Below, piece by piece: positions 1 through 64,000 of a stretch of DNA of 64,000 nucleotides (position 1 is its first letter; the number at the start of each line of letters is the position of its first letter). The notes below the pieces were generated by a model. It had not been told where the DNA came from, did not search any database, and saw only the letters and a program-made list of their open reading frames with translations. Position numbers and translations under genes: made by a program. Source of the DNA: Povalibacter uvarum (GTDB taxonomy: Bacteria; Pseudomonadota; Gammaproteobacteria; Steroidobacterales; Steroidobacteraceae); assembly GCF_014202975.1 (NCBI RefSeq), contig NZ_JACHHZ010000003.1, forward strand, positions 1 to 64,000. Direction: 5' to 3'.

Positions 1-713
1 TTGAACACCGGCTGCAGCTTCTGCAGATCGGCGAGCGTGGTCTGCGGACGATTGCCCTCATCGAGCTTGATCGTCACTTCCTTCTCGGAGACGGCGCCGG
101 TCTCTTTGTCGGTGATCTGCATGATCGAGGTGAGCGGGGCGATCTCATCGTTGTAGCGGCCCTCAGCCTGCGCCTTGGCGGTACGCTGCTGCGACTGCAG
201 CGAGTACTCATCCTGAGCATCGCGGCTGACGCCGTAACGCTCGGCAACGATCTCGGCGGTTTCGATCATCGTCATGTAGATCTGCGGGACGTTCTTCACG
301 AGCCACGGGTCCGCCACGCGGAAGCGATTCATCTTGTCGTTCTGCACGAGCGAAATCGATTCGATGCCGCCACCGATCGTGACCTGCATGCCATCAGTGA
401 TGATCTGTTTCGCCGCCGTGGCAATTGCCATCAGCCCTGAAGAGCACTGGCGGTCGATGGTCTGGGAGGGAACGGTCACGGGAAAGCCGGCCCGCAGCAG
501 ACCTTGTCTGCCCACATTGCCGCCTGTGCTGCCTTGCTGAAGTGCGCAGCCCATGACAATGTCTTCGATCTCAGCGCCTTCGATGCCGGCACGCTTCACT
601 GCGTGAGCGATCGCATGGCTGGCGAGTTCCTGGCCCTGGGTGTTGTTGAACGCGCCGCGATACGCCTTGCCGATCGGCGTGCGGGCTGTCGAAACGATTA
701 CTGCTTCACGCAT
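1..713 (-). CDS. Thiolase (acetyl-CoA acetyltransferase family), 3' end cut by the window edge
   Basis: Reading leftwards from an ATG at 713 gives an open frame of 237 codons that runs off the window. It begins MREAVIVSTARTPIGKAYRG, the usual thiolase N-terminus, and carries the nucleophile motif DRQCSSG with Cys90, which forms the acyl-enzyme. The C-terminal His and second Cys lie outside the window. The enzyme should cleave 3-ketoacyl-CoA to acetyl-CoA and a shortened acyl-CoA, or run the reverse condensation. A ribosome site (AAGGA) lies about 9 bases before the ATG, and a good sigma70-type promoter is at 741-770. That promoter is nearly the same as the one before the 3-hydroxyacyl-CoA dehydrogenase at 9560-10843, so the two are probably co-regulated in beta-oxidation. 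The family is certain; substrate chain length is not. Confidence 0.93.
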   Translation of the reverse strand, partial: MREAVIVSTARTPIGKAYRGAFNNTQGQELASHAIAHAVKRAGIEGAEIEDIVMGCALQQGSTGGNVGRQGLLRAGFPVTVPSQTIDRQCSSGLMAIATAAKQIITDGMQVTIGGGIESISLVQNDKMNRFRVADPWLVKNVPQIYMTMIETAEIVAERYGVSRDAQDEYSLQSQQRTAKAQAEGRYNDEIAPLTSIMQITDKETGAVSEKEVTIKLDEGNRPQTTLADLQKLQPVF

Positions 714-740
714 GGATGAGTCCTTCAGGAGAGTGGCCGG

Positions 741-784
741 AATATAGATATCCGTCGGACGTACCGTCAATTCAATTATTGGGG
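741..784 (-). promoter_or_regulatory. Sigma70-type promoter of the thiolase gene
   Basis: On the minus strand, TTGACG (770-765) and TATATT (746-741) are separated by 18 bases, 28 bases before the thiolase ATG. The -35 region is embedded in the block TACCGTCAATTCAATT (762-777, plus-strand reading), which recurs exactly at 10962-10977 before the 3-hydroxyacyl-CoA dehydrogenase gene. Confidence 0.65.
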
Positions 785-853
785 GTCGCATCGGGGAAAT
801 ACGAGTCGGTTCGTTGCATGAGGTACGCTCCGCCACTAGGAAAGTCAGAAGGA

Positions 854-869
854 TCAATCAGTTGATTGA
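854..869. promoter_or_regulatory. 16-bp palindromic operator candidate (site 1)
   Basis: TCAATCA-GT-TGATTGA is a perfect 7-2-7 inverted repeat in the intergenic region between the divergent thiolase and carboxylase genes, 107 bases before the carboxylase ATG at 976. Related palindromes recur before other genes in this window (5245, 5402, 15366, 19372, 19404, 26334, 46593, 60689). The size and symmetry suit a TetR-family regulator, but the cognate protein is not known. Confidence 0.6.
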
Positions 870-975
870 GCCGGGCCGCTGCCGTCTTGCACGGCCGCGC
901 CGTGGGCCTAATAATCCATACCAATAGTTAAAATATCGTGGGATGCCGGTCCCGCGGATTCACGCCGGGGGATCG

Positions 976-3900
976 ATGCAGCTGGCCCAAGACAGCGAAC
1001 AGACTCTGCTGATCGCCAATCGAGGCGAAATCGCTATCAGGATCGCGCGTGCCGCGGCTGCGGTGGGCATGCGCACCATAGCGATCTATTCCGAGGATGA
1101 CGCGCGATCGTTGCACGTACGCAGATGCGACGATGCGATCGCGCTGTCTGGCAAAGGTGCGCGCGCCTATCTCGATTCAAAGCAGATCATCGATGCAGCG
1201 CTTGCGCGGGGATGCAATGCCATCCATCCCGGTTACGGATTTCTCAGTGAGAGCGCAGCCTTTGCTGCTGCCGTCCGCGACGCCGGTTTGACCTTCGTTG
1301 GACCGCGCACCGATCTTCTTGCTCTGTTCGGTGACAAGACTCAGGCCCGATCGCTTGCGCGCTCCCTGGAAGTGCCAGTGCCTCTTGGTACGTTCGCTGC
1401 CGCCTCGATAGATGACATCGCGCGATTCCGTTCCTCATTGCCCGCCGGTACCGCGATTGTGATCAAAGCGAGCGGAGGCGGAGGCGGCCGGGGAATGCGT
1501 GTCGTAACCCAGGAATCGGAGCTGCAGGAGGCTTATGCGCGGTGCCGATCCGAGGCGAAGTCCGCCTTCGGGGTCGATGAAGTGTATGTCGAGGAGTACT
1601 TCCCGTCGGTTCGCCATCTCGAAGTGCAGATCCTTGGTGACGCTGCCGGCAACGTCAGCCATCTCTGGGAGCGTGAATGCACCATTCAGCGGCGACATCA
1701 GAAACTCGTTGAGATTGCGCCCAGCCCTGGTGTGCATCCGCGGGTGAGGGATCGTGTCATCGACGCGGCATTGCGCATGGCGCGTCATGTGCGCTACGAC
1801 AGCCTCGGGACGTTCGAATTTCTGGTCGATGCCGCCGGCGGAGCAGACGCGCGCTTCGTCTTCATCGAGACCAATGCGCGGCTGCAAGTGGAGCACACGG
1901 TTACGGAAGAGATCCTCGGCATCGATCTCGTGGAGGCGCAGTTGCGTGTCGCGAGCGGCGCCACGTTGCCGCAACTCGAGTTGACGCAAGAGCAGATTCC
2001 GCAACCGCGCGGCGCAAGCATGCAACTGCGCATCAACATGGAGGCGATGCAGCCGGACGGGTCGAGCAAGCCGACGTCCGGCAATCTGGCGGTGTTCGAG
2101 CCCCCCAGCGGACGAGGTATCCGCGTGGACACGTTTGGCTACGCGGGTTACGCGGCGCTGCCCGGATTCGACCCGCTGCTCGCAAAGGTCATCGTCCATT
2201 CGCAGCAGCCGGGATTCAATGCCCTTGCTGATGCGGCATATCGCGCGCTGTGCGAATTCAGGGTCGAGGGTGTGACCACGAATCTCACTTTCCTGCAGGC
2301 ACTGCTCCAGCATCCGGAATTCATTGCTGACCGGGTCGACACGCAGTTCATCGCCCGTCACGGCGAAGAGTTGTTGCAGCCAGGGGCGGGGCATCCGCGG
2401 AGATTCATCGAAACGCCTGCAACTGCATTGCGCTCACAGCGCGTCGGAGCGCAGGTTGACAGCAATGACCCGCTCGCGGTGCTTGCGCACGGTAAACAAG
2501 AAGTACACGCCGCGTCTCAATCGTCGATCGACGACGACTCGCCTGGTGCGATCAAGTCCCCGCTCCAGGGCACGATCGTGTCGATCGACGTGCGTGAAGG
2601 TGACCTCGTTCATCGAGGCCAGCAGGTGCTCGTGATCGAGTCCATGAAGATGGAGCATGCGCTCGTCGCCTCTGTTGGTGGTCGCGTCATGACGATCGCC
2701 ATTACCGTGGGCGACACCGTAGTGGAAGGGGCAACGCTGGTCGCACTCGAACCGCAAGACGTGGATAGAAGCGGTGCCGCCGATGTGGCGGCGGTGGATC
2801 TCGATCTCATTCGCCCCGATCTCCTCGAAGTCCTGCAGCGACACGAAGTGACTCTCGATGCGGCAAGGCCGGAGGCGGTAGCGCGGCGGCGCGCGACCAA
2901 ACAGCGCACTGCGCGCGAGAACATCGACGATCTATGCGATCAGGGAACCTTCGTTGAGTACGGGCCGCTCGTACTCGCAGCACAGCGCGCCCGACGCTCG
3001 CTCGAGGAACTGATCGTCAAGAGCCCTGCGGACGGCATGGTCGCCGGTGTCGGTCGCATCAACGGCGCGCTGTTCCCGGAACCGCAAGCCAGCTCGGTCG
3101 TGATGTCGTACGACTACACGGTCTTTGCCGGGACGCAGGGGGCACGCAATCACATCAAGACCGATCGCATGATTCAGGTTGCCAAGCGCGGGCGGATGCC
3201 AGTCGTGATCTTCACCGAAGGCGGTGGAGGGCGGCCTGGGGACACGGAAACCAGCGGCGACGCTGGCGGAACGCCGACATTTGCAGACTTCGCGGAGCTC
3301 AGCGGCACGGTGCCGCTGGTCGGTATCGCGTCTGGGCGCTGCTTTGCCGGCAATGCCTCTCTGCTGGGATGCTGTGACGTGGTGATCGCCACAGCCAACG
3401 CCAACATCGGGATGGGCGGACCGGCAATGGTCGAGGGCGGCGGCCTGGGCGTCTTCAAGCCCGAAGAGATCGGGCCGATCTCGGTACAACTCGCCAACGG
3501 CGTGGTCGACATCGGTGTGGCGGACGAGGCGCAGGCTGTGCGCGCTGCCCGCCAGTACCTTTCGTACTTCCAGGGAACCGTCAAAGACTTCGAATGCTCC
3601 GATCAGCGTCAGCTGCGTCACGTCATTCCGGAGAATCGATTGCGGGCGTACGAAGTTCGCCGCGTCATCGACACGTTGTCGGACACTGCCTGCGTGCTCG
3701 AGCTGCGTTCGCAGTTCGCGCGAGGCATGATCACGTCACTCATTCGTATCGAGGGCATGCCTGTCGGTGTGATCGCCAACAATCCGCAGCATCTCGGCGG
3801 GGCGATCGATGCCGACGGAGCGGACAAGGCTGCGCGCTTCATGCAGCTTTGCGACAGCTACGACATCCCGATCCTCTTCCTTTGCGATACGCCGGGCATC

Positions 3901-4362
3901 ATGGTCGGGCCCGAGATCGAGAAGACGGCGCTGGTGCGTCACTCGAGCCGCATGTTCGTCATCGGAGCGAACCTCAGCGTGCCGTTCTTCACGATCGTCC
4001 TGCGCAAGGCGTACGGGTTGGGTGCGATCGCGATGGCAGGAGGATCGTTCAAACGTCCGATGGCGACGGTTGCGTGGCCGACGGGTGAGTTCGGCGGTAT
4101 GGGTCTGGAAGGCGCGGTGAAGCTTGCCTACCGCAACGAGCTCGCGCAGATAGCGGATCCCATCCAGCGTCGCAAAAAGTACGACGAGATGGTCGCGAAG
4201 CTCTACGAACAGGGCAAAGCACTCAGCATCTCCACCATTTTCGGCGTCGATGACACGATTGATCCGGCGGATTCCCGTCGATGGCTCGTGAGTTTGTTGA
4301 AGGCAGCGCGTGCAGCGCCGGGGCGACGACGCCGGAAACGACCCGGTATCGACAGTTGGTAA
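976..4362 (+). CDS. Single-chain biotin-dependent acyl-CoA carboxylase (BC-BCCP-CT)
   Basis: This 1128-residue protein contains a whole acyl-CoA carboxylase on one chain. Residues about 8-460 form the biotin carboxylase with the ATP-grasp glycine loop SGGGGGGRGM near 165. A biotinyl domain at about 520-600 carries ESMKMEHAL, with the biotin-accepting Lys at 558. Residues about 650-1125 hold both halves of a carboxyltransferase. It would carboxylate acetyl-, propionyl- or longer acyl-CoA using ATP and bicarbonate. Most proteobacterial PCC/MCC enzymes use two subunits; this layout matches single-polypeptide long-chain acyl-CoA carboxylases. I prefer the ATG at 976 because GGGGGA lies just upstream; an in-frame ATG at 943 would add 11 unconserved residues. 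A palindrome at 854-869 probably controls it. Biotin for it could come from bioA-F-D at 57.4-60.4 kb. Substrate is not predictable from sequence alone. Confidence 0.9.
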   Translation: MQLAQDSEQTLLIANRGEIAIRIARAAAAVGMRTIAIYSEDDARSLHVRRCDDAIALSGKGARAYLDSKQIIDAALARGCNAIHPGYGFLSESAAFAAAVRDAGLTFVGPRTDLLALFGDKTQARSLARSLEVPVPLGTFAAASIDDIARFRSSLPAGTAIVIKASGGGGGRGMRVVTQESELQEAYARCRSEAKSAFGVDEVYVEEYFPSVRHLEVQILGDAAGNVSHLWERECTIQRRHQKLVEIAPSPGVHPRVRDRVIDAALRMARHVRYDSLGTFEFLVDAAGGADARFVFIETNARLQVEHTVTEEILGIDLVEAQLRVASGATLPQLELTQEQIPQPRGASMQLRINMEAMQPDGSSKPTSGNLAVFEPPSGRGIRVDTFGYAGYAALPGFDPLLAKVIVHSQQPGFNALADAAYRALCEFRVEGVTTNLTFLQALLQHPEFIADRVDTQFIARHGEELLQPGAGHPRRFIETPATALRSQRVGAQVDSNDPLAVLAHGKQEVHAASQSSIDDDSPGAIKSPLQGTIVSIDVREGDLVHRGQQVLVIESMKMEHALVASVGGRVMTIAITVGDTVVEGATLVALEPQDVDRSGAADVAAVDLDLIRPDLLEVLQRHEVTLDAARPEAVARRRATKQRTARENIDDLCDQGTFVEYGPLVLAAQRARRSLEELIVKSPADGMVAGVGRINGALFPEPQASSVVMSYDYTVFAGTQGARNHIKTDRMIQVAKRGRMPVVIFTEGGGGRPGDTETSGDAGGTPTFADFAELSGTVPLVGIASGRCFAGNASLLGCCDVVIATANANIGMGGPAMVEGGGLGVFKPEEIGPISVQLANGVVDIGVADEAQAVRAARQYLSYFQGTVKDFECSDQRQLRHVIPENRLRAYEVRRVIDTLSDTACVLELRSQFARGMITSLIRIEGMPVGVIANNPQHLGGAIDADGADKAARFMQLCDSYDIPILFLCDTPGIMVGPEIEKTALVRHSSRMFVIGANLSVPFFTIVLRKAYGLGAIAMAGGSFKRPMATVAWPTGEFGGMGLEGAVKLAYRNELAQIADPIQRRKKYDEMVAKLYEQGKALSISTIFGVDDTIDPADSRRWLVSLLKAARAAPGRRRRKRPGIDSW

Positions 4363-4433
4363 CTCAGCGCGGACTTCCTCGGTACTGATGTACAGTCGCT
4401 GTTTCAGCAGAAGGCAGGAGTTCGAACAGTCTC

Positions 4434-5135
4434 ATGGCGCGGCGATCCAAGACTCCGACAGCAACGGCGGATACGCGAGAAAAGCTCATCGAAGTGGCGG
4501 CCCGGCATTTCGCCGAGCACGGCTACCGGGGCGCCAGTCAGCGCGAAATCCAGCGAGAGCTCGGAGTGAATCCGGGGGCCGTGCACTACCACTTCGGTTC
4601 GAAGGAGGCGCTCTATCGCGGTGTGATCGACGCCTTCATTCACGGCGTCCAGGAGGAACGACTGAAGCTGTTGAAGGAGATGGATCCGGAGCTCGTCGGC
4701 CGCGCGAGACTGCGGCGCCTGCTGTACAGCTACTTCTATCCGCACGTCGCTCTCGCCAGCACAGCGGCGGGGCTCCCATATGCGCGCATCCTCGCCGGCG
4801 TCCAGCATGAGTACAAAACCGCATCGGCGAAGATCTTCGACGACATCGTGGCGCCGGTCCGGAACCGTTACATCGCTGCGATCCTTGAGCTGTTCCCGGA
4901 TACGCCCCGCGCTGAGATTCAGCGGCTGCTCGCAATGTCCGTCGCTTTGATGGCAGTAACAGCTACGTGGCACGATTCCGTGCCCAAGGCGGTCGCGAAC
5001 GAGGAAGCCGTTCGCGAGCTTGCGCGGGAGCTCGCTCGCTTCACGGCGGCGGGGTTCGAGGCGCATCTCGGAGAAAAAACGCGGTCGACCGGCGGGGCGA
5101 AGCGCAAGCGGGCCGTGCGGAAGACCGCGAGATAG
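4434..5135 (+). CDS. TetR/AcrR-family transcriptional regulator
   Basis: A 233-residue protein with a TetR helix-turn-helix at residues about 12-60 (TREKLIEVAARHFAEHGY, then NPGAVHYHFGSKEALYRG) and a variable ligand-binding C-terminal region ending in a basic tail. An AGGAG lies 13 bases before the ATG, a rather long spacing. It sits between the carboxylase and an alpha/beta hydrolase, both preceded by the recurring palindrome (854-869; 5245-5260 and 5402-5417), which makes it one candidate for the factor that reads those sites. The ligand would plausibly be an acyl-CoA or acid, but that is inference. Confidence 0.9.
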   Translation: MARRSKTPTATADTREKLIEVAARHFAEHGYRGASQREIQRELGVNPGAVHYHFGSKEALYRGVIDAFIHGVQEERLKLLKEMDPELVGRARLRRLLYSYFYPHVALASTAAGLPYARILAGVQHEYKTASAKIFDDIVAPVRNRYIAAILELFPDTPRAEIQRLLAMSVALMAVTATWHDSVPKAVANEEAVRELARELARFTAAGFEAHLGEKTRSTGGAKRKRAVRKTAR

Positions 5136-5151
5136 CTGTCGTCGACTTCCT

Positions 5152-5240
5152 GGCCTGCCGCAGCAGGCCGATTCCCGAAATCTCCCCTTCGCTGCCGGCA
5201 CGCAGCCTGGCGACAGGTCCGGCACCTGTCTGTTGCCTTT
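5152..5240 (+). terminator. Two hairpins downstream of the TetR gene
   Basis: GGCCTGC-CGCA-GCAGGCC (5152-5169) and GACAGGT-CCGGC-ACCTGTC (5212-5230), the second followed by the T-rich TGTTGCCTTTCGTTT. They lie just after the TetR stop at 5135 and before the operator at 5245, so they probably insulate the TetR gene from the hydrolase gene. Confidence 0.5.
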
Positions 5241-5244
5241 CGTT

Positions 5245-5260
5245 TCAGTCATTTGACTGA
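5245..5260. promoter_or_regulatory. 16-bp palindromic operator candidate (site 2)
   Basis: TCAGTCA-TT-TGACTGA is a perfect 7-2-7 inverted repeat in the 353-base gap between the TetR gene and the alpha/beta hydrolase. It follows the same TCARTCA-N2-TGAYTGA pattern as site 1. Confidence 0.6.
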
Positions 5261-5401
5261 GAAGCCCTCTTGACCTCTTTCCGCGGCCATCGGTCAAGTT
5301 AAGTTGTCTGGAGGGTATGCGGAAAAACAAAGGCATTGATTCTTTTTTTCACTGCGTGGTATGTACTGTCCCCGGCAAGATACAAGCGGCCCGGGCGACT
5401 G

Positions 5402-5417
5402 TCAGTCAGGTGATTGG
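5402..5417. promoter_or_regulatory. 16-bp palindromic operator candidate (site 3)
   Basis: TCAGTCA-GG-TGATTGG matches the TCARTCA-N2-TGAYTGA pattern at 13 of 14 arm positions. It is 72 bases before the hydrolase ATG at 5489, and 157 bases (start to start) downstream of site 2, so two repressor dimers could act on one promoter. Confidence 0.5.
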
Positions 5418-5488
5418 ACGGGCGGCGCCGGGGCTTCCAGGCATTGTTCCAGCACTGCTGGACGATTGGCGGATCGACAGGGGGATTC

Positions 5489-6481
5489 ATGGCTATGTTC
5501 AGATATCTGTTGCTGTGCGCGGCTCTCATGCAGGCGCCGCTCACGAGCGCTCAGGCTGCGGAGTCGGGCAGCGAACCAGCGCGTGCGCGCCCGGCGGGAT
5601 TCGTGGTTCCTGAAGACATTCGTCAGAGACGCGTCGATATCTACAGTGAAGGCAACCGCATGACCGGCTATGTCTTCGTCGCGAAGTCGGTCGCCGCGGA
5701 TGCAAAGCTGCCGACGATCATCATGGCTCACGGCTGGGGCGGCGTGCAGGCGCAGTTGCGTCAGGACGCCTCGGAGTTTGCGCGTGAGGGATACCTCGTC
5801 GTGACGTTCGACTATCGCGGCTGGGGAGAGAGCGATTCACGTGTCGTGCTCAAATCCGCCGCGACAGATGTCACGAAGACCGATTTCACTGCCGAAGTGC
5901 ATGCGATCAGGGAAGTCGTCGATCCACTCGACATGGCGGCGGACTGGCAGAACGCAATCCACTGGGTTCATGGAGAAGGGCAGGTCGACGCCAACCGGAT
6001 CGGGCTGTGGGGGAGCAGCATGGGCGGCAGTTATGTCGTCTACGCGGGTGCGCACGATGCCCGCGTAAAAGCTGTCCACAGCCAGGTGACTGGCGGGCTC
6101 AAGGGATCGTTGTGGACGCAGTGGATGCCGCAGGGATTCGAAGAGGCGACCAAGCGTGCGCGCGGTGAGCTGGCCTATCCGCCGCCCTCGCAGATGAACG
6201 GTGGTTTGCGCGGCGCACCGATCACGAGCCGCTTCGCCAACTACAACCCGCTCGACGACATCACGGACGTGAACACAGTCGCGTTCCAGTTCGTCCTGTC
6301 GGAGCACGAGCAGTATCTCAACAACGAAGAGCACGCGATCGCGGCGTACAAGCGCTATCAGGGGCCGAAGAAGCTGGTTGTCATCCCGGGAACCTCGCAC
6401 TACGACATCTATTCGAAAGCGCGAGAACGCTCTCATGAGCTGGCGCTCGAGTGGTTCGATCTCTACCTGAAGAAGAAATAG
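5489..6481 (+). CDS. Exported alpha/beta hydrolase
   Basis: A 330-residue protein. From the ATG at 5489 it starts with a clear Sec signal peptide (MAMFRYLLLCAALMQAPL, then SAQA) preceded by the ribosome site AGGGGG; an earlier in-frame ATG at 5414 would bury this signal, so I reject it. The fold is alpha/beta hydrolase: an oxyanion-region HGWGG near residue 87 and the nucleophile elbow GSSMG with Ser177; the late catalytic His is likely in PGTSHYDIY. It looks like dienelactone-hydrolase or peptidase-S15-like hydrolases and is a distant paralogue of the exported hydrolase at 47933-48937. It should cleave an ester or related bond in the periplasm. The substrate is unknown; the paired palindromes upstream place it with the acyl-CoA and PVA-like genes. 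Confidence 0.82.
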   Translation: MAMFRYLLLCAALMQAPLTSAQAAESGSEPARARPAGFVVPEDIRQRRVDIYSEGNRMTGYVFVAKSVAADAKLPTIIMAHGWGGVQAQLRQDASEFAREGYLVVTFDYRGWGESDSRVVLKSAATDVTKTDFTAEVHAIREVVDPLDMAADWQNAIHWVHGEGQVDANRIGLWGSSMGGSYVVYAGAHDARVKAVHSQVTGGLKGSLWTQWMPQGFEEATKRARGELAYPPPSQMNGGLRGAPITSRFANYNPLDDITDVNTVAFQFVLSEHEQYLNNEEHAIAAYKRYQGPKKLVVIPGTSHYDIYSKARERSHELALEWFDLYLKKK

Positions 6482-6570
6482 GCGCCCTGAACATCAGAGT
6501 GGGCGTCACCTGGGCGTGAGCTCACCGAGCGCATTGCCTTACTGCGGTTCGTGAGAGAGGGGGAAACGAA

Positions 6571-7929
6571 GTGATTTCGAGAGAGGAGGCGGCGCTGAAC
6601 GCGCCGGCGGCTCGGTCCGCGGAAACTTCGGAGGAATTCCGCGCGTCCGAGGGCTACCGCTATTACGTCGTGTGGCTGCTGTGTGGCGTCTACATGATCA
6701 ACATGATGGATCGGCAGTTGCTGTCTATCCTGGTGGAGCCCATCCGGACCGAGTTCGGTCTGACCGATACTCACATGGGGTTTCTCACAGGACTCGCATT
6801 CGCGGCCGTCTACACGGTGATGGGCGTTCCGCTGGCGCGCTTGGCCGATCGCAGCAGTCGCGTCAATCTGATCGCGATCTCGATCGTCGTGTGGAGTGCT
6901 TTCACGGCACTCACTGGTACCGCGAAGACGTATGTGCACCTGCTCGTTGCGCGAGTGGGCGTTGGTATTGGTGAAGCCGGCTGCAATCCGGCGGCTTACT
7001 CGCTGATCAGCGACTATTTCGAGTCGAAGCGCCGGGCGACGGCGCTGTCGATCTATCAGTTGGGCGCGTACGCGGGCTCCTTCCTCGGAATGTTGCTGGC
7101 TGGTTGGGTCGCTCACACTCACGGCTGGCGCATGGCCTTCTTCGTCGTCGGCCTGCCGGGGCTCGTGATTGCACTGCTCGTCAAGATCACGTTGCGAGAG
7201 CCGCCTCGTGGCTTTTCGGACGAGACCAAAGTGGTCTCCGAGCCGCCATCGGCGTGGGTCGTCATTCGATCCCTGCTGTCGAAGCCTTCGTTCCGGCACC
7301 TCGCCTTCGCTGCCGCGCTCCACAATTTCGTCATCTATGGCGCCGGCAACTTCTACTCGGCGTTCCTCATGCGATCACACGGAATGAGCGTCGCTGAAGT
7401 CGGCTTCCAGCTCGCCATCGTCACGGTGGTCGGCGGCGTCGCGGGCACGTATTTCGGCGGCTGGCTCAGCGACTGGTTCGCGAATCGTCGCGATGACATT
7501 CGCTACTATCTGTGGATCCCGGCGCTCTCACTGGTCGTCGGCTTTCCGATCTCCGAGCTGGTCTTCTTCATCGACGATCCGACGATCGTCATGTGGCTGC
7601 TCATTCCTTCCATCTTCTGTGCCGCCGCTTATCTTGCGCCAAGCATTACCGCGACCTACCGGCTCGTCGGTGTGAGGGAACGTGCGCTCGCCAGCGCATT
7701 GCTCCTGTTCATTCTGAATCTCATCGGCCTGGGCTTCGGGCCGCTGCTGGTCGGGGTGCTGAGCGATTCGCTGCGATCCGGCTATGTTGCTCAGGGGATA
7801 CCCGAGGCGCAGGCGCTTGCTGATGGGCTGCGCTGGTCGCTTCGCGCTACAGTACTCGTCAATCTCTGGGCTGCCGTGCATTACTTCCTCGCGGCCCGCA
7901 CGCTTCGGCAGGAGACGCTTCGCGCATGA
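6571..7929 (+). CDS. MFS transporter, spinster-like
   Basis: A 452-residue membrane protein with about 12 hydrophobic segments. The loop between segments 2 and 3 holds the MFS signature in the form GVPLARLADRSSR. It starts at GTG 6571, 4 bases after a good ribosome site (GAGAGAGGGGGAAACGAA). Its stop overlaps the start of the acyl-CoA synthetase by four bases (ATGA), so the two are translationally coupled. That pairing points to uptake of an organic acid that is then activated to its CoA ester. The exact substrate cannot be read from sequence. Confidence 0.9.
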   Translation: MISREEAALNAPAARSAETSEEFRASEGYRYYVVWLLCGVYMINMMDRQLLSILVEPIRTEFGLTDTHMGFLTGLAFAAVYTVMGVPLARLADRSSRVNLIAISIVVWSAFTALTGTAKTYVHLLVARVGVGIGEAGCNPAAYSLISDYFESKRRATALSIYQLGAYAGSFLGMLLAGWVAHTHGWRMAFFVVGLPGLVIALLVKITLREPPRGFSDETKVVSEPPSAWVVIRSLLSKPSFRHLAFAAALHNFVIYGAGNFYSAFLMRSHGMSVAEVGFQLAIVTVVGGVAGTYFGGWLSDWFANRRDDIRYYLWIPALSLVVGFPISELVFFIDDPTIVMWLLIPSIFCAAAYLAPSITATYRLVGVRERALASALLLFILNLIGLGFGPLLVGVLSDSLRSGYVAQGIPEAQALADGLRWSLRATVLVNLWAAVHYFLAARTLRQETLRA

Positions 7930-9500
7930 GAGTCACGGCTGCATCTATCGCCGCGATGAGGGAACGACCCTTCGGGTCGCATCACGAGCTCATTCAGGCG
8001 CATGCCTCACTGCGGCCGAAGAAGGTCGCGATGATCCAGGAAGGGCGGCGCATCACTTATGGTGATCTCGATGTCCTGATGGACCGCATCGCCGCGGGTC
8101 TGCAGCGTGACGGGATCAAGCCGGGTGATCCGGTTGCGATCTGTGCTTCCGCTTCCATCGAGTACGGCGCGGTATTCATGGCGACGCTGCGTGCGGCCGG
8201 AGGCGTCGTACCGCTTGCGCCTTCCTCGACCGCGCAGAGTCTCATGACCATGCTCGAGGATTGCGGGGCTACGATCCTGTTTCTCGATGCAGCGGTTGCG
8301 AGTGCGCTCGCGCCCCTGCGCAAGTCGACGGGGCCGACCTGGGTCATGCTCGATGGATCGGACGCCGGCGTGCGTTTTGAAGACTGGCTTCCTTCGAGCG
8401 AATCGAAGCCGCAGGCCGTGTCGATGGACCCTAATGCGGCATTCAACATCATCTACTCTTCGGGAACGACGGGCACGCCCAAGGGCATCGTGCAGTCGCA
8501 TCAGCTGCGATGGTTGCAGCTCATGCGCGACAAGGGGCACGACTACGACGCGGATTCGGCGCAGGTCACGCTGGTCTCGACGCCGCTCTATTCAAATACC
8601 ACGCTCGTGAGTTTCCTGCCTACGCTCGCGAATGGCGGCACAGTGGTGCTGCAAGCGAAGTTCGATGCCGTGAAGTTCCTGGAGCTTGCGCAGAAGCACC
8701 GGGTCACTCACGCGATGCTGGTGCCCGTGCAGTATCGTCGGCTGATGGCGGTGCCGGACTTCGAGCGCTATGACCTGTCGAGCTTCGTGATGAAGTACAG
8801 CACCAGCGCGCCTTTCGCGGGTGATCTCAAGGCGGATGTGCTCAAGCGCTGGCCCGGCGGTCTTACGGAGTACTACGGAATGACTGAAGGCGGCGCGTCG
8901 TGCGTGCTGCTGGCTCACGAGCGGCCCGACAAGCTGCACACGGTCGGCTGCCCGTTTCCAGGTCACGAGATGCGGGTGATCGACGAGGAGGGTCGAGAGC
9001 TGCCGGCCGGTCAGGTGGGAGAGATCGTCGGTCGCTCGCCGGTCATGATGAATGGCTATCTGAATCAGCCGAAGAAGACCAGCGAGGCAGAGTGGTACGA
9101 CGAGAAGGGCAATCGATTCATCCGCACGGGTGATGTGGGATGCTTCGACGCGGAAGGATTCCTCACGTTGATGGACCGCCGCAAGGACATGATCATCTCC
9201 GGCGGCTTCAACGTCTATCCGAGCGATATCGAAGCAGTGCTCGTTCAGCACGAGGGAGTCCTCGAGGCTGCGGTCGTCGGTGTGCCCTCGGAGCGATGGG
9301 GTGAAACCCCGGTGGGCTTCGTCGTGCCACGCGATGGATGCTCGCTCGATGCGAGCAGTCTTTGCTCATGGGCGAATGAGCGTCTCGGCAAGACGCAGGC
9401 GATCAGCGCGATCGAAGTGGTGTCCGCGCTGCCGCGCAGTGCGATTGGCAAAGTGTTGAAGCGCGAACTGCGGGACCGCTATCGGCCTCGCTCGAGCTGA
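7926..9500 (+). CDS. Acyl-CoA synthetase (class I AMP-forming)
   Basis: A 524-residue acid-CoA ligase. The AMP-binding P-loop YSSGTTGTPKG lies at about 177-187, the second motif EYYGMTEGG at about 315, a GDVG followed by MDRRKDMIISGGFNVYPSDIE marks the hinge, and the C-terminal catalytic Lys is in AIGKVLKREL. It converts a carboxylic acid, ATP and CoA to acyl-CoA, AMP and pyrophosphate in the cytoplasm. The start ATG overlaps the stop of the upstream MFS gene, so they form one operon. Short- to medium-chain or aromatic acids are all possible. In this setting, carboxylate ends released from an oxidised polymer are an attractive but unproven substrate. Confidence 0.92.
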   Translation: MRVTAASIAAMRERPFGSHHELIQAHASLRPKKVAMIQEGRRITYGDLDVLMDRIAAGLQRDGIKPGDPVAICASASIEYGAVFMATLRAAGGVVPLAPSSTAQSLMTMLEDCGATILFLDAAVASALAPLRKSTGPTWVMLDGSDAGVRFEDWLPSSESKPQAVSMDPNAAFNIIYSSGTTGTPKGIVQSHQLRWLQLMRDKGHDYDADSAQVTLVSTPLYSNTTLVSFLPTLANGGTVVLQAKFDAVKFLELAQKHRVTHAMLVPVQYRRLMAVPDFERYDLSSFVMKYSTSAPFAGDLKADVLKRWPGGLTEYYGMTEGGASCVLLAHERPDKLHTVGCPFPGHEMRVIDEEGRELPAGQVGEIVGRSPVMMNGYLNQPKKTSEAEWYDEKGNRFIRTGDVGCFDAEGFLTLMDRRKDMIISGGFNVYPSDIEAVLVQHEGVLEAAVVGVPSERWGETPVGFVVPRDGCSLDASSLCSWANERLGKTQAISAIEVVSALPRSAIGKVLKRELRDRYRPRSS

Positions 9501-9521
9501 GTTCAAGCCTTCAGGCCATGT

Positions 9522-9542
9522 GCCCGGGCTCGATGCCCGGGC
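9522..9542. terminator. Hairpin between convergent genes
   Basis: GCCCGGGC-TCGAT-GCCCGGGC in the 59-base gap between the acyl-CoA synthetase (stop 9500) and the 3-hydroxyacyl-CoA dehydrogenase (stop 9560). There is no U-tract, so it may act in both directions or only protect transcript ends. Confidence 0.45.
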
Positions 9543-9559
9543 GAGTGCGGATTCGGCGT

Positions 9560-10843
9560 CTACACCGACAGAAAGCCTCGGCCCTGTGATGCGAGTGTCG
9601 CAAGCAGCGACGCAGGTTCAAACGCAGTGCCGTGGCTTCGTGCGAAGTCTTGCAATCGGGCTGTAATTTTTTCGAGCCCGACAGAATCCGCGTAGTACAT
9701 CGGCCCGCCTCGATCCTTCGGCCAGCCGTATCCGTAAAGCCATACGACGTCGATATCCGAAGCGCGCAGCGCTTTGCGCTCCTCGAGCACGCGTGCGCCC
9801 TCATTGATCAGCGGATACAGGCAGCGTTCGAGAATCTCACTGTCGGAAACGACGCGCCGTGTCTTGCCTTGTCGCGAGGAGAAGTCGCGCACCGCCTTCT
9901 CCGTGATCGGCGAAGGCGTGTGCTTGCGGTTCTCGTCGTAGTCGTAGAAGCCGGCGCGCGTCTTCTGTCCAAGCCGGCCTTGTTCGCACAGAACGTCGCG
10001 CAGCGTTTCTCCGCGTGATGTCTCGCGAGTCCAGCCAATGTCGAGGCCGGCGAGATCCGCCATCTGGAAAGGACCCATCGGAAATCCAAACTCGCAAAGT
10101 GCGCGATCGACGTCCCAGGGCATCGCGCCCTCGAACAGCAACTGCTCTGCCTGAACCTGTCGCGGGTAGAGCATGCGATTGCCTACGAAGCCGGGGCATA
10201 CGCCGACGAGGACTGCGATCTTCCCAAGTCGATGCGCCAGGTCCATGCACGTCGCGATCACGCTCTGGCTGGTTTTATCGGCGCGAACGACCTCAACGAG
10301 CTTCATCACATTGGCGGGTGAGAAGAAATGAAGCCCGATCACCGCTTCCGGGCGGCGGGTGACCGAGGCGATCTCGTCGATGTTCAGGCCTGACGTGTTG
10401 GTCGCAAGAATGGCGCCGTTCTTCGCAATTCCGTCGAGCCGCGTGAAGATCTGCTTCTTCACGGCCATGTCCTCATAAACGGCTTCGATGACGAGGTCGC
10501 AGTCGCCCAGGGCGTCAAGAGACAGCGAGCCGCTGAGCAGGCTCATCCGCGCTTCGACGTCCTCCGCCGTGATTCGCCCTTTGCGCGCGCTGTTCTCGTA
10601 GTTGCGTCGAACCGTAGCCAGTCCTCGCTCAAGGGCCGGCGCTTGGGTTTCGATCAGCTTTACCGGAATGCCGGCGTTGGCGAAGTTCATGGCGATGCCG
10701 CCGCCCATCGTGCCGGCGCCCACGATTCCGACGCGAGCGATCGGGATCAGGGGCACGTGGCCGGGGATATCCGGCACGATCCGGGCCTGAGATTGGGCTC
10801 GCGTGATGTACTCAGTGACTGCCGGGTTAGGCGATGCGGTCAT
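9560..10843 (-). CDS. 3-hydroxyacyl-CoA dehydrogenase
   Basis: A 427-residue protein. The Rossmann motif [13 protein letters not shown] lies near residue 39, followed by the catalytic [15 protein letters not shown] segment and two 3HCDH C-terminal domains. It resembles the dehydrogenase half of FadB-type multifunctional enzymes, without the enoyl-CoA hydratase half; the N-terminal 35 residues are like the linker of such fusions. It oxidises (S)-3-hydroxyacyl-CoA with NAD+ in beta-oxidation. I chose ATG 10843 (MTASPNPAV); an upstream in-frame ATG at 10960 lies inside the promoter region. The promoter at 10941-10970 closely copies that of the thiolase at 1-713, and a second shared box lies at 10888-10905. 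Confidence 0.9.
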
Positions 10844-10887
10844 ATCGGATATCCATGGGGCTGCTTGCTCTGGCCGTCGGGCGCAGA

Positions 10888-10905
10888 CCCTATAGTCAAA
10901 AACAC
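10888..10905 (-). promoter_or_regulatory. Shared upstream box (copy 1)
   Basis: The plus-strand reading CCCTATAGTCAAAAACAC recurs with one substitution as CCCTATACTCAAAAACAC at 26318-26335. Both copies lie upstream of a leftward 3-hydroxyacyl-CoA dehydrogenase gene and have the same orientation towards it. In gene orientation it reads GTGTTTTTGACTATAGGG and may contain a -10 element (TATAGG) or an activator site. Confidence 0.45.
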
Positions 10906-10940
10906 TGGTTGGATGCAGGCCAGAGTCGAGTATTTTGGAA

Positions 10941-10983
10941 ACTATAGACACCAACGACACATACCGTCAATTCAATTTATGGG
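10941..10983 (-). promoter_or_regulatory. Sigma70-type promoter of the 3-hydroxyacyl-CoA dehydrogenase gene
   Basis: On the minus strand TTGACG (10970-10965) and TATAGT (10946-10941) are 18 bases apart, the same spacing as in the thiolase promoter, with the shared block TACCGTCAATTCAATT at 10962-10977. It is about 98 bases before the start codon. Confidence 0.6.
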
Positions 10984-11097
10984 TAACGATCAACGCGATC
11001 ACGAGTACGGCAATCGCTGATGCGGCTGGTGATGACGGTGGGGAGGGCGTGAGGGGAGTGCCACGCCCTAGGCAGGCGTGAGAATCGAAGCGGCCTG

Positions 11098-12321
11098 CTA
11101 CTTGGTGAGCAGCCCTTCGAACAGCGGCCGTGCGTAGATCTCCGCGCCGTTCTGCGCGGTGACACCGGGAGCCCAGAGGTGCAGTTCGGCCGAGGCGTTG
11201 ATCATCGCGGTGATCATCTGTGCGGCGATAGTCGCGTCCGCTGCCCGCAACGAACCGTCTGCGATGCCGTCGCTGCAAACGAGCGCGAACCTCCCGGAGA
11301 TCCGGTCGAACTCACCGATCAGCTGGCGGTGAATGTTCTCCGGTACGGACGTCAGTGCCGAGGTTCGCAGGAGCGGGGCGCTGCCGGTGAGTTGGTAATT
11401 CAGCAATGCGGCGCAGACGGAGGCGAGATTCTCGTAGCCGGTCTTGCTCGACGATGCGGCCGCGCGCTGTGCATGTCGCATGACCTCGAGGGTGCGCGCG
11501 AAACAGGCTTCGACCAGGTCGTCCTTGGCGTCGTTGTGATGATAGAACGCGCCCTTGGTGACATTGAGCTGTTCGGAGATCTTCTGGACCGACGCGCCGA
11601 GATAGCCCTGTTCGTTGATGAGTACCGTCGCGGCACGAAGGAACGTCTCGCGACTCTCGCTTGATCGATCGCTCGGAGAGGCCGGCAACGATGGCAGCGT
11701 CTGGGGTGACCATTTGCCGCGATTGTGAGCCAGGCCGCTTTCGAGGATATCCAGGGCATGGTCGGCCAGGCGGCCGTAGTCGTCGGCGTCGTAATGGTCG
11801 ATCCAGACGACCGACCAGAAGAGCTGCGACAGCAGCAGATGGATGCGGGCGTTGCAGTCGACGCGCTCGAGATTGCTGAACTCGCGCGACTTCATCAGCA
11901 GGCTGCGCGTGCGCCGGAACATTCCTTCGTAAGCTTTGCCCACGCCAGGATCGTGGACTGCGCGCACGTCATTGAACACCGCCATCTGATCGGCTTCACC
12001 AATCGCGATCTTGCGACGGTGCTCGAAGAAGCCGCGCACGAATGCTTCCAGCGCTTCCCGGGCGGTGCGTGCTTGCTCTGCCTGAGTCGCAAGCGTGTCA
12101 TACACTTCGATGGACCGATGGAAGCAGGAGGCCGCGAGCTCTTCCTTGCTCCGGAAGTAATACATCACGGCGGTCGGCACGAGATCGAGCTTGGAAGCGA
12201 CATCCGCCAGGGTCATTCCCTTGACGCCCTTCTTGTTCAGAACTTCGACAGCGGCGCGAAGGATCATGTCCTTGCGCTTGTGAAATTTCTTGGTGGGCTC
12301 CGGGCGGGATCGCGTGGCCAT
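11098..12321 (-). CDS. Tandem double-TetR transcriptional regulator
   Basis: A 407-residue protein holding two complete TetR-type units on one chain. The first DNA-binding domain (about 10-60) contains ILRAAVEVLNKKGVKGMTL and TAVMYYFRSKEEL. The second (about 215-265) contains TFLRAATVLINEQGYLGAS and TKGAFYHHNDAKDDL. Each is followed by its own helical ligand-binding-like region, so the length is about twice that of a normal TetR. The start at ATG 12321 (MATRSRPEP) is preferred to 12366, which adds 15 odd residues. It lies between the 3-hydroxyacyl-CoA dehydrogenase and a TonB receptor, all leftward. A single chain could act as a pseudo-dimer on an asymmetric or palindromic operator. Targets are unknown. 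Confidence 0.88.
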   Translation of the reverse strand: MATRSRPEPTKKFHKRKDMILRAAVEVLNKKGVKGMTLADVASKLDLVPTAVMYYFRSKEELAASCFHRSIEVYDTLATQAEQARTAREALEAFVRGFFEHRRKIAIGEADQMAVFNDVRAVHDPGVGKAYEGMFRRTRSLLMKSREFSNLERVDCNARIHLLLSQLFWSVVWIDHYDADDYGRLADHALDILESGLAHNRGKWSPQTLPSLPASPSDRSSESRETFLRAATVLINEQGYLGASVQKISEQLNVTKGAFYHHNDAKDDLVEACFARTLEVMRHAQRAAASSSKTGYENLASVCAALLNYQLTGSAPLLRTSALTSVPENIHRQLIGEFDRISGRFALVCSDGIADGSLRAADATIAAQMITAMINASAELHLWAPGVTAQNGAEIYARPLFEGLLTK

Positions 12322-12448
12322 TTTCGTCGTTGTTGCATCCTGAACGCAGACATACCGTAGCGACAAATTGTGCCCGTGGCGAGCAATTTTTGCACCCCGG
12401 TATGCACGCGCTCCTGCGCGGCTTCATGCCGAGGGCTGGAAAACGATT

Positions 12449-12508
12449 GCCGCCCGAACGCGGGCGGCGTCGTGGTCACGGCCCGATGCGAATCGCGTCG
12501 CATCGGGC
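12449..12508 (-). terminator. Double hairpin after the TonB receptor gene
   Basis: Two perfect stems, GCCCGATGCG...CGCATCGGGC (12481-12508) and GCCGCCCG-AACG-CGGGCGGC (12449-12468), follow the receptor stop at 12520. In the leftward direction the second is followed by AATCGTTTTCC, so it resembles an intrinsic terminator between the receptor and the double-TetR gene. Confidence 0.55.
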
Positions 12509-12519
12509 CGTGCTCCCAT

Positions 12520-15042
12520 TCAGAAGCGATAGCGTGTTTGCAGCGTGTACATCCGGGGTGGAGCAGGGAAGCCGATGCGGGTGCCGATTTGCGAGGGCGC
12601 TTCGAACTCGTACCAGTAGTACTCCTCATTGGTCGCGTTCTGCACGAGCAGACCGATGCTCCAGCCGTCCTTGCCGGCCGGTCGCAACGTTGCGCCCAGA
12701 TCCATGAGCGTTCGTGACCCTTGCTCGATCGTGGGGTCCAACGCATTGCGCTGCTGGCCCGTGTAGACGACGTCGGCGCGCATCAGCAGTTCGAGGGAAC
12801 TGGTGAGAGACGCGGTGTATCCGACGCCGAAATTACCCGAGAAAGTGGGCGCGAAGCGGTCTCCGGAGTTGTCTTGCAGATAGGAGGCCGGTGTCCCTGC
12901 TCCTGGGTTGGCGGGAGTGAACACGCAACCCGGGACCGGATCCGGGAAGTAGCGCTGCGGGATGCTGCAGGCATTGCCCTCGTTCTCGAGGAAGCGGGCG
13001 TCGAGCCAGATCATGCTCGCATTGAGTCGCAACGCATCCGTCGCCTGCCAGATCGTCTCCAGCTCGAGGCCTTCTGCGCGGGATTTGCCCGCGTTGCCGA
13101 CGTCGAACCCATCACCGACCCAGGTCGACGTCTGCAGGTCCTCGAATTCCTGGTGGAAGAGCGCGAAGTTCAGCGCCGCGCTGCCGTCGAGCAAGCGCAG
13201 CTTGCCGCCGAGCTCGTAGCCGGTGACGGTTTCGTCGCTGAACGTTCTGTCCGAGGCGTTCTGACCGACGGTAGCTGAGTTGAAGCCGCCGCCTTTGTGG
13301 CCCTGAGCGGCCTTGAGGTACAGCATGGTGTCGGCGGTCGGGTCCCACGACAGCGTGAGTTCGGGTGACCAATCCTCCTCGGTGATGGTCTGCGTTATGC
13401 CGACGCGCGATGTGTTGATGATCCCGTTCACGTTGGCCGGCAGCGTGGCCAGGATGCGAGTGATCAATGCGACATCGGCGGGATTGCCGACCAGAGTGCC
13501 GCCGCTGTCGCGCGAGACGTCCAGGAACCGGGTCGAACCGAATTCGGACAGGGCATAACGATCCGTCGCGGTCTTGTCCTCGCGATTCCAGCGCAATCCG
13601 GCGGTCAGATGCCAGGTTGGCGTGAAATCGAACGTTCCCGAAAAATAGGCGGCGACGCTTTCGGTCTCCTGATCGAGATAGCGCAACTGAGCGTAGCGCC
13701 AATCGCTCGCCGGCCCGCCAAAAATGAGCGGGTCGGTCGGCTGTACGCCGAACGGCAGCAGGAAGACGCGAATGTCGATGTCGGTGCGACGATCCACGTA
13801 GAAGTCGTTCTTGAAGCCATGCAGACCGAGAAGGTACTCGAAGCGGTCGCCGACCTTCGAGAACAGCTGCAGCTCCTGGCTGAACTGATCGAACTCCTGG
13901 GTGATCGGCTCATAGAGGAAGTCCGTCGGGCTCCAGTCGACGTCGCGTCCATCCTCGGAGTCGTAACTCGAATAGCCGCTGATTGAAACCAGCCGGGTGT
14001 CGGGCGTGAACGAGTACTCCATTCGAACGGCGACATTATTGGCCTCGACGTCCGCTGTTTCCTGCTGCTTCGAAGTCTGGTCGAAGGTCCCAGCCTCGAA
14101 GTCCGGGTCGTAGGCGAGGTAGCTGCTCAGCCGGGCCTCAGGGCCCACGTCTGCCGCGGTTGCGGCGCAGGGCCAGCCAGTCGCCATCCCGAAACAGGTC
14201 GGACGTCCGACCTGCACGCCGCTCACCGACGAAATATTGAACGCCCGGCCGAAGCGCTCGTACTCGGAATGCTCGAGCTTCGTTCGCATGCTGAAGGAAT
14301 CCGTGGGCGTCCACAGGAAAGTCGCGCGACCGATCCAGTCGTTGCCCTGTTCCTCGCGTTCATTCGTCAGCGTATTGCGAACGTATCCCTCTTCCTCCGA
14401 GTAGCGCAGGGCCACGCGAGCCGCCAGGGTGTCAGTAATGCCCCCATTGACCACGGCTGTGTAGACCTGGCGATCGATCTCCGAGGTGAAATCGGCGCTC
14501 AGGTCCGCGGAAAAATCCTGCGTCGGCTGCCCGGTGGTGATCACGACGGCGCCCGCGGTGGTGTTCTTGCCGAAGAGCGTGGCCTGTGGCCCCTTGAGCA
14601 CTTCGACCGATCCGATGTCGAGGAACGTGCTGCGAAACTGACGCTCGCGCCCCGCATAAATTCCGTCGATGAAGAGACCCACGGACTGGTCGAAGCCGAA
14701 ATTCAGGCCGGTCGCGAAGCCTCGAATGCTGATCGATGTCTGCTCGCCGCCTTCCCGCACATTGAATCCCGGCACGTACGCGGACAACTGGTCGAGGTTC
14801 TGCAATGACAACTCGCGAATGGTCTCCGCGGACACCACGGAGACGGCGACGGGAACGTCCTGCAGGCTTTGCTCTCGTCGTTGCGCTGTGACGAGGACTT
14901 CTTCGAGCGTCCGGCCGCTCCCTTCCGCGGCGAGTGCTGATGGCGTTGATAGCGTCAGGGCCGTTGCGGCAATAGCGATTGACGACGCAACGGGGCTGGG
15001 TCCGCGCCTCCATGGCAAGTGCGCTGTTGTGTTCGTGTTCAT
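12520..15042 (-). CDS. TonB-dependent outer-membrane receptor
   Basis: An 840-residue receptor. From ATG 15042, behind AGGGGGAA, it has a signal peptide ending near TPSALAAEG. The TonB box/plug start follows (EEVLVTAQRREQSLQDVPVAV), the plug runs to about 170 with the typical VEVLKGPQATLFGKNTTAGAV, and a long beta-barrel ends with the C-terminal Phe (LQTRYRF). It moves a substrate across the outer membrane using TonB energy. This subgroup is common in steroid- and hydrocarbon-degrading proteobacteria. It is divergent from the propeller-esterase fusion at 15482, which suggests both act on the same large substrate; that is inference. Confidence 0.92.
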   Translation of the reverse strand: MNTNTTAHLPWRRGPSPVASSIAIAATALTLSTPSALAAEGSGRTLEEVLVTAQRREQSLQDVPVAVSVVSAETIRELSLQNLDQLSAYVPGFNVREGGEQTSISIRGFATGLNFGFDQSVGLFIDGIYAGRERQFRSTFLDIGSVEVLKGPQATLFGKNTTAGAVVITTGQPTQDFSADLSADFTSEIDRQVYTAVVNGGITDTLAARVALRYSEEEGYVRNTLTNEREEQGNDWIGRATFLWTPTDSFSMRTKLEHSEYERFGRAFNISSVSGVQVGRPTCFGMATGWPCAATAADVGPEARLSSYLAYDPDFEAGTFDQTSKQQETADVEANNVAVRMEYSFTPDTRLVSISGYSSYDSEDGRDVDWSPTDFLYEPITQEFDQFSQELQLFSKVGDRFEYLLGLHGFKNDFYVDRRTDIDIRVFLLPFGVQPTDPLIFGGPASDWRYAQLRYLDQETESVAAYFSGTFDFTPTWHLTAGLRWNREDKTATDRYALSEFGSTRFLDVSRDSGGTLVGNPADVALITRILATLPANVNGIINTSRVGITQTITEEDWSPELTLSWDPTADTMLYLKAAQGHKGGGFNSATVGQNASDRTFSDETVTGYELGGKLRLLDGSAALNFALFHQEFEDLQTSTWVGDGFDVGNAGKSRAEGLELETIWQATDALRLNASMIWLDARFLENEGNACSIPQRYFPDPVPGCVFTPANPGAGTPASYLQDNSGDRFAPTFSGNFGVGYTASLTSSLELLMRADVVYTGQQRNALDPTIEQGSRTLMDLGATLRPAGKDGWSIGLLVQNATNEEYYWYEFEAPSQIGTRIGFPAPPRMYTLQTRYRF

Positions 15043-15481
15043 GCATTCCCCCTGGATCAGTTGTCTAATAGTGATTCTGTTTCCGGCATACCGACTATGC
15101 AATTACGCCATATGGACCATACCACCGATACAATTGACTAATCCACAGATGATGGAAATGCCATAAAAATGGCATCCACGAAGGAGGTAACGAACGACCG
15201 GTCATTCAAGTGATGTTGCCGCGCAAGAACTGGGAGCCGCGATGCAGTCGCCAAAAGGCCTGGGATGGGTAGATCGACCCACTCCTCATTCGCGTGCAAG
15301 TTGGCGATTTGTACAACAAAAACCGCTACCTGAAGTTACCGAGGCTCGCACATGCTGGAGCCCAATCAATCAGTTGATGGGTCTTGAACTATTTTTTGAG
15401 CGGGTGGTATGGTCAGAGGAGGGGTCAGCACAAGTCACAACGATCCGGCGGCTGCCGCAGCCGCCTCAAGGGGAATCAGTC
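15043..15481. other. Divergent regulatory region between receptor and fusion genes
   Basis: This 439-base gap holds no convincing gene. An in-frame extension of the fusion gene to 15242 is open but lacks a lipoprotein signal. It contains a palindrome-like site at 15366-15381, an AT-richer part at 15050-15175 that probably carries the receptor promoter, and a strong ribosome site (AAGGGGA) just before the fusion ATG. Confidence 0.6.
15366..15381. promoter_or_regulatory. 16-bp palindromic operator candidate (site 4)
   Basis: TCAATCA-GT-TGATGGG: the left arm and centre are identical to site 1, and the right arm matches at 5 of 7 positions. It is about 100 bases before the start of the propeller-esterase fusion at 15482. 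Confidence 0.45.
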
Positions 15482-18244
15482 ATGCGATTGAAGGTTGTCG
15501 CCGCTGCGATGCTTGCAGCAGCCATGCTTGCCGGCTGCGGAGGGGGAGGGGGTGGTGGCGATTCGCCACCACCGCCTCCAGCCACCGATACCACACCCAA
15601 TGCTTTCAGTTTCGTCGCGCGCACGAACGTCGCGGTCGATACGCCGATCGCGTCCTCGGCCGTCACCATCTCCGGAATCAATGCAGCGGCCCAGATCAGC
15701 GTCACCGGAGGTGAGTACTCGATCAATAACGGGGCCTACACCAGCGCCGCCGGCACAGTAACCAATGGCCAGCAGGTTGCGGTGCGCGTCACGTCGAGCG
15801 CGACTGCAAGCACTGCGGTCACAGCCACATTGACCGTGGGTGGCGTGAGTGCCGTATTCAGTGTGACGACGGCTGCGATGACGAGTGGTGACCCTCTGCC
15901 GATCGGCTCGCAGAACTGGCCGATGTTCGGTCACGACTACGGGAACACCCGGGCCTCGAAGGACGAAACCATCGGCCCGCAGCATGTCGCGAACTTGCGG
16001 GTCGCGCATCGCGTCACAGGCGCGGGCGTCTCGAGCACACCGGCAATAGTGGACGGGGTCGTCTATTTCAGTGACTACGCCGGCTGGCTGAAGGCGGTCA
16101 ACGCGGAGACCGGCGCGGAGATCTGGAGCAAGCGGCTGCAGAACACGATGCTGACGCCTTCGCCCTTCGTATCCGGGGACAGTGTCTACATCGCCGGTGA
16201 CAACTCGAACGTCTATTCGGTAAACCGCTCGACCGGCGAGGTGCGCTGGACGGTCAAGATCGAGACGACGCCATACAACCGGATCTGGTCTTCACCCATG
16301 GTCGTGGGTGATACGCTGCTCATTGGCGCGGCCTCGTATCAGGTCTTCTTCGCTGCAACTCCGCTGTTCCGCGGCTCTGTCGTCGCACTGGATATCAAGA
16401 CGGGCGCGGAGAAGTGGCGCTTCTCCGTTTGCCCGCCGGCGTCGTGCGGTGGCGGCGTTTCGGTGTGGTCGAGCGTGGCCGTGGATCCGGATCTGAAGCT
16501 TGCGTTCATCGGTACCGGACAGGCCTACTTCACTCCCGCGGGCCCGTACTCCGATGCGTTGCTCGCCATCAACTATGAGACGGGCGCTCTCGTCTGGCAT
16601 CACCAGATCACGGCTGACGACGTCTACACGATCAATGGCGGCAGTCTCGATCGTGACGTCGGCGCTGCCCCGAACCTGTTCGAGGCGTCGATCAATGGCT
16701 CGGTGCGAAAGCTCGTAGGAGTCGGCGACAAGGGTGGACACTACACAGTCGTTGATCGGGAAACCGGTCAGCGAGTGTGGCAGCGGACCGTGGATCCTCG
16801 TACCCCCTCGGGCAGCCCGATCGGCGGCGTGATGGGGACGCCCACGGTAGCGGACGGCCGGATCTACTTCACGAACAACACTTCGACTGTGGGAACCGGT
16901 CGATTCGATGCGAGGCCGGGTACGAGCACGGCGTTTGCGCTCGATGCTGCAACCGGCGACATCGTGTGGAATCTGAATCTTCCCGCAGGCAGCTTCAGCG
17001 GCAACACCGTGGCGAACGGCCTGTTGTACTTCATTACGTGGGACGGCCAGTTGCGCGTAATCGATGCAACGAACGGGACGTTGCTTCACTCGATGCCTGT
17101 CGGCGCGCAAGTCGGCAGCTACGATGCGGCCGCCGAAGGCTTCCCCGATGGATCGACGAGCGGACCGGTGGTTTCGAACGGGCGCATCTACGCCGGATAC
17201 GGTTGGACCTGGGGTGCGAATGTCGCCGGCGGGCTCGCGATTCTCGAATCCGATTCCGTGCCGCCGCCGCTTCGCTGGGCGGCGACGTGTCCGGCGGGCT
17301 TCACGCCGCAGGAAGGTCTCAATTCCGGCTTCATGTCGGACGGCTATTCCCGCAGCTTCCGGATTCTCCCGGCTACTACCGGCACCGGCCCGCGGCCGGT
17401 CTTCGTGTCGCTTACCGGCACTGCGGAGATGGAAGCGGATTTCATGCGCGCCACCTTCATCGATCAATTGCCCGCTCAGGGATTCACGGTCATTTCGCCA
17501 GTGAGAATCTGTGCGGCGAACGGAACCAACTCGGTGTGTGCGTCGGGGACGGTGACCACCCAGGACGGACGCACGTGGGAGCCGTGGTTCGATGGCGTCG
17601 GTCAGAGCAACGTCGCGCAGTATCAGGATGCCGGCACGGACGTGCGGTTCTTCGAGCGAGCGGTGAAGTGTGCGGCGACGCGCTATGAGATCGACCAGAC
17701 GCGTATCTTCATCGGTGGTATCTCCGCCGGCGGCACTGCGACCAATCGTGCGCTGACTTTCAGTTCGGGATTCTTTGCGGGCGGCGCCCCTGCCTCCGGC
17801 GAATGGTATCGAACGGATGGCGTTCCCATCTCAGTCGAAAATGTCGGCGATGCGATCATCGAAGGGCGCGCTGCTCCACGGCCGCTCGATCGTTCCGCGG
17901 AGGCGTTGCAGCCATCGATCAACATCGTGTTGTGGGGCGGTGCCACCGACAAGTGGTACGCCAATGGCGCGACAGGCCCGCTGATCGCGAACTACAACCC
18001 GTCGACGAAGCTCTCAGCCAACTACTTCGCAAGCCAGTCGAATGTAGTAACAGTCTCGTGCACGCACGATCTGAATTACGCGCCGCCGATCGGCGGGCAT
18101 CTTTGGCCGCGCAGCCAGGCGATGACGAACTGGGTGGCGACGACGCTGGCGGCTCATCCGAAGGGAACGCCACGCGAGGCGTTCGTGTTGCCACCTACGC
18201 CGGCTGGGTTGACCTGCGTTCTGGGGAGCTACCAGGACCACTAA
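15482..18244 (+). CDS. Lipoprotein fusing a PQQ-type beta-propeller to an oxidised-PVA-hydrolase-like esterase
   Basis: A 920-residue protein. ATG 15482 follows AAGGGGA and gives a lipoprotein signal with lipobox LAGC (Cys19) and a Gly run. Residues about 35-130 look like a small Ig-like module. Residues about 140-590 form a PQQ/BamB-type propeller starting QNWPMFGHDYGNTR, with repeated AxDAATGDIVW blades. Residues about 600-920 are an esterase closely resembling PvaB at 26397-27536: nucleophile GISAG (Ser748), WGGATDKW (Asp) and GGHLWP (His). Oxidation of secondary alcohols and cleavage of the resulting beta-diketone would thus sit on one chain. No CxxCH haem motif is present, unlike PvaA, so electrons would need a separate acceptor. 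Whether PQQ is bound is untested. The palindrome at 15366 suggests control shared with the acyl-CoA genes. Confidence 0.85.
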   Translation: MRLKVVAAAMLAAAMLAGCGGGGGGGDSPPPPPATDTTPNAFSFVARTNVAVDTPIASSAVTISGINAAAQISVTGGEYSINNGAYTSAAGTVTNGQQVAVRVTSSATASTAVTATLTVGGVSAVFSVTTAAMTSGDPLPIGSQNWPMFGHDYGNTRASKDETIGPQHVANLRVAHRVTGAGVSSTPAIVDGVVYFSDYAGWLKAVNAETGAEIWSKRLQNTMLTPSPFVSGDSVYIAGDNSNVYSVNRSTGEVRWTVKIETTPYNRIWSSPMVVGDTLLIGAASYQVFFAATPLFRGSVVALDIKTGAEKWRFSVCPPASCGGGVSVWSSVAVDPDLKLAFIGTGQAYFTPAGPYSDALLAINYETGALVWHHQITADDVYTINGGSLDRDVGAAPNLFEASINGSVRKLVGVGDKGGHYTVVDRETGQRVWQRTVDPRTPSGSPIGGVMGTPTVADGRIYFTNNTSTVGTGRFDARPGTSTAFALDAATGDIVWNLNLPAGSFSGNTVANGLLYFITWDGQLRVIDATNGTLLHSMPVGAQVGSYDAAAEGFPDGSTSGPVVSNGRIYAGYGWTWGANVAGGLAILESDSVPPPLRWAATCPAGFTPQEGLNSGFMSDGYSRSFRILPATTGTGPRPVFVSLTGTAEMEADFMRATFIDQLPAQGFTVISPVRICAANGTNSVCASGTVTTQDGRTWEPWFDGVGQSNVAQYQDAGTDVRFFERAVKCAATRYEIDQTRIFIGGISAGGTATNRALTFSSGFFAGGAPASGEWYRTDGVPISVENVGDAIIEGRAAPRPLDRSAEALQPSINIVLWGGATDKWYANGATGPLIANYNPSTKLSANYFASQSNVVTVSCTHDLNYAPPIGGHLWPRSQAMTNWVATTLAAHPKGTPREAFVLPPTPAGLTCVLGSYQDH

Positions 18245-18256
18245 GGTCATTCAGAT

Positions 18257-18287
18257 GCGCGGGCGAGGTTAGTCACCTCGCCCGCGC
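18257..18287 (+). terminator. Hairpin after the fusion gene
   Basis: GCGCGGGCGAGGT-TAGTC-ACCTCGCCCGCGC is a perfect 13-bp stem 12 bases after the stop at 18244. There is no U-tract. A second, looser inverted repeat (18308-18317 with 18351-18360) lies before the convergent SDR gene. Confidence 0.55.
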
Positions 18288-18377
18288 GGATAGGAACTGA
18301 ACTTGTCATTCCCGCGCAGGCGAGGATCTTTCGACCCCCGATCCGAACCCGCGCGGGGATGGCAGGCCGTGAACGGT

Positions 18378-19181
18378 TCAGCCGTTCGCGCGCTCGTGGA
18401 ACTGCCAGATGCGGCCGCCGTCGACGACGAGGTCGTGGCTGTTCACGAAGCTGCCTTCGTCACTGGCGAGGAATAGAGCGGCATTCGCGATGTCGAGGCT
18501 CTGTCCCGAGCGCGGCAGCGGCGTGGCACGAGCCAGGTTCTGCTCGAGCTTGGCCTGCTTGCGGCGATTCTCTTCATTGCTCAGCTGGCCCGCGCGTGCT
18601 GACCCGCCCCAGAAGATCGGCGTTGCGATCGCGCCAGGGGAAATTGCATTGACGCGGATGTTGAATGCGCCGAGCTCGACGCCCGCAAGGTGAGTGAGTT
18701 GTGCCACCGCTGCCTTGGCTGCCGAGTACAGGAGGTCACCCTGGCCGAAGCGATGCGCGGCGACGCTGGCGTTGTTGATGATGCTCCCGCCGTGATCTTT
18801 CATGACGCGCGCCGCATGCTTCATACCGAAGATCACGCTGCCCACGAGGAGCTGCAGTCCGTCGCGAACCTCCTGCTCGGTGACGCTTTCGAGCTTGCAC
18901 GGGGTAACCGCGCCTGCGTTGTTGAACATGCAGTCGAGCCGTCCGAATCGCTTGACCGCGGAATCCACCAGGCGTGCGATGTCCGCTTCGCGCGTCACAT
19001 CGGCGGGCTCGAACACAACACGTTCGCCCAGTTCCCGCGCGAGCGATTCGCCTTTGGATACGGTCCGTCCAGCAATGAGCAGTCGTGCGCCCTCTTCCGC
19101 GAAGCGGCGTGCCGTCGCCTCGCCGATTCCGCTGGTTGCGCCCGTGATGATCACTGCCTTGCCTTCAAGTCTGCCTGCCAT
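18378..19181 (-). CDS. Short-chain dehydrogenase/reductase
   Basis: A 267-residue classical SDR. The NAD(P) motif TGATSGIGEA lies near residue 13, NNAGA near 90, and the catalytic segment YSAAKAAVAQ carries the YxxxK pair; a Ser-containing strand (NNASVAA) precedes it. The start ATG 19181 follows GGGAGAA; the open frame runs further upstream but that part is Pro-rich and unlike SDRs. It probably oxidises or reduces a hydroxy/keto group with NAD(H). It is divergent from acetoacetyl-CoA synthetase, and the shared region contains two palindromes (19372, 19404), so both may be under one regulator. The substrate is not known. Confidence 0.9.
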   Translation of the reverse strand: MAGRLEGKAVIITGATSGIGEATARRFAEEGARLLIAGRTVSKGESLARELGERVVFEPADVTREADIARLVDSAVKRFGRLDCMFNNAGAVTPCKLESVTEQEVRDGLQLLVGSVIFGMKHAARVMKDHGGSIINNASVAAHRFGQGDLLYSAAKAAVAQLTHLAGVELGAFNIRVNAISPGAIATPIFWGGSARAGQLSNEENRRKQAKLEQNLARATPLPRSGQSLDIANAALFLASDEGSFVNSHDLVVDGGRIWQFHERANG

Positions 19182-19371
19182 CGAAGTTCTCCCGGTGAGT
19201 TGTGGGGTGTGAATGGTGATCGTGTGACCGGCACTGGCTTCGGCACATGCGCGGTTCTGGCGCAGCGCGGAGATCGCGGTGCGCGGGAGGCGCAACAATG
19301 CGGCAGGCGTCGGTGGAGGCGGGCACTCTATGCAATGGTATTCGGCCCGGTCAATAGACGGCGGCGGCGAG

Positions 19372-19387
19372 ACAATCAACTGATTGA
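19372..19387. promoter_or_regulatory. 16-bp palindromic operator candidate (site 5)
   Basis: ACAATCA-AC-TGATTGA matches the TCARTCA-N2-TGAYTGA pattern at 13 of 14 arm positions, in the divergent region between the SDR and acetoacetyl-CoA synthetase. Confidence 0.55.
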
Positions 19388-19403
19388 TTTGCGGTTGAAG
19401 AAA

Positions 19404-19419
19404 TCAATCATTTGATGGA
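19404..19419. promoter_or_regulatory. 16-bp palindromic operator candidate (site 6)
   Basis: TCAATCA-TT-TGATGGA matches 13 of 14 arm positions. Its start is 32 bases (about three helical turns) from the start of site 5, so two dimers would sit on the same DNA face. The 309-base gap holds no other recognisable feature. Confidence 0.55.
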
Positions 19420-19490
19420 GGAAGCGCCGCGCTCTATGATCCGCGCCGCGCCACAATGTGCCCCTGCAGCGAATGCCCGATGGAATCGTC

Positions 19491-21599
19491 ATGACCGAGA
19501 CCACGAATCACCCGCAACCCCTTTGGCGACCCGACGACGTCCGTATCGGCAGAGCGGGTATCACCCGGTACCGGCGCTGGCTGAAGCAACGCTACCGGCT
19601 CGAATTCGCCGACTACGATGCGCTCTGGCGCTGGTCGGTCACGGAGATCGAGGAGTTCTGGCGTTCGGTCTGGGAGTTCGGCGGCGTCATTTCGCACGAG
19701 CCCTATACGCAAGTGCTGGATGCGCGGCGCATGCCGGGGGCCAAGTGGTTTCAGGGTGCAACGCTGAACTACGCGGAGCATGCATTGCGCCACGCGCAGC
19801 TCGAAGGAGTTCGCAACGATCCGGCGATCATCTTCCAGTCGGAGGTCCATGAGCGCAGCGAAGTGTCCTGGTCGCAGTTGGCGTCAGGAGTGGGTGCCCT
19901 TTCGACGATGCTGAGACGGCTTGGTGTACAGCCGGGCGACCGAGTCGCGGCCTATCTCCCGAACATCCCGGAGACCATCGTTGCATTGCTCGCAACTGCC
20001 AGTTGTGGAGCCGTCTGGTCGTGCGCTTCACCGGACATGGGAACGACTGGTGTGCTCGATCGGTTCGGCCAGATCGAGCCGACCGTTCTGTTCGCGGTGG
20101 ATGGCTATCGCTATGGCGGCAAGGACTACGATCGCCGCGCCGTCGTCGCCGACCTCGTGCGTCAGTTGCCGAGCCTGAAAGCTGTGATCTTCGTTCCGTA
20201 TCTCAATTCGGCGGCAACCCTGGAGATTCCGAGATCGGACGAGCGCGGGATCGTGACAGTGGTTTCCTTCGCGCATGCCACAGCGCTGCGCGCGACGACG
20301 GAGTTCACTCCCGTTCCCTTCGATCATCCGTTGTGGATCGTGTATTCCTCGGGAACGACGGGGATGCCCAAGCCGATCGTGCATACCCACGGCGGTACGG
20401 TGCTGGAGACTTTGAAGGCGTGCGCGTTGCATACGGATGTCGACAGCCGCGACCGGATGTTCTGGTACACGTCCACGAGCTGGATCATGTGGAACTTCGT
20501 GGCAAATACGTTGCTCTGCGGCGCAACGGTCCTGCTGTTCGACGGTAACCCTAGCCATCCTGATCTAGCGACGTTGTGGCGTTTTGCTGCGCGCGAGCGC
20601 GCGACGTTCATCGGCGTGAGCCCGGCATTCATCGGGATGTGCATGAAGGCGGACCTGCGACCCGCGCAGCAGTTCGATCTGCGTGCGTTGCGGTCGGTCG
20701 GTGCGACCGGCTCTCCGCTGTCGGCCGAGGGATACCGCTGGGTCTACGAGCACGTCAAAGCGGACGTCATGCTTGCCGTGATCTCGGGCGGAACAGATCC
20801 GGGAGCGTGCTTCCTGACCTGCTGCCCGGTGCTGCCGGTCTATGCGGGCGAGATGCAGTGCCGTGAGCTTGGTGTGGCGACGTTTGCCTACGACGATGCC
20901 GGCAACGAGGTCATGGACGAAGTGGGCGAGCTGGTGATGACGCAGCCGATTCCCTGCATGCCGATCAAGTTCTGGAACGACCATGACGGTTCTCGGTACT
21001 ACGAGAGCTATTTCGACGTGTACCCGGGTGTCTGGCGGCACGGCGACTGGTTGAGGCTGATTCCGCGACCCGATGCCGTCACTGGCGTCATCTACGGTCG
21101 GTCGGATGCGACGATCAACCGGCATGGCATCCGCATGGGGACGAGCGAGATCTACAGGGTCATCGAGGCTGCGCCGGAGGTTGCGGATTCGCTGGTGGTC
21201 GATCTCGAGTACCTGGGTGGCGAATCGTTTCTCGCGCTGTTCGTGGTGTTGCGGGATGCGTCAGCGGCCGATCCGCGATTGGCAGGGGCGGCGTCCGCGT
21301 CTGGAGTCACGGATGCGCAGGCGCGCGGCGTCTCCGATGATCTGCGATCCCAGCTGTTCGCCGCTGTGCGTACGCAGCTCTCCGGGCGCCATGTTCCCAA
21401 TGACGTCTTTGCGGTACCCGAGGTGCCACGCACGCTTTCAGGGAAGAAGCTCGAGGTTCCCGTTCGCAAGATTCTTCTCGATCACCCGATCGAGAAGGCG
21501 GTCAATCGATCATCGATGGCGAATGCCGCAGCGCTTGATTGGTTCGTTGCGTTCGCGGCGGCGCGCCGAACTGCGTTGCAGGCACGGCGTACGGGCTAG
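19491..21599 (+). CDS. Acetoacetate-CoA ligase (acetoacetyl-CoA synthetase)
   Basis: A 702-residue AMP-forming ligase. The N-terminal region has the acetoacetyl-CoA synthetase signature GAKWFQGATLNYAEH, then the P-loop YSSGTTGMPKP at about 284-294, YTSTSWIMWN, and a C-terminal LSGKKLEVPVRK with the catalytic Lys region. It should turn acetoacetate plus ATP and CoA into acetoacetyl-CoA. I chose ATG 19491 (MTETTNHPQ, after TGGAA); GTG 19458 and ATG 19473 are possible. It is slightly longer than usual (about 650) because of an Ala/Arg-rich insert near 600. Two operator-like palindromes precede it. A C4 keto-acid could arise from oxidised PVA ends, or from ketone-body or amino-acid breakdown. Confidence 0.88.
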   Translation: MTETTNHPQPLWRPDDVRIGRAGITRYRRWLKQRYRLEFADYDALWRWSVTEIEEFWRSVWEFGGVISHEPYTQVLDARRMPGAKWFQGATLNYAEHALRHAQLEGVRNDPAIIFQSEVHERSEVSWSQLASGVGALSTMLRRLGVQPGDRVAAYLPNIPETIVALLATASCGAVWSCASPDMGTTGVLDRFGQIEPTVLFAVDGYRYGGKDYDRRAVVADLVRQLPSLKAVIFVPYLNSAATLEIPRSDERGIVTVVSFAHATALRATTEFTPVPFDHPLWIVYSSGTTGMPKPIVHTHGGTVLETLKACALHTDVDSRDRMFWYTSTSWIMWNFVANTLLCGATVLLFDGNPSHPDLATLWRFAARERATFIGVSPAFIGMCMKADLRPAQQFDLRALRSVGATGSPLSAEGYRWVYEHVKADVMLAVISGGTDPGACFLTCCPVLPVYAGEMQCRELGVATFAYDDAGNEVMDEVGELVMTQPIPCMPIKFWNDHDGSRYYESYFDVYPGVWRHGDWLRLIPRPDAVTGVIYGRSDATINRHGIRMGTSEIYRVIEAAPEVADSLVVDLEYLGGESFLALFVVLRDASAADPRLAGAASASGVTDAQARGVSDDLRSQLFAAVRTQLSGRHVPNDVFAVPEVPRTLSGKKLEVPVRKILLDHPIEKAVNRSSMANAAALDWFVAFAAARRTALQARRTG

Positions 21600-21614
21600 C
21601 TGCCAGTCCTCGTG

Positions 21615-22070
21615 CTACCTGAGCCGAACGACTTTGAACTTCGCACCTTCGACCTCCATCCAGTAGCTCGCGATCGTCTCACTGCCGAGGACCTGCGACT
21701 GGGTGATGGAGACCGCGTGACCCGATTCGAAGCGGCGCGAGCCGTTGCGGTTCTCCTGCCACACTGTGCCATCGTCGAGATGGAAGATCTGACGGTTGTC
21801 TATCGTCCTGCTGATGCGGGTGATTTGGCTGGTCTTCGGAGATCCATCGACTGCGGTGCTATGCGCGGATACGCGTTCCGTTGTACCTGCTGGGGCGGAT
21901 TGCTTCACGGGATGGGGCAGTGCGTCGAAGCATGCCAATCGCGCATGCCGATCTTCAATCGTCTGACACTGCGCTACCGTATTCTCCAGACCGGCAGCCG
22001 TCGCCGCTCCGGCAGCCAACAGCGGCATGAGCAAAGCCGGGAAGATCGTGTGCGGTCGTACTGTCTGCAT
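21615..22070 (-). CDS. Small exported protein of unknown function
   Basis: A 151-residue protein with a signal peptide (MQTVRPHTIFPALLMPLLAA, then GAATAAG). ATG 22070 follows CCGGAG; the longer open frame upstream is low-complexity and not credible. After the signal comes a short Cys-containing segment, CQTIEDRHARLACFDAL, of a type seen at the N-terminus of many small exported proteins, then a linker and a compact C-terminal part with an SH3-like pattern (IFHLDDGTVWQENRNGSRRF). It is convergent with acetoacetyl-CoA synthetase and downstream of a TonB receptor. I do not assign a function. Confidence 0.75.
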   Translation of the reverse strand: MQTVRPHTIFPALLMPLLAAGAATAAGLENTVAQCQTIEDRHARLACFDALPHPVKQSAPAGTTERVSAHSTAVDGSPKTSQITRISRTIDNRQIFHLDDGTVWQENRNGSRRFESGHAVSITQSQVLGSETIASYWMEVEGAKFKVVRLR

Positions 22071-22105
22071 GTGGTGCTCCGGAATCAGGTATCGACTCAG
22101 CGGCA

Positions 22106-22131
22106 GATCGCCGCCCCGGAGGGCGGCGATC
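22106..22131 (-). terminator. Hairpin after the TonB receptor gene
   Basis: GATCGCCGCCC-CGGA-GGGCGGCGATC, a perfect 11-bp stem in the 70-base gap between the receptor stop (22141) and the small exported protein start (22070). No U-tract follows in the leftward direction. Confidence 0.5.
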
Positions 22132-22140
22132 GCCGACACG

Positions 22141-25100
22141 TCAGAAGGACTGTGTGAATCGCGCGTACCAGGTGCGACCGATCGGATCTTCAAGCTGCGA
22201 GTTGTAGCCGCCGGCGGTGTTGTACGGCGTGGCCAGCTGGTCGAACGCATTGAATGCGCCCACCGTGATGCTTCCCTCGCTGTTGTCGGACAGGAAGTCG
22301 TTGAAGCGGAAGCTGTACGCAAGATTGAAGCGTGAGTACGCAGGCAGCGTCAGTTCATTCGGCCCCACCATTCGAACGAAGACGCTCGTGTGGTACTCGC
22401 CCAGCAGCGTCACATTGTGCGCCCCGAGCGTCCAGCTGACCTGCGGAGCCACGCGCCACTCGGGCAGCGCCGGATAGGCGGTGCCTTCGTTCACCTTGCC
22501 CTTCGCATCCGTGATCGGTCCGTTCTGAACCGACTGATACTCGAACTGCTGGATGTTGGTGGCGCTCGCGCCGAGGCGCAGCTGGCCTGCGCCGCCGAGA
22601 TCCAGCGCGTAGTCCACGCTCATGTCGATCTGCGTGGTCTCCACTGAGGCCGCGTTGATGTAGCTCGTGATGATGCGCGACAGATCGAAGCCCGCATGCT
22701 CGATCAGCGGGCTGTTCAGTCCGCCTACCCACGCGGCATGAGCCGTCGAGAGACACGCCTGAGTCGGCGTCGCGCCGCACTGAGCTGTGAAGTAGGTGCG
22801 GTAGTTGGCCGCATCGGCGTTCAGGATGGCATCGCCGGGAAACTGTGTGATGCGATCCGTGAAGTCGATGTTGACCCAGTCCGCCTGCAGGATCAGATCG
22901 CCATCGAGCAGACGGACTGTGAAGCCCACGTTGAAGCTTTCCGCGGTCTCCGGTTCCAGCAGTGGATCTCCGGCGACCGAGTTCACGACGAAGTTGCGGG
23001 TGGCGGGGCTGCAATTGCCGCCCGAGTTGGCGCAGGTCGGGTCCGCTGTTTCACGCGTCACGTTGACGATCGATTTCTGTTCGCGCAACGAGGGGGCCTG
23101 GAAAGATGTGCCCCAGGACGCGCGCAGCGAGAGCATGTCGAGCGGCGAGTAGACGATGCCGACCTTGGGATCGAAGCTCTCCAGTTCCTCCACTTCGGTG
23201 TAGCGACCGGCCAGATTGACGCTGAGGTTGCCCGCCTTGTTGTCCATCAGCGGCAGGTCGATCTCGGCAAAGTAACTGTTGGTCACCCGGCCTTCGTTGA
23301 AGTCGGAGTCACAGCCGAGAGACCAGGAGTCGCAACCGGCGCGATGGCTGTCAGCGTAGTAATCCTCTTCGTAGTCGAGCCACTGATAGCCGACTGCCAG
23401 CCCTGCTTCACCGCCGGGCAGGGAGAACAGTTTGCCGCTGCTCATCACGAGATCGAAGATCTGCATCGTCGTATCGGAGTTCCAGGTCGACCGGTATGCG
23501 ACCTGATCCATTACGAACTGGCTGTTGTACGCGGCGCTGGTCGATGAGGTGATGGTGCTGCCGCACACCCTGTTCTGGCACTCGATCTGTGATGTGCCGA
23601 AGGGGTTGAACCACATGTTCTGATTGGGTCCGAGCCGGCCTTCGAGTCCCAGCGCGATGGCGTTGGGCGAAGCGTCCGCGCGAGTCTGCAGATCCTTGTA
23701 CTGGTTGTAGGTGTAGTCGGCGTCCAGGAACCAGTTGTCGGTCACCTTGACTTCCAGGCCGCCGTTGTAGCGGCTGAATGTCGGCTTGTTGATCAGCGGC
23801 GACGAGTTGTCGTCGTTCGACACGCCCGGCAGCCCCTGGAAATCCTTGCCCAGCGGACGCCAGCCGGAGATTCTCACATCTTCGTTGAATGCGACGCCAG
23901 AGCTCGGATCCGTCGGCGCGCCGGAGAGAATCACTTCGTTGGTTGCGGGGTTGCGATCAGGAACGCCATCGCCATTCGCGTCCTGCGCGAAGAGCGGCTG
24001 TCCGGCACTGTTCATCGCGCGGAAGGGATTGCCTGGATGCTCGCCGGGAATGACGCCGTTGCTCAGAATGTTGTGAACGATGTTGGCGTTGGCGCCGAAG
24101 TCCACCGGCGAGCCGCGGCGGGTATCCGTGGCCTGGTCGAAGATCGCCTCGAAGTTCATGCGCAGGCGATCGTTGAATTCATGATCGTAATGCGCGTAGA
24201 ACTTCATCGCTTCGAGATCGGGGATGTAGTCCCAGAACTCGCCGAAGTAGAAGCTGCACGTCGTCCCGTTGACGACACCGAAGCGGCGATTGCCTGGAAT
24301 GGAGTTGACGTTGCCCGGGTTGTTGGTCTGGTTGCCGCAAGTCGGGTCTGGCGTGGCAGGCGTTACGACCGCGCCGGTGGTCGGGTTCCTGTTGAGAACT
24401 CCATTGGCGTCTCGCGTTGGCACGAAGTACGTGCCCGGATGACCTGCGCCGGACGCGGATGCGGCGACGTTCGTGAAATAGGGGATGTCGTACGTGAGGA
24501 TCGCATCGCGATCCTGCAGCTCGAATGCGAACACGAAGTTGTCGGTTTCAGAGCTGAAGCCGCCCATGACGCCAAAGAGCGTTTCCGCACCGCCACCATC
24601 TTCGCGCTGGCGATAGTCCGCCATCACCTCGAGGCCGTTGTAGCGAGTGTAAGGAACGAAGTTCTGGACGCCGCCGATCGCGTTGCTGCCATAGAGCGCG
24701 GAAGCGCCGTCGAGCAGCGTTTCGATTCTCTCGATGGCCATCTGCGGATAACCGAAGTTCGCGTTGGTCAGCGTCCGCTTGCCGTTCATCAGGTTGAGCG
24801 TTGCGCCCACGCCCAGGCCGCGCAGATTGCTGTTGGTGGCGGTGCCGTCGGTCAACTGCGTGCCGCCGAGAAAGTTCTGCACCCGGCTGACGCCGAAGTT
24901 GAACGTCTGGTTGTACAGCGTCTCGCCGATCTTCGCGGCGCCGGTCTGCGCGATGTCCACGTTCGATACGACGTCGAGCGGTGAAGTCAGGTCGAAGTTG
25001 TCGCGCCGGATATGCGATCCCGTCACGACAACCTCTTCGAGGCCAGTGGCGGCTGTCTGCGCGAGCGCTGTCGTCGCGAGACAAGGCATCAACAGGAATG

Positions 25101-25149
25101 CCGGGTAGCCGGAATATCTGCGCGAACGCGCCTTCGTGTATCTGTTCAC
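22141..25149 (-). CDS. TonB-dependent receptor, large type
   Basis: A 1002-residue receptor. The GTG start at 25149 lies behind GGGGGG; a signal peptide ends near TTALAQ, followed by EEVVVTGSHIRRDNFD (TonB box/plug start) and a plug with NLRGLGVGATLNLMNGKR and DGASALYGSNAIGGV. The barrel ends in ARFTQSF with terminal Phe. The SHIRR-type start and length of about 1000 are like receptors used by proteobacteria for carbohydrates and other large organic substrates rather than classic siderophore receptors. It is upstream of the small exported protein and near the pva genes. The ligand is unknown. Confidence 0.92.
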   Translation of the reverse strand: MNRYTKARSRRYSGYPAFLLMPCLATTALAQTAATGLEEVVVTGSHIRRDNFDLTSPLDVVSNVDIAQTGAAKIGETLYNQTFNFGVSRVQNFLGGTQLTDGTATNSNLRGLGVGATLNLMNGKRTLTNANFGYPQMAIERIETLLDGASALYGSNAIGGVQNFVPYTRYNGLEVMADYRQREDGGGAETLFGVMGGFSSETDNFVFAFELQDRDAILTYDIPYFTNVAASASGAGHPGTYFVPTRDANGVLNRNPTTGAVVTPATPDPTCGNQTNNPGNVNSIPGNRRFGVVNGTTCSFYFGEFWDYIPDLEAMKFYAHYDHEFNDRLRMNFEAIFDQATDTRRGSPVDFGANANIVHNILSNGVIPGEHPGNPFRAMNSAGQPLFAQDANGDGVPDRNPATNEVILSGAPTDPSSGVAFNEDVRISGWRPLGKDFQGLPGVSNDDNSSPLINKPTFSRYNGGLEVKVTDNWFLDADYTYNQYKDLQTRADASPNAIALGLEGRLGPNQNMWFNPFGTSQIECQNRVCGSTITSSTSAAYNSQFVMDQVAYRSTWNSDTTMQIFDLVMSSGKLFSLPGGEAGLAVGYQWLDYEEDYYADSHRAGCDSWSLGCDSDFNEGRVTNSYFAEIDLPLMDNKAGNLSVNLAGRYTEVEELESFDPKVGIVYSPLDMLSLRASWGTSFQAPSLREQKSIVNVTRETADPTCANSGGNCSPATRNFVVNSVAGDPLLEPETAESFNVGFTVRLLDGDLILQADWVNIDFTDRITQFPGDAILNADAANYRTYFTAQCGATPTQACLSTAHAAWVGGLNSPLIEHAGFDLSRIITSYINAASVETTQIDMSVDYALDLGGAGQLRLGASATNIQQFEYQSVQNGPITDAKGKVNEGTAYPALPEWRVAPQVSWTLGAHNVTLLGEYHTSVFVRMVGPNELTLPAYSRFNLAYSFRFNDFLSDNSEGSITVGAFNAFDQLATPYNTAGGYNSQLEDPIGRTWYARFTQSF

Positions 25150-25365
25150 AATCCCCCCAGGATGGTTTTGGTCGTCGCCCTGCTTGAAGTGCAGGTGTCG
25201 CCGTATTCTGTGTACGCAGTGCGCCGCGCCGCTCGTCTATCGAGGAATATCGCGAATCGTTTATTCACATACCGCCGAAGGGGGATTCCGGCGGCGCTCG
25301 ACCGGCTCGCTGCTTCGTAACGACGCGCCGTGCCGAGCTGAAAGCACGGCGCGCCGGATTGGTTG

Positions 25366-26220
25366 CTACTTCTGCGACTTAGGCCGCCAGCCTTGAGCTG
25401 TGCGTCCGCCGACCAGGCCCGCGCGTACGCGTTGCTTCAGCAATGGACGCGGGCGGAAGCGCTCGCCATAGGCTTCCTGCAGAATCTCCTGCACCTGCAG
25501 GCAGAGACTCGATGTGGTCGCATCCATGAGCTCGAACGGACCGATGGGATGTCCGAGGCCGAGCTTGCATGCGGTATCGATGTCCTCGGGCGTCGCAACG
25601 CCTTCCTCGACGAGCCGGATCGCCTCGATGACAAAAGCATGCAGCACACGGTTGACGGCGAACCCCGTGACATCCTTGACGCGGATCGGCGCCTTGCCCA
25701 GGTCACGGGCGAGTTCGAGTGCGGACGCGAGTGTTTCCTCGCTGGTATCGAAAGCCGGGATGACTTCCACCAGTTTCATACGCGTGACCGGTGAGAAGTA
25801 GTGCATTCCCAGGAACCGGGAACGGCGCGGTGCGCTCAGGTGTGAAGCCAGCGTGGAGATCGGCAGCGTCGAAGTATTGCTGGCGATCATGCATTGCGGT
25901 GCACACACACTGTCGAGCTGCTTCAGCACGGCCGACTTGACCTCCATGCTCTCGAAGACGGCCTCGGTGACGACGCTGCAGTCGGAGAAGCGTTGCAGGT
26001 CGGTCGTCGTTTCGATCCGCGCGAGTGCGGCCTTGTCTTCGGGCTTGTAAAGTCCCCGCGAAATGCCCTTCTCCATGAGCGCCGACAATCGCTGCCGTGC
26101 GGCTTCGAGCTTCTCGTCCGTCGTGTCGGCAAGGATCACCGACCTGCCCGACAGTGCGTAGACCAGAGCAATCTCCGCGCCCATCAATCCGGCGCCCACG
26201 ACGCCTGCCCGCTGATTCAT
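25366..26220 (-). CDS. 3-hydroxybutyryl-CoA dehydrogenase-type 3-hydroxyacyl-CoA dehydrogenase
   Basis: A 284-residue protein of the single-domain short 3HCDH type. GVVGAGLMGAEIA begins at about residue 6, NTSTLPIS near 113 and HYFSPVTRMKLVEVIP near 135, followed by one C-terminal 3HCDH domain. ATG 26220 follows GGGAGAG. It oxidises (S)-3-hydroxyacyl-CoA, probably short chain, to the 3-keto form. It is divergent from pvaB, and its upstream region carries a box nearly identical to one before the other 3-hydroxyacyl-CoA dehydrogenase (10888-10905). The position next to pvaB-pvaA suggests a role in handling hydroxylated acid fragments; this is inference. Confidence 0.9.
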   Translation of the reverse strand: MNQRAGVVGAGLMGAEIALVYALSGRSVILADTTDEKLEAARQRLSALMEKGISRGLYKPEDKAALARIETTTDLQRFSDCSVVTEAVFESMEVKSAVLKQLDSVCAPQCMIASNTSTLPISTLASHLSAPRRSRFLGMHYFSPVTRMKLVEVIPAFDTSEETLASALELARDLGKAPIRVKDVTGFAVNRVLHAFVIEAIRLVEEGVATPEDIDTACKLGLGHPIGPFELMDATTSSLCLQVQEILQEAYGERFRPRPLLKQRVRAGLVGGRTAQGWRPKSQK

Positions 26221-26317
26221 GAATCTCTCCCTTGGACAAACCATTCGTTCAAAACATGAGCGATTGTAAAGCTGAAAAGCGATTAATGCGGCATCTGGTT
26301 GCCACGATCGAAAAATA

Positions 26318-26335
26318 CCCTATACTCAAAAACAC
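26318..26335 (-). promoter_or_regulatory. Shared upstream box (copy 2)
   Basis: The plus-strand reading CCCTATACTCAAAAACAC differs at one base from the box at 10888-10905. It lies about 98 bases before the 3-hydroxybutyryl-CoA dehydrogenase start, in the divergent region with pvaB. Confidence 0.45.
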
Positions 26336-26349
26336 AATCGAGTGACTGA
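26334..26349. promoter_or_regulatory. 16-bp palindromic operator candidate (site 7, weaker)
   Basis: ACAATCG-AG-TGACTGA: the right arm is a perfect half-site and the left arm matches at 5 of 7 positions. It is about 48 bases before the pvaB ATG, partly overlapping the box at 26318-26335. Confidence 0.35.
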
Positions 26350-26396
26350 ATCGGCCACTCCGTGGCCGACCGGTTGGCACTGACGTAGGGGGATCC

Positions 26397-27536
26397 ATGA
26401 ATCAGTCCTTGGGCATTCTGCGCCTGGCGCGTGGCGTGGTCGCGCTGGCCCTGGCTTCTGTCGCATCCGGATGCTCGAGCACCGGCTCCGATCGCACTGC
26501 GGCGACATCCGCTTCGACCGGAAGTGTGGCTGCCGGGACAGTCAAATGGGAATGCCCTGCGGGCTACGAGGTCAAGGAAGGCCTCAACGTGGACTTTCCG
26601 CACAAGGGAATGAAGCGCGCGTTCATCGTCTATCCGGCCAGGAACGCATCGGGCCCGGCACCCGTGTGGGTGCCGATGACGGGAAGCGTCGAATCCACGA
26701 ACGACAACCTGACCGTTGCCCGCAGCGGCGCCAATTCGCTCCTCGCCGAGCACGGTTACACGGTGATTGCGCCGGTGCGTGCGTGCGCCAATCAGGATCC
26801 GAACATCCGCGGCCAGGTCTGCAATGGTCCCGGCAGCAACGGATGGAACTGGAATCCGTGGTTCGAAGGCCGTGCCGGGGATCCAAGCGGCGATCGCTGG
26901 AAGACCGACGAGGGTCCGGACTCCTCGTTCTTCGTCGCGATGGTTCAGTGCGTAGGCACGAAGTACAAGCTCGACGCGCGCCGCTTGTTTCTGGGCGGCA
27001 TCTCGTCCGGCGGCACGATGACCAACAGGGCGCTGCTGTTTCGCTCGGACTTCTGGGCGGGCGGGCTGCCGATCTCAGGTGAGTGGTACGTAACAGCAGA
27101 CGACGGTTCACCGCTTTCGTTCGATGACGCGCGTGCCGCTGTCGCAGCCGCACCGACCAAGATCCATCAAGGACGCGTGGGACCCTATCCTCTGCCCGCG
27201 AAAGTTGGACCGTTGATCGTCATGACGGTGTGGGGTGGGGAAAAGGATCTATGGAACTGCACCCGTCCCGACGGCACGAAGTTTCTCTGCGCTGACTATC
27301 GGCCCAGCACGCAAGCCGGATCCAACTTCTTCAGCGCGCAGCCTGACGTCGTCCACGTCGCGTGCAGTTCGACTCACGGTCACATGTGGCCGCAGGTGAA
27401 CACTCAGGCATTCAATCGCTGGGCGCTGGACACACTGGCGTCGCATCCCAAGGGCTCTGATCCGCGCGGCTTCAAGCTGACGACACCGCCCGAGGGCTAT
27501 ACGTGCCACGTTGGCGCGTTCGCCGGCCTCTACTGA
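26397..27536 (+). CDS. pvaB: Oxidised polyvinyl alcohol hydrolase (beta-diketone hydrolase), lipoprotein
   Basis: A 379-residue protein. ATG 26397 follows AGGGGGATCC. The lipoprotein signal ends VASGC (Cys about 23). The body is a PHB-depolymerase-like alpha/beta hydrolase with nucleophile GISSG (Ser203), WGGEKDLW holding the likely Asp, and HGHMWP holding the likely His. Oxidised PVA hydrolase cleaves the beta-diketone units made by PVA dehydrogenase to a methyl ketone and a carboxylate. The next gene, 22 bases on, is a PVA-dehydrogenase homologue, the pvaB-pvaA pairing described in PVA-degrading Pseudomonas and Sphingopyxis. Lipid anchoring suggests action at the membrane facing the periplasm or outside. 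Two larger proteins in this window carry the same domain fused to a propeller. Function is inferred from motifs plus neighbourhood. Confidence 0.85.
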   Translation: MNQSLGILRLARGVVALALASVASGCSSTGSDRTAATSASTGSVAAGTVKWECPAGYEVKEGLNVDFPHKGMKRAFIVYPARNASGPAPVWVPMTGSVESTNDNLTVARSGANSLLAEHGYTVIAPVRACANQDPNIRGQVCNGPGSNGWNWNPWFEGRAGDPSGDRWKTDEGPDSSFFVAMVQCVGTKYKLDARRLFLGGISSGGTMTNRALLFRSDFWAGGLPISGEWYVTADDGSPLSFDDARAAVAAAPTKIHQGRVGPYPLPAKVGPLIVMTVWGGEKDLWNCTRPDGTKFLCADYRPSTQAGSNFFSAQPDVVHVACSSTHGHMWPQVNTQAFNRWALDTLASHPKGSDPRGFKLTTPPEGYTCHVGAFAGLY

Positions 27537-27558
27537 AAGCGCGAAGGAGAGTCCGTCC

Positions 27559-29478
27559 ATGCGACAGAAAAATCAGCGCAACCATATGCATTCGGCTTCG
27601 TCGCGCTTCGTCTGGGGTACGGCCCTTGCGCTCGTCGCAATGGCAAGTGCGTCGGCTGCTGAACTGAATCTGCCTGACGGCGCCAAGCTCTACGGAGCGC
27701 GTTGCGCAGCGTGCCACGACAATCCGCAGGATCGAACACCCGGACGCGACGTGCTCGCACGAAATTCTCCCGCGTTCATCATGACGGCGATGAACGGCGT
27801 CATGGCGCCAATGGCGGCGGGATTGACCGAGGTCGAGAAGCAGGCGATCGCTCTGCACCTGGGCGCAAAGCCCGCGGGCGGTTCCAAGGAAATCGATCCC
27901 CATGCCATCTGGGGACCGCCGTCGGCATCGATGCCGCTCGACGGCCCGAAGTGCAAAGGAAAGGTTCCGCCGATCGACTTGAGTACGCCGGATCAGTGGA
28001 ACGGCTGGGGCGCGGGCATCACGAATGCGCGTTTCCAGTCCAATCCCGGATTGACGGCCGCTGATGTCCCTCGCCTGAAGGTGAAGTGGGTCTTCAACTA
28101 TCCCGGTTCGAAGAACGGCCAGGCGACCATCGTCGGTGATCGGTTGTTCGTAACGAGCATGTCCGGTGCGGTCTATGCGCTGAATGCAAAGAGCGGCTGT
28201 GTCTATTGGCGCCACGATGCCGCTGCCGCCACGCGCAGCAGCGTCAACGTCGTCCAGTTGCCCGCGGGTGCGCCCGCTAAGCACGCGATCTTCTTCTCCG
28301 ATTGGACCAAGGCCGCGGTGGCGCTCGATGCCCAGACCGGCAAGCAGTTGTGGAAGACGACGATCGACGATCAGCCGGGCGTGCAGATGACGGGCTCGCC
28401 GACGTATCACGAAGGCAAACTCTTTGTGCCGATCTCCTCGGGGAATGAAGCTTTCGCCACCAACGATCAATGGGAATGCTGCAAGTTCCGCGGCGCGCTC
28501 GTTGCGCTCGATGCGGTCAGCGGCAAGGTGCTCTGGAAGACCTACACCGCGCAGAAGGAACCGGCGCCGTTTCGCCTGAACAAGATCGGCAAGCAGATGT
28601 GGGGGCCGGCCGGCGGTTCCATCTGGTCGGCGCCGACCATCGACCCGAAACGCGGACTCGTCTACGTCTCGACGTCCAACTCGTACACGGAAGTTCCCCA
28701 TGAAGGCTCCGATGCGGTGATCGCCATGGAGATCGAGACGGGCAAGATCCGCTGGATCAACCAGGTCACGAAGAACGACAACTACATCATCGGCTGCCCG
28801 AAGGCGGCGAACTGTCCGGAGAAAGTGGGTCCGGACTTCTCACTCGGCAACTCGCCGATCCTGCACACCCTCCAGGACGGTCGTCAGTACATCGTCGTGG
28901 GCCAGAAGTCCGGTGCGGTCTACGCCATGGACCCGGACAACGACGGCGAAACGATCTGGATGCGGCGCATGAGTCCGGGCAGCGAGCTCGGTGGCGTCGA
29001 GTTCGGCATGGCGGCTGATTCGCAGAACGTGTATCTCGGCATCTCGGATGTGATCACGCGGAAGGGCGGCAAGCCCGGTGTGTACGCGCTGCGCATTCGT
29101 GACGGTGCGGACGTATGGGGTTTCTCCGCTCCTCGTGTGCCGTGTCGCTGGAAGAATATGTTCTGTCATCCGGCGGTCTCGCAGGCGGTGACTGCGATCC
29201 CCGGCGCTGTATTCGCAGGCTCGATGGACGGGCACTTCCGCGCCTTCGCGACGAGCGACGGCAAAGTGCTGTGGGACTTCAACACTGCCGCAGAGTCGTA
29301 CACGACCGTAGCAGGCAAGCCCGCGGATGGCGGCGTCATGGACGGCGCAGGTCCCACGATCGCAGGCGGCATGGTGTACGTGCACTCCGGCTACGCGGGC
29401 CGCTCGACACAGAACGCGAGCGATCTGCGCGGTCGCGAGGGAAATGTCCTGATCGCGTTCTCGGTTGATGGAAAATGA
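27559..29478 (+). CDS. pvaA: Polyvinyl alcohol dehydrogenase, quinohaemoprotein (cytochrome c + PQQ propeller)
   Basis: A 639-residue periplasmic enzyme. ATG 27559 follows GAAGGAGA; the open frame begins at 27511 inside pvaB but has no signal there. A signal peptide ends near ASASAAE. A cytochrome c domain comes first, with haem motif CAACH (Cys49, Cys52, His53), then a PQQ propeller from about 150 to the end (NGWGAGITNARFQSNPG, GSIWSAPTIDPKRGLVYVSTSN). This haem-first order and length match the known PVA dehydrogenases rather than ethanol-type quinohaemoproteins, which carry haem at the C-terminus. It should oxidise secondary alcohols of PVA to ketones and pass electrons from PQQ to its haem. 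PQQ synthesis genes are not in this window. It forms an operon with pvaB. Confidence 0.87.
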   Translation: MRQKNQRNHMHSASSRFVWGTALALVAMASASAAELNLPDGAKLYGARCAACHDNPQDRTPGRDVLARNSPAFIMTAMNGVMAPMAAGLTEVEKQAIALHLGAKPAGGSKEIDPHAIWGPPSASMPLDGPKCKGKVPPIDLSTPDQWNGWGAGITNARFQSNPGLTAADVPRLKVKWVFNYPGSKNGQATIVGDRLFVTSMSGAVYALNAKSGCVYWRHDAAAATRSSVNVVQLPAGAPAKHAIFFSDWTKAAVALDAQTGKQLWKTTIDDQPGVQMTGSPTYHEGKLFVPISSGNEAFATNDQWECCKFRGALVALDAVSGKVLWKTYTAQKEPAPFRLNKIGKQMWGPAGGSIWSAPTIDPKRGLVYVSTSNSYTEVPHEGSDAVIAMEIETGKIRWINQVTKNDNYIIGCPKAANCPEKVGPDFSLGNSPILHTLQDGRQYIVVGQKSGAVYAMDPDNDGETIWMRRMSPGSELGGVEFGMAADSQNVYLGISDVITRKGGKPGVYALRIRDGADVWGFSAPRVPCRWKNMFCHPAVSQAVTAIPGAVFAGSMDGHFRAFATSDGKVLWDFNTAAESYTTVAGKPADGGVMDGAGPTIAGGMVYVHSGYAGRSTQNASDLRGREGNVLIAFSVDGK

Positions 29479-29484
29479 TGCGGG

Positions 29485-29516
29485 CACCGCTCGTTCACAG
29501 GAGCGAGCGGTGTCTT
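29485..29516 (+). terminator. Terminator-like hairpin of the pva operon
   Basis: CACCGCTCG (29485-29493) pairs with CGAGCGGTG (29504-29512) across a 10-base loop and is followed by TCTT, six bases after the pvaA stop. Confidence 0.55.
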
Positions 29517-29601
29517 CGGTTGTCGTGCGACCGGCGAATCCTTCATAGCAGTAACCCCGAAAATTCAGCCGCAGTCGCTGCGTGCGCCGCTATAAAGAAT
29601 C

Positions 29602-30186
29602 ATGCGCGCAGCTACGAACAGATCGGCCACACCGGGCAGAGACATCATCGTCGTCAACGGTGCGGACGAAGAGGTCGGCCAGGATTTCAAGGCGGCCGTT
29701 CATCAGGGCGACGGCATCCTGCATCGCGCCTTCTCGGTGTATCTGTTCGATCAGCAATCTCGTCTGCTCTTGCAGCAGCGCAGTGAGCTGAAGCCTCTGT
29801 GGCCAGGCTATTGGTCGAACAGTTGCTGCAGCCATCCGCGCCCCGGAGAAACAACGCGCGAGGCGGCCGCACGCAGACTGCAGGAGGAGCTGGGTCTGGT
29901 CCGGATCCAGTCGCTGTCGTTCCTGTTCAAGTTCCAGTATCACGCGCGCTATGGCGAGTCCGCCGCAGAGCACGAAGTGTGCTCGGTGTTTGCAGCTATT
30001 GCGGATCAGCCTCAGCGCATTGATCGTCGCGAGGTTGCACAGACCCGGTACGTCACGGCAAGCCTGCTGGACCGGCAACTGCGTGATCGTCCGCAGCGGT
30101 ATACGCCATGGCTGCAGATGGCGTGGAAGCAGATTCGCGCAGACCACTGGCCAGTGATCAATCGGATGGTCGGCGAGGCTGCCTGA
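29602..30186 (+). CDS. idi: Isopentenyl-diphosphate delta-isomerase, type I (Nudix)
   Basis: A 194-residue type I isomerase, near the usual 180-190. It contains the family signature PGYWSNSCCSHPRPGE, which holds the active-site Cys and a metal-binding His, the Nudix helix REAAARRLQEELGL, and the catalytic Glu in EHEVCSVF. It interconverts isopentenyl and dimethylallyl diphosphate using Mg2+/Mn2+ in the cytoplasm. It faces the ebo operon tail-to-tail, with its stop one base from the eboC stop. The pairing with a UbiA-like prenyltransferase gene (eboC) may be meaningful, because both deal with isoprenoid diphosphates, but they are not in one transcript. Confidence 0.92.
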   Translation: MRAATNRSATPGRDIIVVNGADEEVGQDFKAAVHQGDGILHRAFSVYLFDQQSRLLLQQRSELKPLWPGYWSNSCCSHPRPGETTREAAARRLQEELGLVRIQSLSFLFKFQYHARYGESAAEHEVCSVFAAIADQPQRIDRREVAQTRYVTASLLDRQLRDRPQRYTPWLQMAWKQIRADHWPVINRMVGEAA

Positions 30187-30187
30187 C

Positions 30188-30895
30188 TCAGTCGCCGCGA
30201 ACGTAGCGCTGCCCCAGTCGGGTCAGTGCCGTCGCGATCACACCGGCGAACAGCCAGATCGGCGATAGCAGGAAGGCGAGTACGGCTCCATCCACAAGCG
30301 GCATCAATGCAATCATCCAGGGGATGATGGGCCATCCGTATCGACCGCTGGGCGTGAGATGCTCGGCACGCGCCACGACTGTCAGCACGACGACGTAGAT
30401 CGTCTGGACGGTGGCGGCGAGCCACACCGCCGCATTGATGTCTCCCGTCAGGCTCAGCGCCGTCACGACGTAAACCATCAATCGCGCAACGCCCATGACG
30501 AAGACGGCCGCCCGATGCTGCTTGTGAAAGGCGTTGTAGATCCAGATGACGCCCAGAAGCCCAAGTCCACCCACGAGTCCGGAAGAGGAGGGAGCAGTTG
30601 CCAGCAGCGCGTAGCCTGTAAGGAAGAGCAGTCCCATCGCCGCCTGTGCCGCTGCCCTGCTCAGTCGCCCCGCGACGATCGGCCGATACGGCTGATGAAC
30701 GCGATCGAAGGTGAGATCGCACAGATCGTTCATGGCCATGCCGCCGCAATAGAAGCACGAAAGCGCGAGCGCGAGCGTGACGATCTGTGAGACGGTAGCG
30801 CCGGGATCGCTCAGCAGAGCTGCCGCAAGCACATTCATCCACACAGTCGGAAGGTTGCTTGCGCGACAGAGGGCAAGGAGCGGCTTGATGTTCAT
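30188..30895 (-). CDS. eboC: UbiA-family prenyltransferase-like protein EboC
   Basis: A 235-residue integral membrane protein with about 7-8 hydrophobic segments. The first UbiA motif is present as NDLCDLTFDRVHQPYRPI (Asp-rich, binds Mg-prenyl diphosphate) near residues 55-72; the second Asp motif is poorly conserved, as is common for EboC. ATG 30895 overlaps the eboF stop (ATGA); the longer frame from 30928 is rejected for that reason. It is the last gene of the ebo operon, and idi is its tail-to-tail neighbour. Ebo clusters are linked to export of natural-product precursors to the periplasm in cyanobacteria (scytonemin) and to a nematode-repelling trait in Pseudomonas. The reaction of EboC itself is not established. 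Confidence 0.88.
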   Translation of the reverse strand: MNIKPLLALCRASNLPTVWMNVLAAALLSDPGATVSQIVTLALALSCFYCGGMAMNDLCDLTFDRVHQPYRPIVAGRLSRAAAQAAMGLLFLTGYALLATAPSSSGLVGGLGLLGVIWIYNAFHKQHRAAVFVMGVARLMVYVVTALSLTGDINAAVWLAATVQTIYVVVLTVVARAEHLTPSGRYGWPIIPWMIALMPLVDGAVLAFLLSPIWLFAGVIATALTRLGQRYVRGD

Positions 30896-32259
30896 GGCGT
30901 GAATACGTGGGAGAGCAGGGTTTCGCACACGCGCTGCGCCGGCATGGTGTCGTTCGGAACCAGGCGCGATTCGGAGCTGATGAACAGCGGTGCGTCTGCA
31001 CTATCGGTGACGGCGACGCCGTGTGATCCACGCACCAGGCTCGCATCGAGCGGAATGACGTCCATCACATAGCGCATGCCAAGGGCCTTGCGAGCGAGCA
31101 CGGAGCCGACCTTCAACAGCGGCCACGGAATGTCAGGATCCATGAACAATTCCACCGGGTCGTAGCCGGGCTTGTTGTGGATGTCGACGAGCCGTGCGTA
31201 GTCCGGTGCGCGGTTGTCGTCCATCCAGAAGTAGTAGGTGAACCAGCTATCGGGCTCGGCGAGCAGGACCAGTTCGCCCGAGCGTTCGTGGTCCAGGCCG
31301 TAGTGGCGCTTGCCTGCTTCGTCGAGGACGGCGGCGACCCCCGGAATCTCCCCGCACAGCTTGGCGACGGCGGGGATGTCGGCCTTGCTGGACACATATA
31401 TATGTGCAATCTGGTGGTCGGATACCGCGAACGCCCGGGAGGCGCCCGGATCGAGATACTCCCGACCCAGGTCCCGCTTGATTTCCATCCAACCCCCCGC
31501 TCGCAGATGGCGGTTGATGTGGATGGGTCTGTTCACGGATGTGATGCCGTACTCCGAAAGGACCGCGATCCGCACGCCACGTGCCGTGAGGAAATCGATC
31601 AGTTCGCCGCAGACCGCATCGATCTCGCGCAGGTCCTTGCCGATGTTGCCGTGAGGACCGACGCGTTGCAGGCAATAGTCCAGATGCGGCAGGTAGATCA
31701 GTTGCAACGTAGGTTCGAAACGCTCTTCGACCGCTCGCGCCGCTGACGCAATCCAAGCGCTCGACCGGATGCTCGTTCGCGGTCCCCAGAAATCGAACAA
31801 GGGGAACTGACCCAGTCGCTCTCGCAGTTCCTCGCGCAGCGAACCCGGCCACGTGTAGAAATCCGGAAGCTTTCGACCATCGGCGCAGTAGAGCGGGCGC
31901 GGCGTCAGCGTCACGTCGGCGCTCGTCGCCATCGCGTACCACCAGAACGTATTGGCACAGGTGAACTTCGGGTCGCGCTGGCGCGCGCGGTCCCAGATGC
32001 GAGGCGACTGAATCAGGCGATTGCTCTGGCGCCATAGCCACACCTGGTCGAGCTCGCGGAAGTACCAGCCATTGCCCACGATGCCGTGATCGCGCGGCAT
32101 CTCGCCTGTCAGGAAGGTGGCCTGCATAGAGCACGTGACCGCAGGCGTGATCGTTTCGATCGTCGCGATGTTCGCTGCGAACGCATTCAGGCGCGGTGTG
32201 TCCGGCCCGAGGAGTCGGCGCGTCAGTCCGACGACGTTAATGACGGCGGTGCGGTGCAT
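30892..32259 (-). CDS. eboF: Alkaline phosphatase / nucleotide pyrophosphatase superfamily protein EboF
   Basis: A 455-residue member of the phosphodiesterase/alkaline phosphatase superfamily. The N-terminus reads MHRTAVINVVGLTRRLLG, followed by TITPAVTCSMQATFLTG with the nucleophile Thr region, YLPHLDYCLQRVGPHG (metal-binding Asp/His) and SDHQIAHIYV. ATG 32259 is preferred because AAGG lies upstream; ATG 32272-32274 would add five residues. Either start overlaps eboE. It ends in an ATGA overlap with eboC. It probably hydrolyses a phosphate ester or pyrophosphate of the compound handled by the ebo system. An AT-rich palindrome (ACATATATATGT) within the gene near 31395 stands out from the GC-rich background but shows no sign of function. 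Confidence 0.87.
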   Translation of the reverse strand: MHRTAVINVVGLTRRLLGPDTPRLNAFAANIATIETITPAVTCSMQATFLTGEMPRDHGIVGNGWYFRELDQVWLWRQSNRLIQSPRIWDRARQRDPKFTCANTFWWYAMATSADVTLTPRPLYCADGRKLPDFYTWPGSLREELRERLGQFPLFDFWGPRTSIRSSAWIASAARAVEERFEPTLQLIYLPHLDYCLQRVGPHGNIGKDLREIDAVCGELIDFLTARGVRIAVLSEYGITSVNRPIHINRHLRAGGWMEIKRDLGREYLDPGASRAFAVSDHQIAHIYVSSKADIPAVAKLCGEIPGVAAVLDEAGKRHYGLDHERSGELVLLAEPDSWFTYYFWMDDNRAPDYARLVDIHNKPGYDPVELFMDPDIPWPLLKVGSVLARKALGMRYVMDVIPLDASLVRGSHGVAVTDSADAPLFISSESRLVPNDTMPAQRVCETLLSHVFTP

Positions 32260-33379
32260 CGTCGAGCCTTGCATCGTTCAATCTTTGAGTGACCCAGCGA
32301 AGCTCCCGCACGATCGATTCGCCGATGGAGCTGCATCGCAGCGACTCGGGCAGAACGCCGAAACTGTAGGTTTCGACCTCCAGCGGAATGCCGGGGTCGA
32401 GCTGCGGGAGAATCTCATCGAGAAAGAATCGTGTTGTGCCGACACTGCCCAGGTGGTCGAGGAAGACCGGAACATGGAAGTGGACGCGGACTTCCTCGGC
32501 ACGCTCGCCGCGCGCCAGCCATCGAGCGAGGTCGGGAAGATCGCAGAAGCGGGCGAGGGTACCGCGTGAAGTCAGCGCCACTGCCTGATGCAGATACGTC
32601 GGCTCGTTGAACTGCAGGAGGGAAGTGACTTCGTCTCCCACTGCCCGGAGCGCCGAGGAAACCTGCACCTTGGCAATCGTGACTCCGGCCTCGCGCAGTT
32701 GCGCAAGAACCCGATCGGGGCGCTCGAACTCGACCGCCTGGTGACAGCAATCCAGGCAGATGCCGATATGCTCGGCGAATGTGCTGGGGAACTGCATGCG
32801 CGAAAAGAACCGGACGACTTCGGGCATCGTCTCGAGGACGCAATGCGGCTCGGGCTCGAGAGCAAGCTGTATCAGCGGTCCACCTCGATCGCGGATGAGC
32901 GCGAGATGCGCCAGCGTGTCGAGGAGATTCGCCCGCACCAGCGTCCAGTGCTCATCGAAGAATCGTTCGCGAAAGGCGATCGGTACTGTCGAGATCGATC
33001 CCGTCTGATTCGGTGCAAGCCACTGGGACAGAATGTCAGCGAGCCGCATGGTGTAGCGGGCGCGCTCTGCGTGCCGCCAGTCCGGCTCGTAAACCGCGTG
33101 CTTCACGGTAGTTCCGTGAAAGACGCCGTAGGGGAAGCCATTCACGGTCGCAACCCGGCATCCGTGATCGCCGAGCCAATCGCGGAAGCCATGGATCGAG
33201 TCGGGGGTCATCTCATTCGCGGCCCGGGCCGACAGGCGCAGGCCGAGTGGGAAAATCGTGGCGGGTGAAAGCTGCGCTTTCACCGCCAGCGCATGATCGT
33301 TGAGATTGCGCAGGACATCGTCCCAGGACTCGCCCGGGTGGATGTTGCTGCAGTAGGTGAGGACGCGGCGCTGAATCAA
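32237..33379 (-). CDS. eboE: EboE, xylose-isomerase-like TIM-barrel protein
   Basis: A 380-residue protein. It begins LTYCSNIHPGESWDDVL, which is the EboE hallmark, and has a TIM-barrel pattern with acidic and His residues for metal binding (LALEPEPHCVLE, GICLDCCHQAVEF, VRVHFHVPVF, LEVETYSF). Its start overlaps the eboD stop as ATGA, and its end overlaps eboF by about 20 bases. In cyanobacteria EboE is one of the proteins needed for moving a scytonemin precursor to the periplasm. The chemistry of EboE is not defined; an isomerase or epimerase role fits the fold. Confidence 0.9.
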   Translation of the reverse strand: MIQRRVLTYCSNIHPGESWDDVLRNLNDHALAVKAQLSPATIFPLGLRLSARAANEMTPDSIHGFRDWLGDHGCRVATVNGFPYGVFHGTTVKHAVYEPDWRHAERARYTMRLADILSQWLAPNQTGSISTVPIAFRERFFDEHWTLVRANLLDTLAHLALIRDRGGPLIQLALEPEPHCVLETMPEVVRFFSRMQFPSTFAEHIGICLDCCHQAVEFERPDRVLAQLREAGVTIAKVQVSSALRAVGDEVTSLLQFNEPTYLHQAVALTSRGTLARFCDLPDLARWLARGERAEEVRVHFHVPVFLDHLGSVGTTRFFLDEILPQLDPGIPLEVETYSFGVLPESLRCSSIGESIVRELRWVTQRLNDARLDDAPHRRH

Positions 33380-34551
33380 GCAAGAATCCGCAGTCCGGCC
33401 GCCGTTCTCGCGCTATCCAGTTCGCGCAGTTCTTCGATGCAGCGGCTCATCAGCGGTACGTCTATGGTGTCGACTTCGACGCCTCGGCCGATGCCTCGCA
33501 GCAGCGTGATGCACAGCTCGCCTCCAAGGTGCTCGCGGAAGTCGTTCAGCGCCTTCGCAACGTCGAGACGGGCGAAGCCAGCATCGTTCAGTGTGAACCC
33601 GATATCGGTAAGGATCGCGTAGACGGCGTGCCACTCGCTTTGACTCAGCATGCCGCTGCGGAACGAGTAGAGGGCGTCGAGGGCAACGCCGATGGCGACG
33701 GCTTCCCCGTGCCGCAGTCGCCCCTGCGAGATCTCTTCGAGCCGATGCGCCGACCAGTGACCGAAGTCGAGTGGGCGCTGACTGCCGCGCTCGAACGGAT
33801 CGCCTCCGTCGCGAATGTGTGCGAGATGCAGGCTGGCGCAGCGGACGATCACTTCTTCGAGGGCGGCAGCATCGAGCCGCGCGAGTTCGCGATGATGTGT
33901 CTGCATGTATTCGAAGAAGCCCCGATCCCGGATGAGCGCCACTTTCACTGCTTCGGCGATGCCGGCTCGACGGTCCGCGACCGGCACACTGGCGAGCAAT
34001 GCGAAGTCGTTGACGACGGCGTAGGGAGGAACGAACGTGCCGAGGAAATTCTTGCGGCCCTGCCAGTTGATCGCATTCTTGACGCCGACACCGGCGTCGT
34101 TCTGTCCGAGCACTGTGGAAGGCATGCGAATGAGTCGAATGCCGCGATGGGCAGTTGCCGCTGCGTAACCGACGGCGTCGAGCATGGCTCCGCCGCCCAA
34201 CGCCACGACGTAGCTGTGACGGCAAAGTCCAAGCGTCCGCGAGTACTCGTAGAGCGCGTTGACTTCGAGCGGGTCGTTCTTGATCACTTCGCCCCCGCGG
34301 ACGATCCACGGCGATCGCACGAGCTGGATTGCATCCGCATGAGTGCTTGCGTACGACTCCATCGAGCGGACGAGTTGGGGATTGCCGCGCGTCACTCCCT
34401 CGTCAACGACCATCAGGACGCGGGCGCTGCGTGCGTTCCGATTGGTGATCAGATCCCTCAGCAGCAGGTTGTCCGGATCGAACGCGCCGCGAGTGAAGCA
34501 CACCGGATACTCATAGCGAACATCGAAGCGCTGATCGATCTGAAGACGCAT
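33376..34551 (-). CDS. eboD: EboD, 3-dehydroquinate-synthase-like sugar-phosphate cyclase
   Basis: A 391-residue sugar-phosphate cyclase. NAD-binding GGGAMLDAVGYAAATAHRG is near 120, substrate/metal motifs include MPSTVLGQNDAGVGVKNAIN, the Glu-Lys pair in GIAEAVKVALI, and zinc ligands in DFGHWSAHRLE and RHGEAVAIG. All the catalytic residue types of the family are seen. It differs from AroB in its N-terminus and resembles the 2-epi-5-epi-valiolone synthase-like group associated with ebo clusters. It may cyclise a C7 sugar phosphate; the product is unknown. It starts two bases after the propeller gene stop and overlaps eboE (ATGA). Confidence 0.88.
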   Translation of the reverse strand: MRLQIDQRFDVRYEYPVCFTRGAFDPDNLLLRDLITNRNARSARVLMVVDEGVTRGNPQLVRSMESYASTHADAIQLVRSPWIVRGGEVIKNDPLEVNALYEYSRTLGLCRHSYVVALGGGAMLDAVGYAAATAHRGIRLIRMPSTVLGQNDAGVGVKNAINWQGRKNFLGTFVPPYAVVNDFALLASVPVADRRAGIAEAVKVALIRDRGFFEYMQTHHRELARLDAAALEEVIVRCASLHLAHIRDGGDPFERGSQRPLDFGHWSAHRLEEISQGRLRHGEAVAIGVALDALYSFRSGMLSQSEWHAVYAILTDIGFTLNDAGFARLDVAKALNDFREHLGGELCITLLRGIGRGVEVDTIDVPLMSRCIEELRELDSARTAAGLRILA

Positions 34552-34553
34552 CG

Positions 34554-35687
34554 TCAGCGCGCTCCGAGGTCAATCTGGGAGATGAAGCCCTGGAGCGGCA
34601 CCACGTTCGCGCCCTGCGGAATCTTGCGACCCGGAGTTCCCATTCCTTCGCTGATCAGCAAGGTGTCGCCCCGGAGGACGATGTTGGTGGGCGCGTCGAG
34701 CCCGTTCGCAATGACGACGACGTCGCGGCGATCGCGGTCGATGCGCAGCACCCGACCCGAGAATCGCTTGAAACCGCCGTGACTGGCACGCTGCCACATC
34801 TGGTCGCGAGTCTTCAGCGGGTCCAGGAACTCGTCGCAGAACTCGAGCACGTAGATGCGGCCATCCTTGTCGACGACGAGATCGGTAGGCACCGTCAAGC
34901 CTGTAACGACGTCGGCCATGGCCGCGTTGTCCGGATTGATGCGAATGAGCTTCGCCGAGCGCGGCTCGATCTCGGTTCCATCGCCGCCTGTTTCACCTTC
35001 GGTCGATCCGCTGAACAGGCTGACCAGCGTGTCGCCGGTACGATCGTCGAATCTGACATAGGCGGGAACCGGTTGCTGACCACTTGCCAGCAGCGGCACT
35101 TTCGCGATCACGTGGACCTTGCCGTCGCGCTCGACGCGAACGACTTGATCGCGAGAGCTCGAGGCTGCAACCCAGATCCGACGGCGCGGATCGTAGGTGA
35201 TGGAGTTGAGATTGCCTTCGGCCTCGCCCAACGGCTTGACCGAGTCGCCAGCGATTTCGAACAGCTGGCTCGGGCCGTCGAAGATGGCGTGCGTCGCGAG
35301 CACTGCTCCGCCGCCGGTGGCAATCGATGCCATGCCGAAGACCTCGTCCCGGCGAACGTGCTCGAGAATGTTGATCGAGTACTGCTTGTCCAGCAGCACC
35401 CGACGCTCTCCCGCCGAGTCGAAGCGGCCGTCGCGGTCGAGGTCAGTCAGCCGCGCCAGCCGGCTCGTGTTTTCGTTGGCCAGGTCACCCAGCCCTGCTT
35501 CAGCGACGAGCAGCGATCCATCAGCTAGCACGTGCACGCCGCGGGGGTTGTCGAGATTGTGCGCGATGATCGTGCGCGGCTTCAGCTCTTCACGGATCTT
35601 GAGCGGCACAACGATGGCTTCGGGCGTATCGGCGGCAGCGGCCGTTGCGAGTACGCAGCAGACCAGGACGGCAATCGATTTCTTCAT
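34554..35687 (-). CDS. Exported soluble beta-propeller (sugar dehydrogenase/gluconolactonase-like) inserted in the ebo operon
   Basis: A 377-residue protein. ATG 35687 overlaps the stop of the TMEM220 gene (ATGA) and gives a signal peptide (MKKSIAVLVCCVLATAAAAD); a longer frame to 35777 is rejected. The body is a six-bladed propeller pattern: NPRGVHVLADGSLLVAEAG, GNLNSITYDPRRRIWVA, VPTDLVVDKDGRIYVLEF and APTNIVLRGDTLLISE. This resembles soluble PQQ sugar dehydrogenases and SMP-30/gluconolactonases, without a clear PQQ or metal ligand set that I can fix by eye. It is not part of the standard eboABCDEF set. Its export fits the idea that the ebo product is finished in the periplasm. Confidence 0.8.
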   Translation of the reverse strand: MKKSIAVLVCCVLATAAAADTPEAIVVPLKIREELKPRTIIAHNLDNPRGVHVLADGSLLVAEAGLGDLANENTSRLARLTDLDRDGRFDSAGERRVLLDKQYSINILEHVRRDEVFGMASIATGGGAVLATHAIFDGPSQLFEIAGDSVKPLGEAEGNLNSITYDPRRRIWVAASSSRDQVVRVERDGKVHVIAKVPLLASGQQPVPAYVRFDDRTGDTLVSLFSGSTEGETGGDGTEIEPRSAKLIRINPDNAAMADVVTGLTVPTDLVVDKDGRIYVLEFCDEFLDPLKTRDQMWQRASHGGFKRFSGRVLRIDRDRRDVVVIANGLDAPTNIVLRGDTLLISEGMGTPGRKIPQGANVVPLQGFISQIDLGAR

Positions 35688-36061
35688 GCGATGACTTCCG
35701 GGGATTTGCGGGAGGCAAGATGTCGCGCGTAGAGAAAGAGGCCGGCCATCCACGCAACGCAGATGACGGCGCCCCATGCCTCACGTACGAGTTCATCGAG
35801 GTCGTTCTTCATGCCCATGGTCTGAAAGGCATGAGTCGACGTGCGCAGCAGGTAGGGGCTGAGCATCAATCCATAGACGATGTGCGGAAGGCTCGCGAGG
35901 GCGATCCAACGCGTGGACAATCGGCCGGCGAGCGCCGCCAGGCTGGCAGCTGCGCAGATCCCGTAGAGCGACATCCAGACGATCGGGTCGGGGTCGTTGT
36001 ACTGCATCGCGACGGCGTATGCGAAGAACACCAGTCCGAGGATCCAGAGAGCTTTCAGCAT
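35684..36061 (-). CDS. TMEM220-family membrane protein in the ebo operon
   Basis: A 125-residue protein with three or four hydrophobic segments and the family motif AVAMQYNDPDPIVWMSLYG. Its ATG overlaps the eboB stop (ATGCTGA), and its stop overlaps the propeller gene start, so it is firmly part of the operon. TMEM220 proteins are found in many bacteria and eukaryotes and have no assigned biochemical role. Here it could anchor or assist a transport step, which is only a guess from position. Confidence 0.85.
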   Translation of the reverse strand: MLKALWILGLVFFAYAVAMQYNDPDPIVWMSLYGICAAASLAALAGRLSTRWIALASLPHIVYGLMLSPYLLRTSTHAFQTMGMKNDLDELVREAWGAVICVAWMAGLFLYARHLASRKSPEVIA

Positions 36062-36969
36062 GACTTCTCCCGGAGTGACGTGAGGCCGCCTTCCACGCGC
36101 GGGGCCTGGCCGCGCAAGACGGAGTTGTCCGCGAACAGTTGGCGCTGGTCGATCGACGGCGACGCGTTGAGGGATTCGACATCAATCTGGCCGGACTGCT
36201 GATACGCGGCGAGGGCGTTGGACCATGTCGTCGCTTCCACGTCGGATGTGGCGATGCCCGATGTGAGCATCAATGCCGCGGTTCGAGGAACGGAGAGCGC
36301 ATCACTCACGCCCCAGTCAGCGGAGCTGTCTACGATGATCCGTTCCGAGCCGTAGCGCCGAACGATCTCGACCATGCGCTCGGAATCCATCTTCGTGTGC
36401 GGATAGATGGTGAATGCAGCCCACGCTCCCGCGTCGAGCACGTCGCGAACGGTTTCTTCGTTGTTGTGATCGATGACGAGCTTGCGCATGTCGACGCCGG
36501 CTTCGCGAGCGACATCGATCGAGCGGCGAATGCCGCGCTTCTTGTCCCGATGCGGCGAATGGACCATCACGACGGTGTCCCAGGCGACGGCCATCTGAAG
36601 CTGGGCCTGGTAGGCCCGCTCTTCGGCGGGCGTAATCTCGTCGTAGCCGATCTCGCCGATCGCGACGACCCCCTCCTTGAGCGCGAAGTGAGGGATCAGC
36701 TCGAGCACCTCGCGCGCCAGGCCTTCATTGTTCGCTTCCTTCGAATTGAGGCCGATCGCGCAGAAGTGGGCGATCCCGAACTGTCCGCAGCGAAATCGCT
36801 CCCAGCCCACCAGGCTCGAGAAATAGTCGACGTAGCTGCCTATCGTCGTGCGCGGCTGGCCGAGCCAGAACGCCGGCTCGATCACCGCCCGGACACCTGC
36901 GTTGGCCATCGCCTGCAGGTCGTCCGTCGTTCGCGACGTGATGTGGATGTGCGGGTCGAAAAACTTCAT
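36055..36969 (-). CDS. eboB: EboB, TatD-family metal-dependent hydrolase
   Basis: A 304-residue amidohydrolase-fold protein. MKFFDPHIHITSRTT at the start gives the HxH metal motif, EIGYDE the bridging Glu, VHSPHRDKKRG and VIDHNNEET further His ligands, and DSSADWGVSD the final Asp. ATG 36969 overlaps the eboA stop (ATGA); the longer frame from 37086 is a shadow in eboA. EboB differs from DNA-acting TatD and is a standard partner in ebo clusters. Its substrate is unknown. Confidence 0.9.
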   Translation of the reverse strand: MKFFDPHIHITSRTTDDLQAMANAGVRAVIEPAFWLGQPRTTIGSYVDYFSSLVGWERFRCGQFGIAHFCAIGLNSKEANNEGLAREVLELIPHFALKEGVVAIGEIGYDEITPAEERAYQAQLQMAVAWDTVVMVHSPHRDKKRGIRRSIDVAREAGVDMRKLVIDHNNEETVRDVLDAGAWAAFTIYPHTKMDSERMVEIVRRYGSERIIVDSSADWGVSDALSVPRTAALMLTSGIATSDVEATTWSNALAAYQQSGQIDVESLNASPSIDQRQLFADNSVLRGQAPRVEGGLTSLREKSC

Positions 36970-37913
36970 TGCCGGGCCTTCGTGGGAGTGTCCTGCTGGA
37001 GATCGCCAAATGCGGCCTGCGTGACATCGCCGTGGTGCGCCTGGGCCAGAGTGGGCTCGAGATCGCCGAGCCAGCCGCCGAGCCATTGATGGACTTTCGG
37101 CAGCTGACCGGCGCGTGCTAGAGCGAGCAATGCAGCCCGGCGACCGCGCAAGTCGCCACGACGAAGCTCAGTGCGCAACGCATTGAGCGCGCGCTCCTCT
37201 CCATGTGTTCCGAGGCACAGCCACAACTGCGGTGGAACCGGCCGACCGGCGCTGCGTCGTTCATCGACAAAATCGAGCGCCATGCGGGCGAGTTCGGGCG
37301 ACAGGCGTGCGTCGAGACCATGAACACGCCACAGCGGGGCATTGAGGAATACGGCCTTCATGATGAGCTGGTGCCAGGCGACATCGTCGAAATGCGCCGC
37401 CGGAAACTGCGAGTCGCAAGCCACGGCCTCGAAGACCGAGCGCATGTTGCTCCGGCAGCCTTCGCCCGCTCGCCACGCGAAGCGCGCGCCGTCCGGCAGT
37501 AGTGGCAGTGCGCGGTACAAGGCGCACAACTCGCCTTCGTCGGCATAGCGGAAGCACTGCTCGAGCGCTTCGACGAAGGCGTCCCGATCGAGGTCGCGAT
37601 GCGCGAGCACGAGCAGAACGCGCAATGCTTCGAGCTGATTCCAGTAAGGGATGTTGATGTCCATCTGCGCCGCGGCTGCGAGCGCCAGTTCGTCCGGCGT
37701 CGGCTCGAAGGCGACGCGACGGCGGGAGTGACGACTTGCGACGGCAATCAGTTGGGAGAATCGGGTTGCATCGATGCCGGCGCCAATCTCGGAGACAGCG
37801 CGGGCGACGAAGTCGCTTGCGTCAGCAGCGAGGCGATCCTGCAGCAATTGGCGGAGGATCGTGAAGCGTGCCTGAGGGCTCGACGGCGTTGTAGGAGCGG
37901 GCGATGCGTGCAT
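36966..37913 (-). CDS. eboA: EboA family protein
   Basis: A 315-residue all-helical protein without signal or membrane segments. It matches EboA in position (first gene of the operon) and in features such as DINIPYWNQLEALRVLLVL, ELCALYRALPLLPDG and FDDVAWHQLIMKAVFLNAPLW. The repeated helices look like HEAT-type packing, so it may be a scaffold. The ATG at 37913 has a weak ribosome site. The stop overlaps eboB. No catalytic motif is visible. Assignment rests on the cluster context plus these segments. Confidence 0.82.
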   Translation of the reverse strand: MHASPAPTTPSSPQARFTILRQLLQDRLAADASDFVARAVSEIGAGIDATRFSQLIAVASRHSRRRVAFEPTPDELALAAAAQMDINIPYWNQLEALRVLLVLAHRDLDRDAFVEALEQCFRYADEGELCALYRALPLLPDGARFAWRAGEGCRSNMRSVFEAVACDSQFPAAHFDDVAWHQLIMKAVFLNAPLWRVHGLDARLSPELARMALDFVDERRSAGRPVPPQLWLCLGTHGEERALNALRTELRRGDLRGRRAALLALARAGQLPKVHQWLGGWLGDLEPTLAQAHHGDVTQAAFGDLQQDTPTKARQ

Positions 37914-38008
37914 GAGGGGTGAACCGGTGCGGGATCCTTCATCAGCACTGGCACCAGGCGACCGACCTCCATCGGTCGGCCGCCTGTCCTGCGGGTTGAG
38001 GTGAACGA

Positions 38009-40963
38009 TCAGAACTGCTGACGCAGACCCAATCGATAGGTGCGGCCGAGGGCATTACCGACGTACGAGTCGTAGCTGAGTTCCGTGCGTGCGAACGCCG
38101 GATCTTCATCGAGGACGTTGTCGACCGTCAGGGACACCGTCGTCTTCGATGCGAGCCGGAGCTGGTAGCTGAGATCCCAGATCGTGGTCGCCTCGATCGT
38201 CCGTCCGTTCGGATTGGTCGCGAACAGCGCCGTTCTGTTGTCCTCGTAGCTCGAGACGTACGAGACACCGACATTGAAGTTCTGGATGCCGATCTCGTAG
38301 TTCACGAACGCAGAGGCTTTCAGTTCCGGCAGCGAGTTCTGCCCACGGTCATAGTTGAGGTAGCCGACTGCATCGAACGCAGCGACCAGCGGCACGCCAC
38401 GATACGAGAGCGCGTCAACTTCGTAGTTGAGGATGTAGCTGCCGTACGCGGACAGATCGAGTGTTCCGCCGAGCACGTTGTCGAAGGTGTAGCCGAGGTC
38501 CAGGTCGACACCCGACGTTTCCACCGGTGCGCCGTTGATGGTATCGACGCGCACACGCAGCAGGTTGGCGCCAGTCGTGACTCCCTGAACGCACGTGTTG
38601 CCGCCGTCGAAGGTGACGAGGTCACGCATCGGAGCCGAGCAGTCCGCGAGGCCGCCGGGCGTCGGCACGACGTTGGACGCGATGCCGTTGAAGGGCGGGG
38701 CAGTGATCGGATCTTCGAACTTGAACTGCCAGTAGTCCAGCGTCGCCCGGAAGCCGCCGATCTCGGTGATGATGCCGGCATTGAGCGTGTCCGCGGTCTC
38801 GGGTTTGAGATTCGGGTTGCCGTAGGAGTCGACTGCGCGCGAAGCGAAGTTCGCGGCAGCGATGGCCTGCAGGCTCGTGCCCGATCCCGGATCGAGATTC
38901 ATCGGCGTCGGACCCCGGAACGTCGTGCCTACCGATCCGCGCAGAGCGAGCTGCGGAATGATCTGCCAGCGCAGGGCGAGCTTCGGATTCGTCGTCGACC
39001 CCACGCCACCGCCGTAGTCCTCGTAGCGAACAGCCAGTTGTGCGTTGAGGGTATCCACGATCGGCACGTTGAGCTCGCCGAAGACTGCCCAGACCTGCTG
39101 ATCGACATCGAGTGGCGAGTAGCCAGACAGGAACCCGAACGGCCCCTGCGCCGCGAGACACGTTGCAGAAGGATTCGACGGCGAATCGATGCACGGCGTG
39201 ATCTGCACATTGGCCAGATCGTTGACCGTGGTTTCGTAGCCGTTGTCCCGATACTGCGCGCCAAGCGCCCAGCCGATCTTGTCGCCACCGAGTGCGAACG
39301 GCAGTTCGCCGTTGAGCACGGCGTCGACGACCATCAGTTCCGTGGTCGCTTCGAAATCGAGCGGCTGCTGCAACCATGCGTTGAGCTGCTCGGTGTTGCG
39401 CACGGCGGGGTTGTACTGCGGGTTCACTTCGCCGGTAACGACGTTGCGTTCGACCGCGTTCGAGAAGGGATTCAGCCACTGGCACCCGTTCATGCCTGGT
39501 GTATTCCCGGTGCAGTTCGGGCCGCCAAGGCCGGCAAGCGCGAGCTGCAAGCGATTGACTGTGATGTCGTAGTTGAAGCGCTCGCCGGTGTTCTGCATGT
39601 AGGTGACGCTCACGTCCCACGACGTCGAGTCGCCGATGCTGCCGTCCAGTCCGGCGGACACACGCAGGCCTTCGTGCGATCGCTTGTCGATCTGCGAATC
39701 GCCGCCTTGCACGAGGTTGCCGCTCTCGCCGAACGGACGCCAAAGCGCAGTGGCGGTGTAGGAGCCGGCGGGCGCGCCCGCGGCATTCACGCAGCCTTCA
39801 CCGCCGATCGCGGCGGCGAAGGCGGGATTCTTGATGAACATGTCCTGCAGGCCGGGGTTCGTGCACGGCACGATGTACCGAAACGGCACTGCCGGCGCGC
39901 CGGCGTTCAAGGTCTGGCCGGTCGGGAAGTTGTTCAGGCTGTAGGAGGGCGACAGCGGCTGGTGCGGCACGTCCGTGTTCGAATACAGCGCCTCCAGGTG
40001 CAAGCCAGTGTTCTCGGTGACGTCGTAGTCGAGTGAGCTGAAGACCTGGAATTTGTCTTCCTCTTCCGCGAGTGCATCGAACTTCATGTAGCTCCACGAG
40101 CAGCTCGCGGCGGAAGCGGCAAAGCTGCCCAGCGCGGCGCACTGCGGATCAGCAACATTGGCGGTGCCGAGCGCCGCGCCAGTTGCCGTTACTCGTCGGA
40201 ACGTGCCGGGATTGCCGCTGCCGGACCAGCCACCCTGCGGGTTCTCGGGATTCGGGCGCAATGCCCAGTCACGATCCGTGCTCATCAGCTCGGAGCGATG
40301 CTGGTAGCCGGCGGAGAAGAGCACGCTGGCACGATCGGTCGTCCAGCCCCAGGTGGCGCTCGCGCGATAGTCTCCATCGCTGCCGTCGACGTACCTGTAG
40401 TCGGCGGCGAGATCGAGGCCGTCGAAATCGCGACGGGTGATGAAGTTCACGACGCCGCCGATCGCATCCGAGCCGTACGTTGCAGCAGCGCCGTCCTTCA
40501 GGACTTCGACGCGACTGATGGCGGCAACCGGAATGAGGTTGGTGTCGACGGCGCCGTTGGCGCTGAGTGCGTTCATCGCCATGCGGCGCCCGTTGAGCAG
40601 AACGAGCGTACGTGAAGCGCCCAGGCCGCGCAGATTCACGGAGCCCGTTCCTTCCTGGCCTTGCGAAAGCGCGGCGAACTGATTCGTGTCACCGAGAACG
40701 ACACCGCTGGACGGCAGTTGTTTCAACAGTTCGACGACTGTGGGCGCGCCCTGCTTCTCGATGTCCTCCGCTCGCAATACATCCACGGGCAACGCCGCGG
40801 TTTCCGCGGCACCGCCGATGTGTGAGCCGGTCACCACTATGACCTCGATCTCTTCGAGCTGGGCCGCCAGCGTCACTGTCGAGGCCATTCCCAGCGCCAC
40901 TGCCACGGCCACCGACGATCCGTGGCGCCGTGCATTCTTCATCGCCTGAGTCTTCATCGTCAT
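38009..40963 (-). CDS. TonB-dependent receptor, large type
   Basis: A 984-residue receptor upstream of the ebo operon and in the same direction, 95 bases from eboA. ATG 40963 follows ACGGGGAAA; a signal peptide ends near TVTLAAQ, then EEIEVIVVTGSHIGG (plug start), NLRGLGASRTLVLLNGRR, DGAAATYGSDAIGGVVNF, and a barrel closing with RLGLRQQF. It is similar in build to the receptor at 22141-25149. Because only 95 bases separate it from eboA, it may be co-transcribed and supply or expel the ebo-related compound. That is speculative; receptors of this type usually import. Confidence 0.92.
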   Translation of the reverse strand: MTMKTQAMKNARRHGSSVAVAVALGMASTVTLAAQLEEIEVIVVTGSHIGGAAETAALPVDVLRAEDIEKQGAPTVVELLKQLPSSGVVLGDTNQFAALSQGQEGTGSVNLRGLGASRTLVLLNGRRMAMNALSANGAVDTNLIPVAAISRVEVLKDGAAATYGSDAIGGVVNFITRRDFDGLDLAADYRYVDGSDGDYRASATWGWTTDRASVLFSAGYQHRSELMSTDRDWALRPNPENPQGGWSGSGNPGTFRRVTATGAALGTANVADPQCAALGSFAASAASCSWSYMKFDALAEEEDKFQVFSSLDYDVTENTGLHLEALYSNTDVPHQPLSPSYSLNNFPTGQTLNAGAPAVPFRYIVPCTNPGLQDMFIKNPAFAAAIGGEGCVNAAGAPAGSYTATALWRPFGESGNLVQGGDSQIDKRSHEGLRVSAGLDGSIGDSTSWDVSVTYMQNTGERFNYDITVNRLQLALAGLGGPNCTGNTPGMNGCQWLNPFSNAVERNVVTGEVNPQYNPAVRNTEQLNAWLQQPLDFEATTELMVVDAVLNGELPFALGGDKIGWALGAQYRDNGYETTVNDLANVQITPCIDSPSNPSATCLAAQGPFGFLSGYSPLDVDQQVWAVFGELNVPIVDTLNAQLAVRYEDYGGGVGSTTNPKLALRWQIIPQLALRGSVGTTFRGPTPMNLDPGSGTSLQAIAAANFASRAVDSYGNPNLKPETADTLNAGIITEIGGFRATLDYWQFKFEDPITAPPFNGIASNVVPTPGGLADCSAPMRDLVTFDGGNTCVQGVTTGANLLRVRVDTINGAPVETSGVDLDLGYTFDNVLGGTLDLSAYGSYILNYEVDALSYRGVPLVAAFDAVGYLNYDRGQNSLPELKASAFVNYEIGIQNFNVGVSYVSSYEDNRTALFATNPNGRTIEATTIWDLSYQLRLASKTTVSLTVDNVLDEDPAFARTELSYDSYVGNALGRTYRLGLRQQF

Positions 40964-41205
40964 CGCATTTCCCCGTGTACGGTTGTGTTCCATTCCTTTT
41001 TCAAGCTAGCACATACCGAGAAGTGAAAAAAAGAAGATAATAAAATCGCGATCATCGCTGTTGTGTTGCACAAGCAACGAATGGAGGCGTCGGGCGGGCA
41101 TCGATCAAAGGCTGGAAAAAAGCCAGGGAATAGTGATTTTCTCTGCAATTCCGGCACCTATCGCCGCGACGCTCGTGGCGCGCCGTCATCCTGGGGGATC
41201 TGGAA

Positions 41206-41988
41206 ATGGAGAGCATACTTATGACTCAAATATCGCAAATGAGCAAAATGCATATCGAGGGGAAGCGCATAGTGAGGCGCCGCACGAGCGTCGCTGTCTC
41301 GGCGCTCGTGCTGGTGTCACTGTGCGGTTGTTCCGGGCCAGCACCCGATGCGGCGCCGGTCGCTGCGCAGCTGAATGAGGAGCAGCAGACGCTCTACGCG
41401 CTCGGAGCGGCGCTGGCGAACAATCTGCGGGAGCTCGAGCTGACGGCCGACGAACGTGCATTCGTTCTGGCGGGATTCCAGGAATCGGCAGCGGGAGAAG
41501 CTGCGCGCGTCGACGTGACGAGCTTCATGCCCAAGATCCAGTCGCTTCACCTGCAGCGCCAGGCGAAGGCGATCGCACAGCGACGTGAGCAGGGCGCTGT
41601 GTTCCTGGATCAGCAGGCTGCGCAGTCGGGTGCAATGAAGACAGCCACCGGGCTCGTCTATCAGGAACTGACGGCAGGCTCGGGTCGCGGAGTCGCCGAA
41701 CACGATACGGTGACGGTTCACTACGAAGGCAAGCTTCCCGACGGCAAGGTTGTGGACAGCTCGCGCAAGCGGGCCAAGCCGACTCAGTTCCGTGTGAACG
41801 GTGTCATCGCGTGTTGGAAGGAGGCGCTACTGCGCATGAACGTCGGCGGCAGGAGTCGTGTCGTATGTCCGGCGGATCTGGCTTATGGCAACGGAGGCTC
41901 TCCGCCTGTCATTCCACCGGGCGCCACGCTGGATTTCGACATCGAGCTCATCGAAGTGTCGAAGCCTGACGATCCGCGCGGGTCGTAG
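41206..41988 (+). CDS. FKBP-type peptidyl-prolyl isomerase, lipoprotein (FkpA/Mip-like)
   Basis: A 260-residue protein. After a basic N-terminus comes a lipobox-like LVSLCGC (Cys about 40-42), an N-terminal helical dimerisation part (LNEEQQTLYALGAALANNL), and a C-terminal FKBP domain from about 145: GLVYQELTAGSGR, DTVTVHYEGKLPDGKVVDSS, ADLAYGNGGSPPVIPPGATLDFDIELIEV. This is the layout of FkpA and Mip, which fold proteins in the periplasm or at the surface. ATG 41206 follows GGGGGATCTGGAA; ATG 41221 is an alternative. It is divergent from a TonB receptor. Confidence 0.88.
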   Translation: MESILMTQISQMSKMHIEGKRIVRRRTSVAVSALVLVSLCGCSGPAPDAAPVAAQLNEEQQTLYALGAALANNLRELELTADERAFVLAGFQESAAGEAARVDVTSFMPKIQSLHLQRQAKAIAQRREQGAVFLDQQAAQSGAMKTATGLVYQELTAGSGRGVAEHDTVTVHYEGKLPDGKVVDSSRKRAKPTQFRVNGVIACWKEALLRMNVGGRSRVVCPADLAYGNGGSPPVIPPGATLDFDIELIEVSKPDDPRGS

Positions 41989-42281
41989 GCAGTCATCGGG
42001 TACGGAGATTCGTCATGCGCGGTTGCTGAGGCAACCGCGCGTGCACAATGTCCGCAGTGTCGCAGCGACTCGGAAACCTAATATCCGATGCTCGTGAATT
42101 GAAGTCGGCGCATGCGGGTGCTGCCGCATACTTGCCGATGCAGTGCGCTTCGTAACAGTTATGCGATCGCACTGTGGCATCGCGGAGCTTCCGGGGGAAC
42201 GCCTTCTCCGCGAGCGAGCAGGGCACACGCTCGCCCCGTTCGCAGCCAAAACAGTCTGCGAAGAATCTTTGAGGATCAACC

Positions 42282-45257
42282 ATGAAACAGTTGAGGACAC
42301 TGGCATGTATTGCCGCGGTGGGTCTCAGTGTGGCCGGCATCATGAGCCCGGCTACGGCTGCTGAGAACTGGCCGATGTTCGGCAAGGGATATGAGAACAC
42401 ACGAGCCACGAGCGACACCGGGATATCGACCGCCAACATCGCGACACTCAGTGTCGTGCGGCGTACGACCGACGGCGGTATCACCGGTACGCCGACGGTG
42501 GTTGATGGTGTGGCCTACTACTCGGACTTCTCCGGCTATGTGAAAGCGGTGCGCGTCAGCGATGGCGTCGTCCTGTGGCGCGTTCGCCCGCAGACGACGA
42601 TGTTGTCGCCATCGCCGTTCGTTACCGCTGACACGGTCTATGTCGCCGGCAACAACTCGTACGTGTATGCGTTGAACCGTACCAACGGTGCCGTGCGATG
42701 GACGACGCAGATCGAAACTTCGCCGAACAGCCGTATTTCCTCTTCGCCGATCGTGGTCGGCAACATCCTGATCATCGGCACGGGTTCGTATCAGGTGTTC
42801 ATTCCAGCAACGCCGATGTTCCGGGGTCGCGTCGCATTCCTGAATGCGACGACGGGCGCGATCCTGCCGTACAGCACCAACATGTGCCCGAGCGCATCGT
42901 GCGGCGGCGGCATCTCTGTGTGGTCGACCGCTGCCATCGATGAGGCGGCGCGCACCGGCTACATCGGTACCGGTCAGGCCTATCGCGATCCTGCGGGTCC
43001 GTACTCCGACGCGCTCGTCGCGTTCAACATCGACACCGGCGCCATTCGCTGGGCGCGGCAGTTCGTTGCCAACGACGTGTATCAGCTGCAGGGAACGCTG
43101 CGGTATGACTACGACGTGGGTGCGGCACCGAATCTGTTCGTCGCGAACGGACAGCGCATGGTGGGCGTCGGCGGCAAAGACGGAACCTATCGGGCGTTCA
43201 ATCGCGATACAGGCGCGCCGATCTGGAGCACTCCCGTTGGTCAGGGTAGTCCGATTGGCGGCGTCATGCAGTCGACGGCCTATGGCGATGGCCGCATCTA
43301 CGTCACCAGCAATACTTCGACCATCGGCTCGGGTCGCAACGATCCGGTTCCGGCAACATCCGAAGCATTGGCGCTGGATGCCGCAACGGGAACGCCGGTG
43401 TGGGTGCGTCAGCTCGACGCCGGTGGTTTCGGCGGTGTCGCTTACGCGAACGGGCTCATGTACAGCTCGACGTGGGACGGCCGCTTGCGCGTGTTCAACG
43501 CGGCCAACGGCAATCTCGTAAAGGAAGTGCAGGTATCGCCGGCGCGCGGTGCCTATGTGCCGGCGCCAACGGATGGATTTCCGAACGGCTCCGCGGGCGG
43601 CCCGGTCGTGTACGGCAATCGCGTGCTGATGGGCTATGGCTGGACGTGGGTGCTCAACATCAACGGCGGCCTGACGACGATGGAGGCGACTGTTGGCGGC
43701 GGTGGCACGCAGACAGTCACGCTGGCGTCCAGCTCAGACACGTATGTTCAAAGCGGCACGCCGACGACCAACTACGCTTACAACGTGAATCTGCTGGCGC
43801 GACTGGCGGATGCGGAAGGGCTGACACGCGCCTCGTTCCTGCAGTTCCCGCTGACCGCGATTCCCGCGGGCACGATCACTTCGGCGCGGCTGCGCATCTA
43901 TGGCCGTCACGATGCTACGACTGGAACGGGGCAGTCCGTCTCCGTCTGGCCGGGTACCAGGACGACGACGTGGAGCGGGCCGAACGTCACCTACGACAAC
44001 TCCGATACGGAAACCGGCGTCGATTTCTACAACACGAGCTCCATCGCGACTGCGACCGTGGGCATCACGCCGCAGTACTACGAGTGGAACGTCACGGACT
44101 ACGTGGCATCGCGTCGATCGCTCGGTCACGCGACGTTCGGTTTGGCGGTCGACTCGGCGCATCAGTACCGCGTCACGTTCAATTCCGCTGACAACACGGC
44201 GAATCGGCCTGAGCTCGTCGTGACTGTGAGTGGCGGCGGCGGTGGCGGAAATCAGCTTCCCGGCAGCTGTCCCAGCGGCTTCACGGCGCAGGCAGGCGTG
44301 AACCAGGGCTTCATGCACAACGGTGTGGCCCGTGGATTCGTGCTGAATGTGCCGGCGAACACCTCGACGCCCCGCCCGGTCTTCGTCTCGCTGACTGGCT
44401 CGGTGGAGTCGACGAACGAAAACCTCGGTGCGCGCGGCGGCACAAGTGCGCTCACGAGCGATGGCTTCCTTGTCATCGGTCCGGTGCGTCGCTGTGCGGG
44501 TCAGGATCCGAATGGTTCAGGGACCAGCGTCAACGGCGGAACCTGCAATCAGGCGGGCACGGGCGGCTGGACCTGGAATCCGTGGAATGAAGGCCGTGTC
44601 TTCGCCACGGCCGGAGATCCCTGGAAGACAGCTGAAGGTCCGGACTCGCAGTTCCTTGAAGCAGTCGTGCGCTGCGTGGCGGGGAGCTACCCAGTCGACT
44701 CGACGCGCATGTACCTAGGCGGTATTTCCTCCGGCGGCACCATGACCAACCGTGCATTGTTGTTCAACTCGGACTTCTGGGCCGGCGGTCTGCCGATCTC
44801 GGGTGAGTGGTACGTCAGTCAGGACAACGGTACGGCCTATCCGGGTGCCGATGAGTTCGCTGCACGGCGTCAGGCAGTGATCAACAATCCGACCAAGATC
44901 TTCCAGGGGCGCGTGGGTCCGCTGCCGCTTCCGGCATCGCAGAGTCCAATGATCGTCATCTCGGTCTGGGGTGGAACCAACGACGTGTGGTATTGCGGCA
45001 GCACCTTGTGTGCCGACTACCGGCCGAGCACACAGGCGGCGTCCAACTACTTCAGTTCGCTGTCCAACGTCGTGCACGTCGCGTGTTCGTCGAGCTACGG
45101 CCATCAATGGCCAACGCAGAATCGCGCTGCGTTCAACACGTGGGCAGCTACTACACTGGCGTCGCATCCGAAGGGAGCGCCGGCGTCCTCATTCGTACTG
45201 CCGCCGCCACCCGCAGGTTATAGCTGCCGGATCGGTCGCTATACGGATCACTACTAG
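42282..45257 (+). CDS. Exported PQQ-type propeller + DNRLRE-like module + oxidised-PVA-hydrolase-like esterase fusion
   Basis: A 991-residue protein. ATG 42282 follows GAGGA. A Sec signal peptide (ending SPATAAE) has no lipobox. Residues about 25-470 are a PQQ/BamB-type propeller (ENWPMFGKGYENTR start). Residues about 475-650 are a beta-sandwich with the DNRLRE/CBM96-like pattern (SSDTYVQSGTPTTNYA, SFLQFPLTAIPAGTITSARLRIY, YYEWNVTDYVA), bounded by Gly-rich linkers. Residues about 660-991 are a PvaB-like esterase: GISSG (Ser816), WGGTNDVW and YGHQWP. It is a second, longer form of the fusion at 15482-18244, with a possible binding module replacing the lipid anchor. There is no CxxCH. Suggested role: oxidation plus cleavage of PVA or a related polyol while bound to it. 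The LysR gene convergent with it may regulate it. Confidence 0.85.
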   Translation: MKQLRTLACIAAVGLSVAGIMSPATAAENWPMFGKGYENTRATSDTGISTANIATLSVVRRTTDGGITGTPTVVDGVAYYSDFSGYVKAVRVSDGVVLWRVRPQTTMLSPSPFVTADTVYVAGNNSYVYALNRTNGAVRWTTQIETSPNSRISSSPIVVGNILIIGTGSYQVFIPATPMFRGRVAFLNATTGAILPYSTNMCPSASCGGGISVWSTAAIDEAARTGYIGTGQAYRDPAGPYSDALVAFNIDTGAIRWARQFVANDVYQLQGTLRYDYDVGAAPNLFVANGQRMVGVGGKDGTYRAFNRDTGAPIWSTPVGQGSPIGGVMQSTAYGDGRIYVTSNTSTIGSGRNDPVPATSEALALDAATGTPVWVRQLDAGGFGGVAYANGLMYSSTWDGRLRVFNAANGNLVKEVQVSPARGAYVPAPTDGFPNGSAGGPVVYGNRVLMGYGWTWVLNINGGLTTMEATVGGGGTQTVTLASSSDTYVQSGTPTTNYAYNVNLLARLADAEGLTRASFLQFPLTAIPAGTITSARLRIYGRHDATTGTGQSVSVWPGTRTTTWSGPNVTYDNSDTETGVDFYNTSSIATATVGITPQYYEWNVTDYVASRRSLGHATFGLAVDSAHQYRVTFNSADNTANRPELVVTVSGGGGGGNQLPGSCPSGFTAQAGVNQGFMHNGVARGFVLNVPANTSTPRPVFVSLTGSVESTNENLGARGGTSALTSDGFLVIGPVRRCAGQDPNGSGTSVNGGTCNQAGTGGWTWNPWNEGRVFATAGDPWKTAEGPDSQFLEAVVRCVAGSYPVDSTRMYLGGISSGGTMTNRALLFNSDFWAGGLPISGEWYVSQDNGTAYPGADEFAARRQAVINNPTKIFQGRVGPLPLPASQSPMIVISVWGGTNDVWYCGSTLCADYRPSTQAASNYFSSLSNVVHVACSSSYGHQWPTQNRAAFNTWAATTLASHPKGAPASSFVLPPPPAGYSCRIGRYTDHY

Positions 45258-45274
45258 AGTGATGTGATGTGAAG

Positions 45275-45306
45275 TCGCCGGGCCCGGAGAACACCGGGCC
45301 CGGCGA
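45275..45306 (+). terminator. Perfect hairpin after the second fusion gene
   Basis: TCGCCGGGCCCGG-AGAACA-CCGGGCCCGGCGA, a 13-bp perfect stem 18 bases after the stop at 45257. No U-tract follows. Confidence 0.6.
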
Positions 45307-45334
45307 TGGATCGGATGTAGTTCCTGACGGTAAA

Positions 45335-45357
45335 GACGCCCGCGGTTCGCGGGCGTC
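45335..45357 (-). terminator. Hairpin after the LysR gene
   Basis: GACGCCCGCG-GTT-CGCGGGCGTC, a 10-bp perfect stem. In the leftward direction, that of the LysR gene ending at 45364, it is followed by TTTACC. Confidence 0.6.
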
Positions 45358-45363
45358 GTGCTT

Positions 45364-46335
45364 TCAGATGAGAGCTTTCTCGAGTGCGCGAGCTTGCTCA
45401 TCCGTCTCGTGAGCCTTCCCGATTGCTGTGCGAACCTTCGTCACGAGCCAATCGATCGCCGGATCAGAGCCTGCCTGGGCGCGGCGCAGTGCAATCACCG
45501 AATGTGACCCGTACTCGAAGGGCAGGGTAAGGATCTGAAGCCGCAGGCTGTCCGCGTAGCGGCGTGCCAGACGCAGTGGGACGGTTGCGACCGAGTCGGT
45601 TTGTGAGACGACGGTGAATGCAATCAGAAAGCGCGGCACGCTGGCAACGACCCGACGCGTGATGCCCAGCCGCTGAAGCGGGCGTTCACCCATGTCTGTC
45701 ATTGTGCCGCTCGCGGTCACGATGACGTGGCCGGACGATGTGTACGTGTCGACATCCAGTTCACCCTGGATGCGTGGATGACGTTCTCGCGCGATCACGC
45801 AGTAGCGTTCTTCGTACAGTGCATCGGCGTACAGCGCTTCCGGGATCGGGCAGTCGAAACGGCCGATCGCCAGGTCGATCTCGTCGAGGGTCAGTGCCGT
45901 CATCGCCTCGTCACCCATCAGCATCCGGAACGAGATGCGCGCCTGCGGTGCCTCGTGCTCGAAAGCTCGCAAGATCCGGGCGGCGGCGAGCGTGCAATCG
46001 AAATCCGCTCCGGCAAGACGGAACTGCCTGTAGGTCGTCGCCGGATCGAATCCGCGGCCGATGTCCATCGTCTCCTGCGCGCGCAGGATCAGGTCATCGA
46101 TCATCGGCGCGATCTCGAGCGCGCGTCGCGTCGGCTCGAGGCCATTCGGGCGGCGAATGAACAGCGGGTCTTCGAAGAGTTGACGCAATCGGCCGAGCAC
46201 ATGGCTCACGGCCGACTGGCTGAGGCCCAGTCGTTCTGCTGCGGCTGTCGTGCGGCGACAGCGCACGAGCTCACGAAATACCAGAAGCAGCGTTCCGTCG
46301 AGGCGCTTGATCCTGTTGCGATCGATGTGAGTCAC
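45364..46335 (-). CDS. LysR-family transcriptional regulator
   Basis: A 323-residue LysR regulator. The N-terminal helix-turn-helix reads LLLVFRELVRCRRTTAAAERLGLSQSAVSHVLGRLRQLFEDPLFIRR, close to the NodD/NahR-like group, followed by a substrate-binding domain. I chose GTG 46335 (VTHIDRNRIKRLDG) behind AGGGAC; an ATG at 46401 would add 22 residues unlike the family. It is convergent with the second propeller-esterase fusion and preceded by an AT-rich region. An effector such as an aromatic or organic acid is typical; the target is unknown. Confidence 0.88.
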   Translation of the reverse strand: MTHIDRNRIKRLDGTLLLVFRELVRCRRTTAAAERLGLSQSAVSHVLGRLRQLFEDPLFIRRPNGLEPTRRALEIAPMIDDLILRAQETMDIGRGFDPATTYRQFRLAGADFDCTLAAARILRAFEHEAPQARISFRMLMGDEAMTALTLDEIDLAIGRFDCPIPEALYADALYEERYCVIARERHPRIQGELDVDTYTSSGHVIVTASGTMTDMGERPLQRLGITRRVVASVPRFLIAFTVVSQTDSVATVPLRLARRYADSLRLQILTLPFEYGSHSVIALRRAQAGSDPAIDWLVTKVRTAIGKAHETDEQARALEKALI

Positions 46336-46727
46336 GATGTCCCTGACCCCCTGCGAAGCTCTGCGCTTGCGTGTCGGCGACGATGCCGACGCGCAGCGCA
46401 AGATTGTGGATCGGCACCGCGTCGCTCACTTCACGTGACTCGGTGTCGCCGGTGCAGGCGCTCGCCCCGTCGATGGAACGAACATACCTGCATTACAAAT
46501 TTTCATTTTATTGGAAGATTATCCTTAGGGGTTACCCTTATTGCAATGAGAATGTGCTGTAATCAGGCCTAAAGCATCACATAAGATAAATATCAGTCGG
46601 TTGACTGATTACTGAACGTCCATACCATAGAGTCAGAATCTGTGAACGAGCGTCTCGGGCCGATCGCAGCGCTGCCGCAGTGCGGCGATACGCGATCACG
46701 AGCCGCGCGGAGCGGGGGGAGGCTTCG
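46336..46727. other. AT-rich intergenic region between divergent LysR and PilZ genes
   Basis: This 392-base gap holds no credible gene. From about 46485 to 46625 it is much richer in A+T than its surroundings, which fits promoters for both directions. It contains the palindrome at 46593-46608. The rest shows nothing I can name. Confidence 0.6.
46593..46608. promoter_or_regulatory. 16-bp palindromic operator candidate (site 8)
   Basis: TCAGTCG-GT-TGACTGA matches the TCARTCA-N2-TGAYTGA pattern at 13 of 14 arm positions, with flanking A and T extending the symmetry. It is 120 bases before the PilZ gene and about 260 before the LysR start. Confidence 0.5.
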
Positions 46728-47045
46728 ATGCGTGAATCGGGGAGGTTCGAGCTGCCGTTGGGGGCGGAGCGGCGCGGCCAGGCGCGATTGCCTGTTCGCG
46801 GGTTCGCCATCATCAAGGGCGGGCGAGGACGAGCGCTGGCACAGGCGGTGGACATCTCCGCATCAGGCGTCTGCCTTTCGCTCTCACACCCGCTCGAGGT
46901 GGGGGAGGCCTATCGCCTCGATCTGGAGATTCACGGCGATCCGCCCAGAGTGAAGTCGGTGCTGGCCCGCGTGTGCTTCTGCCTCGCGTCGAACGGTGCC
47001 TACAGGATCGGGTTCAACTGTTGCCTGGACGATTTCGTCGAATGA
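46728..47045 (+). CDS. PilZ-domain protein
   Basis: A 105-residue stand-alone PilZ domain. It shows the two c-di-GMP-binding elements: an Arg-rich RRGQARLPVRG near residues 15-25 and VDISASGVCL near 40. ATG 46728 follows GGGGGAGG; the open frame continues upstream to 46680 without support. PilZ proteins bind c-di-GMP and adjust motility, polysaccharide export or attachment by protein contact. What it controls here is unknown. It precedes a HAD phosphatase with an 86-base gap. Confidence 0.85.
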   Translation: MRESGRFELPLGAERRGQARLPVRGFAIIKGGRGRALAQAVDISASGVCLSLSHPLEVGEAYRLDLEIHGDPPRVKSVLARVCFCLASNGAYRIGFNCCLDDFVE

Positions 47046-47131
47046 GACGATGTGCCCGTGCCGCCCGGCTGTCAGGGTAAGCACCGCAATGTACGGCGAA
47101 CGATCGCCTTGATTCGTCAGAGGGAAGATTC

Positions 47132-47866
47132 TTGCGTCTCAACGTCCTGCTCGATCTGGATGGCACGCTCACCGATCCCCGCGTCGGCTTCGTAGCCAGT
47201 ATCAATCACGCTCTGGTGAAGCTGCGGATGCCGTCCCTGCCGGAGCGGGTGCTCACCCGTCACATCGGTCCGCCGCTGCGCGAGACGCTGTCGAGCCTGC
47301 TCGGCGCGTCGCGCAAGCACCGGCTGGCTGCTGCTCTCAAGCATTACCGCGAGCGCTACGCTGGCGGCGGAGTGTTCGAGTGCACCGTTTATCCCCATGT
47401 TGCCGAGGCGCTGGCAAGGCTCAGCGAAGGCGGCGTTCGCCTGTTCCTCGCAACGTCGAAACCGAAGGTATTCGCCGAACGCGTGCTGACGCATTTCTCG
47501 CTCCATGAGCACTTCGAAGGAATCTACGGCAGCGAGCTCGATGGCATGTACGCCGAGAAGCACGTACTGATCACTCACATCCTCGATCGGGAGCGGCTCG
47601 ATCCGCGCGCGACAGTTGTCGTAGGAGACCGCTGCCATGATGTGCGAGCTGCCCGCGCTCATGGCTTGTCATCCGTCGGGGTGTTGTGGGGCTATGGTTC
47701 GCGGCAGGAACTCGTGGAAGCAGGAGCGACTTTTCTCGTTCCCGATCCGGAGGCGCTCGTCGAGTCGCTATTGCCGGATCCACGCCGCGTTGCGCGGGCG
47801 CGCATGGCAGCTTCTCCGCTGCGGGTGGGAAAGGCTGCGGGCAACGAGCGGCGAGCGATGAGCTAG
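47132..47866 (+). CDS. HAD-family hydrolase, phosphoglycolate-phosphatase-like
   Basis: A 244-residue HAD phosphatase. LLDLDGTLTDP at residues 6-16 holds the nucleophile Asp and general acid Asp, LFLATSKP is motif II, K-containing GMYAEKHVLI motif III, and VVVGDRCHDVRAARAHG motif IV. It begins with TTG at 47132, 8 bases after AGAGGGAAG; no ATG is in frame nearby with the motif intact. The cap-domain type is like Gph or the 5'-nucleotidase YrfG group. It would remove phosphate from a small phosphorylated metabolite in the cytoplasm. Confidence 0.85.
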   Translation: MRLNVLLDLDGTLTDPRVGFVASINHALVKLRMPSLPERVLTRHIGPPLRETLSSLLGASRKHRLAAALKHYRERYAGGGVFECTVYPHVAEALARLSEGGVRLFLATSKPKVFAERVLTHFSLHEHFEGIYGSELDGMYAEKHVLITHILDRERLDPRATVVVGDRCHDVRAARAHGLSSVGVLWGYGSRQELVEAGATFLVPDPEALVESLLPDPRRVARARMAASPLRVGKAAGNERRAMS

Positions 47867-47932
47867 GAGCGTTCGCTGAGGAACGTCGCGCCGAGATTTC
47901 ACACCGGCGCGATTGCCCGATCGACGCTCGCT

Positions 47933-48937
47933 CTACAGGTGCTGGTTGAACCAGTCAGCAGCGGCGTTCGAACTGGTCTCGAACGCATCGTCGATGTACA
48001 TCTGGAAGTGCGTGACACCAGGTACTTCGATCCACTTCTTCGGTCCCTGGATTTCAGCGAAGGCGGCGCGACTTGCGACATTGCCGCCGAGCTCTTCCTT
48101 CTCCGCTACGACCATCAGGATCGGACGTTCACCCAGGTACCGCACGTGATAGAACGGGTAGTACTCGCGCACAGCCTGCTGTGTTTCGACGTCAACCATG
48201 CGGCGGATGGAGAACCCTGTTTCGTACTCATCGCCCTGCCCGGTACGTGCGCGTTTGATCGCATCCGCAAGCAGCGCGCCGTCGAGCTTGAGAGGCGCCG
48301 GCTGTGCATTGCTGCCGCCCGGAATCTGCGACACGATTGCCTTCACGCGTGCGTCCTGACCGGCGACGGTGATGACGTGGCCTCCGGCAAAGCTTGACCC
48401 CCAGACGCCGATGCGCTCTGGGTCAACTCCAGCTTCCCCTTGCAGATAGGAGATCGCGTTGCGGAAGTCTTCCACCTGACGTGCTGGAAGAAGTCGCGTG
48501 CGTTTCACCACGATATTCGCCTGCGTGCGTGTGACGCGAACGGCATCGTCGTTCTTCAATCGATCGGTGACGGTCGCAAAGCCGTCGCTGCCGCCCCATC
48601 CGCGATAGTCGATCACCATCGCGACCAGCCCGCGCTGCGCCAGGCGGGCGCCGTACTTCTCGATCGAGTTGTGATAGCCAGCCCAGCCCTGTCCGAGAAC
48701 GACTCCCGGAAGTTTCTTGTCGGTGGAGAAGTTCTTCGGGAAGAAGAGCTTCGCGTAACAGGCAACGCCGTCGCTGTAGTAGGTCACTTCGCGAGTGGTC
48801 ACGCCCTCGGCAAGCTTGTAAGCCCAATCCTGCTGCGTGAGTCCTCGCTTGATCGGCGCATCCGCCGCCATGGCGTTGCCCCCGAGCGCCAGCGCTGCTA
48901 CCAGCATCGATGCTCTGATCAGCTTCAGTCGCGTCAT
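47933..48937 (-). CDS. Exported alpha/beta hydrolase
   Basis: A 334-residue protein with a Sec signal peptide (MTRLKLIRASMLVAALALGG, then NAMAAD). ATG 48937 follows AGAGGA. The hydrolase core has GQGWAGY (oxyanion region), DYRGWGGSDG, and the nucleophile elbow GSSFAGG near residue 200. The elbow is GxSxA rather than the usual GxSxG. The late His is probably in PGVTHFQMY. It is a distant paralogue of the exported hydrolase at 5489-6481 (both share DYRGWG.SD and a WGSS elbow). It lies just downstream of a quinohaemoprotein gene in the same direction, so an alcohol-oxidation plus ester-cleavage pairing is possible again. The substrate is unknown. Confidence 0.82.
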   Translation of the reverse strand: MTRLKLIRASMLVAALALGGNAMAADAPIKRGLTQQDWAYKLAEGVTTREVTYYSDGVACYAKLFFPKNFSTDKKLPGVVLGQGWAGYHNSIEKYGARLAQRGLVAMVIDYRGWGGSDGFATVTDRLKNDDAVRVTRTQANIVVKRTRLLPARQVEDFRNAISYLQGEAGVDPERIGVWGSSFAGGHVITVAGQDARVKAIVSQIPGGSNAQPAPLKLDGALLADAIKRARTGQGDEYETGFSIRRMVDVETQQAVREYYPFYHVRYLGERPILMVVAEKEELGGNVASRAAFAEIQGPKKWIEVPGVTHFQMYIDDAFETSSNAAADWFNQHL

Positions 48938-48988
48938 GTCAGATCCTCTTCGTGGGTGTCACGTTCGAAAGTGCGGTCGCTGGGAGTT

Positions 48989-51325
48989 TCAACCTTCAGG
49001 CGGCGGCATCGCCGGTCCTGCCGATGGTGCACGTGCTGCACTCGGACGCAGTGCCCTGACGACATATTTCGCGACAGCATCGACCTCATTCGCTGAGAGA
49101 GCAGCAGCCAGTGCCGGCATCTGCCCCTGGCCTTCCGCAATGATGAGTGCGACGTTCGCGAGATCGCTGCGCCCCGTGAGCGAGGGGCCGACGCCCCCCT
49201 GGCCCGTGGCGCCGTGGCAAGCCGAGCAGACGCGACCGAAAACTTGCCCGCCGAGTGCGAGGTCTTCGGCGCTGACGGCCGCAGCCGCAGCGGTGATAGT
49301 CGCACTGACAGGCGCAGCTTGAGCAGTTACTCCCGTTACAGGTGGTGTTCCGTTCTCGCTGTTCCCATCGAGCGTGAGAGCAATCATCTCGGCAGGGCGT
49401 CCGTTCTGAGAGACGGTAAGGACTACGTATTGGCGACCGCGATGCATGTAGGTCATCGGCGCTCCAGTCACCAGCGCGGGCATGGATTCCTGCCACAACA
49501 CCGTTCCATCCCGCTTGTCGTAGACGCGAAGGATCGGACCCCCTGTCTGGCCGGGCAGGCTTCCCGACTCCCCCATGAAGATGAGTTCCTTCGTGAGGAC
49601 GAGACCCGGACGGATGTCGTACTGGCCCATCCGGTCGAAATCGAGCTTCAGATCCTTCAGCGCCGGATGATTGCGGATGAAGTCCGATGCACCGCCGATC
49701 GGAATACGCCACAGATGCTCGCCGCGATTCATATCGAGTGCGATGAGCTCGCTGTACGGCGGCTGCAGGATCGGCAATCCCTGCGGGCCCGTCACAACAT
49801 GATTGCCCGAAGGCAGATAAGAGTAGTTCGTTCGCGCCGGATCGGCCTTTGCCACTGCGGCGGCATAGGGCTTGTGGCGAATCGGTACATAGAGCACGCC
49901 GGTGTCCGGATCGAACGCGCCACCGATCCACTCGGCGCCACCGCCGTAGCCGGGATTGATCCACGTGCCGCGCAATCCGTTCTCGCCCGCAACGACCGGC
50001 GGCAGGAACAGCGGCCCCTTGGCGTAGCGCTTCATGATTTCCACCGCCTCGGCGCGAAGCTGTGGCGTGAAGTCGATCAGCTGGTTCTCGTCGTAGCCGA
50101 GGAAGGAGAGCGGTGCGGGCTTGCTGGGAAAAGGTTGTGTGGGCGAGGTCTTCTCGCCAGGCACGGTGCTTTGCGGCACCGGCCGCTCGTGGATCGGCCA
50201 GATGGGCTCGCCTGTGACGCGGTTGAATGTGAAGACGAGGTTCTGTTTCGTCAGCAATGTTGCGACCGGGATGCGCTGACGATCGCGAACGATATCGTGG
50301 AGTATCGGCGCTGCGGGATTGTCGTAGTCCCACAGGCCGTGATGCACGGTCTGGAAGTGCCACACGCGCTTGCCGGTTCGGGCATCGAGCACGAGGATGC
50401 TTTCGGCGAACAGATTGTCGCCGGGCCGATCGACGCCCGCGAAATCGTTGGCCGGTGTGTCGGTCGGAATGTAGACGTAGCCGAGCTTGGGATCCGCGCT
50501 CATCATCGTCCACGTTCCGGCGTTGCCTCCCCAGCGCCAGCTGTCCGATTCCCACGTCTCATTGCCGACTTCACCGGGGCGCGGCACGACATGGAACGTC
50601 CACAATTGCTTCCCGGTGCGCACATCGAAGCCGCGGAAGTTGCCTGGCGTGGCTTCTTTCTTGAAGGTTTCGCGTGGCAGCGATTGCGCGACGATCACAT
50701 CGCCGACCACGATTGCCGGTGAAACGGAGCGCACGTCGACGCGCGGACGCATGTCATCCAGATTGTCGCGCAGGTTGATCCAGCCATTGCGGCCGAAGCG
50801 CGGATCGGCACGGCCGGTGCGCGCGTCGATCGATATCAATCGACCGTCGAGTGTGTTGTGGATCAGCCGCTTCTCTCGCCCGTCGCTCCAGAACGCGAGC
50901 GCCCGCGAGTTGAGCGAACCGGTCCCGTTGCCGATGTCGGACGGCTGCGGTTCGAAGGTCCATAGCGTCCTGCCCGTCCCGGCGTCGATTGCAGCGACGC
51001 CGTGGTTGAGCCATGGCACGTAGAGGACGCCGTCGTCGAGAAGCGGCGTCGACTTGAAGTTGTTGGAGGCGCCTGTGCTGCTGGTATCCGCGCTCCAGCG
51101 CCATGCGATCCTGAGCCGCCTGACATTGTCAGCGCTGATCTGGTTCAGCGGCGCATAGCGCGTCTGGCCAGCGTCGCCTCCCCAGTATGACCATCGAGTG
51201 GCATCGTACGTCGGCGACGTCGTGGCTGCGTCTTCTCCCGACGATGCAACGCTGTGCAGGGCGCAGCATGCGACAGCGATCGAAAGCGGGCCGATGCGGG
51301 AACGGAGTCGGATCGTTTTCTTCAT
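48989..51325 (-). CDS. PQQ-dependent dehydrogenase with C-terminal cytochrome c
   Basis: A 778-residue periplasmic quinohaemoprotein. A signal peptide is followed by the propeller start YDATRWSYWGGDAGQTRYAPLNQI, which continues to about 660 with the long insertion typical of glucose/quinate-dehydrogenase-like enzymes (WPIHERPVPQS, TPQLRAEAVEIMKRYAKGP). A C-terminal cytochrome c domain (about 685-760) has haem motif CSACH. No membrane segments are seen, so it is soluble. It should oxidise an alcohol or sugar and pass electrons to a c-type cytochrome or oxidase. The haem is at the opposite end from PvaA and from the protein at 53691-55796, so it belongs to a different subgroup. The exported hydrolase downstream and the MHS transporter upstream are co-directional. 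Confidence 0.88.
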   Translation of the reverse strand: MKKTIRLRSRIGPLSIAVACCALHSVASSGEDAATTSPTYDATRWSYWGGDAGQTRYAPLNQISADNVRRLRIAWRWSADTSSTGASNNFKSTPLLDDGVLYVPWLNHGVAAIDAGTGRTLWTFEPQPSDIGNGTGSLNSRALAFWSDGREKRLIHNTLDGRLISIDARTGRADPRFGRNGWINLRDNLDDMRPRVDVRSVSPAIVVGDVIVAQSLPRETFKKEATPGNFRGFDVRTGKQLWTFHVVPRPGEVGNETWESDSWRWGGNAGTWTMMSADPKLGYVYIPTDTPANDFAGVDRPGDNLFAESILVLDARTGKRVWHFQTVHHGLWDYDNPAAPILHDIVRDRQRIPVATLLTKQNLVFTFNRVTGEPIWPIHERPVPQSTVPGEKTSPTQPFPSKPAPLSFLGYDENQLIDFTPQLRAEAVEIMKRYAKGPLFLPPVVAGENGLRGTWINPGYGGGAEWIGGAFDPDTGVLYVPIRHKPYAAAVAKADPARTNYSYLPSGNHVVTGPQGLPILQPPYSELIALDMNRGEHLWRIPIGGASDFIRNHPALKDLKLDFDRMGQYDIRPGLVLTKELIFMGESGSLPGQTGGPILRVYDKRDGTVLWQESMPALVTGAPMTYMHRGRQYVVLTVSQNGRPAEMIALTLDGNSENGTPPVTGVTAQAAPVSATITAAAAAVSAEDLALGGQVFGRVCSACHGATGQGGVGPSLTGRSDLANVALIIAEGQGQMPALAAALSANEVDAVAKYVVRALRPSAARAPSAGPAMPPPEG

Positions 51326-51367
51326 GCGGGATGCGTGAGGGTGAGCTTCGAGCGCGATCGGTGGCGG

Positions 51368-52768
51368 CTAGAGGCGAGGCGAGCTTTCCGATTCGCGGCC
51401 CCGATCGCTGGCCGGCTGACCAGGATCGTGCGGTTGCACGGAGTGCAGGGCCACGCGATGCGTTTCCTCGAGGCCCCATACGCAGGCGATCGTGATCGCG
51501 CAGGCAATGGCGATGTAGATCGAGATGGCGAATGTCGATCCTGACTGGGCAAGCAGGGTTGTCGCGATCATCGGCGCGAGAGCTCCGCCGAGGATGGCGC
51601 CTGACTGGTAGGCAAGCGAGACACCGGAATACCGAACCTGCGTACCGAAGAGCTCCGAAAGGAACGCTGCCTGCGGGCCATACATCATCGAGACGAGAAC
51701 CTGGCCGACCGTGATGCCTACCGTGATCCAGAGAAACGAACCCGTCTCGATCAGGGGGAACAACACGAAAGCCCACACGCCGAGAAGGGCGGCGCCCGTC
51801 ATGTAGATGCCACGGCGGCCGTGTCGGTCGGAGTAGTCGGCCGCCCACAGGACCATTGGAATCATGACCACCGCGGAGATCAGTACGGCGCTCAGCAACG
51901 TGCTGCGCGAAAGATTGAGTCCGCCGGGATCGGTGCCGTAGGCGATGACGAATGCGATCAGGATGTAGAAAGTTACCTGGACCGCGAGGAAGGCTCCGGC
52001 AGCCAGCGCAATTTGCCGCGGGTAGGTCGCGATCGCTTGCAGCACTGGTGATTTTGTCGTCGCGGGCTGCGTCGCCTTCTTCACGCGCTGATGGCGCTCG
52101 AGATCGCGGAATGCAGGCGTGTCTTCGAGTCTGTGTTGGACGAATGCACTCACCGCAATCAGGGCGACGCTCAGCAGGAAGGGAATGCGCCAGCCCCAGG
52201 CCATGAAATCGTCGGTTGAAAGCGTGAACGTGCACACGAGGAAGGCGAGGTTTGCAAGAATCACCCCGAGCGGTGCGCCCACCTGCGCGAAGCTGCCGTA
52301 GAAGCCGCGCCGTTGCGCCGGCGCATTCTCAGTCACGAGCAGGACGGCACCGCCCCATTGCCCGCCGATCGCGAGTCCTTGTGCGAATCGCAACGCTACC
52401 AGCATCAGCGGCGCAGCCGGACCAACGATTGCGTAGGTAGGCAGGCAGCCGATCAGCGTCGTTGCGATGCCCATCAGGAAAAGCGCGGTGACCAACGCTT
52501 TCTTGCGACCGGCGCGATCGCCGAAGTGGCCGAACACGATGCCGCCGATGGGGCGGGCAATGAAGCCGACAGCGAAGGTGCTGAACGAAGCGATGAGGGC
52601 TACGAGCGGCGGCATGTCCGACGGGAAAAAGACCGTCGGAAAGATCAGCGCCGCAGCGGTGCCGTAGAGGAAGAAGTCATACCACTCGATGCTGGTGCCA
52701 GCGAGTGCGGTGAGCGCGATGCGGCGGATCGGATGTTCGCCGCGCCCTTCAATAGAAGCATTCATCAT
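51368..52768 (-). CDS. MHS-family (metabolite:H+ symporter) MFS transporter
   Basis: A 466-residue membrane protein with about 12 hydrophobic segments. The start IRRIALTALAGTSIEWYDFFLYGTAAAL is the signature of the MHS group (ProP, ShiA, KgtP), and the segment 2-3 loop reads GHFGDRAGRKKAL, with a second such motif, DRHGRRGIY, midway. It uses the proton gradient to import an organic acid or zwitterion. It lies between two quinohaemoprotein units in the same direction, so it may take up an acid product of those oxidases. The substrate cannot be stated. Confidence 0.9.
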   Translation of the reverse strand: MMNASIEGRGEHPIRRIALTALAGTSIEWYDFFLYGTAAALIFPTVFFPSDMPPLVALIASFSTFAVGFIARPIGGIVFGHFGDRAGRKKALVTALFLMGIATTLIGCLPTYAIVGPAAPLMLVALRFAQGLAIGGQWGGAVLLVTENAPAQRRGFYGSFAQVGAPLGVILANLAFLVCTFTLSTDDFMAWGWRIPFLLSVALIAVSAFVQHRLEDTPAFRDLERHQRVKKATQPATTKSPVLQAIATYPRQIALAAGAFLAVQVTFYILIAFVIAYGTDPGGLNLSRSTLLSAVLISAVVMIPMVLWAADYSDRHGRRGIYMTGAALLGVWAFVLFPLIETGSFLWITVGITVGQVLVSMMYGPQAAFLSELFGTQVRYSGVSLAYQSGAILGGALAPMIATTLLAQSGSTFAISIYIAIACAITIACVWGLEETHRVALHSVQPHDPGQPASDRGRESESSPRL

Positions 52769-52905
52769 TCTTTGCCATCACGTCAGCGGTGGGCGGCGTC
52801 GCGCGCAATTCGTCGGTGTCGAGGCCGGCCGGCATTCAACACGAGTTCGTGCGCTGCAGAACCGCATAAAGTTGCTTTCGGATATTCAGATGCTGAATAG
52901 CCCCG

Positions 52906-53694
52906 TCAGGGGACTCGGTAGTGCTCGCGCATGAAGTCCATGTCGGCCTGCGCCCCGGTGAAGATGCTGACGGTGTCGGTGTACGGGAAGTCGCCGCTCC
53001 AGCGTGGCGCCGTGAACGCGGGCGGGGTGTCCAACAGCGCGGCACGCCAGGCATCGTAGTCGTCGAACCACAGTTCGCACATGCGAACCCATGCGTCGGC
53101 GCGTGTGAGCGGATCGGCGGACTTGTAGCTCACGAATCGGCGCAATCCAGGCAGCTTGGACAACTGCGGCGCGTGGACCTGCAGGAACCAGCGTTCACCA
53201 TCGTCCACGGATACGCCCGCCGGATAACGCACGAAATAGACCCAGCGAACGTATGTCGTACGGTCGCGCGGCATCTCGTCGAGAAATTTCTCTGTCGGAA
53301 TTGCGGGAACGACGATCTGCGCGATCCGGTTCTTCCCGGGAAAGCGCTGCGGATCGGTGGGGGGAGCCGACAGGGGATAGAAGGCGCCGCGCGATTCGTC
53401 TCGCGCCTGAATATTCGGATACCACATCTCAGTGAGTCGATAGCTCACGACGTTGAAGCGCTTGGCTACAGGGTCGGGAACACCGTGCGCGCGATAGCTC
53501 CAGTAACGCGAGAGCCACGGACCGACGGATTGCAGCGTCTCCTGCGAATGAGTGCGTCGATACCACTGGTCCAGCAACGCGTTGTCGCCCGGCACTTCCC
53601 AGATCGCGGTGAACTTCACCATCTGTGCCTGCGCTGGCGCGGTCGCCAGAGCGGACATCAAGGACAGACAGGCGAGCCAGTGTGTCTTTTTCAT
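52906..53694 (-). CDS. Exported EthD-like dimeric alpha/beta-barrel protein
   Basis: A 262-residue protein. ATG 53694 overlaps the stop of the upstream quinohaemoprotein gene (ATGA) and gives a signal peptide ending PAQAQ. The mature part holds two related halves of the EthD/dimeric alpha-beta barrel type: FTAIWEVPGDNALLDQWYRRTHSQ in the first and YVRWVYFVRYPAGVSVDDGERWF in the second. EthD domains usually occur in cytoplasmic proteins of catabolic clusters, so an exported two-repeat form is unusual. Translational coupling suggests that it acts with the oxidase, perhaps on a reactive product. The function is not known. Confidence 0.78.
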   Translation of the reverse strand: MKKTHWLACLSLMSALATAPAQAQMVKFTAIWEVPGDNALLDQWYRRTHSQETLQSVGPWLSRYWSYRAHGVPDPVAKRFNVVSYRLTEMWYPNIQARDESRGAFYPLSAPPTDPQRFPGKNRIAQIVVPAIPTEKFLDEMPRDRTTYVRWVYFVRYPAGVSVDDGERWFLQVHAPQLSKLPGLRRFVSYKSADPLTRADAWVRMCELWFDDYDAWRAALLDTPPAFTAPRWSGDFPYTDTVSIFTGAQADMDFMREHYRVP

Positions 53695-55796
53695 TCGCGA
53701 GTTCCTTGGTTCACTGTTTGCGGCAACGCGAAGACCCAGAGCGTCGCGCCGCCGTTGGGCGTGCCTGTGAGGCCTGCGCTCTTGAGCATGGCGGTGGCGT
53801 GGACGAAGCCTTCGTTGGTGGCGACCGCGATGTACTGCTGGCCGTTCACGCTGTAGGTCACGGGATACGAAACGGGAAAGTTGTCGAGACGCGCCTGCCA
53901 CAAGAGTCGGCCGTCGCGATCGTCGTAGGCGCGGAAGCGACGATCGGCGGAACCGGCGAACAGAACGCCGCCCCCGGTGGCGAGCATTGCGCTCGTGAAC
54001 GGGGCTGACTGGCGGTGGGTCCATGAAACTTCGCGCGTGTCGAGATTGATTGCCTTGATGAGTCCGAAGCCGTCGCCCGATTCCTTCTGCCAGCGGGGCC
54101 CATTCGGAAAAGGATGCCTGCATGTGTCCGTCAATGGGACGTAGAGTGTTCGACGCCCGGCGTCATAGGAACCAGCCATCAGGTTTCGCGCGCCCAGCAG
54201 ATCCGGGCAGATGCCCGGTATCGTGATGCGATTGAGCACGGCATCGGTCGCGGGAATGGCGGCGGGATTGATCGTCTTCGCGCCGGTCGAAGGATCGATC
54301 GAGGCGATGACATTCTGCAATCCCAGGTCGATCGAGAAGAGATACGCCCCGGTGGCGGCATCGAGCGCTTCGAAGATGGCCAGCTTGCCGCCGGTGACGA
54401 CCGTTTTGCGCCGCTTGCCATTGACCGTCAGCTCCACCACCTGGCGTTCGAAGGCCCAGTCATGATCGAGCTGATCGTTCGCCTGATGCTGGAAGTACCA
54501 GACGAGCTTGCCTGTGTCGGCGTTCAGTGCGAGCGTGCTGTTCGTATAGAGCGCCTCGTTGGTGACACCGCGCTGTTGTACGGGCGATCGCAGCGGCTTT
54601 GTGTCATACGTCGGTGCCGCGCCGAAGTACAGGAGGTTGAGATCCGCGTCGTAGGTGCCGCCGACCCAGATCGAGCCGCCACTGCGAGCTTCGAGGGGCA
54701 GTCCGTTCCAGCTCTCGCCGCCGGGTTCTCCCGGTCGTGCGATCGTGTAGAAGCGCCACACTTCCTTGCCGCTGTCGATGTCGAGTGCGACGATGAAGCT
54801 GCCGCCCTTCACTGTGTGAAATCCGTTCAGGCCGACGACGACCTTGTTACCGACGACGAGCGGTGCGCTCTTGATCTGGAAGTCCTTCTGTCCGCGAGTG
54901 TCGATCGCATGATCCCAGCGAACGGCGCCTGTGCGGGTATCGAGCGCCAGCACGCGCACGTCGGAGGTCGGCACCAGCAGCGTGTTCCCGTGGATGGCGA
55001 CGCCTTTCTTGCCCTGATGGACGGCTGTTCCTTCCAGCTTGCGTTCATGACGCCATAGCAGGTCGCCGGTCGTCGCATCCAGTGCCTCGACGATATCGCC
55101 GTAGCTGTACGCGAAGAGCACGCCGTCGTGGACGATGGGCGCCATCATGTTGCCGCCCTGTGGCAGAGACCAGCTCCATGCGATTCGCAGGTCTTTCGCG
55201 TTGCGTCGATCGATCTGCTTTAGAGGGCTGAAGCCGAAGCCATCGTAAGTACGACGCCACATGAGCCAGTCGGACGAGGACGGCGACCGCAATGAAGCGT
55301 CCGTGACTTCGGTGAGGTGATCGAGGCGGCTTGGCCCGATCGGCACAGTACTCGATGTCTGGCTCGCGGGCGGCGTGCCTTGACGAGTCTCCGCAAAGGC
55401 GAGCGTCGGAAGCAGCGACGGATCGGTCGGAACCGGATTCTCACTGCTTGCGATGCCGTTCATCTGCAGCAGATACGCGAACAGATCGGCATGCGCTTCC
55501 GGTGGCGCCGGCGCGGCTGCGCCCGGAGGCATGCGAACGAGCTGCGCATGCAGCACCGCGCCGCTCTGACCCACCCATTTGCGTTGAAAAGCTGCGCCGC
55601 TCAATGCCGGACTCATGCCCGATCCTTCGAGCGATGCGCCATGACAGCTGGCGCATCTTTGCGCGTAGGAGAGTTTGCCTCGATTCGCCTGTTCGACACT
55701 AAACGCGAGCGCGGAAGGCTGAGCTGCCATCGCCGGCACGATGACCGAGGAGAGGATGAGGCTGGTCAGCGCCAGCGCGCGGGATCGGATCTGCAT
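53691..55796 (-). CDS. PQQ-dependent dehydrogenase with N-terminal cytochrome c
   Basis: A 701-residue periplasmic quinohaemoprotein. A signal peptide (ending VPAMAAQ) is followed by a cytochrome c domain with CASCH near residue 49, a Pro/Ser-rich linker, then a PQQ propeller from about 175 (DWLMWRRTYDGFGFSPLKQID) to the end (GVLFAGSADRRFRAYDDRDG). Haem at the N-terminus recalls PvaA, but the propeller is of the longer alcohol-dehydrogenase type. Likely role: oxidation of an alcohol with electron transfer to its own haem. It is divergent from a TetR gene with only 68 bases between, which contain a clear palindrome (55835-55844), so that TetR probably represses it. It is coupled to the EthD-like gene. 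Confidence 0.87.
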   Translation of the reverse strand: MQIRSRALALTSLILSSVIVPAMAAQPSALAFSVEQANRGKLSYAQRCASCHGASLEGSGMSPALSGAAFQRKWVGQSGAVLHAQLVRMPPGAAAPAPPEAHADLFAYLLQMNGIASSENPVPTDPSLLPTLAFAETRQGTPPASQTSSTVPIGPSRLDHLTEVTDASLRSPSSSDWLMWRRTYDGFGFSPLKQIDRRNAKDLRIAWSWSLPQGGNMMAPIVHDGVLFAYSYGDIVEALDATTGDLLWRHERKLEGTAVHQGKKGVAIHGNTLLVPTSDVRVLALDTRTGAVRWDHAIDTRGQKDFQIKSAPLVVGNKVVVGLNGFHTVKGGSFIVALDIDSGKEVWRFYTIARPGEPGGESWNGLPLEARSGGSIWVGGTYDADLNLLYFGAAPTYDTKPLRSPVQQRGVTNEALYTNSTLALNADTGKLVWYFQHQANDQLDHDWAFERQVVELTVNGKRRKTVVTGGKLAIFEALDAATGAYLFSIDLGLQNVIASIDPSTGAKTINPAAIPATDAVLNRITIPGICPDLLGARNLMAGSYDAGRRTLYVPLTDTCRHPFPNGPRWQKESGDGFGLIKAINLDTREVSWTHRQSAPFTSAMLATGGGVLFAGSADRRFRAYDDRDGRLLWQARLDNFPVSYPVTYSVNGQQYIAVATNEGFVHATAMLKSAGLTGTPNGGATLWVFALPQTVNQGTRE

Positions 55797-55834
55797 GGAG
55801 CTCGGATGAACAAAGCCGCTTGTGGAGATCGGTA

Positions 55835-55863
55835 TAGTTAACTACACTGATCTACGAAACTAC
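55835..55863. promoter_or_regulatory. Operator/promoter region between the quinohaemoprotein and TetR genes
   Basis: TAGTTAACTA (55835-55844) is a perfect 10-bp palindrome. A direct repeat AACTACA occurs at 55840-55846 and 55858-55864. These lie in the 68-base divergent gap, the normal place for a TetR repressor to bind and control both genes. The pattern differs from the TCARTCA palindromes. Confidence 0.5.
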
Positions 55864-55864
55864 A

Positions 55865-56563
55865 ATGTCCGTCGATGAGATCTTCATGACCGACCGCGCC
55901 TCGGCCTATCCGCTTCGTACTGCGCGAAAGCACAGCACCCGTGCCGCGTTGGTTGACGCTGCCGCGGAACTGTTCGTGCGCAAAGGCATCGACGTTGCAA
56001 CGCTGGACGAAGTCGCAGCCCATGCGGGCATGCACGTGCAGACGCTCTACCGGCACTTCCCCAACAAGGCCGCTCTCGCGCAGGCCATTGAGCTCAGGTA
56101 TCTCGAGCGCTTTCGGGAAAGGATCGAGGATCCCGCGCGGACCGAGGACACGCTCACGTTCTGGCGCAACTGGGTAGAGACGGCCGCCCGGGAAGTCACC
56201 GAGCGAGATGGTGGTCGTGGCTACCGGGCGGCAATTCAACAGCGGTTTTCCGCGACGGCGGTGCCGGGAAATCTGCTCGCCAGCTGGTTCGAGTACGAAG
56301 AGCTGCTGGCCAAATCGCTTGCGCGAGATCTCGGGGTGCATCCCGATGAAGACCCGCGGCCGAGATTGATCGCCTGCGCTTTGTGGGCAGGCAATGTGAA
56401 TGCCGCGCGGCGCTGGGTCATGAGCGAAAAGCCTGGCCAGAGCCTGAGCGCTGCGTGCGTAGCTGTCGTCGACGGCGTCGTCTCGCTCATGGGCGGGCAA
56501 GCGCTGCGGACAGCAAAGAAAACTACATCCTCGCGCGCTTCCGTCGCGCGTCGCCGTCGATAG
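55865..56563 (+). CDS. TetR/AcrR-family transcriptional regulator
   Basis: A 232-residue regulator with helix-turn-helix residues about 20-65 (TRAALVDAAAELFVRKGID, TLDEVAAHAGMHVQTLYRHFPNKAALAQ) and a helical C-terminal region. The ATG at 55865 is almost on top of the palindrome region, so autoregulation is likely; ATG 55886 (MTDRASAYP) is an alternative start. It most likely controls the divergent quinohaemoprotein-EthD operon and perhaps the exported protein downstream. The ligand is unknown. Confidence 0.88.
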   Translation: MSVDEIFMTDRASAYPLRTARKHSTRAALVDAAAELFVRKGIDVATLDEVAAHAGMHVQTLYRHFPNKAALAQAIELRYLERFRERIEDPARTEDTLTFWRNWVETAAREVTERDGGRGYRAAIQQRFSATAVPGNLLASWFEYEELLAKSLARDLGVHPDEDPRPRLIACALWAGNVNAARRWVMSEKPGQSLSAACVAVVDGVVSLMGGQALRTAKKTTSSRASVARRRR

Positions 56564-56597
56564 TTCTCACAAGATCAGATCTGCAAGGAGTCATCAC

Positions 56598-57314
56598 ATG
56601 CCGTTGCTGCGATTCGGGCTGGGAAGTCTGCTGGCGATGATGGTGGTTCCCGTTGTCGTCGCGAATGGTGGCGGCGCACGCGTGATCGACCCCGTTGCCG
56701 ACGCCGACATGCTCGCCTCACGTCCGAACATCAATCAGACGCCGGTCGGTACGTCGGGCAAGTGGACCATGGAGAAGCTGAATGCACTTACCCAGGCAGA
56801 AGGCGTTGCGCTCTGGCGAACGCTGCCCGCGCCGACGCTCGAGGAAATGAACGGGCATTACACTGGGCTCGGACCGGGCGCGGATGATCCGGCCTACCAG
56901 AAGGGCTACGCGGACTACATGTTCAATGAGAAGTCCGTGCGCGGGTACTGGCTGGGCAAGGCTTTCCATCCGGTGACAGCGACTACCGGCGAAGGCTACA
57001 ACCGCTGGCGGTTCCCTGGTGGGCGTATCGAGCGCAACTTGCGCATGGCCACGGGCATTCGGCCGTCCATCATCGACGGCAAGCCTGCGTATGTCCTCGA
57101 CTACGGCGCTTTCAATAAGACGACGCTGTTCGATGAAATTCGCAAGCTCGAGGACGGCATCTACATCGGCACGGCTACGGTTGCGCGTCCCGACGGGACA
57201 CGATCGAAGCTGGATATGTTCATCCTCGTCGGCCCGACGGATGAATGGGTAGGTGCGCCGTACACGCTCGGGGCAACGCCGCTGAAGGAAGGAACGACGC
57301 TGCCGACGAAATGA
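56598..57314 (+). CDS. Exported protein of unknown function
   Basis: A 238-residue protein. ATG 56598 follows CAAGGAG, 34 bases after the TetR stop, so it is probably in the same transcript. A signal peptide is predicted (MPLLRFGLGSLLAMMVVPVV). The body has Trp/Gly/Tyr-rich segments (YWLGKAFHPVTATTGEGYNRWRFPGG, MATGIRPSIIDGKPAYVLDYGAFN, LEDGIYIGTATV), which look like a small beta-rich, lipocalin-like binding protein. No catalytic motif is seen. It might bind the substrate or product of the neighbouring oxidase; this is only positional inference. Confidence 0.8.
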   Translation: MPLLRFGLGSLLAMMVVPVVVANGGGARVIDPVADADMLASRPNINQTPVGTSGKWTMEKLNALTQAEGVALWRTLPAPTLEEMNGHYTGLGPGADDPAYQKGYADYMFNEKSVRGYWLGKAFHPVTATTGEGYNRWRFPGGRIERNLRMATGIRPSIIDGKPAYVLDYGAFNKTTLFDEIRKLEDGIYIGTATVARPDGTRSKLDMFILVGPTDEWVGAPYTLGATPLKEGTTLPTK

Positions 57315-57317
57315 GCT

Positions 57318-57371
57318 GCGGCCGGCGGGCGGGCCCATACATATATATATGTGTGCGGCCCGGCCCGCCGC
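57318..57371. terminator. Large bidirectional hairpin with an AT-alternating tip
   Basis: GGCGGGC (57324-57330) and GGGCC (57331-57335) pair with GGCCC (57357-57361) and GCCCGCC (57363-57369). The tip is the perfect palindrome ACATATATATATGT (57339-57352). It separates the convergent exported protein and bioD. Confidence 0.5.
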
Positions 57372-57385
57372 AATGCGGGCCAAGC

Positions 57386-58009
57386 CTAGCGCCACCCCGC
57401 CGTATCAGTCAGCACTCCTGCATCGCAGTGGGCGGCGAGCCAGTCGCGATTCAGTCGATGCAGTTCGTTGGTCTCATCGAACCGGTTCAGCAGGATCGTA
57501 GTCGGCAATACCGGCAACGCGCCGAGGGTCAGCTGGATCGCGTTGATCGTGCCGAGCGCTGCATCCGCGATGAGCAGGAATTCATCGACGTTCACTCGAA
57601 CCAGCAGATCGAGACTGTCCCCGTCATGGGCAATCGGCGAGCGCAGACCGCCGACGGTCTCGACAAAACCGATGTCGCATTCGGCGGGCCATGCGATCTC
57701 CGCGACCAGATCGTTCACCTTGATCGGGTCTTGCGACAGGCAGTCTGCCGCCATCGGGGGCGCGAGTGCGCGCGGATACCACCGATGAGACGGGCAGACG
57801 ACGCATCGATCCTCGCCTGATGCAGCGGCCAGGACATCGGCATCGGTCACCGTTGCGTGTGCCTCGAAGGATTGAACAGGTTTGCGGGCGCTGACGCGAA
57901 GTCCCTTCGCACGCAATCTCTCGATGAGTCGGCTGGTGGCCCACGTTTTCCCGATGTCGGTGTGTGTGCCGATGACGCCTACCAGTCGTGCAGGTCGCGG
58001 ATGGCTCAT
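57386..58009 (-). CDS. bioD: ATP-dependent dethiobiotin synthetase
   Basis: A 207-residue protein with the BioD P-loop GTHTDIGKTW at about residues 12-21 and further family segments KPVQSFE and ETVGGLRSPIAHD. It forms the ureido ring of dethiobiotin from 7,8-diaminononanoate, CO2 and ATP. ATG 58009 overlaps the bioF stop (ATGA); the open frame to 58252 is a shadow over bioF. It is the last gene of a bioA-bioF-bioD operon, and biotin made here would feed carboxylases such as the one at 976-4362. The length is slightly under the usual 220-230. Confidence 0.92.
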   Translation of the reverse strand: MSHPRPARLVGVIGTHTDIGKTWATSRLIERLRAKGLRVSARKPVQSFEAHATVTDADVLAAASGEDRCVVCPSHRWYPRALAPPMAADCLSQDPIKVNDLVAEIAWPAECDIGFVETVGGLRSPIAHDGDSLDLLVRVNVDEFLLIADAALGTINAIQLTLGALPVLPTTILLNRFDETNELHRLNRDWLAAHCDAGVLTDTAGWR

Positions 58010-59118
58010 GCGATCTCTGTGGACTTCGTGTCCAGCGCCTCTTTGAGCCTCGACACCATGGCAAGGTTGTGTCGCGCGGACAGCGTGATCCGAAGACGGG
58101 CTGTGCCCATCGGAACCGTGGGCGGCCGTATAGCCGGCACGTAAATGCCCTGCGCCAGCAGTCTCTCGGAAGCCGCGACTGCTGCACCGTCCGCGCCCAG
58201 GATGACCGGCACGATCGGTGTCGGATGGGCAGGCGCGATCATTTCGATCCATCGACGCAGTTCGGTGCGCAGCGCTTCGCCGCGCGCGCTGTCGCAGATT
58301 TGCAGAGCTGCTTTCGCTGCCGCGGTATCGGCGGGTGACAGGCCGGTCGTGAAGATGAACGTCCGCGCGCGATTGATCATCAGGTCGATCAAGGCGGTTG
58401 GGCCGGCAACGAAGCCACCGAGCGAGCCGAGTGTCTTCGACAACGTACCGACGCGAATCACCTCGACATCGACAAATGCGTCCTTCGATACGCCGAAGAC
58501 ATCGTGCGCTTCATCGAGGACCAGCAGCGCATTGTGGCGTCGGCAGGCCGCAGCGATCTGGTCGAGCGGAGCGCAATCGCCGTCCATCGAGAACACGGTC
58601 TCGGTCACAACCAGCTTTCGTCCATCCGTCTGCGCAAGCAGGCTTTCGAGATGCTCGACGTCGCAGTGCCGGTAAACGCAGGTGCGTGCGCGGGCGAGGC
58701 GGCAGCCATCGATGATGGAGGCATGATTCAACGCGTCGCTGAACACGGTTGTGTCGGCCGTCGCGAGTGTCGTCAGTACCCCGAGATTGGCCGCATAGCC
58801 GGAGTTGAACGCGAGTGCGCGGGCGGAGGACTTCCAGGCGGCGAGTGCGGCTTCGAGCTCGTCGTGAAGGGAGCGCGTACCAACCACGAGTCGTGAGGCG
58901 AGCGCCCCTGTCCCGAATCGGTCGATGGCATTGTGCGCGGCCGCGCGTACTTCAGGTGCAGAGCTGAGCCCGAGATAGTCGTTCGATGCGAAGGAGATGA
59001 CGGCCCGGCCGTTGACCTGACCCTCGGGGCCATCACAATCGAAAGCGACTGTCCGCCGCAGCCGCTGTGCGCGTGCGAGCTCGTCGAGCTGAGTCGTCGC
59101 CCATTCAGTCCAGCTCAT
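58006..59118 (-). CDS. bioF: 8-amino-7-oxononanoate synthase
   Basis: A 370-residue alpha-oxoamine synthase. SFASNDYLGLSS is near 43, FNSGYAANLGVL near 105, VTETVFSMDGDCAPL and LVLDEAHDVFGV hold the PLP-contacting residues, and the PLP Lys is in VGTLSKTLGSLGG. It condenses pimeloyl-ACP/CoA with alanine. It overlaps bioA upstream and bioD downstream by ATGA, so the three are translationally coupled. The length is a little short of E. coli BioF (384), mostly at the ends. Confidence 0.93.
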   Translation of the reverse strand: MSWTEWATTQLDELARAQRLRRTVAFDCDGPEGQVNGRAVISFASNDYLGLSSAPEVRAAAHNAIDRFGTGALASRLVVGTRSLHDELEAALAAWKSSARALAFNSGYAANLGVLTTLATADTTVFSDALNHASIIDGCRLARARTCVYRHCDVEHLESLLAQTDGRKLVVTETVFSMDGDCAPLDQIAAACRRHNALLVLDEAHDVFGVSKDAFVDVEVIRVGTLSKTLGSLGGFVAGPTALIDLMINRARTFIFTTGLSPADTAAAKAALQICDSARGEALRTELRRWIEMIAPAHPTPIVPVILGADGAAVAASERLLAQGIYVPAIRPPTVPMGTARLRITLSARHNLAMVSRLKEALDTKSTEIA

Positions 59119-60392
59119 GAGGTGGCCTCATCCAGCGCTGCCGCCAGCGTCAGGACGATTCGCTCGATCTCGTCAGCTGTCGTCGTGAGCGGAGGAACGA
59201 CCGTTACGACGGGTCCCATCGATCGACACAGGACGCCGCGACGGACCATCGCGATGCAGGTGCGCCTTGCCAGGCGTGCGTCGGTGCGCGTATCGAGTTC
59301 GACGGCGCCCATCAGCCCGACGAGTCGAATGTCCTTCACCGCCACTTTCGGGCGAACGTGCGTATCGAGCAGTGCGCGCAGCTGGGATGACCGGGCCCTT
59401 ACGTTGGCCAGCACATTCATCGAGTGCAGCAGTTCCAGATGCCGCAAAGCCACTGCGGCGGCAAGCGCGTTCCCGCCGTAAGAATGTCCGTGGTAGAGCG
59501 TGGCCTCGCTCAGGTCTGCTCCGAGGAATGCATCGAAGACCCGCTGACTGGCAACCGTCGCCGACATCGGCAGGTAGCCCCCGGTGATGCCCTTTCCAAG
59601 GCACAGGATGTCCGGAGAAAGCCCGCACTGCTCGCTTGCGAACAGGGTACCGGTGCGGCCGAAGCCGGTTGCGACCTCATCGCAGATCAGGAGTACGTCG
59701 GCTGCCCGGCAAGCTGCCTGCAGCGCGGCGAACTCCGTCGATGTGGCGATCAGCATGCCGGCCGCGCCCTGAACCAGGGGCTCGACGACGACGGCCGCGA
59801 GACGCGCTCGATGCTCTCTGACCATTGCCGCCGCGACTTTCAATGCATCGGGGTTCGAAAAGGAGGGGGCTCGCAGCACTTCAAAGCGCAGCGGATCGAA
59901 GATCGCCGTGCCGAAGCCACTGCCGCCGACAGATAGCGAGCCGATCGTGTCGCCGTGGTAGGCATCGCCGAACGCCAGATACGTGTTGCGGCCCGCGACG
60001 CCACGATTGACCCAGAACTGGAACGCGATCTTCAACGCCTGCTCGACACCCGATGCTCCGTCCGAGGCAAAGAGGAAGTGAGGCCGATCGACTGGAACGA
60101 CCCGGGAAAGTGCCTCAGCGAGCTCGATGACGATTCGATTCCCGTTGCCGAGCAAGGTCGAATGCGCAACGCGGTCGAGCTGCGCGCGCAGCGCTTCATC
60201 GAGTTCCGGCACGCAGTGACCGAGCGTGGTTACCCAGAGCGATGAAATCGCGTCCAGATAGCGCCTGCCCTCCGTGTCGATGAGTTCGCGCCCGACCCCT
60301 CGTTCGACAACGATCGGCGCGTTGTCCGCGTAACACGCCATCTGCGTGAATCCATGCCACACGACGGCTGCATCGCGCTCAACCCAGTTCAT
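59115..60392 (-). CDS. bioA: Adenosylmethionine-8-amino-7-oxononanoate aminotransferase
   Basis: A 425-residue class III aminotransferase. The N-terminal AVVWHGFTQMACYADNAPIVVERG region is typical of BioA (W and Y residues contact substrate), followed by FASDGASGVEQALKIA, GDAYHGDTIGSLSVGG, ICDEVATGFGRTG and the PLP Lys in CLGKGITGGYLPMS. It transfers the amino group of S-adenosylmethionine to 8-amino-7-oxononanoate. It is the first gene of bioA-bioF-bioD. Its upstream region (60393-60883) contains a TCAATCA palindrome at 60689. bioB and bioC/bioH are not in the window. Confidence 0.93.
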   Translation of the reverse strand: MNWVERDAAVVWHGFTQMACYADNAPIVVERGVGRELIDTEGRRYLDAISSLWVTTLGHCVPELDEALRAQLDRVAHSTLLGNGNRIVIELAEALSRVVPVDRPHFLFASDGASGVEQALKIAFQFWVNRGVAGRNTYLAFGDAYHGDTIGSLSVGGSGFGTAIFDPLRFEVLRAPSFSNPDALKVAAAMVREHRARLAAVVVEPLVQGAAGMLIATSTEFAALQAACRAADVLLICDEVATGFGRTGTLFASEQCGLSPDILCLGKGITGGYLPMSATVASQRVFDAFLGADLSEATLYHGHSYGGNALAAAVALRHLELLHSMNVLANVRARSSQLRALLDTHVRPKVAVKDIRLVGLMGAVELDTRTDARLARRTCIAMVRRGVLCRSMGPVVTVVPPLTTTADEIERIVLTLAAALDEATS

Positions 60393-60883
60393 GACTTCCG
60401 TATCGCTCCGATCGTCCTGGCGGGCGCGCAGTGTACCTGCTTCGAGCTATCAGCCAAGGCCGTCGCATCAGCTGACAAATCAGTGCAGCGAGGCTCTCGC
60501 GAGTCTTGCGAGCAGGCGTCAATTGGGTCATGGGCGAGCGGGATCTACCTGCGATCTGGCCCTGTCAGATCGATCGGATCGTGACCCATGTTCCTCGCCG
60601 GCGCGGGTGCAGCAATCAGCTGCGGCGACAGCGGACTGCACTCCCGGTGGCGGGTTCCGTGCCGGTGCGCGACGCGCCATCCCCGAAATCAATCAGTTGA
60701 CGGAATCGGTCACCACTTCATAGACCGCCCGTACAAAAAATAGTGTTTACCCTCACAGGCAAGCTTGCAAAGATCAGGAAAGTCGCTCAATAATGAACAT
60801 ACCGCGTATTAAAAAATGTCTGACGGCGCTGCGAACGCCCTGGACTGCGATTCGGCTACAACGTGTACGAGGGGGAACATGTA
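60393..60883. other. Divergent intergenic region between bioA and a TonB receptor
   Basis: A 491-base gap. Small open frames on the plus strand (for example 60346-60723) overlap bioA or lack ribosome sites and look like shadows. The region holds the operator candidate at 60689-60704 and an A-rich stretch at 60728-60830 that probably carries the receptor promoter. Confidence 0.55.
60689..60704. promoter_or_regulatory. 16-bp palindromic operator candidate (site 9)
   Basis: TCAATCA-GT-TGACGGA: the left arm and centre are identical to site 1, and the right arm matches at 6 of 7 positions of TGAYTGA. It lies 180 bases before the TonB receptor start and 297 bases before bioA. Confidence 0.45.
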
Positions 60884-63280
60884 ATGACTCGAATTCTGGC
60901 AAAACGCGCATCCCGGTATTGGCTGACGACAACGCCCGTCCTGCTGGCGAGCCTGTCGGCGGGAGCGATTGCTACGGCAGCGGACGATGACAAGCTGCAG
61001 CTTGAGGAGGTCATCGTCACGGCCAACACTTATCAGGAAGACATCGCAGAGCAGCCCGTGTCCGTGACTGAGTTCAACGCCGAGCAGCGCAATCTGACGG
61101 CGACAGCCAGCGCGACCGATATGTACCGGCTCACGCCCGGCATCGAACTGTCCGATCGTGGCGTGACGATTCGCGGCGTCGGTCGCACCACACCGACATC
61201 GAGCCTGGGAACCACGGAACCTGTCGCCTACTACGTAAACGGTTTCTATCTGCCCGACTCGAGCGTCATCGGCGAGAACACGCTGATCGGCGGCAACGTG
61301 CAGATCCTTCGTGGCCCGCAGGGCACGCGCTACGGCACGAACGCCATCGGCGGCGCCGCGAACCTGATCAGCCGTGTTCCAACAGATACCTTCCGCGGTG
61401 AAGCCCTGATCGGCTACGGACGGTACGACTGGAATACGCAGGGATTCACGGTTTCCGGACCGCTGAGCGAAAACTACGGTGCGCGCTTCAGCGTACAGCG
61501 TTTCGCGCAGCCCGAGCGCTCGCAAAAGAACATCGGCCCCGTCGAAGCCGGCTTCGACTCCGAGAACCTGTACGCCGAATTCCAGCTCGACGGCCAGGTG
61601 ACCGACGATCTGCATTTCCTGCTGCGCTCGAGCACGTTCTCGTATGACAACGCGCGTGGTTACACGGCTCCCGCGGTCTACAACAACGCAGCGCCTTTCC
61701 AGGGTTCGAACATTCCGAACGTCACGTACAACTACGACAAGAATCCGCCGCAGGAACCGCGCGTGATCGACGTAGACGTCGAAGGCTACGACAAGCTCAA
61801 GGACAACCAGGTCCATATCCTGAATGCGGACTGGAACCTGGGCCCGGCGACGCTGTACTACGTCGGCGGCTACCAGGCGTACAAGACTGAGGGCAATGGG
61901 GACTACGACGCCACATCGCGCATCGGCTACGTCACGGGTCCGGGAAATCCAGGTGGCGCAATCGCCAACGGACTCTTCATCAGCACATCGATCGTCGACT
62001 ACTACTTCAACGACGACGAGCGCTACTCGCACGAGCTGCGCCTCGAGGGCAATGAGCACGACGACCTGGAGTGGAACGTCGGTCTGTACTACTCGAAGGG
62101 CAAGTACGATCGTTCCTACGCGATCGGAAACCCGAACCAGCCGGAGCTGGCGAATCCCGTCTATCGCTACTACAACGGCGCCGTCCAGGCCGCGCCTATT
62201 GCGCCGAATCCCAATCGGGATACGTATCGTCAGCACAACCTGCTCGATGTCGAGTCCCGGGCCGTGTTCGCACAGGCGACCTACGCGCTCACTGACAAAC
62301 TTCAGTTGACGGCGGGCGCGCGGTACACCGAAGACGAAAGCACGGGTACCAACGAGTACTTCAACTTCTACTGGGACACGTTCTTCACGGGTGACGTGAC
62401 GCCGCTGGTGAACGGCGCGACGACGACCGTGAAAGATGAAGAGATCACCGGCCGGATTGCCGCCGACTTCCAGGCGACGGATTCAGCCAGCTTCTATCTG
62501 AGTGTCGCGCGCGGCTCGAAGCCGAGCAGTTTGACGCTCGACAACATCGTTCCGGATCCGGCGCAGGGCGGAAGGAACAACGTGTCCGATCCCGAGGAGT
62601 TGATCGCGTACGAGCTGGGCTGGAAGCAGTTGATGGGCAGCGAGTTCTTCGGAACGGTCGCGCTGTTCTTCAATGACTACACGGATATGCAGATTCCTCT
62701 GACCGTCTACCTGCCGAACCCGATCGCCGGCCTTCCGAACATTCCGGCGACGCGCTATGACAACGTGGACACGGAGATCTATGGCGCCGAGATCGAGGGC
62801 ACGTGGACGCCTACGCCGGATGTGTGGGTCAGAGCGAACTACACCTACACCCACGGCGAGTACACCGCGATGGACGGGCTGGTCATCGATCCGACCGATG
62901 TCACAGCACAGCAGCAGAGCATCGTGGGGAATCAGCTTTCACGCATCCCGCGTCATAAGGCGAGCCTTGCTGGTTACTACACGTTCGACTTCACGCCGGG
63001 GTCGCTCATCCTGGGTGGCTCGGTCTACTACGCGGGTGAGCGCTACTGGTCTTACTTCAACACAGATACCTGGAAGATGAGCGACTACACGGTGGTCAAT
63101 GCCAGTGCGACGTGGCGTGCACCGGACAACCGCTACGAGGTGAACGCCGCTTGCAGCAACCTCCTCGATGACGACTACGTCACCGCCATCGGCGTCGCTG
63201 GCCCGGATCTGGGGTTGGCCCGCACCAACTATCTGGGTGCTGCGCGCTTCTACAGCCTGCAGGTTCGCGTCCGCTTCTGA
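60884..63280 (+). CDS. TonB-dependent outer-membrane receptor
   Basis: A 798-residue receptor. ATG 60884 follows GAGGGGGAA; an in-frame GTG at 60863 would include the ribosome site. A signal peptide ends near GAIATAAD, then EEVIVTANTYQEDIAEQPVSV (plug start), VQILRGPQGTRYGTNAIGGAANL, and a barrel ending in RFYSLQVRVRF with terminal Phe. It is of the same general type as the receptor at 12520-15042. It is followed by a strong terminator (63300-63330), so it is transcribed alone. The ligand is unknown. Confidence 0.92.
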   Translation: MTRILAKRASRYWLTTTPVLLASLSAGAIATAADDDKLQLEEVIVTANTYQEDIAEQPVSVTEFNAEQRNLTATASATDMYRLTPGIELSDRGVTIRGVGRTTPTSSLGTTEPVAYYVNGFYLPDSSVIGENTLIGGNVQILRGPQGTRYGTNAIGGAANLISRVPTDTFRGEALIGYGRYDWNTQGFTVSGPLSENYGARFSVQRFAQPERSQKNIGPVEAGFDSENLYAEFQLDGQVTDDLHFLLRSSTFSYDNARGYTAPAVYNNAAPFQGSNIPNVTYNYDKNPPQEPRVIDVDVEGYDKLKDNQVHILNADWNLGPATLYYVGGYQAYKTEGNGDYDATSRIGYVTGPGNPGGAIANGLFISTSIVDYYFNDDERYSHELRLEGNEHDDLEWNVGLYYSKGKYDRSYAIGNPNQPELANPVYRYYNGAVQAAPIAPNPNRDTYRQHNLLDVESRAVFAQATYALTDKLQLTAGARYTEDESTGTNEYFNFYWDTFFTGDVTPLVNGATTTVKDEEITGRIAADFQATDSASFYLSVARGSKPSSLTLDNIVPDPAQGGRNNVSDPEELIAYELGWKQLMGSEFFGTVALFFNDYTDMQIPLTVYLPNPIAGLPNIPATRYDNVDTEIYGAEIEGTWTPTPDVWVRANYTYTHGEYTAMDGLVIDPTDVTAQQQSIVGNQLSRIPRHKASLAGYYTFDFTPGSLILGGSVYYAGERYWSYFNTDTWKMSDYTVVNASATWRAPDNRYEVNAACSNLLDDDYVTAIGVAGPDLGLARTNYLGAARFYSLQVRVRF

Positions 63281-63299
63281 AGTCATTGGACGGAAGTCA

Positions 63300-63330
63300 G
63301 GCCGGCTCCGGAAACGGGGCCGGCCTTTTT
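63300..63330 (+). terminator. Rho-independent terminator
   Basis: GGCCGGCTCC-GGAAAC-GGGGCCGGCC (10-bp stem with one G-T pair) followed directly by TTTTTC, 19 bases after the receptor stop at 63280. Confidence 0.88.
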
Positions 63331-63395
63331 CTTTGGCAATCGCTTCCTGTGCCGCGCCGTCCTTCGGTCTAATCCGGGCCTATAGCGCCGCTGAA

Positions 63396-63410
63396 ATGTA
63401 AACGTTTTTT
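63396..63410. promoter_or_regulatory. LacI-type operator-like half-palindrome
   Basis: ATGTAAACGTTTTTT has a perfect left half of the TGTAAACGTTTACA-type LacI-family operator. It lies about 200 bases upstream of the fuller site at 63594-63611, in the 399-base gap before the last receptor, where no gene is seen. Confidence 0.4.
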
Positions 63411-63593
63411 CTTCCAGCGAAACGAAATGTGAGCGAGTAGCCGTTGATCGGCCCGGCCTGAGCGCGTGCCTGGAAACGCCATTCTCGCCAGTTTTCAGGC
63501 CAAAAATGCCTTATTTTCGGCTCGCCGAGCGGTCCGGCCACTGCGCCTGCACCGCCGGCCTGTTTCTCATTTAGCTGCCGATCTTGACGCTGG

Positions 63594-63611
63594 ATGTAAA
63601 AACGTTTACAT
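63594..63611. promoter_or_regulatory. LacI-family operator candidate
   Basis: ATGTAAA-AACG-TTTACAT, with perfect 7-base arms around a CG-containing centre, resembles operators of LacI/GalR regulators. It lies 69 bases before the ATG of the partial TonB receptor at 63680. LacI-controlled TonB receptors are common for carbohydrate uptake in proteobacteria. Confidence 0.6.
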
Positions 63612-63679
63612 CTGCTGCCGCCTGCAAATCGGCAATTGGCTCGCTCTGAGCCGTGAGACAGAAGAACAGGGGGGATCAG

Positions 63680-64000
63680 ATGGGTATCAGCAAGAGAAGG
63701 GCAGTGTCGGCCGTGACCGTCGGCGGGCTGGCACTGTGCGGCGTCGTGGGAGCGCAAGAGAGCGGCCGTTCGACGCCGCAACTGGCTGTAGAAGAAGTGA
63801 TCGTCACCGCGACACGCCGCGAGACGAATCTGATGGAAACGGCAGGCGCGATCAGCGTACTGGGCGGACAGGAACTGGAAGCCCGCGGCATCATCAACAT
63901 CGCGCGGCTGGATTCGATCGCACCGAACCTCAAGGTGCTCGACCAACAGAACCAGGGCATGGGCGCCGTGCAGATCGCGATGCGCGGTATCGTGAATTCG
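63680..64000 (+). CDS. TonB-dependent receptor, 5' part only (cut by the window edge)
   Basis: The open frame covers 107 codons from ATG 63680, behind AGGGGGGATCAG, to the window end. It shows a signal peptide (MGISKRRAVSAVTVGGLALC, then GVVGAQ), the plug start EEVIVTATRRETNLMETAGAISVL and part of the plug (LEARGIINIARLDSIAPNL). It is of the same kind as the receptors at 12520 and 60884. The LacI-type operator upstream suggests sugar-dependent control, which would set it apart from the others. Confidence 0.9.
   Translation, partial: MGISKRRAVSAVTVGGLALCGVVGAQESGRSTPQLAVEEVIVTATRRETNLMETAGAISVLGGQELEARGIINIARLDSIAPNLKVLDQQNQGMGAVQIAMRGIVNS

Follow-up and report, generated by a model that had tools for sequence, protein, structure and literature searches.

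A quinoprotein-type propeller fused to an esterase of the oxidised-PVA-hydrolase type in a pva-type gene cluster of Povalibacter uvarum

The window, the whole stretch of 64,000 nucleotides that we analysed, holds a gene, F1, whose frame is uninterrupted by stops over its full length and whose product joins a quinoprotein-type propeller to an esterase of the oxidised PVA hydrolase (OPH) type (Table 1). AAGGGG, a Shine-Dalgarno-like sequence, lies upstream of its ATG. The lipobox, which reads LAAC in the orthologue from a second genome (G180), suggests lipidation at Cys19. The N-terminal beta-rich module looks Ig-like, by look only, and a Pfam search of residues 41-138 gave no match. The frame, the lipobox and the Pfam and phmmer results given below bear out the original prediction of one 920-residue chain with a lipobox, a propeller and a C-terminal esterase. 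A scan of positions 15000-18500 returned no sigma-70-like promoters and no terminator patterns, for which the chance expectations were 1.0 and 2.2.

F1 sits in a pva-type cluster, which also holds a separate OPH, the quinohaemoprotein PvaA, TonB-dependent receptors and an acetoacetate-CoA ligase, a candidate for the use of the product. The propeller of this PvaA is 63% identical to that of a PVADH-like protein encoded on a plasmid of Sphingopyxis sp. 113P3. Judged from the ORF lists, the content of the cluster is largely common to the window and G180. A passage in PMC7966939 places the PVA-degrading genus Povalibacter in the Steroidobacteraceae.

Table 1. Features of the two fusion genes and of their neighbours in the window.
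Feature	Position	Strand	Details
F1 propeller-OPH fusion gene	15482..18244	+	920 aa lipoprotein; orthologue in G180
F1 lipobox LAGC, residues 16-19	15527..15538	+	Cys19, then Gly/Pro-rich linker; by sequence
F1 N-terminal beta-rich module, residues about 42-136	15605..15889	+	strands in low-confidence part of model
F1 quinoprotein-type propeller, residues about 145-590	15914..17251	+	Pfam, AlphaFold2 model, Foldseek
F1 Gln287, at metal-ligand Glu position	16340..16342	+	alignment; loop shifts one column between families
F1 Trp329, PQQ-stacking Trp equivalent	16466..16468	+	alignment
F1 Gln347, at metal-ligand Asn position	16520..16522	+	alignment
F1 Asp390-Arg-Asp392, catalytic-Asp equivalent and +2 Asp (D-x-D)	16649..16657	+	alignment
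F1 Lys417, PQQ-contacting Lys/Arg equivalent	16730..16732	+	alignment
F1 OPH-type esterase domain, residues 599-920	17276..18241	+	phmmer against solved structures
F1 Ser748, nucleophile	17723..17725	+	aligns with Ser reading Ala in PDB sequence u57821 (3wl8, 3wwc)
F1 Asp823, triad	17948..17950	+	role by motif
F1 His873, triad	18098..18100	+	role by motif
Acetoacetate-CoA ligase	19458..21599	+	TIGR01217, 790.8 bits (cut-off 520.9)
Stand-alone OPH	26397..27536	+	379 aa; lipobox-like ASGC
PvaA-like quinohaemoprotein	27559..29478	+	N-terminal CAACH
F2 fusion gene	42282..45257	+	991 aa; apparent Sec-type signal peptide; lipobox not seen
F2 propeller	42354..43706	+	54% identical to F1 propeller
F2 CBM96 / DNRLRE module, residues 478-648	43713..44225	+	PF24517, E 2.5e-28; NF033679, 87.9 bits (cut-off 34)
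F2 OPH-type esterase domain	44259..45254	+	Ser816/Asp901/His941 by motif

A second propeller-esterase fusion in the window, F2, was absent from the original prediction. Its modules run in the order propeller, CBM96, esterase, and its AlphaFold2 model is confident chiefly in the propeller. CBM96, which the title of PMC9971899 describes as alginate-binding, was found in all three proteins of this type (F2 and two from G180). One of the G180 proteins has a dockerin-like tail, for which Pfam gave no match.

Propeller-OPH fusions were present in 2 of 217 genomes of the family and in none of the further genomes sampled from the order, class and phylum. The fused genes total five: F1, F2 and three in G180, namely a fused F1 orthologue with 89% identity and two genes of the F2 type, all free of stops in their matches. 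Both domains of F1 are under purifying selection: dN/dS against G180 was 0.078 for the propeller and 0.068 for the esterase, and 0.064 for the separate OPH. The stop-free fused genes of a separate assembly and these dN/dS values of 0.07-0.08 rule out the objection, raised along with the original prediction, that a sequencing or assembly error had merged two genes; we rejected such an artefact as having next to no probability. No description of a propeller-OPH fusion was found among the open-licence papers listed.

When F1 was compared with solved structures by phmmer, residues 599-920 matched the oxidised PVA hydrolase 3wla over the whole domain (E = 8.7e-68) and residues 591-917 matched three more OPH sequences (2.3e-62 to 1e-61); OPHs were the only solved relatives of the domain at E 0.001. 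The Ser-Asp-His triad motifs GISxGG, WGGxxDxW and GHxWP are complete, with GISAGG at 745, WGGATDKW at 818 and GGHLWP at 871 (each number being that of the first residue of the string). The stand-alone OPH reads GISSGG, WGGEKDLW and GHMWP, in agreement with the earlier claim that the two proteins carry the same motif set, and is 43% identical to the F1 domain. The F1 esterase forms a long branch, with 40-45% identity to OPHs against 56-60% for the F2 types, so its substrate may differ from theirs. The esterase tree is unrooted; in a constrained-tree comparison, the best tree was already compatible with a single fusion.

For the propeller of F1, Pfam returned PQQ at 3.3e-35, strongest over residues 268-434, and PQQ_2, strongest over 179-316, and the AlphaFold2 model has eight blades as counted from strands. 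Structure prediction, advised with the original prediction, supports a propeller of quinoprotein fold, a propeller fold that BamB shares. The esterase part of the F1 model is weak. Among the best 50 PDB matches listed by Foldseek for this model, the top nine were PQQ alcohol or methanol dehydrogenases, 21 were BamB and none was an OPH. Target-normalised TM-scores were 0.73-0.81 for BamB (0.57 for the chimera 4pk1) versus 0.48-0.67 for PQQ dehydrogenases, and the sequence scores of BamB over the whole propeller also exceed those of PQQ dehydrogenases. The top NCBIfam model was TIGR04528, 'acido-empty-quinoprotein' (acido_non_PQQ), at 119.8 bits, far below its cut-off. With the PQQ alcohol-dehydrogenase model TIGR03075, F1 scored 111.2 bits and the window's PvaA 123.5, both below the cut-off of 480.

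The propeller had been described as lacking the cytochrome c domain of PvaA. None of the five fusions has a CxxCH heme motif, which is present in PvaA and in the 113P3 plasmid protein, and an adjacent Cys pair was not found in the fusions. The description holds to that extent; however, the propeller is not of the PvaA type minus its cytochrome. Fusion propellers are 24-27% identical to the PvaA type and lie on a separate branch, for which reason we rejected the idea that they derive from the local PvaA by truncation. They are nearer to a heme-free lineage (31-35% identity) that includes a protein from a Streptomyces polyketide cluster. We take this to be the lankacidin cluster and, going by the title of a 2018 paper by Yamauchi et al., its protein to be the lankacidin quinoprotein, presumably Orf23.

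The PQQ-binding residues on which the original prediction hinged are retained in part. We aligned the pocket in 15 sequences, a set that leaves aside L035, L037 and the window's quinohaemoproteins at 48989 and 53691. The equivalents of Trp329, Asp390 and Lys417, which we take to be the stacking Trp, the catalytic Asp and the PQQ-contacting Lys/Arg, were retained in all 15, but the metal ligands Glu and Asn were both replaced by Gln in all five fusions. Gln287 occupies the position of the Glu (Glu177 of methanol dehydrogenase) and Gln347 that of the Asn (Asn261). Under either column placement of the Glu loop, the fusions have no acid there. The Glu is also absent from two Streptomyces relatives, one of them in the putative lankacidin cluster. 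Asp380 had been considered as the catalytic Asp and was dropped for Asp390, which is invariant and has the same distance to the following Leu as in 1kv9; Asp380 is Asp in 13 of the sequences and Glu in 2. A D-x-D motif is seen in F1 (D390-R-D392), in F2 (D276-Y-D278) and in 6 of the 10 non-fused proteins compared. This motif is called a lanthanide marker in quinoproteins in a passage of PMC11996626, and lanthanide-type PQQ dehydrogenases retain a lanthanide-coordinating Glu according to part of PMC8546591. PqqC had no match in either fusion-bearing genome and exceeded the cut-off in 20 of 100 genomes of the family; no PqqE over the cut-off was found in the window's genome.

Oxidation followed by cleavage is the likely activity of the fusion chain, and we give about even chances to F1, with its relative F2, being an exported multidomain enzyme for a PVA-type polyol. 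We infer the PQQ cofactor, PVA as substrate, the coupling of the two steps and the electron acceptor. The propeller, with PQQ taken from outside, would oxidise adjacent secondary alcohols, giving a beta-hydroxyketone or beta-diketone, and, because the fusion chain has no heme, its electrons would go to a c-type cytochrome on another chain. The diketone would then be split at its C-C bond by the serine hydrolase at the C-terminus (Ser748/Asp823/His873). F1 would be held at the membrane by its lipid and F2 would not; F2 may grip the polymer through CBM96. In favour of this reading are the OPH similarity and intact triad of the esterase, the quinoprotein fold and retained Trp, Asp and Lys of the propeller, the low dN/dS of both domains, the five fused genes in two genomes, CBM96 in the F2 type, the gene content of the cluster and the placement of Povalibacter in the Steroidobacteraceae.

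The weak link of this oxidise-then-cleave reading is the use of PQQ and metal, since good matches were obtained to BamB and to a 'non-PQQ' model as well. Counted against it are the Gln/Gln metal site in all fusions, TIGR04528 as the top NCBIfam model, the strong BamB similarity, the failure to find PqqC in the fusion-bearing genomes and the separate PvaA in the cluster. All of these would suit a redox-dead propeller that serves for binding or spacing, with the hydrolase alone catalytic and cleaving polymer pre-oxidised by PvaA or other quinohaemoproteins. We consider such a propeller doubtful: the pocket Trp, catalytic Asp and Lys are retained, dN/dS of the propeller is little higher than that of the hydrolase, the Glu is missing from the two Streptomyces relatives as well, and F2 comes with a binding-type module of its own. 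The separate OPH and the long branch of the F1 esterase also count against oxidation and cleavage of PVA by the fusion.

The two activities might instead serve a natural polyhydroxylated polymer or a polyketide-like substrate. The Streptomyces polyketide-cluster protein among the heme-free relatives and the alginate binding ascribed to CBM96 point that way, yet the solved relatives of the esterase are OPHs and the cluster contains PvaA and OPH, so we regard a substrate other than PVA as unlikely. The oxidise-then-cleave reading can also be carried further, to a one-protein PVA depolymerase that would use PQQ through a rewired site (two Gln and Asp-x-Asp) that favours some other metal over Ca, perhaps a lanthanide, would pass the diketone directly to the hydrolase of the same chain and, in the F2 type, would be tethered to the polymer by CBM96; in this full form it is a long shot.

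In PVA degraders in the literature covered, oxidation and cleavage are carried out by separate proteins. In this soil-type bacterium, two successive PVA-breakdown enzymes appear as one chain, a design found in one other sequenced species (G180). One exported protein that performs oxidation and cleavage, and that has a polymer-binding module in one type, would be a compact degradation tool for a widely used water-soluble plastic. The Gln/Gln site with D-x-D raises the testable question of which metal, if any, the propeller uses.

Compared with the PVA dehydrogenase of the pva operon, represented here by the window's PvaA and the 113P3 plasmid protein, the fusions share the quinoprotein-type propeller with its Trp, Asp and Lys, but they differ in their low identity, the absence of a heme motif, Gln/Gln for Glu/Asn and D-x-D for D-x-S. 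The published pva operon of 113P3 is chromosomal (PMC4611681), and the copy on the plasmid may thus differ from the one that was characterised. Lanthanide-type PQQ alcohol dehydrogenases (XoxF, PedH) have the fold and the D-x-D motif in common with the fusions, which lack the Glu that coordinates the lanthanide in the passage cited above. The Streptomyces polyketide-cluster quinoprotein resembles the fusions in its propeller (31-35% identity), in D-x-D and in having no heme motif, no Cys-Cys and no Glu, but it stands alone without a hydrolase and retains the Asn. BamB is also an eight-bladed propeller; for this part of F1 its E-values by sequence were the best and its fold scores were high. 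The residues that F1 has in common with PQQ dehydrogenases (W329, Q347, D390 and K417) come from alignment to the dehydrogenases, and we know of no BamB with a fused hydrolase. OPH (PDB 3wl5, 3wl6, 3wl8 and 3wla) is similar to F1 over the whole domain and has the same triad motifs; the known OPHs compared are separate proteins, whereas that of F1 is divergent and forms the C-terminus of a propeller chain.

F1 proved to be one open frame, as the original prediction had it: a lipobox (LAGC) is followed by a Gly/Pro-rich linker, a beta-rich stretch for which a Pfam search gave zero matches, a PQQ-type propeller (Pfam PQQ, 3.3e-35) and an esterase (residues 599-920) matching oxidised PVA hydrolase (OPH) 3wla with an E-value of 8.7e-68. 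The predicted Ser/Asp/His motif set was also confirmed, as Ser748, Asp823 and His873, by two other motifs and by alignment to PDB sequence u57821 (3wl8, 3wwc), where the Ser aligned with the nucleophile is Ala. The esterase is 43% identical to the window's stand-alone OPH, and we have good confidence that the hydrolase half of the fusion is OPH-type.

Searching the source genome with F1 revealed a second open frame of the same make-up, F2, missed by the original prediction. Inspection by eye suggests a signal peptide and shows no lipobox; propeller and esterase are separated by a CBM96 module (PF24517, 2.5e-28). In a second Steroidobacteraceae genome, G180, the F1 orthologue is 923 aa long and 89% identical. 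G180 also has two proteins of the F2 type, F2a and F2b: one is 1175 aa long and contains two CBM96 modules, the other is about 1064 aa long. Gene order around the fusions, from ORF lists read by eye, is largely common to the window and G180.

Features of the window, with side observations on their G180 counterparts (L016, a G180 sequence)
Feature	Coordinates	Strand	Remarks
Regulator	11098-12366		Single chain, two TetR DNA-binding stretches
F1, propeller-OPH fusion	15482-18244	+	920 residues, stop-free
TatD-like, dehydroquinate-synthase-like, TIM barrel and phosphodiesterase genes	30892-37913	-	Resemble the ebo operon; counterparts in G180 lie between F2-type fusions and pvaA
FKBP-type prolyl isomerase	41206-41988		Just upstream of F2; counterpart (L016:8302-9102) adjoins an F2-type fusion
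F2, propeller-OPH fusion with CBM96	42282-45257	+	F2b (L016:4813-8007) has a DxDxDG-type, dockerin-like C-terminal tail without Pfam match
Two quinohaemoproteins	48989-51325, 53691-55796	-	Cytochrome c at the C-terminus in one and at the N-terminus in the other

The window also encodes the stand-alone OPH, a PvaA-like quinohaemoprotein and TonB-dependent receptors. Its acetoacetate-CoA ligase scores above the cut-off; its 3-hydroxyacyl-CoA dehydrogenases and acyl-CoA ligase score below theirs. Besides PvaA and the two other quinohaemoproteins, the only open frame of at least 90 codons with CxxCH lies inside the FKBP gene; no separate cytochrome gene was recognised.

The propeller-OPH fusion is real, conserved and rare. 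At E 1e-50, F1 had matches in 3 of 217 family genomes. Propeller-PvaB fusions were present in two of them, the source genome and G180, but none was found outside the source genome in the order, class and phylum samples. In the third genome, G071, the match is a 389-codon frame encoding an OPH; the surrounding 19.9 kb contains no propeller gene among its ORFs of at least 250 aa. The profile surveys covered the phylum of the window in overlapping samples, each including the source genome, with the best 4 to 11 candidates scored per genome. The OPH profile found the source genome only, at E 1e-40 in 370 class and 397 phylum genomes and at E 1e-20 among 196 order genomes, as did the propeller profile at E 1e-55 among 397 genomes. 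As a control, the OPH profile recovered the OPH of the Sphingopyxis sp. 113P3 plasmid (3.7e-154), which had no part in its construction, and the G071 OPH (1.7e-156). With F1 as query at E 1e-20, nine of 72,556 plasmid records matched, and in no case did the match span 80% of the F1 chain. A contig scan reaching close relatives only gave one locus, on an uncultured Steroidobacter MAG contig (CALMII010000049.1), apparently G180.

Between the window and G180 (Nei-Gojobori; dS 0.61-0.84), dN/dS in F1 was 0.078 for the propeller, 0.068 for the esterase and 0.14 for the N-terminal part. The F2 propeller gave 0.083 against F2a and 0.116 against F2b; against F2b, the CBM gave 0.186 and the esterase 0.167. 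The stand-alone OPH gave 0.064.

Propellers of F1 and F2 types share 52-54% identity. Fusion propellers are 31-35% identical to three proteins without a heme motif (two from Streptomyces, one from Paraburkholderia) and 24-27% to PvaA and the 113P3 plasmid protein, which resembles PVA dehydrogenase (PVADH). A Streptomyces relative is encoded among polyketide genes of plasmid pSGRIFU1, which we take to be the lankacidin region; by the title of one study, a quinoprotein dehydrogenase reportedly acts in lankacidin synthesis. Esterases of F2 types are 56-60% identical to OPHs, those of F1 types 40-45%, and the two types 45-46% to each other. Both unrooted trees, of propeller and esterase sequences, are compatible with a single fusion event followed by divergence, without proving it.

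The F1 model has a mean pLDDT of 62.5; it is poor at the N-terminus and in much of the esterase, and ten-residue blocks of the propeller mostly reach 63-93, with dips to 41-47. By our count from its strand list, the modelled propeller has eight blades. The first nine Foldseek matches are all PQQ dehydrogenases (1kv9, 1yiq, 6dam, 1kb0, 8gy2, 6oc5, 6zcv, 6zcw, 4mae), and the best 50 comprise 29 PQQ dehydrogenases and 21 BamB entries (one a BamA-BamB chimera), with rmsd of 5-14 A and a target-normalised TM-score higher for BamB. In PDB sequence searches, the whole propeller gave its best E-values to BamB, and only its middle segment (16265-16861) placed PQQ dehydrogenases first (1kv9, 3.8e-14). 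Among NCBIfam models, F1 scored best with TIGR04528 (acido_non_PQQ, 'acido-empty-quinoprotein group A') at 119.8 bits; the PQQ alcohol-dehydrogenase model TIGR03075 gave 111.2 bits. Both scores are far below cut-off. At the sequence level, this ranking and the BamB matches weaken the PQQ reading.

For the active site we aligned 15 sequences: the five fusions, the three heme-free relatives, the 113P3 plasmid protein, PvaA and five other quinoproteins of the source genome. We take the columns to be Glu177, Asn261, Asp303, Trp243 and Arg331 of methanol dehydrogenase, an assignment based on the numbering of that enzyme and on alignments to 1kv9, 1yiq and XoxF. The PQQ-binding residues looked for in the propeller were found in part: Trp329, Asp390 and Lys417 are identical in 15/15, but the Glu and Asn metal-ligand positions hold Gln in all five fusions. 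Gln287 occurs in 0 of the 10 other sequences. The Glu of PvaA, the 113P3 plasmid protein and the Paraburkholderia protein lies one column further on; that position is Val in the fusions, which thus have no acid in either column. Both columns also lack Glu in 3 of 10 non-fused sequences (the two Streptomyces proteins and L038 of the source genome). Gln347 is shared with L038 only; L036 and L039 have Glu and the remaining seven Asn. Asp392 is present in 11/15, with Ser in PvaA and the 113P3 plasmid protein and Thr in two alcohol dehydrogenases. An adjacent Cys pair is absent from the five fusions and three heme-free relatives. L036, L038 and L039 are themselves further PVADH-like quinoproteins with a heme motif, Glu or Gln for the usual Asn, and D-x-D. 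In fold, the propeller half resembles quinoproteins; its metal site is altered. The fusion propeller is no PVADH by two tested features, though it may work like one.

PqqC had no profile match in the source genome or in control genomes, so the search was widened to 100 family genomes. It scored above cut-off in 20 of them, including 4/8 of the same genus, with no match in the source genome or G180. The PqqE score in the source genome was 61.3 bits, below the cut-off of 381.35. Both fusion-bearing genomes therefore seem to need outside PQQ, if PQQ is used. A classic PVA degrader likewise relies on a partner for PQQ.

PMC11996626 describes D-x-D as diagnostic for lanthanide binding and places it in glucose dehydrogenases too, so its presence in F1 is no proof of lanthanide use. 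A structural paper on XoxF names a lanthanide-coordinating Glu (PMC8546591), whereas the fusions lack this Glu. PMC4611681 describes a single operon in 113P3 that contains PVADH, OPH and cytochrome c as three genes; PMC12243470 and PMC9602593 likewise give PVADH and OPH as separate genes. In contrast, F1 and F2 carry propeller and OPH domain in one chain.
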